DNA of 64,000 bases from Buxus sempervirens (taxonomy: Eukaryota; Streptophyta; Magnoliopsida; Buxales; Buxaceae). Below are positions 1 to 64,000 of the stretch, piece after piece. Position 1 is the first letter of the stretch; each line of letters opens with the position of its first letter. The DNA lies in contig OX387183.1 in the NCBI GenBank assembly GCA_947561395.2, positions 2,241,883 through 2,305,882 on the forward strand, given 5' to 3'. The notes beneath the pieces were generated by a model. That model was not told the DNA's origin. It saw only the letters and a list, made by a program, of their open reading frames with translations, and made no database searches. Position numbers and translations under genes: made by a program.

Positions 1-227
1 GGGGTTGCCCCAGTAGAAGTCCGGATTGAGGTTCTGTAGGCGTGTAGCCCAAATGGTAGCATTTCATGCCAATCTTTGAAACTCACTACCATCTTCTGAA
101 TGATCTTCTTTATATTCTTATTTGCTGCTTCCACTGCCCCATTCATCTTTGGTCTGTAAGGAGCTGACTTGTGGTGGGTGATCTGAAACTGTTCACACAT
201 TTTCTTCATATCTTTGTTCTTAATATT

Positions 228-944
228 TTAAGCATTGTCTGATACTATGACACTTGGCAAACCATAGCGACAAATGATATTGTGCTTCAAGAATTTCAGA
301 ACGTGGCTACTTGTAATGTTTGCATATGAAGCTGCTTCTACCCACTTAGTGAAATAATCGATTACTACAAGTATAAACCTGTGTCCATTTGATGCCTTTG
401 GAGAGATCATTCCAATGACGTCTATACCCCACATGGAGAAGGGCCATGGAGATGTCATGTTGTGCAACTCACTTGGGGGTGCATTTTTGTTATCAGCATA
501 CACTTGGCATAAATGACACCTTTTGACATGTATGTAGCAATCGTGCTCCATCGTCGACCAGTAATATCCCAATCGTAGAATCTTCTTGGCAAGCATGTGC
601 CCGTTCATATGGGGTCCACAAACTCTTCCATGTACAGTTTCAACTAACTTTTCTGACTCGGTCTTGGCAACACATCTAAGTAGGATATCGTTGTGTGATC
701 TTTTGTACAACTGCCCACCATTTAGTAAAAACTGACCTGCCAACCTCTGTATTGTTCTTTTCTCAGTAGAAGTGACGTTTTCTGGCAGACTCCGATCATT
801 TAGGAAGTTCTTAATATCTTGAAACCATGGTATTTCTTCTTCTGGGGTTTCTTCTAGAACAAGGCAATAAGCTGGTTCATCTCTGACTTCAATTTCCAGT
901 GGTCTAATATCAACACCTTCTGGCATACTGACCATTGAAGCCAA
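228..944 (-). CDS. integrase region of Tat element 1 (fossil pol part)
   Basis: This stretch encodes the N-terminal zinc-binding part and the start of the catalytic core of a Ty3/gypsy integrase. Visible are the linker ILRLGYYWSTMEHDC, the cysteine pair of RCHLCQ, the core start WGIDVIGMISP with its first catalytic Asp, FTKWVEAASYANI, and IVSDNA with the second Asp. Integrase inserts element cDNA into the host chromosome. The segment follows the RNase H part directly, as in gag-pol of this family, and the rest of the domain continues toward position 1 and past the window edge. It belongs to a degraded element and is not expected to be active. Confidence 0.85.
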   Translation of the reverse strand: MASMVSMPEGVDIRPLEIEVRDEPAYCLVLEETPEEEIPWFQDIKNFLNDRSLPENVTSTEKRTIQRLAGQFLLNGGQLYKRSHNDILLRCVAKTESEKLVETVHGRVCGPHMNGHMLAKKILRLGYYWSTMEHDCYIHVKRCHLCQVYADNKNAPPSELHNMTSPWPFSMWGIDVIGMISPKASNGHRFILVVIDYFTKWVEAASYANITSSHVLKFLKHNIICRYGLPSVIVSDNA

Positions 945-949
945 TGTTG

Positions 950-2956
950 CTAGAGCATCCGCAAACTGATTTTTGGCCCTTGGATATAATTGAAGGAAAT
1001 TCGAGTAAATTTAGTACTTATTTCTTCCAAATACTGGTGATAGGGGATCAGTTTATGATCCTTGGTTTTCCATTCACCAGTTGTTTGGAAGATGATAAGA
1101 CTCGAATCTCTATATACGTCAAGTTCCTCTACTTCATGGTCTAAGGCTGCTTGTAACCAAATTATGCATGCTTCATACTCTGCAATATTGTTTGTGTACT
1201 GGAACCTCAGTTTTACTGCGATTGGGATGTGTGTCCCATCTGGCTTGATCAAAACTGCCCCTATTCCATTTCCGTTCATATTGGCGGCCCCATCAAAGAA
1301 CATTTGCCAAGAGCTTTCACTTTCTTCTTCTTCAGTAAACAGGATTGCCTCATCAGGAAAGTTGGTCTTTAAGGGTTGGTATTCTGGTAGAGGGTGTACA
1401 GCTAAGTGATCAGCAATGGCTTGACCCTTAATGGCCTTCTGAGTGATGTATGTGAGATCAAATTCAGAGAGTAATAGCTGCCACTTTGCCATTCTGCCAG
1501 TTAAAGCTGGTTTTTCAAATAGATATTTTAAAGGGTCCATTCGGGATATCAATAATGTGGAGTGACTAAGGAAGTAATGCCTAAGTCTCTGAGTTGCCCA
1601 TACTAAAGCACAACAAGTTTTTTCCAAAGGAGAGTACTTGGCTTCATATTCTGTAAACTTCTTGCTTAGGTAGTAAATTGCCCTTTCCTTTCTGCCTGTA
1701 TCGTCATGCTGTCCCAAGACACACCCCATTGACGTCTCCAAAACTGACAAGTATAAGATCAATGGTCTTCCTGGAGTTGGTGGCACTAGCACAGGTGGAT
1801 TCAATAAATACTCCTTTATTGTGTCGAAGGCTTCTTGGCAATCATCATTCCAGACCGTCGGGTTATTCTTTCTTAGAAGCTTGAAGATTGGTTTACAGAT
1901 AGCAGTGAGCTGTGCTATGAACCGGCTTATGTATTGAATCCTTCCAAGAAAACCACAAACTTCCTTCTCCATTCTAGGTGATGGAATTTCAATGATTGAT
2001 TTAGCTTTAGCTGGGTCAATCTCAATTCCCCTTTTGCTTACTATAAAGCCCAATAATTTTCCTGATGTAGCCCCAAAGATGCATTTCATAGGGTTAAGCC
2101 TTAGACTGTATTTCCTGAGCCGATCAAACACCTTCTTCAAGTTGATCAGGTGGTCTTCTTCTTCACATGATTTGGCTATCATATCGTTCACATAGACCTT
2201 CATCTCTTTATGGATCATATCATGGAATAATACTGTCATGGCTCGCTGGTAGGTTGCCCCGGCGTTCTTAAGCCCAAATGGCATGACAGTGTAGTGGAAG
2301 GTACCCCAAGGTGTAATGAAAGCCGTTTTCTCTTGATCCTCCTTAGCCATCTTAATTTGATTGTACCCAGAGAAACCATCCATGAATGAGAACAGGCTAT
2401 ATACAGCAGTGTTGTCCATCAATATGTCGATGTGTGGAAGTGGGACATCATCCTTTGGGCTTGCCTTATTCAGATCTCTATAGTCTACGCACATGCGGAC
2501 CTTTCCATCGTTCTTTGGCACTGGCACTATATTTGCAAGCCATTCAGGGTATGTGGAGACCGCCAAAAACCCAGTTTGGAATTGTTTAACCACTTCATCT
2601 TTGACCTTCAATGTCCACTCAGGTTTTGACCTTATCAATTTATGCTTAACTGGCTTAACATCTGGTAGAATTGGTAGCCTGTGCACAACCATGTCCGTGT
2701 CTAACCCTGGAATATCTCGATACGACCATGCAAATACATCTTCATAATCAGCCAAGAACCATATCATTTCATCCCGCTGTACCTTAGATAGGCATACCCC
2801 AATCTTCACTATTTTTGGGTCATCTTCAGTTCCTAGATTTATTGATATGGTCTCTTCAATATTGGGTTGAACCCCTTTTTCATGACGCTCCAATTGATAT
2901 GTGATTTCTTTTGGAGGATTCTCTTCTTCGTCCTCGGTCTCTTCTTCAACCCCCAT
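950..2956 (-). CDS. reverse transcriptase, RNase H and archaeal-type RNase H of Tat element 1 (fossil pol part)
   Basis: A 668-residue open stretch. Residues about 100-330 are reverse transcriptase: CVDYRDLNKASPKDDVPLPH, FMDGFSGYNQI, and TPWGTFHYTVMPFGLKNAGA are recognisable blocks. Next is the gypsy RNase H (ERAIYYLSKKFTEYEAKYSP, LEKTCCALVWATQRLRHY). After a tether comes a second RNase H starting SWQMFFDGAANMNGNGIGAV with NNIAEYEACIIWL; this extra domain identifies the Tat lineage. Together these copy element RNA into DNA and remove the RNA strand. The segment lies between the protease part (3904-4872) and integrase (228-944). It is part of a broken element. Confidence 0.92.
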   Translation of the reverse strand: MGVEEETEDEEENPPKEITYQLERHEKGVQPNIEETISINLGTEDDPKIVKIGVCLSKVQRDEMIWFLADYEDVFAWSYRDIPGLDTDMVVHRLPILPDVKPVKHKLIRSKPEWTLKVKDEVVKQFQTGFLAVSTYPEWLANIVPVPKNDGKVRMCVDYRDLNKASPKDDVPLPHIDILMDNTAVYSLFSFMDGFSGYNQIKMAKEDQEKTAFITPWGTFHYTVMPFGLKNAGATYQRAMTVLFHDMIHKEMKVYVNDMIAKSCEEEDHLINLKKVFDRLRKYSLRLNPMKCIFGATSGKLLGFIVSKRGIEIDPAKAKSIIEIPSPRMEKEVCGFLGRIQYISRFIAQLTAICKPIFKLLRKNNPTVWNDDCQEAFDTIKEYLLNPPVLVPPTPGRPLILYLSVLETSMGCVLGQHDDTGRKERAIYYLSKKFTEYEAKYSPLEKTCCALVWATQRLRHYFLSHSTLLISRMDPLKYLFEKPALTGRMAKWQLLLSEFDLTYITQKAIKGQAIADHLAVHPLPEYQPLKTNFPDEAILFTEEEESESSWQMFFDGAANMNGNGIGAVLIKPDGTHIPIAVKLRFQYTNNIAEYEACIIWLQAALDHEVEELDVYRDSSLIIFQTTGEWKTKDHKLIPYHQYLEEISTKFTRISFNYIQGPKISLRML

Positions 2957-3903
2957 TAGGTCAAAGTCGAGCTCGAGGTCGAAGTCATACTCAACCTAAT
3001 CCAATTCCATTTGCTTATATGGTTCATAAGTGGTTTGGACCCTTTTGAAAAATTTAATTTTTCTAGAAAAAATTGAAAAATCTTTTTGTGTTTTTTAAGA
3101 GCCTTCTACAAAATCTTTTCCTGAAGACGAAGGCTTATTAAAACCTTCAGGAAAAGGGCATTCTACTAATGGAGTTTTTTTTGGAAGCCATGTCTGTTTG
3201 CCAAACAAATGCGGTTTCAAAAGTAAGGGGAGTTTCCTCCCAATTGTTCAACATAAAAGAATCTGGGGTAGGGGTACAAGCCTGCTCCTCGAGCTCAGGG
3301 TCCGCATCCAAAATCACCAGTACTGGGTGAGTTTCATCGCCTGCTTCTTCTATAGGGCTTGTCCCAGATGGAACTTCTACTGCAGCCCAATCAATGAAGG
3401 GTAGCTCCTCTGCTCATTCTTCTTGGTTGTCTTCAGTCATGGCAAAAAAGGCTCCGACGTCCTCCGAAAAATCATGCTCCTGTTCTGCCTGTGGCCTAGG
3501 CCCACCCAATGCTTGTGGAGGTGAAGGTGGAACATATTATTGCACGGTTGAGGACTTGGGTTTCTGGAATGGGTTGATGTTATAGTATGGAGGTTTGGAC
3601 TAATCCTGAGGAGGAGACAGTTGAATCATATGAGAAAGTTTAGGAAAAGTTTCCCTGATGTGAGGGAATTTCATGTCTTCCATCTCCTTCTGTTTTCTCT
3701 AATTCCTTGGCTTGGACCCCAATTTTGCTCTATGGACCATCTTCTTAACCTTTACTGGTTCTATCATTCCTTGTAAGTTAATCCCTAGACCTTTTCCCAG
3801 GTGGAAATTTTACTTTCCTAGTACTTTTTGACCATTTTTTCAGCACAGGTCAACTTTCCTTCCTTTTCTTGATACCCCCAGGTATAAAATTAACAGTTTC
3901 AAA
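2957..3903 (-). other. spacer between protease and reverse transcriptase of Tat element 1
   Basis: About 950 bases between the protease and RT coding parts with no clear domain. Plus-strand open frames here look like chance. In Tat/Ogre elements this interval is known to hold acidic linker coding sequence and sometimes an intron removed before pol is made; the sequence alone does not show which applies here. Confidence 0.5.
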
Positions 3904-4872
3904 TTAGAAAGAGTGAAATGCCATATTGTCTGCAGTCATTTCCATGTTTATGTAGGGTACATCAGGGGACCACATGGGAGGAACCAAGTTTTTAGCTAGG
4001 ACAGTAATCACCTTTTGCCCTCTAATATATTTGACTCTTTGGTGGAGGGTAGATGGTATAGCCCTAGCTGTATGAATCCACGGCCTTCCTAGGAGTAGGT
4101 TGAAGGCCGCCGGTATATCCATCATTTCAAATGTGATGTTAAAAATATACGGTCTAATAGTGACCGGCAATTCAACCTCCCCTAGAGAGTGTGTTTTAGA
4201 GTTATCAAAGGCTCTTATAATTCTCCTATTTTGTTTAATTTTATTTTGCTCCAAACTGAGCTTAACAAAGGTTATTAATGGGCAGACATTCAGAGCCGAC
4301 CCATTATCAATTAAAACCCGGGCTATCATGCAACCCTTACTGAGCACAGCTATGTGTAAAGGATCCACATGATGGTACCTTGCTGGGTTGATTTCAGTCT
4401 CAGAAAAAGTTATAACATTGTGGGATAAAATTTGCCCAACCATTTTGCCTAGTTGGTCTGGTTCAATATTTTTAGGCACATGGGCCCCCTGAAGTACCCT
4501 TAACAAGAAGTCCCTATGTTTTTCAGAATTTAACAATAAGCCCAGTATTGAGATCTGGGCAGGGACTTTGTTCAACTGCTCGATAATGTTGAACTCACTC
4601 TTTTTAATCAGCTTAATGAGGTCAGCAGCCTCACTGTCAATTACCTGAGGGGCATTTTCCCCTACCTTGGCCTTTCCTTTATTTTTCTTTTCTTCCTTCT
4701 TTTCTTTTCCGATTTCTTTCTGTTTTTCTTCCTCCCCCATACATTTTCCTGACCTCATCATGAGGTTCACTTCCTTCTTGGTTTTTTGCCTCAGTTGCAG
4801 GGAATGTGGTGGTGTAGCCTTCACTGTAGTTCCATGGTACAGCCGATTCAGAGTAGGAAGGCTTAGGGACAT
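3904..4872 (-). CDS. gag C-terminal/protease region of Tat element 1 (fossil)
   Basis: A lysine/glutamate-rich stretch (residues about 25-75) precedes a retropepsin-like aspartic protease. The active-site neighbourhood is MIARVLIDNGSALNVCPL near residue 180, and the typical later block FNLLLGRPWIHTARAIPSTL is clear. In the family this protease cuts the Gag-Pol polyprotein in the virus-like particle. It sits upstream of RT as expected for Ty3/gypsy. The upstream part (positions 4873-5090) carries repeats of a PPLVVN-type motif on the overlapping coding path. Part of a broken element. Confidence 0.8.
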   Translation of the reverse strand: MSLSLPTLNRLYHGTTVKATPPHSLQLRQKTKKEVNLMMRSGKCMGEEEKQKEIGKEKKEEKKNKGKAKVGENAPQVIDSEAADLIKLIKKSEFNIIEQLNKVPAQISILGLLLNSEKHRDFLLRVLQGAHVPKNIEPDQLGKMVGQILSHNVITFSETEINPARYHHVDPLHIAVLSKGCMIARVLIDNGSALNVCPLITFVKLSLEQNKIKQNRRIIRAFDNSKTHSLGEVELPVTIRPYIFNITFEMMDIPAAFNLLLGRPWIHTARAIPSTLHQRVKYIRGQKVITVLAKNLVPPMWSPDVPYINMEMTADNMAFHSF

Positions 4873-6692
4873 TTATCACTAATGGGGGAAGTTTGGACTT
4901 GGATACGGAAGTCTGAGTAAGGGGAACATTAACAACCAATGGTGGAAATTGTTTTGGTTGAGGGGTTGCAGAAGTGACTGATGCATTAAGGTGATCACAG
5001 TTTATGACCAATGGTGGTTTTGACTGAATGGGTGAAGTAAAGGTGGATGGACTACAATTGACAACCAAAGGCGGCTTGGCTATATTCATTTGGGCTATAA
5101 GAGATGAGACCGGTCCAGAGAAGAGCTAATGCTCTCAGCAGCACGATCATTCCCTTTTGAAATTACATTTATTTCTTTATTGCTATTTCTTCTGTTAAAA
5201 TAAACTTTGACCGTTGTCTCTACTAGAGCAATTAACTGGGATTAGTCAAAGGTTATTTCATCAGAAGAAATGACCCCTATGACATTAGATGGGCCTGCCC
5301 CATGATGCTGAGGTAAAGGGTTTTGTCCAATATCTGTTCTGGGAGGATTAGGAGCCCCTGTATTGAAAGACAGGGTATTTTGGTCAAGAAAATCCTGAAT
5401 GGCATGTTTCAACGGCCAACACTTATCAGTAGGGTGCCCAGGTGCACCCATGTGGAAATCACAAGTGGTGGAGGGGTCATAATTTCTCCCCTTGGATGCA
5501 TTCGGATTGGGTTATCTTAAAGTAATATACCTTGCTTGCAATAAAGTGGGTAGTAACTGAGACGGAGTCATTGGAATAGGGGTGAAAACCCTATTTCTCC
5601 TTGCTGCGAAATAGGCATCCATTTCCTCCTTAGTAAAAGCCCTCTTTTGGTCTGAGGGTGCTGCTGGAACATTAACCCTCATGGGGGCCTGGGTAGATGG
5701 AGCGGATGGAGTAGGAAAATGAGCAGGTATATTAATTTGTATGGGCTTGTTAGGGCCCGACGGTGGCTGTACCATATTCACCTCCCCTTCTTTCTTGTTT
5801 CCATTCTTTTTCAACTCACTTCCTTTCTTTAAATTGGGGTCCTACTAACTGACCATAGCAGAGTGGTCAATTATTTTACTTGACCTGATCCCGTCCTCGA
5901 TTTGGTCAGCCACTTGTACTAGGGCGGCAAAGTTAGTTGTGGTCTGACCCACCAGATGGCTGTAGAATGGTTGACCCAATGTACTGATGAAAGTAGAAAT
6001 CATCTCTTGTTCCAGCATAGGTGGCCTGACCTAAGAGGCAGTCTCCCTCCATCTCTTGGCATACTGTCTCACGGATTCATCCCTTTCCTTACTCATCCTC
6101 ATTACATCATACCTGTCTGGCACGATTTCTAAATTAAACCGGTACTGAGCTGAATCAAGACGCCTTCATCCCGCCCGAACTGGCATAGGGCACCGCAGTA
6201 CAACTTCAGATGGCTCATGGGGCAGCCAGTGCCATCATATTTGTCTAGGTTTGGGCACTTGAATTTAGCTGGCAGGTTAACATTAGGTTATAGGCACATG
6301 TATTCGAAATTGGTGCCCCCAAAGTTGTTCACCCCTTTTACCTCTCTCAGTTCGTCTTGGATCATTTCTAGTTGGTGCATGAATTTCCTTTCCATTTCTT
6401 CCCTCATTTTTTCCTTTTCCTTTTCTTTATCTGATTCAACGGTCTCATCCCTGATCAGTATAGGTTCATGGGTGGGTTCATAAATGGGTTAAGGAATAGG
6501 TTGAACCGGAGGTGGAATGTTGATTTGGGGTGGAGGTGCTGGGTTGGAAGTGGATGCTTGGTTCTGGGCTTGCACTTGCTGGGCCTGCACCGATAGTATG
6601 TTCTCTAGCATTCGGGCTAGTCCTGCCACCTGCTCCTGAAGCAGGGCTACATTTGGGTGAGGAGCATCAGCTTCATTCTCAATGGGATTCAT
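4873..6692 (-). pseudogene. gag region of Tat element 1 (fossil)
   Basis: Reading leftward from a start at 6692 (MNPIENEADAPHPNVALLQE) this region matches, part by part, the better preserved gag of the second Tat element at 32823-35032. The shared parts include the leucine-rich N-terminus, the capsid-like part, and the conserved block MGAPGHPTDKCWPLKHAIQD near 5451. Gag is the particle-forming protein of the element. The region is broken by several disruptions and cannot make an intact Gag. Confidence 0.8.
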
Positions 6693-6867
6693 GGCGCGAG
6701 CTCTTGATCTGGTTACAGGAGCTATGGTTGCAAGTGTACTTGGTACTTGGAAAAATAAAGAAAAATATCAGTACCGATTTAATCTCATTCACATACCTAT
6801 GAATGCCTATGTGCAAGCTAGGTGAACACGAGTTTGGATTTTTTTTTCTTTATTTGCTTCTTTTTTT

Positions 6868-7915
6868 TTGTTGGAATATTCTAGTGCTTCCAAGTGTCCC
6901 ACAAAAATTTCAATTGATTGGTACAAAAAGACCAACCAAAGTTTTGTTGGAATATTCTAGGGCTTCCAATAGGTCCCACAAAAAAAGGAAAAGGATCTGA
7001 AATTCAAAGGCTTTCAGCGGCCCAAAGATTTTTTGAAAAAGGTTTGAAATTCAAAGGCTTTCATAGGCCTAGGGGTATTTTTGAAAAATGTCTGAAATTC
7101 AAAGGCTTTCAGAGGCCCAAGGGTATTTTTGAAAAAGGTCTGAAATTCAAAGGCTTTCAGAGGCCCAAAGAAAAAGATCTGAAATTCAAAGGCTTTCAGA
7201 GGCCCAAGGATATTTTTGGAAAAAGTCTGAAATTCAAAGGCTTTTAGAGGCCCAAGGATATTTTTGGAAAAGTCTGAAATTCAAAGGCTTTCAGAGGCCC
7301 AAAGATATTTTTGGAAAAAGTCTGAAATTCAAAGGCTTTCAGAGGCCCAAGGATATTTTTGGAAAAGTCTGAAATTCAAAGGCTTTCAGAGACCCAGGGG
7401 TATTTTTGAAAAAGGTCTGAAATTCAAAGGCTTTCAGAGGCCCAGAGATTTTTGAGAAAGGTCTGAAATTCAAAGGCTTTCAGAGGCCCGAGGAAAAAGA
7501 TCTGAAATTCAAAGGCTTTCAGAGGCCCAAAGGTAAAGTCTGAAATTCAAAGACTTTCAGAGGCCCAAAGATCTGAAATTCAAAGGCTTTCAGAGGCCCG
7601 ATGGATAAAGTCTGAAATTCAAAGGCTTTCAGAGGCCCAGGGATATTTTTGGAAAAAGTCTGAAATTCAAAGGCTTTCAGAGGCCCAGGGATATTTTTGA
7701 AAAAGGTCTGAAATTCAAAGGCTTTCAGAGGCCTAGAGATTTTTGAGAAAGGTCTGAAATTCAAAGTCTTTTAGAGGCCCAAGGAAAAAGATCTGAAATT
7801 CAAAGGCTTTCAGAGGCCCAAAGGATAAAGTCTGAAATTCAAAGGCTTTTAGAGGCCCAAAGGTTTTTGAGAAAAAGTTTGAAATTCAAAGGCTTTCAGA
7901 GGCCCAAAAGATTTT
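6868..7915 (-). repeat. tandem repeat array in the leader of Tat element 1
   Basis: About twenty copies of a motif containing TCTGAAATTCAAAGGC followed by TTTCAGAGGCCCA, separated by short variable spacers rich in A or T (for example GGATATTTTTGGAAAA). A related module at 6868-6980 carries TTGGAATATTCTAG and GGTACAAAAAGACCAACC. Open frames crossing the array simply translate the repeat. It lies between gag and the 5' LTR. A diverged array built from the same core words occupies the same place in Tat element 2 (31260-32540). Confidence 0.9.
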
Positions 7916-9411
7916 TTTTTTGTTTCACATTTTTATTAAAAATCTTTTTTTTGAAGCATTTTATTCAAACCCATTTCCCTTTATCATCATTTAAAGGTTA
8001 AAGGAACATGATTTAGTGGGAAAAAACTGATTAAAATTGAATTTTCCACGAAGACCGCATATACAGTATGGTCCGGCCTTGCCCACATTTAAATTAAGAG
8101 CAAGCCGTGACCGTATAGTAAACACGGGCGAGCCCAGCTCGTGTAACCAATGCTGTTTACGAAGCTCTTTTTCTGTTTTTTTTTCAGTTTTTTACATGAT
8201 TTGATCACTTTGATTGCTCATCCAAACATGCGGTTCACCCATTGCAAAGCTTCTAAACTGTCCCAAAGTGGACTTTGACCTATTTGCAAAAACACATGTT
8301 TAGGAGGGCACATGTACCTTCCAAATTGACACCATATTTAGGGGTATGGTATCCTTTGGTTGCCTCTGGTATGAACATTGGGTAGGATCAATTCTGATAA
8401 GAGTTAAAAAGACTCTTCCTATGGGCTACACCAGTTTTAAAATACATACCTTATTGGGAACAATTTCATCCCAAACCAATGGACACTATGACACCTCTAT
8501 GACATGAAAATAATGCAAAAATTAAGGTTACCTTGTTACCTTGTTTACCTTCAATATGGCATCCGCATTATGCCCTGGTTTGTAAGCCATGCAAACGGCC
8601 TTCCCACAATTACAAACCCATATCCCCACGTAATTGTGTATTTTAGCCAAAAATGTGTATCTCCACCTTCAAGCGTAGGGGTTTTGGGTTTTGGCTTAAT
8701 GGCAACTTAGCACTCAAGCCTAGTGATGACCAAAATCGAATCACAGATCCACGTTATCATCACATCATTGGCCCAAAATTCTAAGGTGAATGTTTTCACT
8801 TTCGCTTTCCGAAGTATCGACATCGTTTCGTCAAGCTACACACATTTGGGTTCAACTTCCTATAGGTTATAGGTAGGCTGTGTAAAAAATAAAATGTGCA
8901 CAGTGCATTGTAAAAATTGGGTGCATCCACAACGTCCCAAACCCTTGCAACTCTTTTCGTAGCCATGCATAAACAAACCAAGGCATAATATGAAAGCACA
9001 TTCAAAGTAAACAAATACAAAGAAATAAAGTAACCCTATAGCACCTAAAACATGCTCACAAGAATCACCTAAAACATGCAAACACAGGATCATGATATAT
9101 AGCCAAAATACATCATGGAGATCATGCTGAAAATTAAAACATGCTATTGTAAAAATACAGCAATAAATCAGCATGGTTTAGAAAAACGAACCTCCCCTAC
9201 GCATGTTTCTAGAAACAATCCTGTAAATCAAAATTAAGCATGTTTCTACTCCCATGAATTCTTAAGCAATAAATCAGATTTAAAACATACCCTACGTACT
9301 TAAGAACACCAAATAGCAAGCAAAACAAAAAACATGCTAAAAACACAAAATAGCCAGCAAATCATAAACACCAAAAACATGAATAAACACCAAAAGGCTG
9401 AAATCCACAAG
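7916..9411 (-). other. untranslated leader of Tat element 1
   Basis: About 1.5 kb between the primer binding site and the repeat array with no long coding frame. It contains a cluster of CCGTAT/ACGGGC-type words at 8050-8150 that is echoed near the start of the LTR at 11018-11110. A block at 8500-9020 is related, in reverse complement, to the leader of Tat element 2 at 29370-29900, for example around the GAAAGCGAAAGTGAAAACAT core. This leader likely carries packaging or translation-control structure, but that is inference. Confidence 0.6.
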
Positions 9412-9429
9412 TCCCCAGCAGAGTCGCCA
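9412..9429 (-). other. primer binding site of Tat element 1
   Basis: Read on the minus strand this is TGGCGACTCTGCTGGGGA, two bases inside the LTR end. It begins with TGG, the complement of a tRNA CCA tail. The equivalent site in Tat element 2 (28868-28885) differs at two adjacent bases. It primes minus-strand cDNA synthesis from a host tRNA. Confidence 0.85.
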
Positions 9430-9431
9430 GT

Positions 9432-11224
9432 TGTGAGACATGAGAAAAAATCAATTCAATGACTTTCTAATCATCACATGGGATTGGTTAAAAACAAAGA
9501 GTCGCCACCATTTTGTTTAGGTGTGAATGGACACCAAAATATCAAATAAGCTCAAAAAGGCAAATTTAGGGTAAAAATAACCCTATTTAAAAAACAACCA
9601 GAGATAGGTAAGGGGATTAGGTTATGAACAGGGGAAGGTGTTAGGCACCTTTATTCATCCACGCAAGGTGGTTGCCAGGTATTGTTCATGTTAAAATAAA
9701 GGAAAAAGGGCTTGCTACAAAAATCATGAAAAAGACAAAAATGTATGGTTTTTTTTCATATGAATAGCCTGATTGATCCAGAACTCTCAAATATGATCAT
9801 ACCATTCCTAGGGTTTCATGATTGAAACAAAATTGAGATAAAATCAAATAAAACCAAAATAAAGTGAAAACTTCAAAAATCTGGATTCAAGTTAAATTCT
9901 AGAAATCTAGAAAAATATGATTTTTATAAAATATTTCAGAATTGAACTTGAACAGTCTAGGACATAGGTATAGCCAAAATTTCACATTAAATCAAGAAAT
10001 CAAAACAAAAAATACCCACGTTGATGAAGAACATCAAAAGGGGAGAACTTAGACTGTAGGGTCTTCTCTCAAAATTGAAAAAGAACTCAAAAACCACATC
10101 ATGAAACCTTAGAAGTTATTTTCAGGCTTCTGAATCCAGATCTATCATACTAATCATGATAGATCTAGGATCTTAGCCTAATATCACAAAAATCACGAAA
10201 ACAGTGCTGTAGGTGCAAAAGTGTGAAAAATCCAAATTTTAGGAGAAAAGTGGGATCTCATGCTATAAACATCATGGATTCATTTAGATTCAATCACAAG
10301 ATCATTAAAAAATTATCAGGATATCCAAAGCAGTCACATCTCACAGATTAGAGCACATGGGGGTCTACCCTACGGATCCACCTGTTCTCTTTTCCCATAG
10401 CTCTCTCTTCACGTTTTACGGCTAGAGAGGATTCTTGAGGTACTTGGAGATAGGTTTGGTTATACAAACACAATCAAAGGCCTTATTCTAGAAAAAAAGG
10501 AGAAAAACAGATATGGGGTTCTATTCTAGGGATCAACTTGTTCTCCTTTTCCCTAGCTCTCTCTTCACGTTTTATGGCTAGAGAGACTCTTGAGGTACTT
10601 AGAGACAAGTTTAGGAATAAAGAATAAAAGATGGCCTTATTCTACAGCAATAGAGAAGATCCTATTACTTTCTAGAATTGAAGACAGAAAATAAAAGGGA
10701 AAAGGGACTTACCTGGATTGAGCAAGCAGAGCAGCAGGGATTCCTCTCTTCTCTTGGAGCTCCTTAGACTTCAAATTTTCGTGGCCTTTTGCTTGAGGAG
10801 AGGCCCTCTATTTATAGGCAAACACAGGGGCATGGTTGGTCTAAGGTTTGGCAAGATAGAGTTTCAGATTGAGTCAAACACAAGGATAATGCTCATCCAT
10901 GGCCAACAAGGATATTTCAAACGAATAAAAGATATAATTCGCTCATTTAAAGGGATATTAGACCGAAGATAAGGCTCAGAAATCGAGAAAGGATAAAACT
11001 CGCACAAATCTAATGCGCCCGTAAATGATTTACGGTCCAGTGGTGTCCGTATATGTATTACGGGCGCTGTGTGCCCGTATATAAAATTCGGGTGCGCTCA
11101 GCCCGTAGATATAATATAGTCAAGGCTTGAATTATTGAATTTCATACATTTTTGACCTGTTTTAAATCCCAATTACATGTTTTCATTATTTTCTCATTTT
11201 GTAGTGCAATTTGGGGTGTCTACA
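9432..11224 (-). repeat. 5' LTR of Tat element 1
   Basis: A 1793-bp LTR bounded by TGTAGACACCCC (right end, minus strand) and TGTCTCACA (left end), with the primer binding site 2 bp beyond. It shares its first bases and its last roughly 60 bp, including GAGTCGCCACC and the GGTGTTAGGCACC block, with the longer LTRs of Tat element 2. The middle is largely unrelated, so the two elements are different families of one lineage. Confidence 0.9.
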
Positions 11225-11245
11225 GCAGGCTGGAGGTTTTTCTCG

Positions 11246-11590
11246 GGGGAAATTGGTTTTTAGTTATACTTTTTCAAAATAATTCAGATTCAGTTTGCTA
11301 ATTTAGTGGTACTTTTTTCTAATAATTGAGATTCAGTGTCATTTTATTATTCATAGAGACTTTCTTCCTCCCATGCTCTCAAAAGACTTTATAAACCTTT
11401 TCACTCATTTAAGGTACACAATGAGGTTTGTAAGTTTTTTTAGGGTATTTTTGGAAGAAATGTTTCATGAATTATAAAATGATACTGAATCCTAATTATT
11501 TAAAAAAAGTATCACTAATTTTCAATTTTCAATAATTGACTGACTGAATCTGAATTATTTTGAAAAGTGTTACTAAAAACCAAATTTCCC
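11246..11590. mobile_element. 345-bp MITE with 9-bp target duplication
   Basis: Ends are inverted repeats: the left end starts GGGGAAATTGGTTTTTAG and the right end, reverse complemented, starts GGGAAATTTGGTTTTTAG. Both continue into CAAAATAATTCAGATTCAGT. Flanks are TTTTTCTCG (11237-11245) and ATTTTCTGG (11591-11599). The duplicate locus has a single TTTTTCTTG at the same spot near 22397 with no insertion, which confirms the boundaries. A 9-bp duplication suggests a Mutator-type non-autonomous element. It has no coding capacity. Confidence 0.85.
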
Positions 11591-14008
11591 ATTTTCTGGT
11601 ACGACACGTAATTCTTTGATAATTTATAAATCTGTTGAAGCTAATCTTTCCTTGTCTGCGATTAATACCTCAGAAATTTTGGGTGAGATAAGATTTGGGA
11701 CGTGTTTCAGACTTTCATAACACGAGGTTATTGACTTTTAAATAGCGAAAAGTCTGTCTCCTTGTACGTTATGGACATGTTTATATATGAATAAATGGAC
11801 AGGGAAACTGGTGTTATATACAAGGGGGACACCACTACCAAAAAAACAACAAAAGAGGCGGACGACACAACTCATCAAGAGATGTGCCGTAAAATTAGGG
11901 ATAATTGTGCCAACTTTTCAAAGCGAAGTGGCCGATTTGTAAGCAAACTTTCTCTGGTTTTTGAATAATTTAGGCATATTATTGAGTTAGATATACTCTT
12001 GTGTTGTAAGCTGACCAATTTGCCAAAGACTTAAGGTATTGAGTTCGGTATATTCTTGTATTGTCACTTCACCAATATGTCGAAAGCCCTAAGGTAGATG
12101 AGCTCTAGATCTTCAGATCAAGCCCAGCAATCTTTGGGATTATAATAGTTACTATATCCTTTTCAAGACTCTTTAGGATTAAAATAGCTTATGGTTTTTG
12201 CTTTCATCAACGCTGGTAGAAGCCTATTTCCATGTTGCAGCTCATGAAATTATCCCCAAGGTAGATGAACACTTCAGAACAAAACCTACAATTTTTGGAC
12301 GTAGCCATCTTTTATGGACGTAGCCATCTTTTCCAAACCACGTAAAAAATATGTCTTTGTCTGCTCTATTATTTATTTATGTTCTTATTTGCTTGGTTTG
12401 TTGTTTTTCTGTAAAGGATCCCTTTGTCCCTTTTAAGTTAAAAGAATGGCAAACAAACTTGTAATATTTGTAACCTCTACAATAATCAAACGTCCTTCAC
12501 CAAACATTCGCAAACTCATTTGGAGATCCCATCCAAAAGGAATGCCAAACTAGCTAGATAGGCCTTAGGGTTCGATCAACACCCCAATTCAATGCTGTTA
12601 TTACCAAACCATTGCATTGGTTGAATCAATGCTGCACCCCTGACCAAATACAAGAATTCTAGCAATATATACATATATGTATTATTGATCTAAACAAGTT
12701 AGGCTCAGGGCCCTATATTTGATGAAGTTTGAGGCTGGCCGGAAGATTTGTCGGAGCCTTCACAGATCTTCGCCATATGTCCCTAATTTATTATTGGGTA
12801 GAATCAAATTTTTTACTAGGTACAATTTAGTTTATCATTATATATAACTTCATTCATCGTGGGTACAACCCGCCAACTCATCATTGGTACATGTTTTAGG
12901 GTACAACTCAACTTATTATTGGGTAATACACAACTTATTATACGTAGAATCCTACTGATTATTGGACACAACTCAATTTATTATTGATACAACCCATTTT
13001 CATCATGATAAATTAATATGATAAGTTAATATGACGAATGAGTGGGACATGTCTGTAAATGCTATGTCCATCTTCAATGTTAAAGGCTCCAACCGATGTG
13101 AGCGCGTTAGGCCAGTTTCCATTAAAGCAAGAACCAAACGAGTTTAATTGCCGTCCCCACTCCCCACTCACACGGCGAAATTCTCTCTCTAAGAAACAAA
13201 AGAGGGTTGAGATAGATATATACAGAGAGAGGAAGAGGAAGTATCACCTTTCAGGCTAAGATTAGAGAATAGCAAGTCTGCATTGACAGAATGCCCCTTT
13301 TAAGGGTTTTTGCGCGTCCATCTAGTACAAAACCGTGAGCGGTCCTTTTTTTTTTTTTTTTGTGTTCCGTGAGTGGTCCTCTCTTTTTTTTTTTTTTGGG
13401 TAAAGCTGTGAGTGGTCCTTTTTTTTTCTTCTGTTTACCTAAAAAAAAAAAATGGTTACCTTTTTTTCTTGCTGTCTTAGGAGATTTGGCTGATGTCTTA
13501 ATCAACAAATGCAGACATCCCATCAGCCGACACTTCAGACATGATGAGTTTTACGACTCTCTCTCTCTCTCAATTCAGAATTGGTATGTGAATTCTTCTT
13601 TTGTGTCAAGATTTTCAAAAGCTAATGATGCTTTTTAATCTTCTTGTTTCAAAAGTTCTTATCGGGTCCTCTACGGCTTCTTCAAATCTTTATTATTTAA
13701 GAACGCGTTGGAAATTATGCATTCAAATTTAAATTTGTTAAAATAGGTTTCATTGCTTAATTTATTTCTTTTTTTTTTGTTGATATTTTGCTTAATTTAT
13801 TTCACTTGTAAAAGATCCCAGAAGGGAAAGAAGATATATTGGATCTTGCAAGTCACAAAATCAGAAGAGACAAGAACGGGTTTCTGTGCATGTGTGCGGG
13901 CTCTTATTTATGAGATAGATATTACCAGCATTACACACACATACTCAAACTAGCAAGCCATATTATGCTTTTGGATTCTCTTACATCTCTTTACTTATTA
14001 CTGACTCA
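11591..14008. other. non-coding 3' flank of the peroxidase gene
   Basis: No supportable gene. It is AT-rich intergenic DNA, mostly shared with copy B (22.41-23.72 kb). It holds pyrimidine and poly-A/T runs at 13346-13465 and a CT microsatellite at 13558-13570. The short ATTATTGG-type phrase recurs several times at 12.79-13.0 kb. Open frames at 13251-13638 are lysine/phenylalanine runs from homopolymers. Confidence 0.6.
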
Positions 14009-16035
<2,027 letters not shown>

Positions 16036-16089
16036 GAATGTGGTTGAAGTTTTTTTTTTTTTTTTGATATGAAGACGGTTCACACTTGA

Positions 16090-17148
16090 TTAGTTGTAAA
16101 TGAAATTTACAATGGGAACAAGTCTGGGCTCCGCCCGTCCCAGAAAGTCATCTGTGATACATTCAAAAATGGGTTTGGGGAAATTCTTTAACCAAAAGCA
16201 AGAGAAATTGTGGATTGCAAAATTTGCTAGACCATCTGCTACCCTATTTGCCTCTCGGTGGACAGATTGGAATTTGATCTCATCAAAGGAATTTGCCAAG
16301 AGTCGGATGTTCTCCACTTGAACTGCTATCTTCCAGGGAGGGTGAATTCTTAAGTTAAGTATGTCAAAAAGAGATTTACAGTCTCCTTCTATGATCACTC
16401 TTTTGAGTTGAAGTTGAAGTCCCATGAAGAGGCCTTCAAGCACAGCCTTCGTTTCTGCCAATAGCGAATCAGCATCTCCAATCTTTAGTGCCATTGCTCC
16501 TATGCAAATGCCATCACTGTTCCTTGCCACACACCCTGTAGCTGCTTGTCCAGGGCTACCTTTCGCTGCTCCATCCACATTTATTTTGATCCACTCATCA
16601 CTCGGTCTCTCCCACTTGATGAAGATTTCTTGGGTTTTCCTTCCCTTTTGCAGTTGCTCATCAAATGCCATTCTCCTTGAGTCTTCCTGTAGACAGTTTC
16701 CTCCTCTCTTCTCATGATTGAACCTCACCACATTGAAGTCTCCCATTGCAGTCCAAGGAGCAGTACTTCCATCAGCTCTTTTCTTCAGGTATTCCCATTG
16801 TTCGGCCTGAATGTGGGCTTTGGAACTTGCATGCACAAAGGCCATCTCGAAGCTGCCTTCTTCTCTGTTAGCTATTGTCAAATTGATACACCACTGCACC
16901 CTACTCTCAATCTGCACCTGGCACGAGTTGTCCCACAACACCCAGAATCCTTCTTTCTTGTCCCTGGCAGCTTGCCACCAAAAATTTTGGTATCCCATTC
17001 TCCTTATCCTTCTACTAGAATTACTTTCTTCAAGGAGCGTCTCTGAAAGTAATATTATATTAGGCCTGTGCTTGCGAATTAGATTCCGCAGATGCAATCT
17101 TGTCGGGGTACGGCCTATACCCCGACAATTCCACCCAATAATCTTCAT
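16090..17148 (-). CDS. LINE ORF2 remnant: AP endonuclease fused to RNase H
   Basis: 352 residues in one open frame. Residues 1-165 are an exonuclease-endonuclease-phosphatase domain: MKIIGWNCRGIGRTPT, LLSETLLEE, and WTAMGDFNVVRFNHEKRGG. Residues about 190-330 are a plant RNase H of the RVT_3 type: IKINVDGAAKGSPGQAATGC, DADSLLAETKAVLEGL, IIEGDCKSLFDIL, SVHREANRVADGLANFA. A full LINE ORF2 has about 700-900 residues of reverse transcriptase between these; here the join falls near residues 170-185 (LQKGRKTQEIF) without breaking the frame. The start overlaps the ORF1 stop as ATGA. It could nick DNA at most; no RT is present. Confidence 0.9.
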   Translation of the reverse strand: MKIIGWNCRGIGRTPTRLHLRNLIRKHRPNIILLSETLLEESNSSRRIRRMGYQNFWWQAARDKKEGFWVLWDNSCQVQIESRVQWCINLTIANREEGSFEMAFVHASSKAHIQAEQWEYLKKRADGSTAPWTAMGDFNVVRFNHEKRGGNCLQEDSRRMAFDEQLQKGRKTQEIFIKWERPSDEWIKINVDGAAKGSPGQAATGCVARNSDGICIGAMALKIGDADSLLAETKAVLEGLFMGLQLQLKRVIIEGDCKSLFDILNLRIHPPWKIAVQVENIRLLANSFDEIKFQSVHREANRVADGLANFAIHNFSCFWLKNFPKPIFECITDDFLGRAEPRLVPIVNFIYN

Positions 17149-17433
17149 TCTTCAGTTAGGAGTTGGGATTTCCCAACAGAAGAACTCTCCACAGTCTTGC
17201 ACACCTCTAGGTGTTCTTCACACTCAACTTCTTGGATAACCACTTGAGATTTCTTTCTCTTTCTTGGGGGAGTAAGGCTCACCTCCCTATCCTGCCGTTC
17301 CCCAGAGCCTGCACTCCATCTTCTAGTCTTCTCTCGGTTAGCAACAGCTTCTTCGGTAAAAGGGTGGTTTGGTTTGGGTTTAGTCTTGTGGCGGGTGTTA
17401 CAGGTTTTGTTTTGGGCTAAGGTTAGATGAGGA
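17145..17433 (-). pseudogene. C-terminal remnant of LINE ORF1
   Basis: Open to the 5' truncation point at 17433, in a frame ending at a TGA that overlaps the ORF2 ATG. The peptide is basic with a PPRKRKKSQVVIQEVE segment resembling a nuclear localisation signal and ends SSVGKSQLLTEE. LINE ORF1 proteins bind element RNA. The zinc knuckle part expected upstream is missing because of the 5' truncation. Confidence 0.6.
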
Positions 17434-17449
17434 GAATGTGGTTGAAGTT

Positions 17450-18691
17450 GATTCTTTTGCTTGTCCTCCGGAAAGGGATTTTGATGTCTCAGTCATTATG
17501 ATAACATGAGAGTTCATGGAATTTTGACATGCAAATGGTTTTGTCACATTTCACATTAATATGATGAAAACCCATTTGGGGACCGAGTCAGATTACACTT
17601 AAAAGGGTAAATCTCCCAATTTTGCTACTAATCATTCTAATCAGGGTGAATTAATTAATTGAGATAGTTACACTTATTTTACTTAGGCTTTGTCGCGTAT
17701 GCTTGCATAGACCATTTTCGTGAAATATGCTGTGTGAACAGTAATTAAAAAAAAAAATAAAGGAAGAAGTGAAGAGAATACTTCACGTGTAAATTTAAGT
17801 GGTTCGGCAATATACCTATGTCTTCTGTGTTCAACAAAAAATTCAACTATATCACAGTTAGGATTATATCATTAGTCATTTACTAAACTTAATCTAGTAT
17901 TTTTTGAAATCTAAAAAATAACCCCATACAAAATCGGTCGCGGGAAGATGGACCTGATATAAGTATGAGCCAAACATAGGACACTTTGAAAGTACCAAAC
18001 TCCCTTCACATATGCGTAAATGGTCATAAAGGCATTGAAAAGAGATAATTATATATCCCTTGAGACTATATTCATTAAAAGCTGATATAATCCAAAAAAA
18101 ATTCATACACCAAAGTGAGGAGTTAATGCAACTAAATGAGCTAATTCAAAATAAATAAATAAATAAACTTCTAACTTCCTCCATTATACATTCTCAAAAA
18201 GTGGCCCCGTAAATGTATAAAGTATATAACAAAACTATATATAATTTAATGATTTGGCATATAAGGTAAAGTACAAGGCAAAGTATTTTGCTAAATCGTA
18301 AGGGATATTTTTGGTATGACATAAATTTTTTGGTTGACATAAGCAACTTTTATCCATAGATCGATGGGATATTTGTGGTCATTTGTGCATATGTAAAGAA
18401 GTTTTTTTTGTCTTTTTCCAAATCTCAGGGGTCTACATGCATAAGTGACAAACCTCAAGGAATATAGGTGTGACGAGGCGATGAGTATGGATTTTGGGTT
18501 ACAGCTACAATTAGAAGCGACTCTCTGCAAAGAGTTACAATACTGCAAAAGTACAAGCTTCCATATATATCAGGGGCAGAGTACTTAGTCAATGTTGTAC
18601 CTAAACCTCTTGATGTGCATTAGGACCATACCCACTTCCCAATTTATTTAGAAATCCAAAAAAAAAAAAAAAAAAAAAAAAGAACGGAAAA
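17450..18691. other. upstream flank of peroxidase copy A, non-coding
   Basis: No supportable gene. It matches 62537-63640 in copy B over about 1 kb. It includes TTAATTAATTGAG and an AAAT microsatellite at 18150-18168, also present at 63315-63330. An A run at 18659-18681 lies just before the next MITE. Confidence 0.55.
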
Positions 18692-19129
18692 GGGATATTT
18701 AAAATTTACCCCTTAAGGTTTCAAAAAATCCGAATATCCCCCTTACGGTTTTTGAATTATCAGTTTACCACCTTGATGTTAGCTGTGTGTAACAGTATCC
18801 CCCTTCTAAAGGGTCTAATCATCAAAATTTTAACAAATATTGATTAGCAAAAGCAAAGAAAAAAAAACTTATATTCACAAAGTTAGCCCTACGGGCAATT
18901 TTTTGTAATTAAAATCATAAATAAAGCTTTTATTTATAAATGAAATTTGATTAGCAGATTTGTCAATTCATATTAATTTTCTTCATTATATATGATTCTA
19001 ACACTCAAACCTTTAAAGTTCAAATTGTTACGTATAGAAAACCTCAACGTGGTAAACTGATACTTTCAAAACCTCAGGGGGTAAAGTGAGATTATTGAAA
19101 ATCTCAAGGAGATAAACCGTAAATATCCC
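18692..19129. mobile_element. 438-bp MITE-like element with inverted ends
   Basis: The left end GGGATATTTAAAATTTACCC and the reverse-complemented right end GGGATATTTACGGTTTATCT are inverted repeats. The interior has phrases of the same kind in both orientations (CCCCTTACGGTTTTTGAATT; ACCTCAGGGGGTAAAGTGA). Flanks are A-rich so a target duplication is not clear. No coding capacity. Confidence 0.6.
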
Positions 19130-19307
19130 AAAAAAGAAAAGAAAAGAAAGAATAATGTGTCCGCATATCATTATGCTACATTTAAGTTTTCAAGAGATAG
19201 AGACATGCACAACACTTGCACATCCCTTTATTACACCTAATTGTGGTAGTAATAAACAAAATGATCAACATGAACTATCTCTTCAGCCAACCTACTACCC
19301 TTGCTAT

Positions 19308-19535
19308 ATGTAGAACACTATTCCAACTAAAAGCTTAAGCTGATAGTAAGGGGGTGAACTTTATATATTTAATATATTCCTTAACACTCCCCCTTATGTG
19401 CGGAGTGGAGGTTTGAACCCAGGACCTGGCTTTTGCCTAAGACTTTGATATCATGTAGAATACCATTCCAACTAAAAGCTTAAGTTGATAGTAAGGGGTG
19501 AACTTTATATATTTAATATATTCCTTAACACTATA
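19308..19535. repeat. direct repeat pair, about 80 bp each
   Basis: Two near-identical blocks at about 19308-19390 and 19452-19535 contain CCAACTAAAAGCTTAAG, GATAGTAAGG and GAACTTTATATATTTAATAT. They flank about 60 bp that include CCTTATGTGCGGAGTGGAGG. This could be a local duplication or a collapsed short element. Confidence 0.6.
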
Positions 19536-20726
19536 CACATACGAGGTGATGTCATCATCAAAAGATTGACCAATGAGAACAAAATCTCAAAAATTCTCTA
19601 GGTAACGAATGCCCTTATTAAGAGGGCATGATATTACAAATTAATCGCCTTCAATCAATATCTTCTTTATCTTGTTATAAAATAGTCGGATTAGAGAAAA
19701 TTTTCTCTGGGTAGTGGAAATCTGTCCCCAGAGGATTCATATTACAATTCACGTCCAATTAGCTTCCTTAACCTATTACCATCACCTAATTATTCTCCTT
19801 CATCTCCATGTCTCTTTCCCTGATCTGTCAAAATACTAACGTAAGCAATTTCAACAATATACAGCTGAAAACTATTCTTGATTATACTCTAAAGTGCAGT
19901 TTAATTTAATGGCGTCAACAACTTTGAATCTGTTCCCCTTCTTCATCATTACTTTGCTTCCCAAATATGAGGTCCAGCCACTATAATTGGTACAAGGATA
20001 GTGATTAAGAGACTTCTATACCACACCTACAAGTTCAATTTATAAGCACATTTATTAAGCACTTTAAGCTAATTGACCAATCGAAAATTATCAGTTAGTA
20101 CTCCACTGACCTAAGCTGCAGGATGTGGCTACTCAGTATATGAGGATGGGTTGGCAATTTGAGCTTCTGTAGGCGGTCGTGAGGTACAACTTGGTTCGGT
20201 TAAAATTGAGAACCGTTTGACCCGAACCGACTTTGGGCTTGTTCGCCCTAGGGTTTTATTTTGGTTTTAAAATCTCTGGACCGAATTAGTTTTGGTTTGG
20301 TTTTGAGTTGGTGTTTTGTTTAAACCAAGTCGAACCGAACTGATATCCAACTTCAAAATATTTTTTTACTTGGTTTTAGTCACAAACATTGGTTTGGTCT
20401 TGGGTCAATGTAAACTTGGACCAAACGAACCGAGTTGAACCTTTAATTAGGTGATCGTGTGGGTCAACTAGCTAGGCAGCAGGCTAGTCAGCAACATTTT
20501 GGGATTTTTAAAGCCTTTTCCAGAAGTTGTTCGAGGTCCAACTCGTGGGACCTGGTTTTAACACTTTTTGATGATTAAGGGAATTTGGGTTTTCTTCATC
20601 ATACACAACATGCCTTCTCATGGATTATGTAAACTCTTGTAGCATTTATAGTGATCAATTAATTTATCCCAAGAAAATGGATAGCAAATGATTGATTGGG
20701 AAAGTTGCTATCCAAAAGCTTCAACT
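19536..20726. other. intergenic DNA with a GGTTCGG/TTTGGTTT-rich stretch
   Basis: No supportable gene. At 20170-20450 short words such as GGTTCGGTT, AACCGAAC and TTGGTTTTGG recur in both orientations, a degenerate simple repeat common in plant genomes. A possible start at 19910 (MASTTLNLFPFF) soon runs into stops and is not supported as a gene. Confidence 0.5.
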
Positions 20727-20880
20727 TGTTGAAATATTGTATTTGGTCCTCTTATATGCATAGTTGCACCTTCACTTGTCAGCTTAAAGCTTTCAGGTGA
20801 AACAGTTTTTTAACATGGTATCAGAGCAGAGCTCTTGTGTTCTCCCTTAGAGAGTGAGTTTGTCACAGAATTTATTTGTA
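20727..20880 (+). mobile_element. Ty1/copia-like LTR end and primer binding site remnant
   Basis: TGTTGAAATATTG at 20727 through TTTTTTAACA at 20815 looks like a short LTR or LTR end. It is followed at 20817-20828 by TGGTATCAGAGC, the standard complement of the initiator-Met tRNA used by Ty1/copia and TRIM elements. No internal coding part or second LTR was found, so this is a small old fragment. Confidence 0.5.
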
Positions 20881-21602
20881 TACAGGATGTTCATGCCATA
20901 TACTTGTCTTCTCCACTTATGTTCCTGTGCATACATAATGGAGACAGCCTTTCTATAGGGTAGAGAGGGGATAACTACTAATTACTAAACTAGATACCGG
21001 TTAATTACTTAATTACAACGGTTATAATGTTTCCATCAAAGTAAGAAGCTTTATAGAGTTTATAAATTGATTCTTTTTATTTTTGTTTCTTTTTTCATCG
21101 AAAATTTATTTTGTTTAAATTAATCAATGATTACCGTCGTTATAAGAAATCATGTATTGGTTCCAGATGATGTGTATGCAAGAAGGTGTTTACGGAATCA
21201 CTGTTAATTTTCATTGCAGCGTGTCTTTTTTTTTTGGCTACAACCTTGAATGAATTTCAAGATAAATTTCCAGTCAAACATCCACGGGAGCAGCTAACAA
21301 CTTTGCAATAAGACTTCCTTCCCAAAAAATGGGTATTTTACCAGATATTCAAAGTTGATTTGTTTTTTTTTTTCTTTCCTCATAATTAAAGTCTTAAATT
21401 TTAAACGCATGATTAAATAGCAACTTTTTTTTTTCTTTTTTGTCCTAAATAGAAAAAGTAGCAGAAAAAAAAAAGGAACCCAATGTTGTGGGTCATTTTG
21501 GATCAGTTCATGGACCACCTGATCAATAATTAGGGTCCAAAGCCTCGACCAGAACTCTGACTGTAATAACAGATCTGCAAAATAAGGTTCATGTTTTAGT
21601 AT
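20881..21602. other. intergenic DNA, nothing recognisable
   Basis: AT-rich sequence with homopolymer runs. This is where exons 3 and 4 of the neighbouring peroxidase pseudogene would be expected; no trace of them was seen. Confidence 0.5.
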
Positions 21603-22183
<581 letters not shown>

Positions 22184-23719
22184 TGTATCTAAATTTCACA
22201 AACAAAGAGAGCTTAATTCTCTTCTCTTTGTTTTCTTGAACTCTATGAGACTCTAAACATCTCCATATATAGAGAATATCTGGTATCAGGTCGATGCAAT
22301 ATCTTGAACTGTTCGTGGCGAACGGGGGATAGCAGGTCGGTGCAATATTGCATGAATTAAAAATAAGAAGTCATTGTTGGGCAGGTCTAGCGACGGAGGT
22401 TTTTCTTGTGCGACACGTAATTCTTTGATAATTTAAATGTGTTGAAGCTAATCTTTCCTTGTCTGCAATTAATACCTCATAAATTTTGGGTGAGATAAGA
22501 TTTGGGACGTGTTTCAAACTTTCAGAACACGAGATTATTGACTTTGAATGGCGAAATGTTTGTTTCCATGTACGTTATGGACACTTTTATATATGAAATA
22601 AATGGACAGGGAATAAACTGGTGTTATATACAAGGGGACGACACAGCTCATCAAGGAGCTGCATTCAAAAGCAAAAAAACTAAAGAAATGTGGAAAATTA
22701 GGGATAATTGTGCCAACGTTTTCAAGGCGAAGTGGCCGACTTTTAAGCAAACTTTCTCTGGTTTTTAAATAATTTAAGCATATTATTGAATTAGATATGC
22801 CCTTGTGTTGTAAGCTGATCAATATGCCAAAGACTTAAGGTATTGAGTTCGGTATATTCTTGTATTGTCACTTCACCAATATGTCGAAAGCCCTAAGGTA
22901 GATGAGCTCTAGATCTTCAGATCAAGCCCAGCAATCTTTGGGATTATAAATTTATAATAGTTTACTATATCCTTTTCATGACTTTTGTTCTTTAGGATTA
23001 AAATAGATCATGGTTTTTGCTTTCATCAACGGTGGTAGATGGCTATTTCCTTGCAGCTCATGGAATTATCCCCAAGGTAGATGAACTCTTCGGAACGAAA
23101 CCTACAATTTTTGGGTTATAATAGTTCACCATGATTACAACAATTACAAAAGAGACATATCATCATTTATGGACGTAGGCATCTTTCCCAAACCACGTAA
23201 ATAATGTATCTTTGTCTGTATTATTATTTATTTATGTTTTACTTGCTTGGTTTGCTGTTTTTCTTTAAAGGATCCCTTCGTCCTTTTTAAGTTAAAACAG
23301 TGGCAAACAAACTTTATGGATAATTGATCTAAATGAGTTTTCATTCATCGTCATGTTCGTCAGCATAGGCCACTTCCCATTAAAGCGAAAACCAAACGAG
23401 TTTAATTGCCACCAATAAATGTCCCATCACGTTTACGTACACATGATCATGATCATATTAGTCAAAGGAAGCCGTTCCCACTCGCCACTCACAGGGCGAA
23501 ATTCTCTCTGTAAGAAACAAAAGAGGGTTTAGATAGATATACAGAGAGAGAGAGGAAGATGAAGTATCACCTTTCAGGGTAAGTCTGCATTGACAGAATG
23601 TTATTTTTTTTGGTAAACTGCATTGACAGAATGTCCCTTTAAAGGTTTTTGCGCGTCCATTTATTACAAAACCGTAACCAGGGCAGAGCCGATGGTGCTT
23701 AATATGGTTACCTTTTTTT

Positions 23720-23774
23720 GACCGAGGAATGAAAGCAAAAAGAATACTGCTATTATGAAGGAAGAAGGAGACAT
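23720..23774 (-). pseudogene. peroxidase signal-peptide remnant in copy B
   Basis: ATG at 23772-23774 followed by [19 protein letters not shown], nearly the same as the start of the intact gene, then a join to unrelated 3'-flank sequence. The promoter and TATA box are retained. Only about 18 codons survive. Confidence 0.85.
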
Positions 23775-23976
23775 TGTCTCTCTAGATTCAACAAAGGAAG
23801 AGCTATCTTTCTTTGTTCTTGAGCTGTATGTACTCGAGGCACTTAACCTCTCAATTTATAGACATCTTTGGGTAGGTATTTACTATTACTTGAAATTTAT
23901 TATGAAGTGATTAGCCAATAGAAGTCTTGCTTGTGGAATACGTAAATTGAGACACTTTATTTAAATGTGGTTGAAG

Positions 23977-23985
23977 TTCATTTTT
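23977..23985 (+). repeat. left target site duplication of the giant MULE
   Basis: TTCATTTTT. The right copy at 62537-62545 is TTGATTTTT (8 of 9 identical). The empty paralogous site at 17444-17452 reads TTGATTCTT. Nine bases is the Mutator superfamily length. Confidence 0.85.
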
Positions 23986-24535
23986 GGGAAAATTATGAAA
24001 AAGTGCTACTTTACAGCCAATATTTGAAAAGCATGCCATAAAGATGCGTAATTATAAAAACATGCCACTTTTGAGAAATAATTACGGGAAGGGGTCATTA
24101 CACATTTACCCTATTTGGAATGCCCAAATTACCCCTGAATAACAGGGGGGGAACACGTGCGTGTTTCCCTCTCGTCCTGTTTCTCTCTTGTCTCCTTTGC
24201 TGTGCGAAAAATACCAGGGTCGACGAACATCTACTTCCCTGTTTCTTCCTCTCTTCACCGGCGAACGCGTCTTGTTTCCCCACTAACATTTTCTTCGTCT
24301 CCAAGGCCGACGAACCGTGACGAACATTACCCCATTCTCCTTCCCCATTGACCTCTTCTTCTCCAAAAAACCCCTTGCTATCTTGATGAAACCCTCTCCT
24401 TCCCCCATTCCTCTCTTCGCCGGTGAATGCAGGTTGTTTCCCCACTCACATTTTCGTCTTCTTCAAGGCTGACGAACGCCGACCAACTTTCCCCCATTCT
24501 CCTTCCCCATTGACCTCTTCTTCTCCAAAAACTCC
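23986..24535 (+). repeat. left terminal inverted repeat of the giant MULE
   Basis: Pairs with 61990-62536. The outer 160 bp (to about 24146) is the best conserved. Inside it two diverged direct units of about 170 bp follow, each with TTGTTTCCCCACT and CCATTGACCTCTTCTTCTCC; the right TIR has the same pair. The inner edge is approximate. Confidence 0.88.
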
Positions 24536-25986
24536 GACCAACTTTCCGCCATGCCCTAGCTTGCAGCCGTCCCCTAGGTTGCCGCCGTCGTCCACCTTGC
24601 AGTATCATTTGGAGGTATTGTTCCTTCTCTTCCTTGGCACACAAATAAGTTGTTAATGGCATTATTGAAATCGGTGTACATGAGTTGCAACTTTTACATG
24701 GTTAGATCAGTTTTGTGTTGAAGGACGACTCTAGATTGATTAGAGAAAAATATGAATGAACTTTTGTTTTGGCTCCACAACTAATGTTAGGATCTGCACA
24801 GTCATTTTAGGATAATTTCCTCATGCAGGCATTATGAGGAAACGAACTTTCTTAATAAAGAGAATTTACTTCAACATGTTAGCAGGTTGTCCTTTGTGAC
24901 ACATGCTACTGCAGTGTTATTAGATCTTGATTATGTTAGTTGTCTTGCACCATGTGTGCCTCAACTGTTTTTATTTTTTTCTCCTTGTTTTCTATAAGAC
25001 TTGCATGATTCTTAATAGAAAGTGGTTTCAGTTCAGACAGGAAACTGGTCTCTCTAATGAGAAATTATTTAGAAATCTACAAGTTTCCGGTTAGTTTATG
25101 ATGCTTTTTGCGTTATTATTCAATTTATTTTATTATTGAAATTGCAACTTGAGGGTTGGTTCTTTATGATACGAACTGCAGTTCGACTTCTAGTTGACAC
25201 TAGGAATTCACCTAATGAATATGTAAGATTTTAGACCACATGATTTGGGGCCCCATTATGGAGTGGAGAAAGCTTTCAGTTTGGAAAAGGGGGCTATCTC
25301 CAAGTCTTCGTAAATATTTTTTGAGGACGCTTTCAGTTCTCTTGAAGTGAGGAAACTTGATCTTACTATGAGAGCCAAATCTCCAAGTCTTCCTACATGT
25401 CGGCTCCATATGCTTGTCTATTTTGCTAAGCAGCTGGAAATACCATAACAAAAATTCCTTCTGATTGGGATTAATGGAATTTTAATTAATGTTTGTTCAA
25501 GGCAGAAATGGAATGTACTTCACCAAATCTAGGAGTTTGGTCATGACCTCTTTCTGTGTTCAACAAACACTCCTAGGAAAATGGCTTTGTCACTATGGTA
25601 AGAAGAGTAGTAGTTTGTGAAGAATCACAACTGAGCCAAAATGTGGGAGCAATGACGTTTATTGGACTTCCAGCTCACCCTATTTGTTTCATGAGTTTAG
25701 CTTTGTAATTCTGTTTCCAAGATTTATAATAATTTCTCTGAAGAGGTCAGCTTTTTGGTTGGATATGGGGATCAAGAGCAATTCTGGATGCCTGATAGAG
25801 ATTAATTCCTCCTTGATATTAATTAGGTCTTCCCACCAAGAAGCATTTGTCAGGGAAATATTATTGAGGGAAAGGCCTTGTTAACTGTAGGGACTTCAAG
25901 ATTTTTTGGATCAATAATGAAGATATATTATTAAATAGAAGAAAACAATTTACAGATAGTGCTGCTAGATATAGGCAAAAAGCTGA
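24536..25986. other. left interior of the giant MULE, no recognised gene
   Basis: About 1.45 kb between the left TIR and the Tat insertion. A possible exon-like stretch at 25016-25092 encodes RKWFQFRQETGLSNEKLFRN and ends at a GT, but the protein is not recognised. The remainder shows no long frame. It continues past the Tat element at 40618. Confidence 0.45.
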
Positions 25987-28865
25987 TGTAGACACCCCAA
26001 AATTGCACGATTTTCGATAAATCTCGAAGGAGAGAAATATTTTATTGGAATTTTTAATTCTTAGCATTGGGTTTGAGATCCTTAACCCATTTGAATCTAA
26101 AGCCGCAAAGGAAAAGGCCCGAATTCTATCTTTTATGAAAAGTCAAACTTTTTCGGGTTGAATTTTGTTGACTTTTTGACCCCAGAAAATGAAATATTTT
26201 TTTAAGCAAGATTTAAAGATAATTTTTCCCGGTAATCAAGTTTTTAGTAATGTTATTACATAAATGAATTTTTTGAGATTTTAAATCTTGACGAATACCT
26301 TGGTAGTAACATGTTGAATCTTTTTACCGGACCTGAAAAATCGGAATTTAGCCTGGAACTGGAAAGTTGACTTTTTATTCACTTGGAATTTGGGTCTGGA
26401 ACTATTTTTAATGGATTCAAATGGGGGGGGGGGGGGTGTTTGCTTATTTACATGTAATATCTTAAGTAAATGGAGATTAAAAAAATATGAGGACATTTAC
26501 TTAAACGATATTACATGTAAATAAGCCTGGCCTGTGCAGTTAAGGCTCAAAACCAACCAAAAATGTGTTGACCGTAGTATATGTGCGGTTTTGCTTAATT
26601 TGGTTTGAACAGCCCTGTGTGTGCGGTTTCAACCGTGCATACAGTGCGATTTGTGTTCATGGTTCTTGTGTGAGCTGCCACGTGGCTTCTAGAAGCTTTG
26701 GCCATTCGGCTACGTCGACAGCAATCATGACAAGCGTAACTGAATTGGAACCGCTTTGGATGTGCGGTGGAGGTAAATTTGCATAGAAACCGCACATATA
26801 GTGACGGTTCTGTGGAAACCGCACTGTGTATGCGGTTTTGGTTGTTTCGAGGATTTGCGAAATGGCTCGATCTCTGAGCCTTATTTACGCATATTACCTC
26901 TCTCTCAGGGACTTGAACTCCCTATTTGAGCCTCCGAAACTTGCGAAATTACTCCAATTCAAGCCTTTAAGGAGAATTGGAATAATCTAGAAGAGCTTTT
27001 AGGCATACCCTTGGGACTTTTCTACCCTTGGATTTGCCTATAAATAGAGGGGTCCTCCTCTTGCAAAAGGCTGATAATTTGAGGCTTAGAAGCTCTGCAA
27101 GAAGAAGGGAAACTCTGCTGGATTGTCTAATCAAGGCCTAAGCTACTAAAGGTAAAGCTCCATTTGGTTTTCTTGCTTCCTATTTACATTTCCAACTCCC
27201 ATCTCCTACCTTTCTGTAGTGTAAGGCCCTGGATGTTTCTTTGAAGCCCCAAACCTCTTCCAAAGTACTTGGGAATCCTCTTTAGCCATAAAATGTGAAG
27301 AGAGAGCCTGGGGAAAAGGAAGATGGAATGGATCCTCTAGGCATAGAACCCATTTGGAATGGCATATTGATATTATTTTGAGCTTGTTTTTCTAAGCTGA
27401 CTGTGTTTGGAATCTGGAGAAAACATTATGATCAATGCTCTTTATAGCATTTGATCTTTGTCTTCTCCTAAAAATGTGGTTTCCACACTATCACACACTT
27501 TTCATTATCTTCATCAAATAGGCTAGATCTTGGACCTTCCATGTTCAATATAGCAAATCTGAGATCCTAGGCCTTAGAATGAACTTTTAGGACTTCATGA
27601 GTTGTTTTTCATGATTTTAAGTTGTTTTGGTCGAATCCATTTGCACACATGCACTGATTTTGGCTTTTTATTAAAAAATCTTCAAAACATGGCAGCATCT
27701 GTGGCCTGTCTTAGAATGCTCATAACTTCATCCTTCGGATGAATTTTTGAGTGATTCCAAAGACATGTGATAGATGGAATGACCTACTTTATATCTGGAA
27801 ATTTTAGCTCATTTTTATGGAGCCAGTTTTTGACACCATCTGTTCAAAGTTTGTAAGTCAGTTCAGCCCAAATTGCTGAACTTGCCGCTTTGATGGTGCA
27901 CCATTTGCTCAATTTTAATCCGTTTCAAGTGATTTTAATTTTTGAGTTTTCCTTGAGAAGTCTATTTTCATTTCCAACTGGTTTCAGCAGATTTTGATCT
28001 GATTTGTGACTTGTGTGCTTGATGGACTCAGAGCTGCTCGCTGGCATAGTCCAAAGCTAATCTGTGGTCTTCTAGGCATGTTCAAGAGAGCACACAAGCC
28101 ACATCTGGATGGAGTTTGGTGTGAGGTTTATCTCTTTGGAAAGGTGGCACCACATTCTTCATCCATGTAAATTTTCATGGATTGTTATGGACCCAAACTC
28201 CACGAATAAGGTTTTGAAAATGCCTACTCACCACTTTTTCTGAGTTATAACAGCAGATTTCAGATGTGGATTTCCCTCTCGTTTTAAATCGGATTGAGCT
28301 GAATTTTTTACTGTATACTCTACTATATACCAGTTTTCAAATGGTTTTGGTTTCATTGGATTTGTATTTAAATTGAGTGAGTTGTGGTTAATCGAAGCTT
28401 TCAAGTTCTTTTGGTCTGATTTTTCCAGATTTTCCTTGGCTTGATTTTCTTCAAACTTGACTTAGATTTTCCTTCGCTCATGAAATTCTGAAGTGATATA
28501 TCCATGAGGAGCGTCCAAGTTCATTGGATTACTCATTTGGAATAATCACATACATTTTGCTTATTTTAAGCATCTCTTGTTTAATTTTTTATTAGCAAAC
28601 AATCCTTAGCATAAGCAAGCATGTGGCATCCGTCTTAGACGGATGAGTGGGGGTGCCTAACACCTTCCCCCACTCATAAATAATTCCCCTTACCTTATCT
28701 TTTGATTTTTTTCCTTGTATTAGAGCCACTTTGGCTCTATTTGGCTTTTATGAACCCTTTGGTGTCCATTCACACCTTAACTTGAATGGTGGCGACTCTT
28801 TATTTTTATCGATCCCCACGTGACAATATCGGAAGTCATCCCAGGTGACATTTCCATGTCTCACT
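25987..28865 (+). repeat. 5' LTR of Tat element 2
   Basis: Starts TGTAGACACCCCAAAATTGC and ends at TGTCTCAC plus one base, just before the primer binding site. It contains a G run followed by a long hairpin (26423-26525), a cluster of TGCGGTTT words (26580-26845), CCTATAAATAGAGG at 27038 as a likely TATA box, and near the 3' end GGGGGTGCCTAACACCTTCC and GGTGGCGACTC shared with other Tat LTRs. Confidence 0.92.
26423..26525 (+). repeat. G run plus long inverted repeat inside the Tat 2 LTR
   Basis: Fourteen G (26423-26436) precede an inverted repeat with arms at 26443-26472 and 26494-26525. Each arm contains CTTATTTACATGTAATATC or its complement and TTTACTTAA-type ends; the loop is about 21 bases. 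The same structure is in the solo LTR at 56765-56863, and a shorter version in the 3' LTR near 38221-38275. Confidence 0.85.
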
Positions 28866-28867
28866 AC

Positions 28868-28885
28868 TGGCGACTGCGCTGGGGA
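28868..28885 (+). other. primer binding site of Tat element 2
   Basis: TGGCGACTGCGCTGGGGA lies two bases after the 5' LTR end, beginning with the TGG expected opposite a tRNA CCA tail. It differs at two adjacent bases from the site of Tat element 1. Confidence 0.85.
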
Positions 28886-31259
28886 TGGGTGGAATTGAGC
28901 CATGTTTTGTTTTCTTGTGCATGTTTGATTGACTTTTATGAATTGTTTGCTGTTTTGTCAATTTGTGATAAGCATGTTTGATTTGTGTGCTTCTATTTTA
29001 GAGAATATAAAACCCATGAACATAGGGCATGTGATGTGTGTATGCTTTGGTTATGCTCAAAACCATGTTAGGGGACCTAGATAGTCTTACCATGCTAGGT
29101 TGCCATATTTTCATGATAAGCATGCTTTGATTAGAACTTTGATGTCATGTGCATGAGATCAGAATTTTTGAGAGATGTTTGCTTTGTATCAAGCATGGTC
29201 ACCATGATTTATTGGTTTTTTGTATAACATGATAACATGCTTACAAGTTTGTATGGTTGTATAAATGCATGTTTAGATTGAGTATGCTAGGAATTGTTTT
29301 ATCACTTTGATGATCTCATGTTTATTTATCTCAAATGATCTCTATATCATGCCTTGGTGATTATGATTATGCTTGCATGGCTACGAAAAAAGAGTGGCAA
29401 GGGTGGGACGTTGTGTTGAATGTGACCCACTTTTTCAAATGCACTTGAGCACCTTTTCTATTTTTTACACGGCCTACCTATCACCTATAGGAAGTTGAAC
29501 AAGAATGTGTGTAGCTTGGCGCACCGAGGTCGTTACTTCGGAAAGCGAAAGTGAAAACATTCACCTTAGAGTTTCGAGCAATGATGTGATGACATAGTGG
29601 ATCTAGAATTCTGGTCATACATTAGGCTTGAGCTCTAAGTTGCCAATAAGCCAAAACCCAAAACCCCCACGCTTGAGGTGGAGAAACACGTTTTTGCCAA
29701 AGTAAACCAAATACGTTGGGAAAAAGGGTTTGTAATTGAGGGAAGGCCATTTTGCATGACTTATATGATCCAAGGCATGATATAGATACCATTTTGAAAG
29801 TAAACATGAGGTAACAAGGTAATAGCAATTTCCTTTTTGTGATTGCCTTCATACTTTGTAAAGCCAAGTGCATGGTGTCCATTTTGTTGGGATTTTGTTT
29901 TTCCCAAAGAATTGCTGTATCCTAGGATTGGTATAACCCATAGGAAGAGTTTTAACTCTTCTTAGAGGTCATTCTACCCAAATGCCCATAGGAGGCAACC
30001 CAAAGTCCAAATTCCATGCATTGGGTGTCCAATTTTGGTGGGAACATATGCCCTCCTTTGTATGAATGCTACTAATCCTATTTTTGCAAAAAGATGGAAG
30101 GAAAATGACATCCAAGAGGTGCTTCTACAGAAGGCTTTCTTTTTCTGATTTTAGTTTAAGAATTTCATCTTGGTTTTCAAGCCTAAGAAGGTGAAGTTGT
30201 AATCATTTCATGCCCTTCAAGGCAAATTTGTATTTCTTTTATTGGCTTCTATTAAAGACATGAGAAGGCTTTTTTCTGTACGTATGTGTTGTTTTTTTTT
30301 TATTATATTATACAAGTCACATTGAATACATGCATCTTTTCAGGCATTTAATGTGTCAAATGCCCAACTTGGGGAAGTCCAGAAGCCACTCAATGGTGAA
30401 CAGTGAGTTTGGACAAATAATCAAACTAATAAAACCAATTGGGAAAAGAAAAATTTCGGAAATCTGCTTCTGGCTTAAAACCGCCCTGAGTATGCGGTTT
30501 CTTGCATTTTTGCTGCAACCGCAGGATATATGCGGTTTGAGCCAAACCGTTCTGAGTGTGCGGTTTTAAGCCGAAATCCTATTCTAGCCTTGCTTATCAA
30601 ACATTTCTGGGTCCTTTCATCCCTAAGTCATACAAGCAAATGGGCAGGGGTTCCAAATAAGATAAATGGCATTTAAACCATTCCAAATTCCCCCAAATCA
30701 AAGGATTAAGATCATTTTAGGCATCTTTCACCTAAATTGAACAATTGGCTTAACTAAAGAGTGCAAGTGACAAAGTAAAACTGGTTCAAATCAGAAACCA
30801 AGTCAAGCACCTCATTTTTTGGGTTTAAGTTCATGTAAGGCTTTCTTTACCTAGTTTGAACACTTAACCCATCTTAAGTGAAGTAAATGATTAAAAGAGA
30901 ATTGGTTCAAATAACCAACCTAATCATGCTTCAATCTCAAGAATTGAACTTGGAAATCACAATAAGTTTCCAAAACATGTTAAGCTTAAAGTGTAATACA
31001 ATTCATGAAAGGAAGCTTAACTCTTTTAAAATGGGGCCAATTCAAAAATCAATCTTTAAGAAATATTTAATCATAAGGTGTTCAAACAATTAAGATTTCT
31101 TCCAAAGAGCAATTTGTGGGTCACTTGGAAACCTTTGAATTCCAAGCAAATAATCATTCCAAAATCGAATGAAAGAAAAATTTCAAGCAAATCATCTCCT
31201 TGAAAGCAATTTGAGTCTCTTTTTAACTCAAAAACACCTAAGGGGGTTCAAAAATATTT
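28886..31259 (+). other. leader of Tat element 2
   Basis: About 2.4 kb without a supportable coding frame. 29370-29900 is related to the leader of Tat element 1. A cluster at 30475-30570 repeats TGCGGTTT/AACCGCA words four or more times, as in the LTR. The remainder is A-rich with many short TTCAAAT/AAGCTT words. Confidence 0.6.
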
Positions 31260-32540
31260 TTTAGGCATCTGAAAGCCTTGGAATTTCAGAAAAAAAACTC
31301 AATTCCAGATTTTTTCAAAATCTCATAGGCCTTTCTAAAGCCTTAATTTAGAAACTCATAGGACCCTGGAAGCCTGAAATTCCAGATTTTTATCAAAAAT
31401 CTTCATAGGCCTTCTAAAGCCTTAATTTAGAAACTCATAGGACCCTAGAAGCCTAAAATTCTAGATTTTTATCAAAAACCCTTCATAGGCCCCTGAAAGC
31501 CTGCGTAATTTCAGGAGGCTTTGGAAGCCTTAATTCCAATTCATAGACCCCTGAAAGCCTGCGTAATTTCAGGAGGCTTTGGAAGCCTTAATTCCAATTC
31601 ATAGACCCCTGAAAGCCTGCGTAATTTCAGGAGGCTTTGGAAGCCTTAATTCCAATTCATAGGCCCTTGAAAGCCTGCGTAATTTCAAGAGGCTGTGGAA
31701 GCCTTAATTCCAAAGCATAAGCCCTTGGAAGCTTGCATAATTCCAAGTTGTGATTTGTCTAAGGGCTTTTACCTTAGGCATTTTATTTTTGTGGGACGTT
31801 GGAAGCCCTAGAAAATTCCAGCATTGGTGGGTCTTTTTTGTACCAACCAATTCATAAGCCCTTGGAAGCTTGCGTAATTCCAAGTTGTGATTTGTCTAAG
31901 GACTTTTACCTTAGGCATCTCATTTTTGTGGGACGTTGGAAGCCCTAGAATATTCCAGCATTGGTGGGTCTTTTTGTACCAACCAATTCATAAGCCCTTG
32001 GAAGCTTGCGCAATTCCAAGTTGTGATTTGTCTATGGGCTTTTACTGTAGGCACATCATCTTTTGTGGGATACGTTGAAAGCCCTAGAATTTTCCAATAT
32101 TGGTCGGTCTTTTTCGTACCAACCAATTCATAAGCCCTTGGAAGCTTGCGTAATTCCAAGTTGTGATTTGTCTAAGGGCTTTTACCTTAGGCATCTCATT
32201 TTTGTGGGACGTTGGAAGCCCTAGAATATTCCAGCATTGGTCGGTCTTTTTCGTACCAACCAATTCGTAGGCCTAAGGAAGCTTGCGTAATTCCTTAACT
32301 CATAGGACTTTTGAAAGCCTGAAATTTCAGAATTTATCTCTTGGGCCGTCTAAAAGCCTCTGAATTTTAGACACCTCATAGGCCTTATAAAGCTTGAATT
32401 TAGAAAAATAATAGGACTTTTGAAAGCCTTTAAATATTGGAACTCATATCTTGGGCCGTCTAAAAGCCTCTGAATTTTAGACATTCCTCATTCTTTGGGA
32501 CCTTTTGGAAGCCCTTAAATTCCATGTTCTTTTGGATGGT
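31260..32540 (+). repeat. tandem repeat arrays in the leader of Tat element 2
   Basis: Two array types in series. At about 31480-31720 four units of about 58 bp contain CTGAAAGCCTGCGTAATTTC and GGAAGCCTTAATTCC. At about 31710-32280 four units of about 140 bp contain CTTGGAAGCTTGCGTAATTC, TGTGATTTGTCTAAGGGC and CCTAGAATATTCCAGCATTG. The core words match the array in Tat element 1, in the corresponding place before gag. Confidence 0.9.
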
Positions 32541-32822
32541 CATTTGTACCAACCACTTCTCCTCACAAAGTCAATTTCGATCAAAACAAAAAGAAAAAAA
32601 AAAGAAAAAAAAAAAGAAAAAGTTTAAAAATAAGAAAAACAAAAGAAAAAATTGTAATTCAAACTCATGTTCACCCAAACATGCATACATGCATTCTTGA
32701 AAGTGTGTGAGTTTAACTTGAAATATGCACTAATTGTGTTTCCTTTCTTTTATTTCACAAGGTCTTCGGCTCCTACCTGAACCATTGCTCCCAGGCGCTC
32801 TCAGAGACTAAGATCTGCCACC

Positions 32823-35032
32823 ATGAACCCTATTGAAGAACAATCTACTGTGTCTGCTGAAGCCTTTGCTCAACTGCAGGAGCAAGTGGCTGGGATGACC
32901 AAACTACTGGAGAATCTACTGGCTAACCAAGTAGCCCAAGCCCAAATGTAGGCGCAGCAGGCACAAGCTCAGGCTCGGGTTCACCAAGCCTCTTCTTCCC
33001 ACAACGCACCACCACCAACTCAACCTATCCAACCTCCACCACCATCACAACCCATTCCACCTCAACCTGAATTCCACCAACCTATCTCTGAGCCTATCTT
33101 GATCAGGGAAGAGGAGCCTGAATCTGAGAAAGAGAAAGAGAAGGAGAAGGAGAAGGAAAGACTGAGAATGGAAACGGAGAAGAAATTTTTCGAGAGGCTG
33201 GAATCACTCCAGGAGGAACTGAGGGAAGTCAAGGGGGTTAACACGTTCGGAGGCACAAACTTTGATGATCTTTGCCTCTACCCCGACGTATGCCTACCGG
33301 CCAAGTTAAGTGCCTGGATTTTGACAAATACGACGGCACTGGCTGCCCAATGAGCCATCTGAAGTTCTACTGTGGGGCATTGTGCCAATTTGGCTGGGAT
33401 GACGGCATTTTGATCCAACTATTCCAGAGGAGCCTGACTGGGGCAGCCTTGAGGTGGTTTGCGACTGTAGACCATGGCAAGATCGGGAGGTGAAAAGATA
33501 TGGCCGATGCCTTCCTAGCTCAATACCGCTTTAACTCAGACATCATGCCAGATCGGTACGATATGATGAAGATGAGCAAAGGAAGGGAAGAGACAGTTAG
33601 GCAGTATGCCAAGAGGTGGAGAGAAGCTGCCTCCCAAGTATGGCCGCCAATGATGGAGCCCGAAATGGCCTCCACCTTTATCGGCACACTGGGGCAGCCA
33701 TTTTACAATCATCTAGTGGGTCAGACTACCACCAGTTTCGCCGCCTTAGTGCAAGTGGCCGATCGGATTGAAGATGGAGTAAAATCAAGGAGAATCATCG
33801 ACTACTCTGCCGCAACCGGCCAATCAGATGCATCTGCCTCCTTTGCTCAGAAAAAGGGGAATGGAGCAAGAAGGAATGGAGGAATGAAAGAAGGGGATGT
33901 GAATATGGTACAGTTCCAATCTGCCAAGAAACCCCTCCACATCAACATTTCTGCTCCTCCAACAAGGCTAGTCCAACCACCTCAAGCCACCTATCAAAAC
34001 CCTCTCAATGTCAATGTTCCTCAGCAAGCAATGCTTTACCAAAGGAAGGTCTTTTCGAAAGAGGAGAGAGACGCTTGGATGGCGTCCAGAAGGAACAGGG
34101 TATTTTCCCCTCTTCCTATGACTCCATCTCAGCTTTTGCCAACCCTGTTAAACGCAGGGTATGTTACTCTGAAAGAACCATATCCTAATGCTTCAAAGGG
34201 AAAGAATTTTAATCCCTCCACCACTTGTGATTATCATATGGGTGCACCAGGACAACCTACAGACAAGTGTTGGCCTTTAAAACATGCCATCCAAGATTTC
34301 ATCGATCAGAAGACCCTGCAGTTTAACACGGTTGCTCCCTCTCCCTCCGGGACTGACATTGGTCAGAATCCTCTACCCCAGCACAATGGGGCAGGCCCCT
34401 CCAATTTCGTGGGGGCTGTCTCTTCTGGACCTAGGACTTTTGATCCCTCGCAGCTGATTGCGCTTATAGGGACGTCCGTTAAGGTCTATTTTGACAAAGA
34501 AGAGGTAGAGGAACAGATCAGTGTCATTCCTGGAAGGAAAAGAAATGGCAAGATTGCTGAGGACATTGACTCCTCTCTAGTCCAGGTCGCATCCTTCATG
34601 GCCCAAATCAATGCCTCCAAACCACCTTCTTTGCCCAAAGCCGCGGGTGAGCCTGAGCCACTACCACAAAAGCAACAGGATTTCACAGAAGGAGGCGGGG
34701 CATTCTTTGCAATGGCAGAGAATGAGGAAAAAGAAGCAGAAAGAAAGATGCCTTTCATTGATTGGGCAGTCATTCAAGTTTCAGATCAAGTAACGTCACT
34801 TCTTCCAAGGGCTGAGCATGATGCCCTAAATATGAAGACAATTCTGAACAAAGAAAGCAATTCTTGCCTCGACCAGCAGAAGATGAAAATTTTTGCAAAA
34901 TTGGGGAAAAATCAACTTTTACCTTGGAGAACAGGGGCAATCTTCAAATTCCCACGTTCTCTGAAAAGAAACCCCCATAAAAAGAATGCACATTTCCTGA
35001 GGATCCTAAGGAGCCTTGTTCTCAGGAAGTGA
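32823..35032 (+). CDS. gag of Tat element 2 (fossil)
   Basis: From MNPIEEQSTVSAEAFAQLQE at 32823, through a Gln/Pro-rich part, an acidic/basic coiled segment (EKEKEKEKEKER near 33130), the conserved CLPAKLSAWI neighbourhood, and then an open 510-residue stretch from 33500. That stretch includes KRWREAASQVWPPMMEPEMA, SFAALVQVADRIEDGVKSRR and MGAPGQPTDKCWPLKHAIQD. These parts match the gag of Tat element 1. The family product forms the virus-like particle. A few breaks interrupt the N-terminal half. Confidence 0.88.
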
Positions 35033-37771
35033 TTTCAATAAAGGCTCTTGGAAAAGAAAAAAAAAGATTTTTCCTTAAACATTTTTTTAGAAGTAAAAGA
35101 AAAAAAAAGTTTTCAACAGGGTCCTTTTTACTTATGAGTCATATCTCCCATTAAATTTCATGAAGTTGAATATAACTTCGTTATTGGGCTCAATTTCGAG
35201 ACCAAAATCGAAGAAAAAGACACTCTAAATGAAAATTCAAATCTTTTAAGTGTCATGAGAAGAATATTTTGCAAAATTTTGAAATGACCAATCTTATGGA
35301 CTTTGGAATCAAAGATGACCCGGAGTTTTCACTTGAAAGTAGCAAGTACGGAAATTTATTTCATATGGATTCAGAGAGGATTGCATCACTTGCTCATCAA
35401 GGAGAAGCCAATGGAGAAGAAACTAAAGGAAGAAGTTTTTGCATATGAAGATGACTCCTAGTTTGCATTCTGTATTGGAAAATATGGAAAGATTTGGTTC
35501 CTTGGTTGAGATATGAACTACGAATCAGCTACAAAGTCTAATGAAAAGGAAGCTTGATTTAAGAGCCTGATCAGATGAGAATGATGTTTTGTGGTTGAAA
35601 TTTTATATGAATGGATTTCCATCTTGACAGGTGGCGGTGATAAAAAAAAAAAGAAGAGAAAAGAAGAAAGAGAAAAAAAAGAAGAAATGGAAAAATCTTG
35701 AGCCAGTCATGTAGCGCAACTCTACTAAGTCTGAAAATTCAAATTTTTCTTAAAATGATAAGAGGCCTTTCTTTCTTATATCCCTGAAATCTTTGAAATC
35801 CCTAGTTAGACCTTCTGAGCTTTATAAATTTTTTCCAAATAACCTAAACTGGGAATTGTAACCCCACACTGGGGCAAATTTATTAAGGCATGAAAGGACA
35901 AATAAAAAAGAAGAAGAAGAAGGGGGCACTATTGAATTTCAAAACGGATTTTGAAGATGTTTCCAGAAAGGGGGGCAAAGAAATGAAAAAAAGAAAAAAT
36001 AAGAAGAAGAAAGATGAAAAAAAAAGATCATCAAATGCCATGGGATATTTGGAGAATTTCTTCCGAAAGGGGCAATAAAAATTGCAAAGAGAAAGAATGA
36101 AAAAAGAAGTTCAGTACCAGGGTGAAAGTTCTAAAGGAAGAAGAACTTCAACACTGGAGGCAATTTTGTATTCCAAGGAAAGAAATGCCATAAGAATTAC
36201 AATCTCAGTTAACCCATTTGATCATATGGTGTTTGAGCCTTTTATCCCTTTTCTTCCTAAACAAAAACCAAGCCTACATTTTGTCCCATTCATAAGTCCT
36301 CTTTGATTAAGAAATTTTGAATTAAGGCAAGTATGACTACATTAGCTTCTGGTAATGAAGGATTAAAAAGAGAAAAGAAAAAAAAAAGAGAAAAAAATGG
36401 AGAAAATGTAGTGAAAACCTGGAAGGGCGCTACATGGCAAATGATCAACCATTTGCAAGGAGAAAACCAATGGAGTCATATGAGAAGAGAAGTCCATGAT
36501 TGTCATGAAATATGAGGGAGTTTTCATATCATGGATGTAAGAAACAACTTTTTCAAGTTGAAGGTCTTTCCAAACCGGGGCAAAATGGTCAGATTGAAAG
36601 AGCTGTCATTTCTGAAGCATCAATGGACAAGCCAATGGTCATGGGAATGATTCTAAAGGTTCCGAAGGCTTATTTTGGTCTTTTTTCATTTTTTGAAATA
36701 ATCTTCTCATTATTCAACTTGATTTTAATTCTTTTGGACTATATGCTAATAAGTGATTGGACCATTTTCCAAAATAAAAAAAAATTTATAAAAACACAAA
36801 AAGGCAAAAAACTATATTTCTGGCCTATGATGAGCATCTATGACTTTTCATAAAACATTGGTTTTGCAAGCATTAGAGAATTCTGACGCTACTAGTATAA
36901 AACATATTTTTTTATATGCACTTTTGCATTCTTTTATAAGGATTTCTTTTTATAAAGGCCAAAAAAAAAAAAAAAAAAAAAAAGAGAGAAAAAAAATTCA
37001 TCTCTGCTGTGAGGTAAGTGCATTTCCAAAGCATCAAGGCTGGGGCATGCTCAATTTCCTTTGCTTCTGAATCCTCAATGAAAGGAATCGTATCATCTTA
37101 AAGATTTGGGAATGCCTCCAAACAAGAGCCCTTATCTTTCAATCATGAAGATGGCATTCAGTTTGGTAGTAAGAAGGCATGAAAGAGAGAACATGGGCAG
37201 TAAGGGTATGAGGTTAGATCAACAGATCATGATTCTCAAATCCAGCAATCAAGAAAAGAGCATACACTTGGGCAGTTAAAAAGCATCAAGGCAGGCTATG
37301 GGCAGCAAGGGCACATACATCATTAGTGAGAGAGCAGAAAGATGAAAAAGCAAAAGCAAGTTGCAGAATATTCAAGCACAGGTTTGGGCAGCACATGGCA
37401 CCCAGGTGAGTTAATAAAAATCAAATCATGGAAAATTCAATGAAATATTTCCTTCCTTATTGTTGAGCTGAAAAGTGAAAAACATCAAAAGCAATTGAGT
37501 TTGCAGAGGTCAATTTTAAAAACACCTTCTTTTTAAAATTTTGCTTGTCTCAGATTTCTTTTCATAGCCACAAGAGCTTCAAGAAATCTGAGATAAGGAA
37601 GAGATGCCACCCCATCAGACTTCTAGCAGGGGTTTCATTGGTTATCTTCAAATCCATGTTTTTTATCACTCATTTGTTTGACCAAAGCAAGTTCAACTGA
37701 TGAGATGTCTTTCAAACGTGCAATTTTGAGTTGTGTCTATTCTTTGCTGTTCATTGTGTTACAACTCCAGC
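35033..37771 (+). other. post-gag region of Tat element 2, purine-rich, no pol
   Basis: 2.7 kb with strong purine bias on the plus strand (GAAGAAG and A-run clusters at 35640-35690, 35905-36035, 36365-36410, 36961-36995). Short lysine-rich open frames come from this bias. No RT, RNase H or integrase block is visible on either strand. Such non-coding 3' filler is typical of non-autonomous LTR families. Confidence 0.65.
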
Positions 37772-37780
37772 AAAGAGGGG
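37772..37780 (+). other. polypurine tract of Tat element 2
   Basis: AAAGAGGGG, followed by TAGT and then the 3' LTR start at 37785. It primes plus-strand DNA synthesis in the family. Confidence 0.75.
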
Positions 37781-37784
37781 TAGT

Positions 37785-40612
37785 TGTAGACACCCCAAAA
37801 TTGCACGATTTTCGATAAATCTCGAAGGAGAGAAATATTTTATTGGAATTTTCAATTCTTAGCATTGTGTTTGAGATCCTTAACCCATTTGAATCCAAAG
37901 ACGCAAAGGAAAAGGCCTGAATTCAATCTTTTATGCAAATTCAAACTTTTTCGGGTTGAATTTTGTTGACTTTTGACCCAAAAAAATGAAATATTTTTTT
38001 TAAGCAAGATTTAAAGATAATTTTTCCCGGTAATCAAGTTTTTAGCAATGTTATTGCATAAATGAATTTTTTGAGATTTTAAATCTTGACGAATACCTTG
38101 GTATTAACATGTTGAATCTTTTTATTGGACCTAAAAAATCAGAATTTAGCCTGGAACTGGAAAGTTGACTTTTTATTCACTTGGAATTTGGGTCTGGAAC
38201 TATTTTTAATGGATTCAAATGGGGGGGGGGGGGGTGTTTGCTTATTTTCTTAAACGATATTACATATAAATAAGCCTGGCCTGTGCAGTTAAGGCTCAAA
38301 CCAACCAAAAATGTGCTGATCGTAGCATATGTGCGGTTTTGGTTAATTTGGTCTGAACAGTCCTGTGTGTGCGGTTTCGATCGTGCATACAATGCGGTTT
38401 GTGTTCATGCTTCTTGTGTGAGCTGCCACGTGGCTTCTAGAAGCTTTGGCCGTTCGGCCACGTCGACAGCAATCATGACGAGCGTAACTGAATTGGAACC
38501 GCTTTGGATGTGCGGTGGAGGTAAATTTGCATAGAAACCGCACATATAGTGACGGTTCTGTGGAAACCGCACTGTGTATGCGGTTTTGGTTGTTTCGAGG
38601 ATTTGCGAAATGGCTCGATCTCTGAGCCTTATTTACGCATATTACCTCTCTCTCAGGGACTTGAACTCCCTATTTGAGCCTCCGAAACTTGCGAAATTAC
38701 TCCAATTCAAGCCTTTAAGGAGAATTGGAATAATCTAGAAGAGCTTTTAGGCATACCCTTGGGACTTTTCTACCCTTGGCTTTGCCTATAAATAGAGGGG
38801 TCCTCCTCTTGCAAAAGGCTGATAATTTGAGGCTTAGAAGCTTTGCAAGAAGAAGGGAAATTCTGCTGGATTGTCTACTAAAGGCCCAAGCTACTAAAGG
38901 TAAAACTCCATTTGGTTTTCTTGCTTCCTATTTACATTTCCAACTCCCATCTTCTACCTTTCTGTAGTGTAAGGCCCTGGATATTTCTTTGAAGCCCCAA
39001 ACCTCTTCCAAAGTACCTGGGAATCCTCTCTAGCCGTAAAACGTGAAGAAAGAGCCTGGGGAAAAGGAAGATGGAATGGATCCTCTAGGCATAGAACCCA
39101 TTTTGAATGGCATATTGATATTATTTTGAGCATGTTTTTCTAAGCTGATTGTGTTTGGAATCTGGAGAAAACATTATGATCAATGCTCTTGGTAGCATTT
39201 GATCTTTGTCGTCTCCTAAAAATGTGGTTTCCACACTATCACACACTTTTCACTATCTTCATCAAATAGGCTAGATCTTGGACCTTCCATGTTCAATATG
39301 GAAAATCTGAGATCCTAGGCCTTAGAATGAACTTTTAGGACTTCATGAGTTGTTTTTCATGATTTTAAGTTGTTTTGGTTGAATCCACTTGCACACATGC
39401 ACTGATTTTGGCTTTTTATTAAAAAATCTTCAAAACAGGGCAGCATCTGTGGCCTGTCTTAGAATGCTCATAACTTCATCCTCCGGATGAATTTTTGAGT
39501 GATTCCAAAGACCTGTGATAGATGGAATGGCATAATTTATATCTGGAAAATTTAGCTCATTTTTATGGAGCCATTTTTTGACACCATTTGTTCAAAGTTT
39601 GTAAGTCAGTTCAGCCCAAATTGCTGAACTTGCCGCTTTGATGGTGCACCATTTGCACAATTTTAATCCGTTTCAAGTGATTTTAATTTCTGAGTTTTCC
39701 TTGAGAAGTCTATTTGCATTTCCAACTGGTTTCAGCAGATTTTGATCCGATTTGTGACTTGTGTGCTTGATGGACTCAGAGTTGCTCGCTGGCATAGTCC
39801 AGAGCTAATCTGTGGTCTTCTAGGCATGTTCAAGAGAGCACACAAGCCACATCTGGATGGAGTTTGGTGTGAGGTTTATCTCTTTGGAAAGGTGGCACCA
39901 CATGCTTCATCCATGTAAAGTTTCATGAATTTTTATAGAGCCAAACTCCACGAATAAGGTTTTGAAAATGCCTACTCACCACTTTTTCCGAGTTATAACA
40001 GCAGATTTCAGATGTGGATTTCCCTCTCGTTTTAAATTGGATTGAGCTGAATTTTTTACTGTATACTCTACTATATACCAGTTTTCAAATGGTTTTGGTT
40101 TTTATTGGATTTGGATTTAAATTGAGTGAGTTGTGGTTAATCGAAGCTTTCAAGTTCTTTTGGTTTGATTTTTCTAGATTTGCCTTGGCTTGATTTTCTT
40201 CAAACTTGACTTAGATATTCCTTCGCTCATGAAATTCTGAAGTGATATATCCATGAGAAGTGTCCAAGTTCATTGGATTACTCATTTGGAATAATCACAT
40301 ACATTTTGCTTATTTTAAGCATCTCTTGTTTAATTTTTTATTAGCAAACAATCCTTAGCATAAGCAAGCATGTGGCAACTGTCTTAGACGGATGAGTGGG
40401 GGTGCCTAACACCTTCCGGACTCATAAATAATTACCCTTACCTGATCTCTGGATTTTTTTCCTTGTATTAGAGCCACTTTGGTCTATTTGGCTTTTATGA
40501 ACCCTTTGGTGTCCATTCACACCTTAACTTGGATGGTGGCGACTCTTTATTTTTATCGATCCCCGCGTGACGATATCGGAAGTCATCCCAGGTGACATTT
40601 CCATGTCTCACA
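37785..40612 (+). repeat. 3' LTR of Tat element 2
   Basis: 2828 bp from TGTAGACACCCC to TGTCTCACA, followed by the GCTGA target duplication. Very similar to 25987-28865 along its length, slightly shorter because the hairpin region is smaller. Confidence 0.92.
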
Positions 40613-40617
40613 GCTGA

Positions 40618-41375
40618 CCATCCCATCATCTAATCATGGGCAACTAAGCTCATTCCTTTTACAACTCATCTAAAGATGGAATTTAAAATGGGATTTTAGT
40701 ACTTGTAGCTCCTGCCTTGAACGATTTTTCTGCAAAATCATTTGCCATTTTCGGCAGCTGGTTGAACTAAGTACTCAACTCAAGTGCAAGATTAATTTTA
40801 GGAAACAATTGTCTTAACAAAAATACTAATTAGAAGTTAGACCAACTAATTCCTGCAAAACCATTTTGGAGAAATGGGGAGTTGATTGTGTCTAGAGAAT
40901 CAGAATTTTAGTGAAACGCTTCATTAGGAATTGCTTGTTAAATATGTTTGACAGACAGTAAATGTGCATTACTAAATCACTTCTAAGCTCAAGAATCACT
41001 TCCAAGGTCCAAATGAAGGGGGAAGAATTAGTTCCATGCCAGATAAAAGAACGGAAGGGGAAGAAAGAAACTAAACTAAACCGACAATCTTGAACTTGAA
41101 ACTGTAAATTTGATCATACTCAGCTGAATAAAGGGGGAAGAATTAGTTCATTTCTTTTTGGTCTCTTTAGAAACAAGTGGAACATTTTAATCTATTCTTA
41201 ACAAAATCCGATTGCACAGTTCCACCATTTAACATTTTTTTCCTGCTTTCTTGAAGCTAGCCTATTTTATGGACGGAGATATGTTCTTTTGAGTTTAAAT
41301 AGGAATGAGGCAAGGTGGCATCTTGTATTAAAGTTTAAAATCATATTTTGTGTGTGAATGTTATGTGCCTTAGGC
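40618..41375 (+). other. MULE interior upstream of the Ulp1-like gene
   Basis: Continuation of the MULE after the Tat insertion. AT-rich, no recognised coding sequence. It ends with CCTTAG at 41373, a plausible splice acceptor just before the first coding exon, so an upstream exon or promoter may lie here or across the Tat insertion. Confidence 0.45.
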
Positions 41376-43436
41376 ATGGATTTTGCATGGGATAAGGAGC
41401 GGGCAGATGATGTCACTCACGTGCCGATAGATATAGATCCGGTAAGGCACGCCATTGCATTATTTCTTTTATTTTACAAATTCTTCTATACATCTCCTTT
41501 CATCAATATGTTTTCATTGTCATAGGTATTACGAGGTCATATTGTTCATATGATTGGCTTTGCCCGTGACTTCACACGGCATTGTACCGACTTTGCCGCC
41601 TCTTTAAGCCACTCCCAGCCACATCTACCACCTCCAGATGTCGAGCCCGACCGGCCTTCTTGTGATGATGTGCCTCCTCCACCACCTCCAGATGCCGAGC
41701 TCGACCGGCCTTCTTGTGATGATGTGCCTCCTCCACCACCTCCAGATGCCGAGCCCAACCGGCCTTCTTGTGATGATGTGCCTCCTCCACCACCTCTAGA
41801 TGCCGATGGCATGGTTGATGCACACCCAGATTTTCCATCGCCTCCTTTTGCTGGAAGTGTACCACATGATAAACCCGCTACTACATCTGAGGGTCCAAGT
41901 ACTATGCAGTCTTGTCCCAGAGGTAGAGGGAAGCGAGTAAAGCACATTGCACAGAAATTGAGGTCACCCTTTGTTGAGACGCATAGATTCCCCCCATTAC
42001 CTGAACCAGAGACAAAAGCGTGGATGTATGCCATGACAGGGGGGTCGCCGATGTAAGTATATATCTTCTGTGATTAACAGTAATTAAGAGATTTACACCA
42101 TTCAATATTGTGTTCATAGTTGGTTATTGTTTTTTTTTTTTGGCCTTATAAGTGGAATTGACGCATGCAGGGAAAAACTTGTTGATTTCGATGTTTGCTA
42201 TGCGACTCGGGGAGAGCTAGTTGGTCTTTTTCCATGAGGAAGGATTAGCGACCTGGTAAGTTTTTTGTATTGAAAATTGTATCATTTGTTTTAGGTTACA
42301 ATGGTACTTGGATTAGTTTTCTCACTAAGGTGACTGTGGAATAGGTTATGCACATGTATGTGATTGCCCGTGTCAAATCTACGCGGGATCATGCATCAAC
42401 TATCTGTCGTCACTATATTACACCCTACACATCTGTATGTATACAGGATTGTATGTTAGTACTCTTACAATAAATAATTATCAATGCATATGGAGTACTA
42501 CAGCGGACTAATATATTATACTTGTGATTTACAGGGTGCAACCCTAAAAGGAACATTGACTGTAGAAGATGGTGTACAAAGTCAATTTTCATGAGATGTT
42601 CTAGGATGTAGTTTGCTTCGATGTCATATGGTATGATAAACTTCGAATATTTTATTACTCTCACTTACATAATTATTAACGCATAGTACACCTTGTATTG
42701 TCATTTGATAGGTTTTCCTACCGATCTTGAGGAGGAGCCATTGGTTCTTGGTTGTTTTGAACATCAAGGAGCAACGGGTCAAAGTGCTAGATTCGATACC
42801 GAAGAATCGGCCTAATGATTATCGTGCTGTATCAATGAAATTGGTATGTAAAGAACTATATAGTTTCAATGTATTATATAATTTGATATTGAATGGTTCA
42901 ATTTTCATTGCAGACAAAGTTTTTTGCAAAAGTCTTTGAGGAGCTTAAACCTGGCTGTGACAAAAGAGTGCAGGAGTGGTCACTGCTGCCTGTGTCCGTG
43001 CCCTGTCAAAGTAGTTCATAAGTTCCCAACTTTATCACTCATATGTTACCATAAGTTACATGAGCATAGATATGATATTAGATAATGCCCTTAGGTTGCT
43101 TATTTGGTTATTTCCATTGACCCCCAATAACACCCGTATTTTCTAGTTATTTGCCATGTCTACCTTGTCCTGATGTCTTCCATTTGTTGTGTAGTGACGA
43201 TTGTGGTGTATTTGTAATGAAGTTCATGGAATATTGGGATGGGCATCAATTGTCGACTAGGTTTGGGCAGGCAAGTATATATTTTCATATGCAACTTGAT
43301 GTGGTTAAGACTTACACATTTTTTTATAGCAAGTGTTTCATTTAAATTGTAATAGGAAAATATTGGACACTTTCGGAAGGAATTGTTAGCATACCTGATG
43401 CTCCACCCTGCAAACGAAATCAAGTACCTGTACTAA
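41376..43436 (+). pseudogene. Ulp1-type cysteine protease (C48-like) of the MULE, decayed
   Basis: Exon reading: 41376-41441 (MDFAWDKERADDVTHVPIDI), 41526-42052 with proline-rich repeats, 42153-42255 (GIDACREKLVDFDVCYATRG), 42345-42434, 42535-42630, 42712-42843, 42914 to about 43007, about 43194-43268, and a last exon ending in ANEIKYLY at 43436. The Ulp1 signature is present: catalytic His in RRSHWFLVVLNIKEQRVKVL with the Asp in LDSIPKN, a Gln in VPCQ, and the nucleophile in DDCGVFVMKFMEYW (Cys codon 43202-43204). The Ulp1 family cleaves SUMO-type conjugates; plant MULEs of the Kaonashi type carry such domains. In-frame TGA codons at 42235-42237 and 42592-42594 and an unclear splice before the Cys exon indicate decay. 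One intron appears to use a GC donor (CAG/GCAAGT at 43266). Confidence 0.8.
41637..41800 (+). repeat. 54-bp coding minisatellite in the Ulp1-like gene
   Basis: Three in-frame units of 54 bp encode the 18-residue unit DAEPDRPSCDDVPPPPPP with small changes (DVEP, DAEL, DAEPN). A fourth partial unit follows (LDADG). It forms a proline-rich linker before the protease part. Confidence 0.9.
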
Positions 43437-43734
43437 TTGAGAAGCTTAAACCTTCCCGATTCAGCAGTTCTTTCTCTAGGTCCTGCTCAAGTGTTCCAAC
43501 ATGGTTATGCTGATAATTTTTTCCATTCACTATCCTTGCTATTTTTCTGTTTGAACTTTTTACGAGTTGTAATAAATTATTTTACAATTACTAAGGGTTC
43601 CAAGGGCAAAAAGCAATCCATTGGCCTCGGTTCCTTTTAAATTTTTATGATATTGAATGAAATTTTATTAGTGTTTATCCCGAGTCAGCAGTTTGCGATT
43701 ACATGTTTATCCAAAGTCAGCAGTGATCTCAAAA

Positions 43735-44250
43735 CTAGCTCGTGTCTAACAGATCCTTAGCTAGAGTCCCACGTATCCTTAGTTCGAGTCCCACGTCTCC
43801 TTAGTCCCATGTAAAATAGCTCGACTCCCACGTATACTTAGCTCGAGTCCCATGTAAGATAGCTCGAGTCCAACGTATCCTTAGCTCAAGTCCCACGTAA
43901 AATAGCTCGAGTCCCATGTATACTTAGCTTGAGTCCTGAGTATCCTTAGCTCGAGTCCCGCGTAAAATAGCTCGAGTCCTACGTATCCTTAGCTCGAGTC
44001 CAACGTATCCTTAGCGTGAGTCCCACGTAAAATAACTCGAGTCCCGCGTATCCTTAGCTCGAGTCCCACATAAAATAGCTTGAGTCCCGCGTATCCTTAG
44101 CTCGAGTCCCGCGTAAAATAGCTCGAGTCCCACGTATCCTTAGCTCGAGTCCCATGTAAGATAGCTCGAGTCCAACGTATCCGTAGCTCGAGTCCTGCGT
44201 AAAATAACTCGAGTCCCACTTATCGTTAGCTCGAGTCCCACGTAAAATAC
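43735..44250. repeat. CTCGAGTCC minisatellite
   Basis: More than twenty tandem units of about 21-22 bp alternate between AGCTCGAGTCCCACGTATCC and AGCTCGAGTCCCACGTAAAA forms. They lie between the Ulp1-like gene and the GRF gene. The unit resembles the 5' coding end of the GRF gene (GCTTGAGTCCCATGTCC at 44490). Confidence 0.92.
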
Positions 44251-44455
44251 TAATAAAAGTCCTATGTTGGTGTACTTGAGTCGTACGTCAAGTACGGTCG
44301 AGTCCTTAGTAAATAGGTCAAGTCCCCTCATATTTTTGGCACTCGCATCTCCTAATACAACCAACGTGTTTCACGTGGGCCTGCCTTCCGAATTGTTTAT
44401 AAATACGAGTGTTTCAAGCGAGTCAATTATGCGCTACACTTTGTGCGAAGGAAGA

Positions 44456-45127
44456 ATGGAAGTTTTGCCAAAGGCTACCGATCCTCACGCTTGAGTCCCA
44501 TGTCCATGCGGGAAAGGGATGCTTAAAAGAAAACTCTCCCACACCTCACGTAATCCAGGGCGCTATTTTTTCACTTGTCCATCATCTGTAAGTATGCACT
44601 TTTACGAATCTGGCCATTCAACTATTATAAGATTGTCTAAATTAAATGAATTATTTCTTACAGGGCAATGGTGGGAATGGATGTGGGTATTTTGTTTGGT
44701 GCGATGAATTATTTCTGTGTGAATGTGGGAGGGGACCATGCCATGTATTAACCGCAAAAACTCCAACAAACAAAGGGAGAAGATTTTACAGATGTCTTTT
44801 TGAAGTATGTGTGGAGTTGTATAGCACTCGAATACGTTCCTCCCACATGAGTTATTTTGCAAAATAGGGACTTCCTAATTGAGCTTCATGTCATTGTATT
44901 TCTAGGGCGAACAAAGCTGCCATTTCTTCTCCTGGTTGAACGAAGGTGGGGTAGAAAAGGGTGAATCATTGAATTCATGCGATGTAGAAAACGCTGAACA
45001 AAGACAGCCAAGGGCATGGGAACTAGAACGACGGCTATTGCAGGAGGAGCGTGACCATGCGAGAAGGATGTCCGACATATACCGTGAGTTGCTTCACGAC
45101 ATTGACAAAGTTAAATTGGACGAATGA
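44456..45127 (+). CDS. tandem GRF-type zinc-finger protein of the MULE
   Basis: Exons: 44456-44587, 44664-44804, 44906-45127, with GT-AG introns in consistent phase. The first finger begins CPCGKGMLKRKLSHTSRNPG and ends GCGYFVW. The second begins CECGRGPC, then TNKGRRFYRC, and ends SCHFFSWLNE after the second intron; these are the C-x-CG, NxGRxFxxC and CxxFxW marks of the GRF domain. The C-terminus (WELERRLLQEERDHARRMSD) is a likely coiled coil. GRF fingers bind nucleic acids in DNA repair proteins and are frequent in MULE-borne genes. A TGA at 44492-44494 separates the ATG at 44456 from the first finger, so either a hidden upstream exon supplies the start or the gene is lightly decayed. Confidence 0.75.
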
Positions 45128-45652
45128 GTTGGTTTACAGGTGATTAAGATGCATGTTTGGTGTGGTTATCGTTGAGTTTTGGTTAAAAAGTGCTACTAAA
45201 AGTAGTTTTATTTGGTCAGACAATTTCCTAGTAAATATTATGTAATATGTAACTAAAGACCATGGATGAGAACCTAAAAGTAGTTTTATTTCCATTTTCA
45301 TGAAAAAGAACATTATGTTTGATACGATGTTCACATTCACTAATGGTCTTATGAAAAAGAACTTACATCATATAGTCCCCAAAAAATAAGAATAAAGGAA
45401 AAAGTGAAAATGGAGGCCTCAATCACTCTTCATTGGTTAACTGTAATTAATGAGTAGAGCTGGTGATAAATCTTATACTTGTTGAAATTATGAGGAGCCT
45501 GTTAGCCATGGGTGTAAACTATTTCCCAACATTTAGGAAGCAAAAACTAGAGCACATGAAGCAAGAACTACCAACAAAACATCTAGTGTTTCACAAAGCC
45601 AGTGTTCTTCTCAGCCTTTCCCAAAATTGTGAAAACGCTATCCCTGTATAAG
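45128..45652. other. MULE interior, non-coding, with a fragment repeated at 47.5 kb
   Basis: AT-rich. TTCACAAAGCCAGTGTTCTT at 45590-45609 recurs at 47510-47529. On the minus strand it continues from the captured anthranilate synthase exon. Confidence 0.45.
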
Positions 45653-45715
45653 TCCACCACTGTATGGCCCACGCCTTGTGACTTCCATTTGATCAATCAA
45701 CTCCATTGCTTTTAC
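45653..45715 (-). pseudogene. captured exon of anthranilate synthase alpha (TrpE/ASA type)
   Basis: On the minus strand a splice acceptor (GATACAG) is followed by 21 codons: VKAMELIDQMEVTRRGPYSG and a final Gly. This is the conserved segment of plant anthranilate synthase alpha (chorismate to anthranilate, tryptophan pathway), just before the FGG block. The match stops exactly after 63 nt. Intron-like sequence lies upstream, so genomic DNA rather than cDNA was captured. Gene-fragment capture is a known habit of MULEs (Pack-MULEs). It cannot make enzyme. Confidence 0.8.
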
Positions 45716-47384
45716 CTGTATCACAATTGAAGCTCACATTCAGAAATGCAACAGGTACCACCCAAAAAAAAAACAAAGAAACGCCCTTTCTTTTACCATC
45801 TTAGGATCTCACAACCTCAATACATAACACCAATTTTCAAACAACAAACAATGGAAAACTAGGATCTTGTTCAATGGAACTGAAATCTTGATGAGTCCCA
45901 CCCGTTCAATATCAACAGGAAAGGACTTCCGAATGAGTAATTGATTAGATGAACATAAAGAAACTGCACAAATCTACTTCCATAATAATGTATTTGTCCC
46001 ATTCTCTCTAAAGGCTCTAGAATCAGAAAATTCACTTTACTTGCTGCCAATGATATTTTAATATTTACAAATTTGCAATTGCAAATCAAACGAGGGAAAT
46101 GGGCAAATAATTGAGTCAAACTTTATCCAAAGGATTTATCTTCTTCAGCAATTTTTCTGGGTTTATCTAATGACTCAGACAAAGAAGTTAAAGCCAGGAA
46201 ATTTAACTTCAATATGGACCAAAACCAAATATAAATGGTCTGGCAAATGTGCAAGTATGATGACAAAAAGGAGTAAAACAACAGAATTCTCAGATCTACA
46301 ACCAATCAACCACCTCTTGGACCAGGACATAAAAAAAAATTCTATAATCAATTCATTGGCCGAACCATGGTTCCAAAGACTGTGAAGTAACCTATGAAAT
46401 CATATAGAATAATTTGATGCCCAATAAAATAACTAAATCCCATATAAATTTGTTATTATAGAACTGTTATAAACTCATAATACAAGTGTCTAGTTGAGAT
46501 CATGGCCATCTAGCCATCATCCAAAAATTGTCAGAATCCAACTGTATTACTGGCATTGCTACTAATGGGTGTAAATCAGTGTGGGTCAGTGCCATGGAAA
46601 ATCCAAACCTGGAAAATACCAAAACAACAACGTTTCTATACAGAATTCTAAGTTTTATGTTTCCTGTAGAAATAAATAACCCATCACAAAAACTGGGTAA
46701 ATCCATTATCCAGGAAATTCAGAAGTTATATTAACTCACAATCAATGGCACTACATAATGGTTCATCTGATATTTCGGAATAAAATTTCATCTTTAATAT
46801 TGTTGGAAAAATTCAACCTAGAGACAAGATGAATCAAGAAGGCATGAAAAAATAAATAATAAATAATATAACTCATTTTGCAGGTTACAAATGACCCCAC
46901 TTGATGTATCAAATGCTTTTCAAATGGTAAAGAGCCAGATTTCTAAAAGTGGCAAATGTTCGGCAAACTCCCATCTGTCCATGCATATTTCCACATGACC
47001 GTAATACATGAACAAAATTTCAGTCCAGATAACACTTTCCACATGATAAATAATCATTTCCTAAAATTTAAAATCTTTCTTATAAATGACTCAAAAATAT
47101 TAAAATTCTTTCTTAGTTGTCAACAGAAAACTTTGAGAACAATGGAGGCCACCTCTTGAGCTATTATACTCAAAACAGTTCTGATCATGGGATATGAAAA
47201 ACATGAATTGATATTTATTCAAGAGGTATATAACAAAAAAAATAAATAGATTATGGAAAATTGACCTCTACTCCGTGAAGAAGGGCACTTTGAGAAATGA
47301 AGCCTAGCAACTGAAAAATAGGAAACGGTGAAAGTTCTATGATAAAAATTTGTATATTGAACAAAATGCAAGCAAATTTTATAA
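45716..47384. other. MULE interior, AT-rich, probably captured intronic DNA
   Basis: About 1.7 kb lying between two captured exon-like pieces on the minus strand. No coding segment was recognised. Base composition is typical of plant introns. Confidence 0.4.
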
Positions 47385-47545
47385 TTAAAAGCGAGAGGGA
47401 CCTCTTCATCAAAAAATACGATCGAATGCTGTAAAGCCTTTGTTATATATGAAGGGAACAATTCATGGAGATTTGCAGCCTTTACTCCCAAATGATAACT
47501 TGATGGAGATTTCACAAAGCCAGTGTTCTTCCTCATTTTGCAGCT
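47385..47545 (-). pseudogene. captured gene fragment, possibly a FAD-dependent oxidoreductase
   Basis: On the minus strand KNTGFVKSPSSYHLGVKAAN then LHELFPSYITKALQHSIVFF and DEEVPLAF. This resembles, from memory, the C-terminal part of plastid-type FAD/NAD(P)-binding oxidoreductases (PDE327-like). Homology seems to end near 47385, where AT-rich sequence follows. A second captured host fragment in the same orientation as the anthranilate synthase exon. The identity is tentative. Confidence 0.4.
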
Positions 47546-49628
47546 GGACCTGCATTCACAGATTTCTCATTGACTTAAGTAACTATACAGAACAAAGACG
47601 AAACAAAACCAATTTTGAATGACAAGAACAGTAAACACATGTTAAGTATTTATACAATTCTACTACAATCTCGTTTCTACAAGACTTGGTTCTCGGAACC
47701 AGGTCTAGTGCGGCACATACTGTGCGCGTGTCGGAAACGCCACAAGGGAAAATTCGGAGTCGCCACCGCCTGATGGGGTGCAGGCGGACACCTGGGTGCC
47801 TAATCTTGTCTATTAAGGCTTGGTCTGCGGCTTGAGATTCTAAGTAGGGTTTCAGTTGTGGTCCGGTGAAGTCCGTAGACACCCCGGTCCACCCTGTCGG
47901 GTGACGGGTCCCCTAGGTTTATCCTGGTTTGAATCAGCTCACTTATTTTCTCACCCGATTCCTAAGTCGGTATGCAAACTGGTTAAGTCTGGCGGGACCA
48001 CTTGAGTGGTGTGGGTCTCTTTAATTGCTTTTATCTTGATTAATTAGGTAATCTGAGTTTGGTTGTGTGGGCCCCGTTGGAAGGCCCACGGTGTCCTAGG
48101 TGGGCTTGGTTAAGCCCACATGCCTCTGGTGGGTCTCTGCCTAAGCCTGGGAGGCCCTTTGGACTTAGGTGAAATGAATAGATTTTACTTAGTTTATTTA
48201 AGTTGAAGACTTATGTGATTTCCATGCAACAAGTGGGTCTGCATTGGTTTGCGGGCCCCTGGGTGAGCCCCCACTATGGTTGCCAAAGTATTTCTGGATT
48301 TGTCTTGTTTAATTGGCCAAAGTGAGTTGGACACTGGGCTTGGGGCCCGTAGTCCAAAATTGGGCTTGAAAGCCCAGTTCTCCGAAGTCTAGGGTTTGCA
48401 CCCTTCCTTGGTTCGATTAGTGGGCTTTGGCGGACCCGATAGGCCCTTGCCCTTGGTCTCGGCCAAACCACACATTTCATACATCAATTCACCAATAAGT
48501 TCGGGTAGGCTGCATTGGGTTTGGCTCGCCCGGATTAATCAATTAATTCATTTATTTTGCTTAGGTCACATGCATACATTCCATTGTGTTCATTCGGCTT
48601 GGTGGGCCCCATTGGAAGGCCCACTGGAAATCAAATTGGACCGGGGGTCCAAGTCCTATGTTGGGTTTCCGGGTGACCCGGAAACCCTATTGGTTCATTT
48701 GGTTCGGTTTAGAAATGCCATCCACATCCAGAAACAATCACATAATATACATCACAGAAAATATACAAAACTGACATTTATCAGGGGAGATCGGCTCACT
48801 ATTTTGGGTCCAAGGGGAGGGACCTACGGCCCCTCCTTGCGCCAAGGAATGAGTTGGGCGTGTGCAGAACAACGGGGTTGGGGGTGCGGGGGGGCGAAGC
48901 CCCCCGCGGCAGGGTAAAGGGTATTCCTAATCGGGCCTTGGGCTAAGAGATTGAAGCCTTGAAGCAGCAAAAATGGAGCTGGGTTGGTGGTCTGCATGCA
49001 ATTCAGCATTTAAGAGGGTGCGTTGACCTCAGGCGCTCGGCGTGAGGTCAGCACGAGCTCGATGGAACTGAAAATCAACAAAAAAGGCACCCGGCGCGAG
49101 CAAGGCGCGAGCTCGGCGGGCGCGAGCTCAGTGCCAGCTCGGCGAACACCCCTTTGCGAAGACAACTCTCTGTTTTTTTGGAAAACTCCATGACTGGCTG
49201 GGTTTTTGAGCTCTGTAACACCTCCCGGTGTTCCCCAGACTCCCAGAAGACCTTTAAACATGCATCAAAATTAATCTAACATACTTTGAATCACGACCCA
49301 AGATCCCTTTACAAAAAAAACAAGCCCGACTATTATCAAACAACTACAGACAACTACAGACTAACGGCTCCAGGGGGTAATGGGGGGTGATGGGAGCATG
49401 CAGCAGGCACACAGGCAGGGGGTTGGGGGGAGCATGTTGGCAAGTCTAGCAAATATGCAAAGAAGAAAAAAAAACAATGACGAGCAGAGATCGCATGTGT
49501 GAAAGACAAATTTTTACCTACGCCGGACCGGACCTCCGTGCATGCACGCAACACTCGAAGAAGGGAAGTAGAAAGGGGGGGGGGGTTTATATGGGGTACA
49601 CAGGACATGCTCGAAGCGAGGGAACAGA

Positions 49629-52287
49629 TGTAACGCCCCGGATCCGAGTCACATGAAAAACCCGTAACTCGTCTCCAGAGGTTATTATAAAACACAGGAT
49701 CGCAATATCAGAGTGAAGGAAAAACATGAATACAACAGTAGCTATATAACAGAGTGCGCTAAAATAATCCCAAACGAAAATAAACTCACATGACCAAGAA
49801 ACTACCCGCAAGTATCGTCCTCTCCAGGAGCAGCTGAAAACAAAACAAAACAAAACAATACGGAATGAGATACGAATATCCCAGTGAGCAGCACATGCAT
49901 GCACAAATACATTTATTTCAGTTCTAAAACATGCCACGATTATAACCATGTACAATGATGATAATACGCATATTCCGAATAATCCGACTAAACTTCAATA
50001 ATCCAATTCATATCAGTGCGGAAAACTATCAGGTAAATCAAGCAATAACAATCCGTTTCCAATCCCGAAGATATCGATAAAATAATGATTAATTGGCAAC
50101 AACGTAGCAAATAAGCATAATTTTGTATCTCAAGATATAATTCCAGATATACCAATGTCACATAACACCAAGTCTTCTCATAACCATGCCCACGCCTCCA
50201 AATGTATATCCGGCCTACTCAGGGTTTCGGATATTGAAATGACTGTGTCATCCAATGCAGGCCTACTCCCTGGGTTTCTGCATTGACAACCAGACCTACT
50301 CAGGGTTCCTGGCTGCTCTACACCGGCGGGAGGTACAATACCCAATAATCGGTAAACAATATTCCATGAACCATAAATACCAACAAACCAGCGAATAAAA
50401 CATATCACGTCAAACCAAATCAAGTACCAACATTGGTCAATGTCATGACTATTGTTCAGTTGATAAATTAAACATGCCAAGTAGACACTCCACACCTCCA
50501 TGTACACAGTTCCGGCCTACTCAGGGTTTGGGAAACTCTGAAATGACGGCCTACTCAGGGTTTCGTCATCCAATGCAGGCCTACTCCCCGGGTTTCTGCA
50601 TTGACAACCAGGCCTACTCAGGGTTTCTGGCTGCTCTACACCGGTCGTGGCAACACACAAGGCCATGCAATTTCAACAACCAACAATAACATCACATTAC
50701 TAAGCTTAGACTCTGGATCCAGGACAAGCTAGACCAAAACAGTAAAACATCGTATAATCTCAATACCAATATCAAAGAAAAACCATTCATTTCATATAAT
50801 GTAAAACTCATCACAATTCATCACCTGTCCCTCTGGACCAAGCAGTACCTCAAGTACATTCAGTAATTTCTCATTTCCGTAACACAATTCATATGGAAGT
50901 AAAACTCAATGCATTCATACCAAGGAAATCCTTTCAATACATTTAAAGTTTCTAACAAGCGAAACCAGAAATACAATAACTTCTCAATCAAAACAGTGTA
51001 TAGAACAAGGAAAAGCAACTGGTAACTCTTACTAGTTTGGTGTCCGGCACAATACTCATAAGTAACCTAAACTCAACTTAAAAACTCTTAAGAGGTTCAC
51101 TAAATTTTTCCTCTAATAATTTCATAGGCAAAATGGTTTCTCAGGTTCCTAACCAAGTGAATAGTGAAGTGGTTTAACCCCTAAGTAATGCAAATACTCT
51201 TGGTCAAATCAGAAATTCCATTTCAGTAAGCAAAATAGGTCTGCCGCTCACCTACTGAGGTGGGCGCGAGATTCGCGCGAGATGGGCGCATCGTTTTCTA
51301 CTTCGCGCGAGATGAGCGCCAGCCGGGCGCGAGCTCGGCGGTAGGTCGTTGTTAATGGGGCGCCTACCTCTGAGGTGAGCGCCGGTGAGCGCGAGGTGAG
51401 TGGATACCCCCTGTGGTTTTCATTTCTCTGTTATTTTGAGATCTACATGACTGGCCGGTTTGTGAAGGTCTGTAATTACTCCAATACACTCCTAATACTC
51501 CCAGAAGACTTCCCAACCATATTTGGAATTAATCTAAACACTTTCATTTTCAATTATAAAATTAAATCCGGAGACTCTGTTCATGTAACTTCCCGAAAAC
51601 CAGAAAACCCAGAAAACTCACACTATCACTTTATATATAACCCATGCATCAGAATAATCTCGAGAGAAACAGAAAACACAAATCCCAGTTGTAAATCAGT
51701 GCTACTCACAAGTATACGCTTAATCCGAGAAACAAAAGCTTATTCCACAGCCGGCCGAGCATGACTTCCGGCTGCGCGCGTGGATGCGAAGGTCACCGAA
51801 CTGATCCCCTGCTCGCGAGAGGAAAAACCCACTGAAATCTGGATCTCCAACTCCACTAATCCAGTCGTAGCTCTCACGGTTCTCATCTCTTCCCAGAGAA
51901 ACCCTAATTGCCATAGTAGCCGCAGAACACCAAACCTCTTCAGTTATAAAAATATGATGCGAGCATTCCAAACCAAAAACCTAATTTCCCCTTTAGTATA
52001 TATACCTTCCACACGCTCCCATGCGTATTGCCGCACGACAACCTTTTAAAAGCCTTGATCCTGTGCATGCTCGCCCACTGAAAACCCTACATTTTCCCGC
52101 ATCCACTTAAGCTTATTCTCTTTGACAACTAATGACCACAAATCTCCAGCAATAAACAAATTTTGATTAAGCCTGTCCATAAATCCATGTGTTCATACTT
52201 TTGCATATATTTTATTTTACCTACTATTTTATATTGTTTATTATTTTTATTTTTATTTTTTTTTCTACTCAAAACTGGGGTCTTACA
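49629..52287. mobile_element. solo LTR nested in another LTR, TSD ACAGA
   Basis: 2659 bp starting TGTAACGCCCCGGATC and ending GGGGTCTTACA, with exact ACAGA target duplications at 49624-49628 and 52288-52292. No internal retroelement coding part remains, so it arose by LTR-LTR recombination. Part of it (51.25-51.56 kb) is related to the host LTR at 49.0-49.3 kb, both with GCGCGAGCTCGGCG-like words. Confidence 0.88.
50205..50645. repeat. internal repeats of the nested solo LTR
   Basis: The phrase GGCCTACTCAGGGTTTCGG and close variants (CCTACTCCCTGGGTTTCTGC, ACCAGACCTACTCAGGG) occur in two blocks (50205-50330 and 50510-50645) with CATTGACAACCAG and GGCTGCTCTACACCGG in each. Confidence 0.8.
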
Positions 52288-53550
52288 ACAGACTCCCTTT
52301 ACTAAATAATCTACAAAAACTCTCCGAACGGTGGCCTAAGGTGGGATGGTCAAGCTTCCAATCGTCTCATGGGGTCTCCCTTACCCTTGGAGACTTCCAT
52401 GTTACCAAAATAGAAGGACGTGCATGTTATGTCAAGGAGAACGAAAACAAATCTGGTAATCTGCTTATCCAAGTCCCACTTTCATACATGTAAAGTAAAA
52501 CTGGGCGAGGAGCAATACCTAAGAGTTCTTATCTCTTTTGTGGAAGCATGTGACCTCCTTCAAGCAAAGACACTAGCGGTGAGCTTCTTCTCCAATAGCT
52601 ACGGTGAGTGGCTCCTCCGACTTTTGGTAGAAGAGTGAAGAAGAAGTAGAGAAGAGAGAGTAGGAAGGCAAGGTCGGGTGCTTGGGGAGCTAGGGAGGCA
52701 AGGCAGGCCAGGGAGAGGAGGTTCCCGAAAACCAAAAGCCAACAAAAGGAGCCCAACCAACAAAAGAACCGAAAATCCCAACCAAAAAGAGCTAACCCCT
52801 AGCATCGAAGTGGGGTGCGGTTTTTATAGAAAAAGGAATTGGGTCCGCCAGGTTGGCACCGAGCTGGCACTGAGCACTTTTCGCGCTTACCTTGCTCGCG
52901 CGAGCAAGGCATAATGATTGAAAAACAATTAATGCGGCCGCTAAATGGTCGGGAAATCGGGTATTTTCGGATGTAGTCCCTGGAAATTTTTGGTTTAATC
53001 CGATATTCTTGGATATTCACAGATTTGGTCCTTGGATATTTTTGATTCAATCCCTGGGATATTTTGTATGTTTGGATATTTACGGATTTGATCCCCGAGA
53101 TATTTTCCTGCTCAACTTGCCACGTGTGCAGTTTTCCGGTTTTGCTACTCGGAAACTTCAGCAGCTCATATCTCCATCTGGACTCCGATCTGGGCAAACT
53201 CAGTTGCGTTAGAATCGTATCGGAGCCCTCTATCCAATGACATAGGGGTAAGCATCTGGATCGGGGTTTAGCAGAAAGTCAACTTTCGGCTCCTCCTCAA
53301 GACCAGCCTGCAGAACCTTCATCTGGACTCCGATTCCTGCAAAAATGACGTGCTTACACATACCATTTTACCCACCCATTTGGGATACATAAGCGATAGC
53401 CATTTCATACTCGTCCTTCATCATGTGCAATGATGCACGCATGCGATCCAACGCTTGTTGGGATACTTAACAATAAAGTATTCATAATTTAGAACATTGT
53501 AAAACATGTCAACAACGTCGACGACCCACGTAGGGGGTGACAAGTCATAC

Positions 53551-55081
53551 CGGATCAATCCCTAGAATAGGTCCTTCATCAACATCTCTAACTCCTTCCT
53601 CAGCACGCACCGTGAGTGCCACCACCTGCATTGACTACACTATATTAATAGCCCATCCACAATAGACCATGTAGAATATGAAGGGGCATAGAAAATGATG
53701 TTTTACCTCCCCATTGCCATAGCCGCCCGCTGATTTTTCAGCCTTCTCCCGTGACTTCACACAATCATCGTCCAACCACCCCAGACGTGGCGTTGGACAA
53801 CTTGATTCAATATCACCAAGCCATACAACTTCATAGTAGAAAAGCAGAAAGGTTAAGAAAATATGGGACATCATGGTGTTTTCAGCATATACTTGTCGCA
53901 TTGAACCAATACAACCAAACAACCAAACAACCAAAAACAAATCAGGGACGAACATACCTGTAAAAATAGGAGGCATCCACCAATGTTGGTTTTTTTTCTC
54001 CCGATATATCACAATTTCATTAAACAACACATCAAGTACAAAAGCAGCCCAATTGTACTGCCCAATCCTACTAATATTAGTTACGGCATGCAGAAAATGA
54101 AGCTTCACGTGTGGGTTCAAACCCGGGCATAACAAACATCCCACAAGAAATAGTACAAATGCTCGTTGAAAGGCATGGCCGGACCCTAGAGTGGCCAATC
54201 TGGACTTTATATCATTTAGTGCTATGCCATGCCTATCAAAAGTAAAGCTTGCACGAAGCTGGGCAAGTTGCTCACTGGGACCATCTATGACAACCTTGGG
54301 GCCTTCGCTCCTAAGGCCCAAGATGGTACTTATAGCAGCGGGGGTAATGGGGACAACCGGGGACCAATCCTCAAACTACGACTATGTACATCGATGTGGT
54401 CTACTAACCAGGCGCAAAGCTTCACACATAGGGATGTGCAGTGCATCTGGAGAAGAGAACCAAATCATATCTCAACAACTACACGTCACTGGTCCTCGTC
54501 AAGCGAAGTCACGAAATGCACAAATCGCTTCAGGGAGCATCTTGTTCCCAGAGACGCCTACACTTAGATAAACATGTGTTAGTATAACACAACTGCATAC
54601 AAAACATTCATAATGTTCAAGAAATCAAGTTATACCTTTCCTCTTGTTTTTCCTGTTGGAGTCGGAGCCGCTGCCAACCATTCTGTCATTCGTTCATTAT
54701 ATAATTCTTTATACTTCTGCTTTGCACTATCATCCATCGCTTTCCATAGCCCTTGTGCCTCCTGCGTGATCTACAAAATAGTGATGCCACTGTATTTATT
54801 ACAATTGACATTGTAAACATTATCAACTGATATATAACACTTTAACTAACTCACCGTCATGACATTTATGGAAGACCTACTACCCCGGCACGTTTGAAGG
54901 TACTCATTCCTGTAAGAAGTAAGCATAACATTAGAAATCCCCTTAGTTCGGGTTTGGAGAGTAAAACAACAATGCTTTATCAGTTTATACTTCATCACCT
55001 AAATATGAGGAAGGCGTTGGCAGGACGCGATGGGCCACTAGAAGAACTAGCGGACACGACATTCTTCTTGTTCTTACGCAT
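53551..55081 (-). pseudogene. HMG-box plus plant mobile-type domain protein of the MULE, decayed and cut at its 3' end
   Basis: Exons on the minus strand: 54999-55081, 54855-54909, 54636-54770, 53707-54557, 53551-53625, all with GT-AG introns and matching phases. Exons 1-3 together encode an HMG box: SRPANAFLIFR, NEYLQTCRGSRSSINVMT, ITQEAQGLWKAMDDSAKQKY, then KELYNERMTEW. Exon 4 encodes a transposon-type domain seen in Ulp1-bearing MULE proteins: CSLKRFVHFVTSLDEDQ, FGSLLQMHC, LCAWLVDHID, then FQRAFVLFLVGCLLCPGLNP and IGQYNWAAFVLDVL. Exon 5 ends GPILGIDP, like the first exon of the Ulp1 gene at 41376. Two TGA codons (54486-54488, 54465-54467) and a frameshift near 54345 show decay. An LTR begins 8 bp into the next intron, so any protease part is lost. 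HMG boxes bend DNA; a role in transposition is inference. Confidence 0.72.
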
Positions 55082-55532
55082 TATTGAGTTGCAACTAACT
55101 AGATTGAGGCTCACGGATACGAAAACCAAAGAAGGTTAGTAGTAATTACATACCAGGTAAGATTACAAACACAAACAGTCATAGTAAGGCAACATTACAA
55201 CTACCCAAAGTCATAATAAACAAAAAAACATGTTTCACAATGCCACTAAAAAACCACCAACAAGACAGTAAATATGTTTCACAACCAATATGTTTCACAA
55301 TGTTACTAACACGACTATGTGGCAAACCAGTTCTTCATAAAACAGTAATAAAAATAAGGGATCGTGGGGTTGTTGATCAAATGTTACCACATACTATGAT
55401 CCATAGCAAAACACATCGCGCTAACCTGCAAATTAGACGTCGGTAAGTCAAAGTTAATTACAGCAAGAACTTAGATGCATGAATAGATGTAAGGTGGACT
55501 ACAACAACCTACACATTATACCATGCCAGTCT
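55082..55532 (-). other. spacer between transposase and HMG-box genes
   Basis: About 450 bp between the MURA stop and the HMG-box ATG, both on the minus strand. No coding frame supported. It would have to hold the promoter and 5' leader of the HMG-box gene and the 3' UTR of the transposase gene. Confidence 0.5.
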
Positions 55533-58500
55533 CTATATTGAAGCTCTGCAACTTGCTCGGTTGTGTCCAACACCCTTGCATCTGGAACAATGAACCTGTC
55601 GCTTGTCTTGGAATTGAGATTCAATGCTCTTCTGCTTAGGGCGCCCTGGACGTCTTGCTATCTTTGGTGGGAACGAGATAGATGGGGTTTCACTTGAATC
55701 TGCTATGGAAACCACGCCGATGTCCTCAACCATGGGGAAGTCATGTGTTGGCACAACATGCATCAATTTGTCGTATATCAACCCTTGCGTTGCCTTGTGG
55801 TAACATAGGTCGACAAAGTCATACACATTGAGCCTTACCAAGTTCAGGACGGCACATGTGTGTGCACAAGAAATGCCCACCATCTGCCACTGTTTGCACG
55901 TACACTCACGACGGGTTAAATGCACCATGATATATGTCTCATCACCTCTAACTTCGTATTCGTGTTGCCCACATTGAATGACACCCAACCCCAATGCTCT
56001 AGTGAGATTCTCCTGAATCTTGGTATCAATTCGACCACCGACATTGGACGCCTACGTGTCAATACAACTCTGCTTCCTCACCAATAGCTCTGTCAACTTC
56101 ACTCGATGTGCATCAATAAACCGCATTACAGGCAATTTCCTTTCTTCCACCATCCAAGCATTGAATGACTCCGCTAAATTTGAATTCAGCTTATCCCACC
56201 GTTTCATAGGGAACAATGAATTTGCCCAATGTTCGGGCCCATTTCTCCTCACCCAGTCAGCTAGGTCAGGTGCATATTCATGCATGGCAGCCAATGCCTT
56301 ATCGTAGTCCTGAGGGAGCCTTGTGTAAGTGTAGACACTCTAAAATTGCACGATTTTTGGTAAATCTTGAAGGAGAGAAATATTTTATTGGAATTTTCAA
56401 TTCTTAGCATTGGGTTTGAGATCCTTAACCCATTTGAATCCAAAACCGCAAAGGAAAAGGCCCGAATTCAATCTTTTATGCAAAGTCAAACTTTTTCGGG
56501 TTGAATTTTCTTGACTTTTGACCCCAGAAAATGAAATCTTTTTTAAAGCAAGATTTCAAGATAATTTTTCCCGGTAATCAGGTTTTTAGCAATGTTATTG
56601 CATAAATGAATTTTTTGAGATTTTAAATCTTGATAAATACCTTTGTATCAACATGTTGAATCTTTTTACCGGACTTGTAAAATCGGAATTTAGCTTGGAA
56701 CTGGAAATTTGACTTTTTATTCACTTGGAATTTGGGTCTGGAAATATTTTTAATGGATTCAAATGGGGGGGGGGGTGTTTGCTTATTTACATGTAATATC
56801 TTAAGTAAATGGAGATTAAAAAATACGAGGACATTTACTTAAACGATATTACATGTAAATAAGCCTGGCCTGTGCAGTTAAGGCTCAAAACCAACCAAAA
56901 ATGTGCTGACCGTAGTATATGTGTGGTTTTGGTTAATTTGGTCTGAACCGCCTTGTGTGTGCGGTTTCGACCGTGCATACAGTGCGGTTTGTGTTCATGC
57001 TTCTTGTGTGAGCTGCCACGTGGCTTCTAGAAGCTTTGGCCATTCGGCCACGTCGACAGCAATCATGACGAGCGTAACTGAATTGGAACCACTCTGTATG
57101 TGCGGTTGAGGTAAATTTGCATAGAAACCGCACATATAGTGACGGTTCTGTGGAAACCGCACTGTGTATGCGGTTTTGGTTGTTTCGGGGATTTGCAAAA
57201 TGGCTCGATCTCTGAGCCTTATTTATGTATATTACCTCTCTCTCAGGGACTTGAACTCCCTAGTTTACCCTCTGAAACCTCTAGATTTACATCAATTCAA
57301 GGCTTTAACTTGAATTGGAACAATCTAGAGAGATTTTTGGGCATACCCTTGGGACTTTATTGCCCTTGGCTGTGCCTATAAATAGAGGGGTCTTCCTCTT
57401 GCAAATGGCTGGCAATTTGAAGCATTGGAGCTCTGAATGAAGAAGGGTCCTCCTCAAGTGTTCAAGCGACCAAAGGTAAAGCTCTAGTTCATTTCTTGCT
57501 TCTTCTTTACATTTCAAATCCCAACTTCTACCTTTCTGTAGTGTAAGGTCATTTGGTGATTGTTTACAAGCCCCAAACTTCTTCCAAAGTACCTAGGAAT
57601 CCTTTCTAGCCGTAAAACGTGAAGAGAGAGCCTTGGGAAAAGGAAGATGGAATGGATCCTTTAGGCTAGAACCTACCTTGAACGATTTTCATGTTATTTC
57701 TATATACTGATTATTTGTGCTATTTGAATCTGGAGAAATCAACATGATCCATGCTCTCAATAGCAATGGATCTTAATTTTCTCCTAGATATGTGTTTTTC
57801 ACCTCTACACACACCTTCACTATTTTCATCAAATAGGCTAGATCTTGGATTTTCCATGTTCAATATGGGAAATCTGAGATCACTGGCCTTAGAATGATTT
57901 TTAGAACTTCATGAGGTTGTTTTTCATGATTTTAAGTTGTTTTGGTCGGATCCACTTGCACACATGCACTGATTTTGGCTTTTTATTCAAAGCTCTTCAA
58001 AACAGGGCAGCATCTGTGGCCTGTTTTAGAATGCTCATAACTTCATCCTCCGGATGAATTTTTGAGTGATTCTAAAGGCATGTGATAGATGAGTTTGTCT
58101 AGTTTGTATCTGAAAATTTTCGCTCATTTTTATGAAGCCAATTTTTGACACCATCTGTTCAAAGTCTGTAAGTCAGTTCAGCCCAGATTGCTGAACTTGC
58201 CGCTTTGATGGTGCACAATTTGCTCAATTTTAATCCGTTTTGAGTGATTTCAGTTTCTCTGTTTTCCTTGAGGAGTCTACTTTCCATTTCAACTAGTTTC
58301 AACAAATTTTGATCTGATTTGTGGCTTGTGTGCTTGATTGACTCAGAGCAGCTCAATGGCATAGTCTTGAGCTAATCTGTGATCTTCAAGGCCTATTCAA
58401 AGGCGCACACAAGTCACAACTGGATAGATATTTGGGTGAAGTTTATTTCGTTTGAAAGATGACATCACATACTCCATCTATGCAAAGTTTCATGTTTTTT

Positions 58501-60676
58501 TCTGGAGCCAAACTCCACGAATAAGGTTTCCAAGTTGCTTACTTGTCGTTTTTTTCTGATTTACAACAGTAGGTACAGATGTGGATTTCTCTCTCATTTT
58601 AAATCGGATTGAGCTGAATTTTTTACTGAGTACTCTATTTCAAACCAAATTTCTAATGGCTTTGGTTTCATGAGATTTGAATTTAAATTGAGTGATTTGG
58701 GGTTAATCGAAGCTTTCAAGTTCTTATAATTTGAATTTTATAGATTTGCCTCAAATTGGTTTTTCTTCAAATTTTACTTGGGTTTTCCTTCACTCATGAA
58801 GTTATAAAGTGGTATATCCATGAGGAGAGTCCAAATTCATTGGATTACTCATGTTGAATAATCACATGCATTTTGATTATTTTAAGCATCCTTTGTTTAT
58901 TTTTTTGATTAGCAAACAATCCTTAGCATGAGTAAGCATGTGGCAACCGTCTTAGACGGATGAGTGGGGGTGCCTAACACCTTCCCCCACTCATAAATAA
59001 TTCCCCTTACCTGATCTCTGGATTTTTCCTTGTATTAGAGCTACTTTGGCTCTATTTGGCATAGATGAACCCTTTGGTGTCCATTCACACTTTAACTTGG
59101 ATGGTGGCAACTCTTTATTTTTATCGATCCCTGCGTGACGATATTGGAAGTCATCTTAGGTGACATTTCCATGTCTCACAGTAAGCAATATCATCAAGTA
59201 ACCGTAAGGCAAATTTCTTTCCCTCTTTCAAATGAAGGATACGACGAATTTACTAAAGTTTTCCTTCAGATGTCGAAGACAATGAGAGTGGTTCCTAGCG
59301 CCAAAGGTAGCACTTACTGCAGTTATAATGCTTTGATTCCTATCACTTACAATGACTAAATCCTCTCTGGCACCTATGGATGACTTAAGAAGTTGTAGAA
59401 ACCACATCCAATCCTCATTATTCTCAGCATTAACAATTGCAAAGGCAACTGGAAACATGCCGTCATCAGCATCGAGGGCTGTAGATGAAAGCAACGTGCC
59501 CTGGTATGGCCCGCTAATATGACTTCCATCAATGAACAGCAGTGGTCTGCAACTGACCGCAAATTCCCTCAAGGAACAACCATAAGCAATAAAAAATTGC
59601 TTAAATTTTCCATCTTCACTTGCTGACCAATTTGCCACTGTGCCAGGATTAGTCTCTTGCAGCCGTTCACACATTGATGGGATGAACTTATAAGACTCCT
59701 CCACATTACCATCTGTCCTCTGTTTCGTCTTTTCCTTGCTCCTCCAACATTGATGATATGTCAATGGCATTGCATGATCATGATAAAAGTCCTTGCCAAT
59801 TTGCCGTGGCAAGTAACTTGGAGTGTTCCTAATTGTCTTCTCAATTACACTCGAAAGCCACTTCGTTCTCACAACCGGTTTCATAGACAATTGGTCTTGG
59901 GCTGAGTGTCTATGCTCCTTCTTAAACTTCATCACCCTCATAAAACTCGTATTCCTCACACGTCTTGCAGTTACCTTCCAAGGACAATCCGTGCCTGCAC
60001 AACGGACACTAATGTATGCTGGACAATTTTTTTTCATCACATATTCAAACCTATTGGCAATGGCATGCTTGTACACTACTTCTCTAAACTCCTCAGGGGT
60101 CTTAAATATCTGGTCGACCTTAGTAATTGCATCCTGCCACAAGCTAGATACAAGCGGACCTTTGCTGTATTCAGTGCAACTTTCAAGAAGCGGAGTCTCC
60201 CGATCCTCTACTTCATCGTCATTGCACGGACGTACAGAGTGACCACTTAAAGGTACACTCGTCCTGAAATTACAAAATATATGACTATCACTACATGTAA
60301 TATGGAGGAAACATAATACCATGTACGGTTAATGAAAATTACCTTTGACAAGTGTCTCGTTCTTGTGATGATCCTTCATCATAATAGACATAAATGTTGG
60401 CCCAACCCTCGTTGTAGCGAAATAGGTACGATAACACATCTTGATTAGTGAGTGCCAGTAGAACGCTCTTGTCAAACTTGACTGAGTACTCATACTTACA
60501 CTCACCGGGGATATATTCAATAACCGACAAACAGCTTCAACTACCTCAGTATAATTCATGTTGCTATTTAGATCGATACCCTTACTACTTCCTCCACTAT
60601 ACCCCATTGACCCATCTTCCTTGGTGATTACTTGTCCTCCAATGTGACAAAAACAGAATAGAATCGTTGCTGACAT
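55533..60676 (-). pseudogene. MURA-type Mutator transposase, decayed and split by a solo LTR
   Basis: Exon 1 (60343-60676) has a PB1-like N-terminus (GGQVITKEDGSMGYSGGSSK; then KYEYSVKFDKS in a shifted frame). Exon 2 runs from 60263. It has a WRKY/GCM1-like DNA-binding finger (VRCAGTDCPWKVTARR ... KEHRHS) and the MULE DDE domain, with the first Asp in LLFIDGSHISGPYQG, the second in IVSDRNQS, and the C2H motif HSHCLRHLKENF. It is then interrupted by the LTR at 56330-59180. It resumes with ADWVRRNGPEHWANSLFPMK, NSNLAESFNAWM, a SWIM finger (CTCKQWQMVGISCAH) and a zinc knuckle (CSRCKGVGHNRASC), ending at 55533. Disruptions: a frameshift near 60535, another near 59205, and a TAG at 56052-56054. 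It would cut and rejoin the TIRs. Confidence 0.9.
56330..59180 (+). mobile_element. solo LTR of the Tat element 2 family inside the transposase gene
   Basis: 2851 bp from TGTAGACACTCT to TGTCTCACA with exact GTAAG target duplications (56325-56329 and 59181-59185). Closely related throughout to the LTRs at 25987-28865 and 37785-40612, including the G run and hairpin (56765-56863) and the TGCGGTTT cluster, but more diverged from either than they are from each other. It lies in the second transposase exon between the DDE second Asp block and the ESFN block. Confidence 0.95.
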
Positions 60677-61679
60677 TGTGCACTGTCCACTGAATTGAAT
60701 TCAATTCTTCATATCAAAATATTATGGAAAAAATCTAATTTGAAATATTACAACATACTAAAATAAATATGGCTCACAAGACAAGAATACATAGACAGAT
60801 CAAGTATGTCAGTCCATTCCCCTCAAATCCCCTCAAATTAATTGAAGACAGATGTTGGGGAAGACTTTAAACTAAACAAAATTGTAAATAAAAAAAAAGG
60901 TAATGCTTTAGACTCACACCATGGTCTGAACTTCACAATAGTTAGGATGCATTCACCTAGAGGCACCTTGGCACCTTTGCCTTCATTTACAAAGATTACC
61001 TCTTCATAATACTTCAAGAAGACTTAGAACGTCAAAAATATACTTCAAAAGCACTTCTATTCCAATATAATAACACTTAATGGATCTCTTCTTATCCTAG
61101 TAACCACCAATCGATATATCCCGATTATAGGAATGGCTACTAAAACTCAACATTAACAAAAACCTAGTAAATCAATAATCAAAGAAGGCAATTGACACAG
61201 TTTTTTCTACCAAGGCAACACTAACCACCGTCTACATCAAGACAACCCACAAACATCTCCACAACAACAAGGATTAGAACTTCTTAACATCATGTACAAA
61301 CTGCAATGACCAAATAACTCACTGACAAATGAACGAAAAAAATTGACACCTGTGAGCTTCTCATTAAATTGCCCATTTCAACTGAGACCTGTGAGCTTCT
61401 CATTAAAGCAGTCACAGAATAGAACACAGAAACACCCTTAAACAGAAGATTTCCAAACGCCCCAGTTAAAGCACCAAATAAACGGACAAATAAGTCGGAA
61501 TTCAAATACCAATAAACTCAAGAACCTCATTTCGTTAAAGCAAACAACTCATATTCAAATTCAAGCCTTTTTTGCAACAAGATTACCATTTAAATAGGTG
61601 GAAATCTGCAAATGTGCAAATTCAAATTCAATTAAATATGCAAATGTTTTGGGGAAAATCAAATTCAAGGAATGCACTC
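60677..61679 (-). other. 5' flank of the MURA gene
   Basis: About 1 kb of AT-rich sequence between the transposase start and the subterminal repeats. No coding frame supported. GACACCTGTGAGCTTCTCAT and a near copy (61347-61405) form a short direct repeat. Promoter and 5' leader are expected here, since MULE TIRs usually drive MURA transcription. Confidence 0.45.
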
Positions 61680-61850
61680 AACAGCTACCTGGTCGCCGGC
61701 GGCAGCACTCCCTATGGCAACGAACAGCAACTTCAATGAAACAGCAAGGTTGCCTGCGGCAACACTCCATACGGCAACGAAAACCAACTTCAATGAAACA
61801 GCAAGGTCGTCGATGGCAACACTCCCACGGCGACAAACTTCAACCGTAGT
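61680..61850 (-). repeat. subterminal tandem repeats of the MULE
   Basis: Three units of about 60 bp, each with AACTTCAATGAAACAGCAAGG or a close form and GGCAACACTCC, next to the right TIR. Not seen inside the left TIR, so they are not part of the inverted repeat proper. Confidence 0.75.
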
Positions 61851-61989
61851 GGCTCTCCAACGACCAATGCCTCAATGTGTGCAAACAAAAAAGGGGTTTC
61901 GATTATAGAGGGTTAATGAACGATGGAGAGGGAAAAATGAGCGAAACAAATGGAGGAGGAGAGGGTTTCGTCCACATAGCAAGGGGGTT

Positions 61990-62536
61990 TTTGGAGAAGA
62001 AGAGGTCAATGAGGAAGGAGAATGGGGGATAGTTGGTCGGGGTTCGTCGCCCTTGAAGAAGACGAAAATGTGAGTGGGGAAACAACCTACATTCACCGGC
62101 GAAGAGAGGAATGGGGGAAGGAGAGGGTTTCGTCCAAATAGCAAGGGGTATTTTGGAGAAGAAGACGTCAATGGGGTAATGTTCATCGGGGTTCGTCGGC
62201 CTTGGAGACGAAGAAAATGTTAGTGGGGAACAAGACGCGTTCGCCGGCGAAGAGAGGAAGAAACAGGGAAGTAGATGTTCGTCGACCTTGGTATTTTTCG
62301 CACAGCAGAGGAGACAAGAGAGAAACAGGTGCGTGTTTCCCTCTCTTCCCACACCACCACCCCCCCTCCCCCCCTTCTTTTATTCAGGGGTAATTTGGGC
62401 ATTCCAAATAGGGTAAATGTGCAATGACCCCTTCCCTTAATTATTTCTCAAAAGTGGCATGTTTTTATAATTACGCATCTTTATGGCATGTTTTTTGAAT
62501 ATTGGCTGTAAAGTAGCACTTTTTCATAATTTTCCC
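61990..62536 (-). repeat. right terminal inverted repeat of the giant MULE
   Basis: Inverted partner of 23986-24535. The outer part, for example AAATTACCCCT near 62390 and AAAGTAGCACTTTTTCATAA at 62508, mirrors the left end with few changes. The two internal direct units with GTGGGGAAACAA are also mirrored. The inner edge is approximate. Confidence 0.88.
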
Positions 62537-63640
62537 TTGATTTTTTTGCTTGTCCTCTGGAGAGGGATTTTGATGTCGGAAATCGTTGAACCAATCGCGT
62601 ATGGAAAGTGTATTACGTCCAAATATGGTTCTCATAAAATTCCCTTTTATACTGTATTTGAATGACTTGTATCAACATCAGGTCTCCTTAATAACTATCT
62701 CAGTAGTTTCTGACCGTTGGATATTGACAAGAGGTGGGTAGAGACGCTACTGGACGTGCATCCACTAGTAATACATTATTAAACCCTTTTATCTCCGGAA
62801 AGGTATTTTCCATTTAAAATGGTTAATGGGAGCTATGTGAAACCATGTGGGTAGAGACCAAACATGGTTTTGTCTCATTTCACATTAATATGATGAGACC
62901 ATTTGGGGACCGAGTCAGATTACTCTTAAAAGGGTTAAATCTCCCAATTTTGCTACTAATCATTCCAATCAGGGTGAATTAATTAATTGAGATAATTACA
63001 CTTATATTACTTAGACTTTGTCGCGTATGCGTGCATAGACCATTTTTGTGAAATATGCAATGTGAAGATTTAAGTGAAAAGAATACTTCACGCGTAGATT
63101 TAAATGGTTCGGCAATATACCTATGTCTTCTGTGTTCAGAAAAAATTAAATTCAACTATGGACCTGATATAAGTATGAGCCAAACATAGGACACTTTGAA
63201 AGTACCAAACTCCCTTAACATATGCATAAATGCCCATTAAGGCTAATATAATCCAAAAAAATCCGTATGTCAAAGTGAGCAGTTAATGCAACTAAATGAG
63301 CTAATTAAAAATAAATAAATAAATAAATAAACTTCGAACTTCCTCCATTATACATTCTCAAGAAGCTGCCTCTTAAATGTACAAAGTAAAGTATATAACA
63401 AAACTATATATAATTTAATGATTTGGCATATAATATAAAGTACAAGGCAAAGTATTTTGCTAAATCGTAAGGGATTTTTTTGGTATAAAATAATTTTTCG
63501 GTTGACAAAAGCAACTTTTATCCATAGATGGGATATTTGTGGTCATTTGTGCATATGTAAAGAAAGTTTTTGTCTTTTTCCAAATCTTAGGGGTCTACGT
63601 GCATAAGTGACAAACCTCTAGGGATATAAGTGTGACTATC
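62537..63640. repeat. segmental duplication, copy B, right part
   Basis: Starts with the right 9-bp target duplication TTGATTTTT (62537-62545) and continues TTGCTTGTCCTC, aligning with copy A from 17444. About 270 bp at 62585-62855 has no counterpart in copy A. From 62862 to about 63638 the alignment with 17540-18475 is continuous apart from small gaps. No gene. Confidence 0.85.
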
Positions 63641-64000
63641 CCAAATTAATTAGTTTTTATAGTTTATCTCAGACTTCTAGAACACTGGTTAATTTATAAT
63701 TAACGTGAACATCTCTCCGTAATTAAGCTTTGAAAAGATTGGTAATATTGTTGCTCTTCTTATTTTAATTAGTAGGTAATCCTTGACCCGATCCATCAAC
63801 TTGGCCTGCGTTATGGTATGGGGATGTTTATTTGTAATGTATAGGTTCAGCCTTATAACCAGGTTAACATTGAGGTAAACAGGACTGAATCATTCCTCAT
63901 AAAGTGGCTTATTTTTGGATCAAGTGCAGGAATAAACAGGACTGAATCATTCATAGACGTAATCTGTGAAATTTGAATCCGTCCAAGTTGCATTAATGTT
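63641..64000. other. intergenic DNA, nothing recognisable
   Basis: Unique AT-rich sequence after the end of the duplication. AACAGGACTGAATCATTC occurs twice (63880 and 63935) as a short direct repeat. Confidence 0.5.

Follow-up and report, generated by a model that had tools for sequence, protein, structure and literature searches.

MULEs rank with the most mutagenic elements of plants; to our knowledge, the way in which their accessory proteins recognise element DNA is little understood outside VANC. The closest described systems are the VANC and KAONASHI (KIU) genes of Arabidopsis VANDAL/KI MULEs. In the parts of the articles cited here, VANC proteins are described as removing silencing and as binding tandem repeats that belong to their own elements (PMC5735166, PMC10398659), and KIUs are Ulp1-carrying VANC genes (PMC13317346). 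In KI-MULEs, the Ulp1 domain lies in reverse to mudrA, according to section 10 of PMC2528002; the passages of that article on the Ulp1-bearing MULEs of grapevine, melon and rice place Ulp1, in one orientation or the other, downstream of the transposase, report it from TIR, non-TIR and Jittery-like MULEs, and make no mention of an HMG box. The cited portion of PMC5418596 describes PMD-C domains captured by MULEs in grasses and Amborella, ascribes a function in silencing to PMD proteins and proposes MULE capture as a means of anti-silencing.

The gene described here is, like KIU and VANC, a non-transposase gene of a MULE, and its predicted product carries an HMG box followed by a PMD-type domain. 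Tandem repeats are the targets of VANC, and arrays adjoin the gene here; the Ulp1 sequence of the family to which our locus belongs (family A) is on the strand opposite to the HMG-PMD gene, just as the KI-MULE Ulp1 is reverse to mudrA. Unlike KIU/VANC, the gene has an N-terminal HMG box, and a PMD rather than a clear DUF1985. Moreover, KI-MULEs are called non-TIR, whereas family A has TIRs of 1.2–1.3 kb. The PMD-C MULEs also have a PMD within a MULE, with a suggested anti-silencing role, but in the passages cited the PMD is fused to the transposase (PMC5418596), whereas here it is part of a separate gene with an HMG box.

Full-text literature searches yielded no description of a MULE-encoded HMG box among the best-ranked matches of broad queries; no described plant MULE protein with an N-terminal HMG box was known to the original prediction. 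Tpn1, an En/Spm-related element of morning glory, reportedly contains a captured HMG domain sequence (by title), and is thus an HMG sequence in a plant DNA transposon as well; there, it is captured genomic sequence in another superfamily, whereas here the gene has been retained in six MULE families. The presence of Ulp1 and PMD in MULEs is already known, as is (by title) that of an HMG sequence in an En/Spm-related element.

The host MULE in the window and its HMG exons

The window (the whole stretch of 64,000 nucleotides that was analysed) is part of contig C3 in a genome of 676.5 Mb, a plant's judging by its content, and carries a copy of family A, which we have compared with c4, an intact copy of the same family. 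The host MULE and its contents are as follows.

23986–62536, minus strand: whole host MULE, 38,551 bp; both ends align to intact c4
61984–62536, minus strand: TIR at the transposase end; its identity with the inverted copy 23986–24535 is 88% (approximately 550 bp)
23986–24535, plus strand: TIR at the other end, pairing with 61984–62536
59228–60328, minus strand: first large coding piece of a MURA-type transposase (PF10551, 59.6 bits; PF03108, 52.9 bits)
55533–56339, minus strand: C-terminal transposase pieces with a SWIM zinc finger (PF04434, 20.4 bits; cut-off 19.6), aligned to c4
56330–59181, strand not given: solo LTR of the same retrotransposon family as the next entry, inside the transposase gene
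25987–40613, plus strand: nested LTR retrotransposon, foreign to the MULE, with direct repeats 25987–28864 and 37785–40613 (some 96% alike)
47721–53357, strand not given: further insertion in the 3′ part of the HMG-PMD gene, a gap in the c4 alignment
42712–43297, plus strand (opposite to the HMG-PMD gene): Ulp1 (C48) remnants, 83% and 88% identical to c4 pieces by tblastn
43732–44249, strand not given: minisatellite with a 43-bp unit and a sub-period of approximately 21–22 bp

The HMG exons had been predicted to sit inside a MULE, which is borne out by the TIRs, by a target duplication matching at eight of nine positions in the flanks (TTCATTTTT / TTGATTTTT) and by the MURA-type transposase domains. 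The element owes its length of 38,551 bp to nested insertions. The nested LTR retrotransposon includes a gag-like ORF (33494–35032; named by eye), and the solo LTR separates the C-terminal transposase pieces from the first piece. The paired LTRs are some 96% alike and the solo LTR is 86–93% like them (87.6% identical to LTR 25987–28864), so that the succession of the insertions could be worked out. As it stands, the window copy is dead, because its transposase is split and the PMD exon has stops and a frame shift, with a lost acceptor behind it. The exons of the HMG-PMD gene in this copy are the following.

54999–55081, minus strand: HMG exon 1 (83 nt), from the ATG to RPANAFLIF plus 2 nt
54855–54909, minus strand: HMG exon 2 (55 nt)
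54636–54770, minus strand: HMG exon 3 (135 nt), helices II and III
53958–54557, minus strand: exon 4, PMD-type domain, broken by in-frame stops and a frame shift; its intact counterpart is c4 8525–9127
53707–53844, minus strand: exon 5 remnant, its acceptor AG lost in the window copy

Exons 1 to 3 have GT/AG borders, keep the frame and are spliced to a predicted peptide of 91 aa without a stop. The peptide matches the Pfam HMG_box profile (PF00505) at 44.4 bits (E = 2.2e-11; cut-off 25.4) and also exceeds the cut-off of HMG_box_2 (PF09011; 23.9 versus 22.4 bits), so that the reading of three small exons with exact splice phases as an HMG box is upheld by both profiles against which it was to be checked. 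Amongst PDB entries, the window peptide matched the boxes of mitochondrial ABF2/TFAM, BBX and HMGB1; the four best PDB rows were repetitive designed proteins, without any stretch passing alone, and were set aside as meaningless. When seven boxes from families A to E (the further families are introduced below) are combined into a profile, HMGB1 is the best PDB match (E = 4.2e-15), and the matches include entries 6cij and 6oem, which we take to be RAG-HMGB1 complexes. The fold residues S12, R19, P20, F27, Y31, A51 and W55 are invariant in the seven aligned boxes. The Asn in RPxN is typical of sequence-specific HMG boxes, but the label "SOX/MATA-type" given to the box at first is not established, the seven-box profile being closest to HMGB1. 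As for the next exon, predicted to encode a transposon mobile-type domain, the assignment stands for the protein predicted from c4 (PMD, 48.3 bits) but not for the window itself, where the exon is broken and its longest open piece scores 25.5 bits against PMD (PF10536), under the cut-off of 34.9.

Intact elements of family A and the linkage of HMG and PMD exons

Searching the genome with the HMG peptide yielded 218 matches. Three young copies (c1, c4 and c12) are elements of 21,236, 21,423 and 22,041 bp, mutually 98.8–99.5% alike over their longest shared stretches, and the TIR pairs within them are 99.7% (1282 bp), 98.9% (1216 bp) and 99.8% (1216 bp) alike. The 9-bp target duplication is exact at c1 (ATTGAATTT), lies in an A-run at c4 and is imperfect at c12. 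The transposase exon of the young copies codes for 646 aa and has MULE, MuDR and SWIM domains (PF10551 in c4: 61.5 bits); among the transposase matches listed, 13 out of 69 are 99–100% identical, one of these 13 with a stop. A second gene begins about 460 bp past the transposase stop. In our own exon reading, c4 exons 1 to 5 are spliced to a predicted protein of 338 aa in which HMG_box (46.5 bits) and PMD (48.3 bits) are both over their cut-offs; exon 4 alone reaches 39.5 bits for PMD. An intact homologue with the architecture originally proposed, HMG box and PMD in one predicted spliced protein, is thus found in c4.

The splice sites were counted in 30 loci, the best HMG-peptide matches with the window copy included, a start codon not being demanded. 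The three HMG exons and their six splice dinucleotides are intact in 21 of them (one of the 21, L018, is without the ATG), and exon 4 is intact too in 11 of the 30. For linkage, we took the 79 exon 2/3 matches that rank above the first exon-1 match, the best of the 218 HMG matches (omitting the lower exon-3-type matches C15:21438257, C11:30296500 and C19:16226281), and 150 PMD matches, split into 80 closer and 70 more distant ones. In 70 of these 79 HMG places, a PMD exon follows downstream on the same strand at 200 bp or less, and in 76 at 10 kb or less; for C3:29327593, one of the three places without a PMD in this count, a separate search found a PMD match just downstream. The transposase is linked as well: a family A HMG match follows within 1.5 kb downstream in 49 of the 69 transposase matches listed and, in a family with 65% identity (family B, below), the PMD is located 1003–1011 bp downstream in all seven transposase places.

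It had been foreseen that the HMG exons might turn out to belong to a separate gene; in the loci examined, they directly precede the PMD exon. That two neighbouring genes, one HMG and one PMD, are involved rather than one fusion is highly improbable: the joint of exons 3 and 4 is predicted from the DNA, but exon 3 of c4 runs without a stop into a GT donor, an AG acceptor 78 bp on opens the PMD exon in frame, this GT/AG pair is kept in most of the 30 copies, and the spacing of HMG and PMD matches is exactly 79 positions in 57 of the 79 places. We infer, therefore, that the HMG and PMD exons are spliced into one protein. Copy number, conserved splice sites and linkage all support the predicted architecture of an HMG box and then a PMD-type domain inside a MULE, as do the five further families described below.

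Family A elements contain other coding pieces. In a young element, a bZIP basic region (L038:2262-2669) scores 30.1 bits, over its cut-off, beside a sugar-transporter-like piece at 12.1 bits, under cut-off; this stretch of L038 is without a counterpart in the alignment of the window copy. A GRF-type zinc ribbon (L038/L041; c4 14214–17265, minus strand) is just below its cut-off (24.0 versus 25.9 bits), and ABC-transporter-like pieces were recognised, by eye only, in the same interval and strand of c4.

Diverged families and the age of the fusion

Amongst the 70 more distant PMD matches, we examined 13 loci with PMD exons 43–51% identical to those of family A. HMG exons in the same three-exon layout are recognisable in 12 of the 13, which we have grouped into family B (L047-L049, L058, plus L059, the member without HMG exons), family C (L050, L053 and L057), family D (L051, L052 and L054) and family E (L055 and L056). 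Family F came from an unguided genome search with the Pfam HMG_box profile, in which 150 of 240 candidates were scored and four places were reported: one of the four, L003, proved to have a PMD-like exon and to belong to an HMG-PMD element. Of the other three, L002 and L004 are, judged by eye, ARID-HMG genes and L001 is, on the same basis, a 3xHMG-box gene, the exon of which starts at another point of the box. Recent capture of a host HMG gene is disfavoured, the host genes found in this search being of the ARID-HMG and 3xHMG-box types.

All five further families (B to F) share the three-exon box, with PMDs roughly 40–51% identical. Exon 3 measures 135 nt in families A to F, and exon 2 is 85 nt long in E and 55 nt in the other five, by which a chance choice of splice sites is also disfavoured; the points counted against this rejection are the GC donor of family C, the loss of the intron 1 AG and L059 without HMG exons. 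The HMG peptides of different families are 16–38% identical. Family F (47.2 bits), family B (27.1 bits, L048) and family D (27.6 bits) are above the HMG_box cut-off of 25.4, family C (25.3 bits) is 0.1 under it, and family E, below it at 18.5 bits, exceeds the HMG_box_2 cut-off (26.1 versus 22.4 bits). A stop inside the HMG box occurs in single copies (L047, L053 and L055), and the acceptor AG of intron 1 is lost in two of the three family C copies. In L050, L053 and L057, intron 2 of the box starts with GC, a possible GC-AG intron. The same three-exon box recurring in five more families with PMDs of some 40–51% identity points to a fusion that is probably old rather than recently captured.

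The family F element (L060, L003 and L061; contig C3, about 14.962–14.976 Mb; some 13.4 kb) has TIR pieces 97.5–98.1% alike, with AATATATAT at both sides (by eye), and a FAR1-type MULE transposase on the other strand (PF10551, 100.6 bits). Pieces of a MURA-type transposase adjoin the HMG-PMD gene in families B and D. The accessory gene, hence, accompanies two kinds of MULE transposase, FAR1-type in F and MURA-type in A, B and D. Neither element ends nor a transposase came to light within the 19 kb viewed for families C and E; TIRs with a target duplication are established for family A.

The original prediction knew the mobile-type domain from Ulp1-bearing MULE proteins; the place of Ulp1 differs between the families. 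In family E, the HMG box, the PMD and a further segment are followed on one strand by a C48 protease, which has THWF, LDS and DCGVF motifs (His/Asp/Cys) and scores 51.7 bits for C48 on the peptide we spliced ourselves. In family F, the protease is degraded to two short pieces downstream on the same strand (E = 2e-6 and 0.002), one of them with a stop. In family A, including the window, Ulp1 is on the strand opposite to the HMG-PMD gene (C48 in the c4 piece: 26.5 bits; cut-off 20.7), and Ulp1 was not found in families B, C and D within the DNA fetched (4 kb for D).

Candidate roles of the accessory protein

With about even confidence, we propose a MULE accessory protein akin to VANC and KIU, in which the HMG box forms the N-terminal, DNA-binding head. 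The second, non-transposase gene of an old plant MULE group would encode an HMG box, a PMD/DUF1985-like domain and a further segment; the box would bind element DNA, either the TIRs or the 21–22-bp minisatellites, the PMD/Ulp1 part may act there on chromatin or on SUMO-modified host proteins, and the protein would work in trans as an activator or anti-silencing factor, as VANC and KIU do. What can be read in the DNA of this proposal is the architecture, the copy number, the transposase linkage (families A, B, D and F) and the presence in six families of one genome. Several findings count against it. PMD is over its cut-off in family A only (families B to F: 10.5 to 32.8 bits versus 34.9, the family F value coming from a 110-aa piece only). 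DUF1985, a VANC domain whose weak matches in E and A otherwise speak for the proposal, is matched far below its threshold of 35.1 bits (16.8 in E; 12.2 in A). Finally, neither TIRs nor arrays show enrichment of the SOX/LEF core WWCAAWG: it occurs five times in the family A TIR (2.5 expected; reached by 17 of 200 shuffles), 54 times in the whole A element (46.7 expected; reached by 7 of 40 shuffles), three times in the family F TIR (2.2 expected) and less often than expected in the arrays. An element-encoded HMG box joined to a silencing-linked PMD, with a SUMO-type protease added in one family, nevertheless makes a concrete candidate for a DNA-binding module, near-identical intact copies of which are present in one genome.

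Alternatively, the HMG box could be an architectural cofactor that bends TIR DNA for the synapsis of the ends of a 21-kb element, replacing the help of host HMGB, a role that we regard as possible but rather unlikely; bringing long TIRs together, or targeting insertion, was the function suggested in the original prediction. HMGB-type HMG boxes bend DNA, the closeness of the seven-box profile to HMGB1 extends to 6cij and 6oem, and the element is very long, with TIRs of 1.2–1.3 kb; host HMGB1 is, moreover, reportedly a DNA-bending cofactor of Sleeping Beauty. However, the gene accompanies two very different transposase types (MURA and FAR1), and bending would leave the PMD and Ulp1 parts unexplained. 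In Sleeping Beauty, the HMG-box helpers of a cut-and-paste element, HMGB1 and HMGXB4, are host-encoded, whereas here the box is element-encoded, which suggests that a DNA-architecture domain borrowed from the host by Sleeping Beauty may join a transposon and persist for long.

The second of these helpers is the precedent for a SUMO-switched co-activator, whose HMG part would drive transcription of the element and whose Ulp1 part would strip SUMO from it or from host partners. In the part of the source cited, host HMGXB4 activates Sleeping Beauty transposase transcription, SUMOylation weakens this activation, and SENP proteases take the modification off again (PMC10138897). HMG and C48 are on one strand in family E, with weak, degraded pieces in F; the absence of Ulp1 from the DNA fetched for B, C and D, its opposite strand in A and a precedent from animals only make such a co-activator distinctly unlikely.

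A still less probable reading is that of a passenger, in which case the element would have captured a set of host HMG exons in the distant past and would carry them without function. MULEs do capture gene pieces, family A carries the bZIP piece over its Pfam cut-off and others recognised by eye, and a work of Takahashi (1999) reportedly concerns, by its title, an HMG domain sequence captured in a CACTA-related element. Between the young copies and a consensus of 14 older ones, the HMG exons have an omega of 0.38 and PMD exon 4 one of 0.31, neither value being significant at 5% in a simple neutral simulation (P = 0.12 and P = 0.06, the former counting in favour of a passenger); pooled over all pairs of 16 copies, omega is 0.46 (HMG) and 0.63 (PMD). 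Purifying selection on the HMG exons is suggested by these values, and the survival of the box across families would be a stronger argument for constraint than omega. The three exons, the intron places and the exon-3 length persist at 16–38% peptide identity in boxes that still score as HMG boxes, which argues against a neutral passenger, as that would have decayed; the box is also intact in the 21 of 30 copies counted above.

For an accessory protein of the VANC/KIU kind, the arrays next to the gene are candidate targets. Minisatellites are located downstream of the HMG-PMD gene in families A, B, C, E and F, their position between TIRs being shown in A and F only.

L038:6671-7753: downstream array, family A
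L070:1430-2371: downstream array, family B
L067:775-1776: downstream array, family C
L069:4498-5870: downstream array, family E
L061:516-1665: minisatellite, family F, 108-bp unit with weak peaks near 22 and 42

The basic period is 21–22 bp in the arrays of A, B, C and E (in B, by the tandem-repeat finder only), and family D has no array of this kind in 4 kb. The word GGRTACAA, absent from the A and F arrays, occurs 16 times in that of B, 24 times in C and 56 times in E, as against 0–0.21 per kb elsewhere in the same DNA; it was noticed after looking and is, therefore, a lead rather than a test. The arrays of B and C have four common words among their top 40 seven-letter words (0.4 when permuted; none of 500 permutations reached four). 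None of the top-40 words of the E array is common with B or C, and its likeness to them, hence, rests on the degenerate word. In a further reading, HMG-PMD(-Ulp1) proteins would bend their own 21–22-bp arrays (two DNA turns) in phase into a landing platform for anti-silencing or transcription, each family having its own protein–array pair; we consider this unlikely. Outside the MULE, the window also contains a 48-bp tandem array at 6988–7917 (AAAAGGTCTGAAATTCAAAGGCTTTCAGAGGCCC...).
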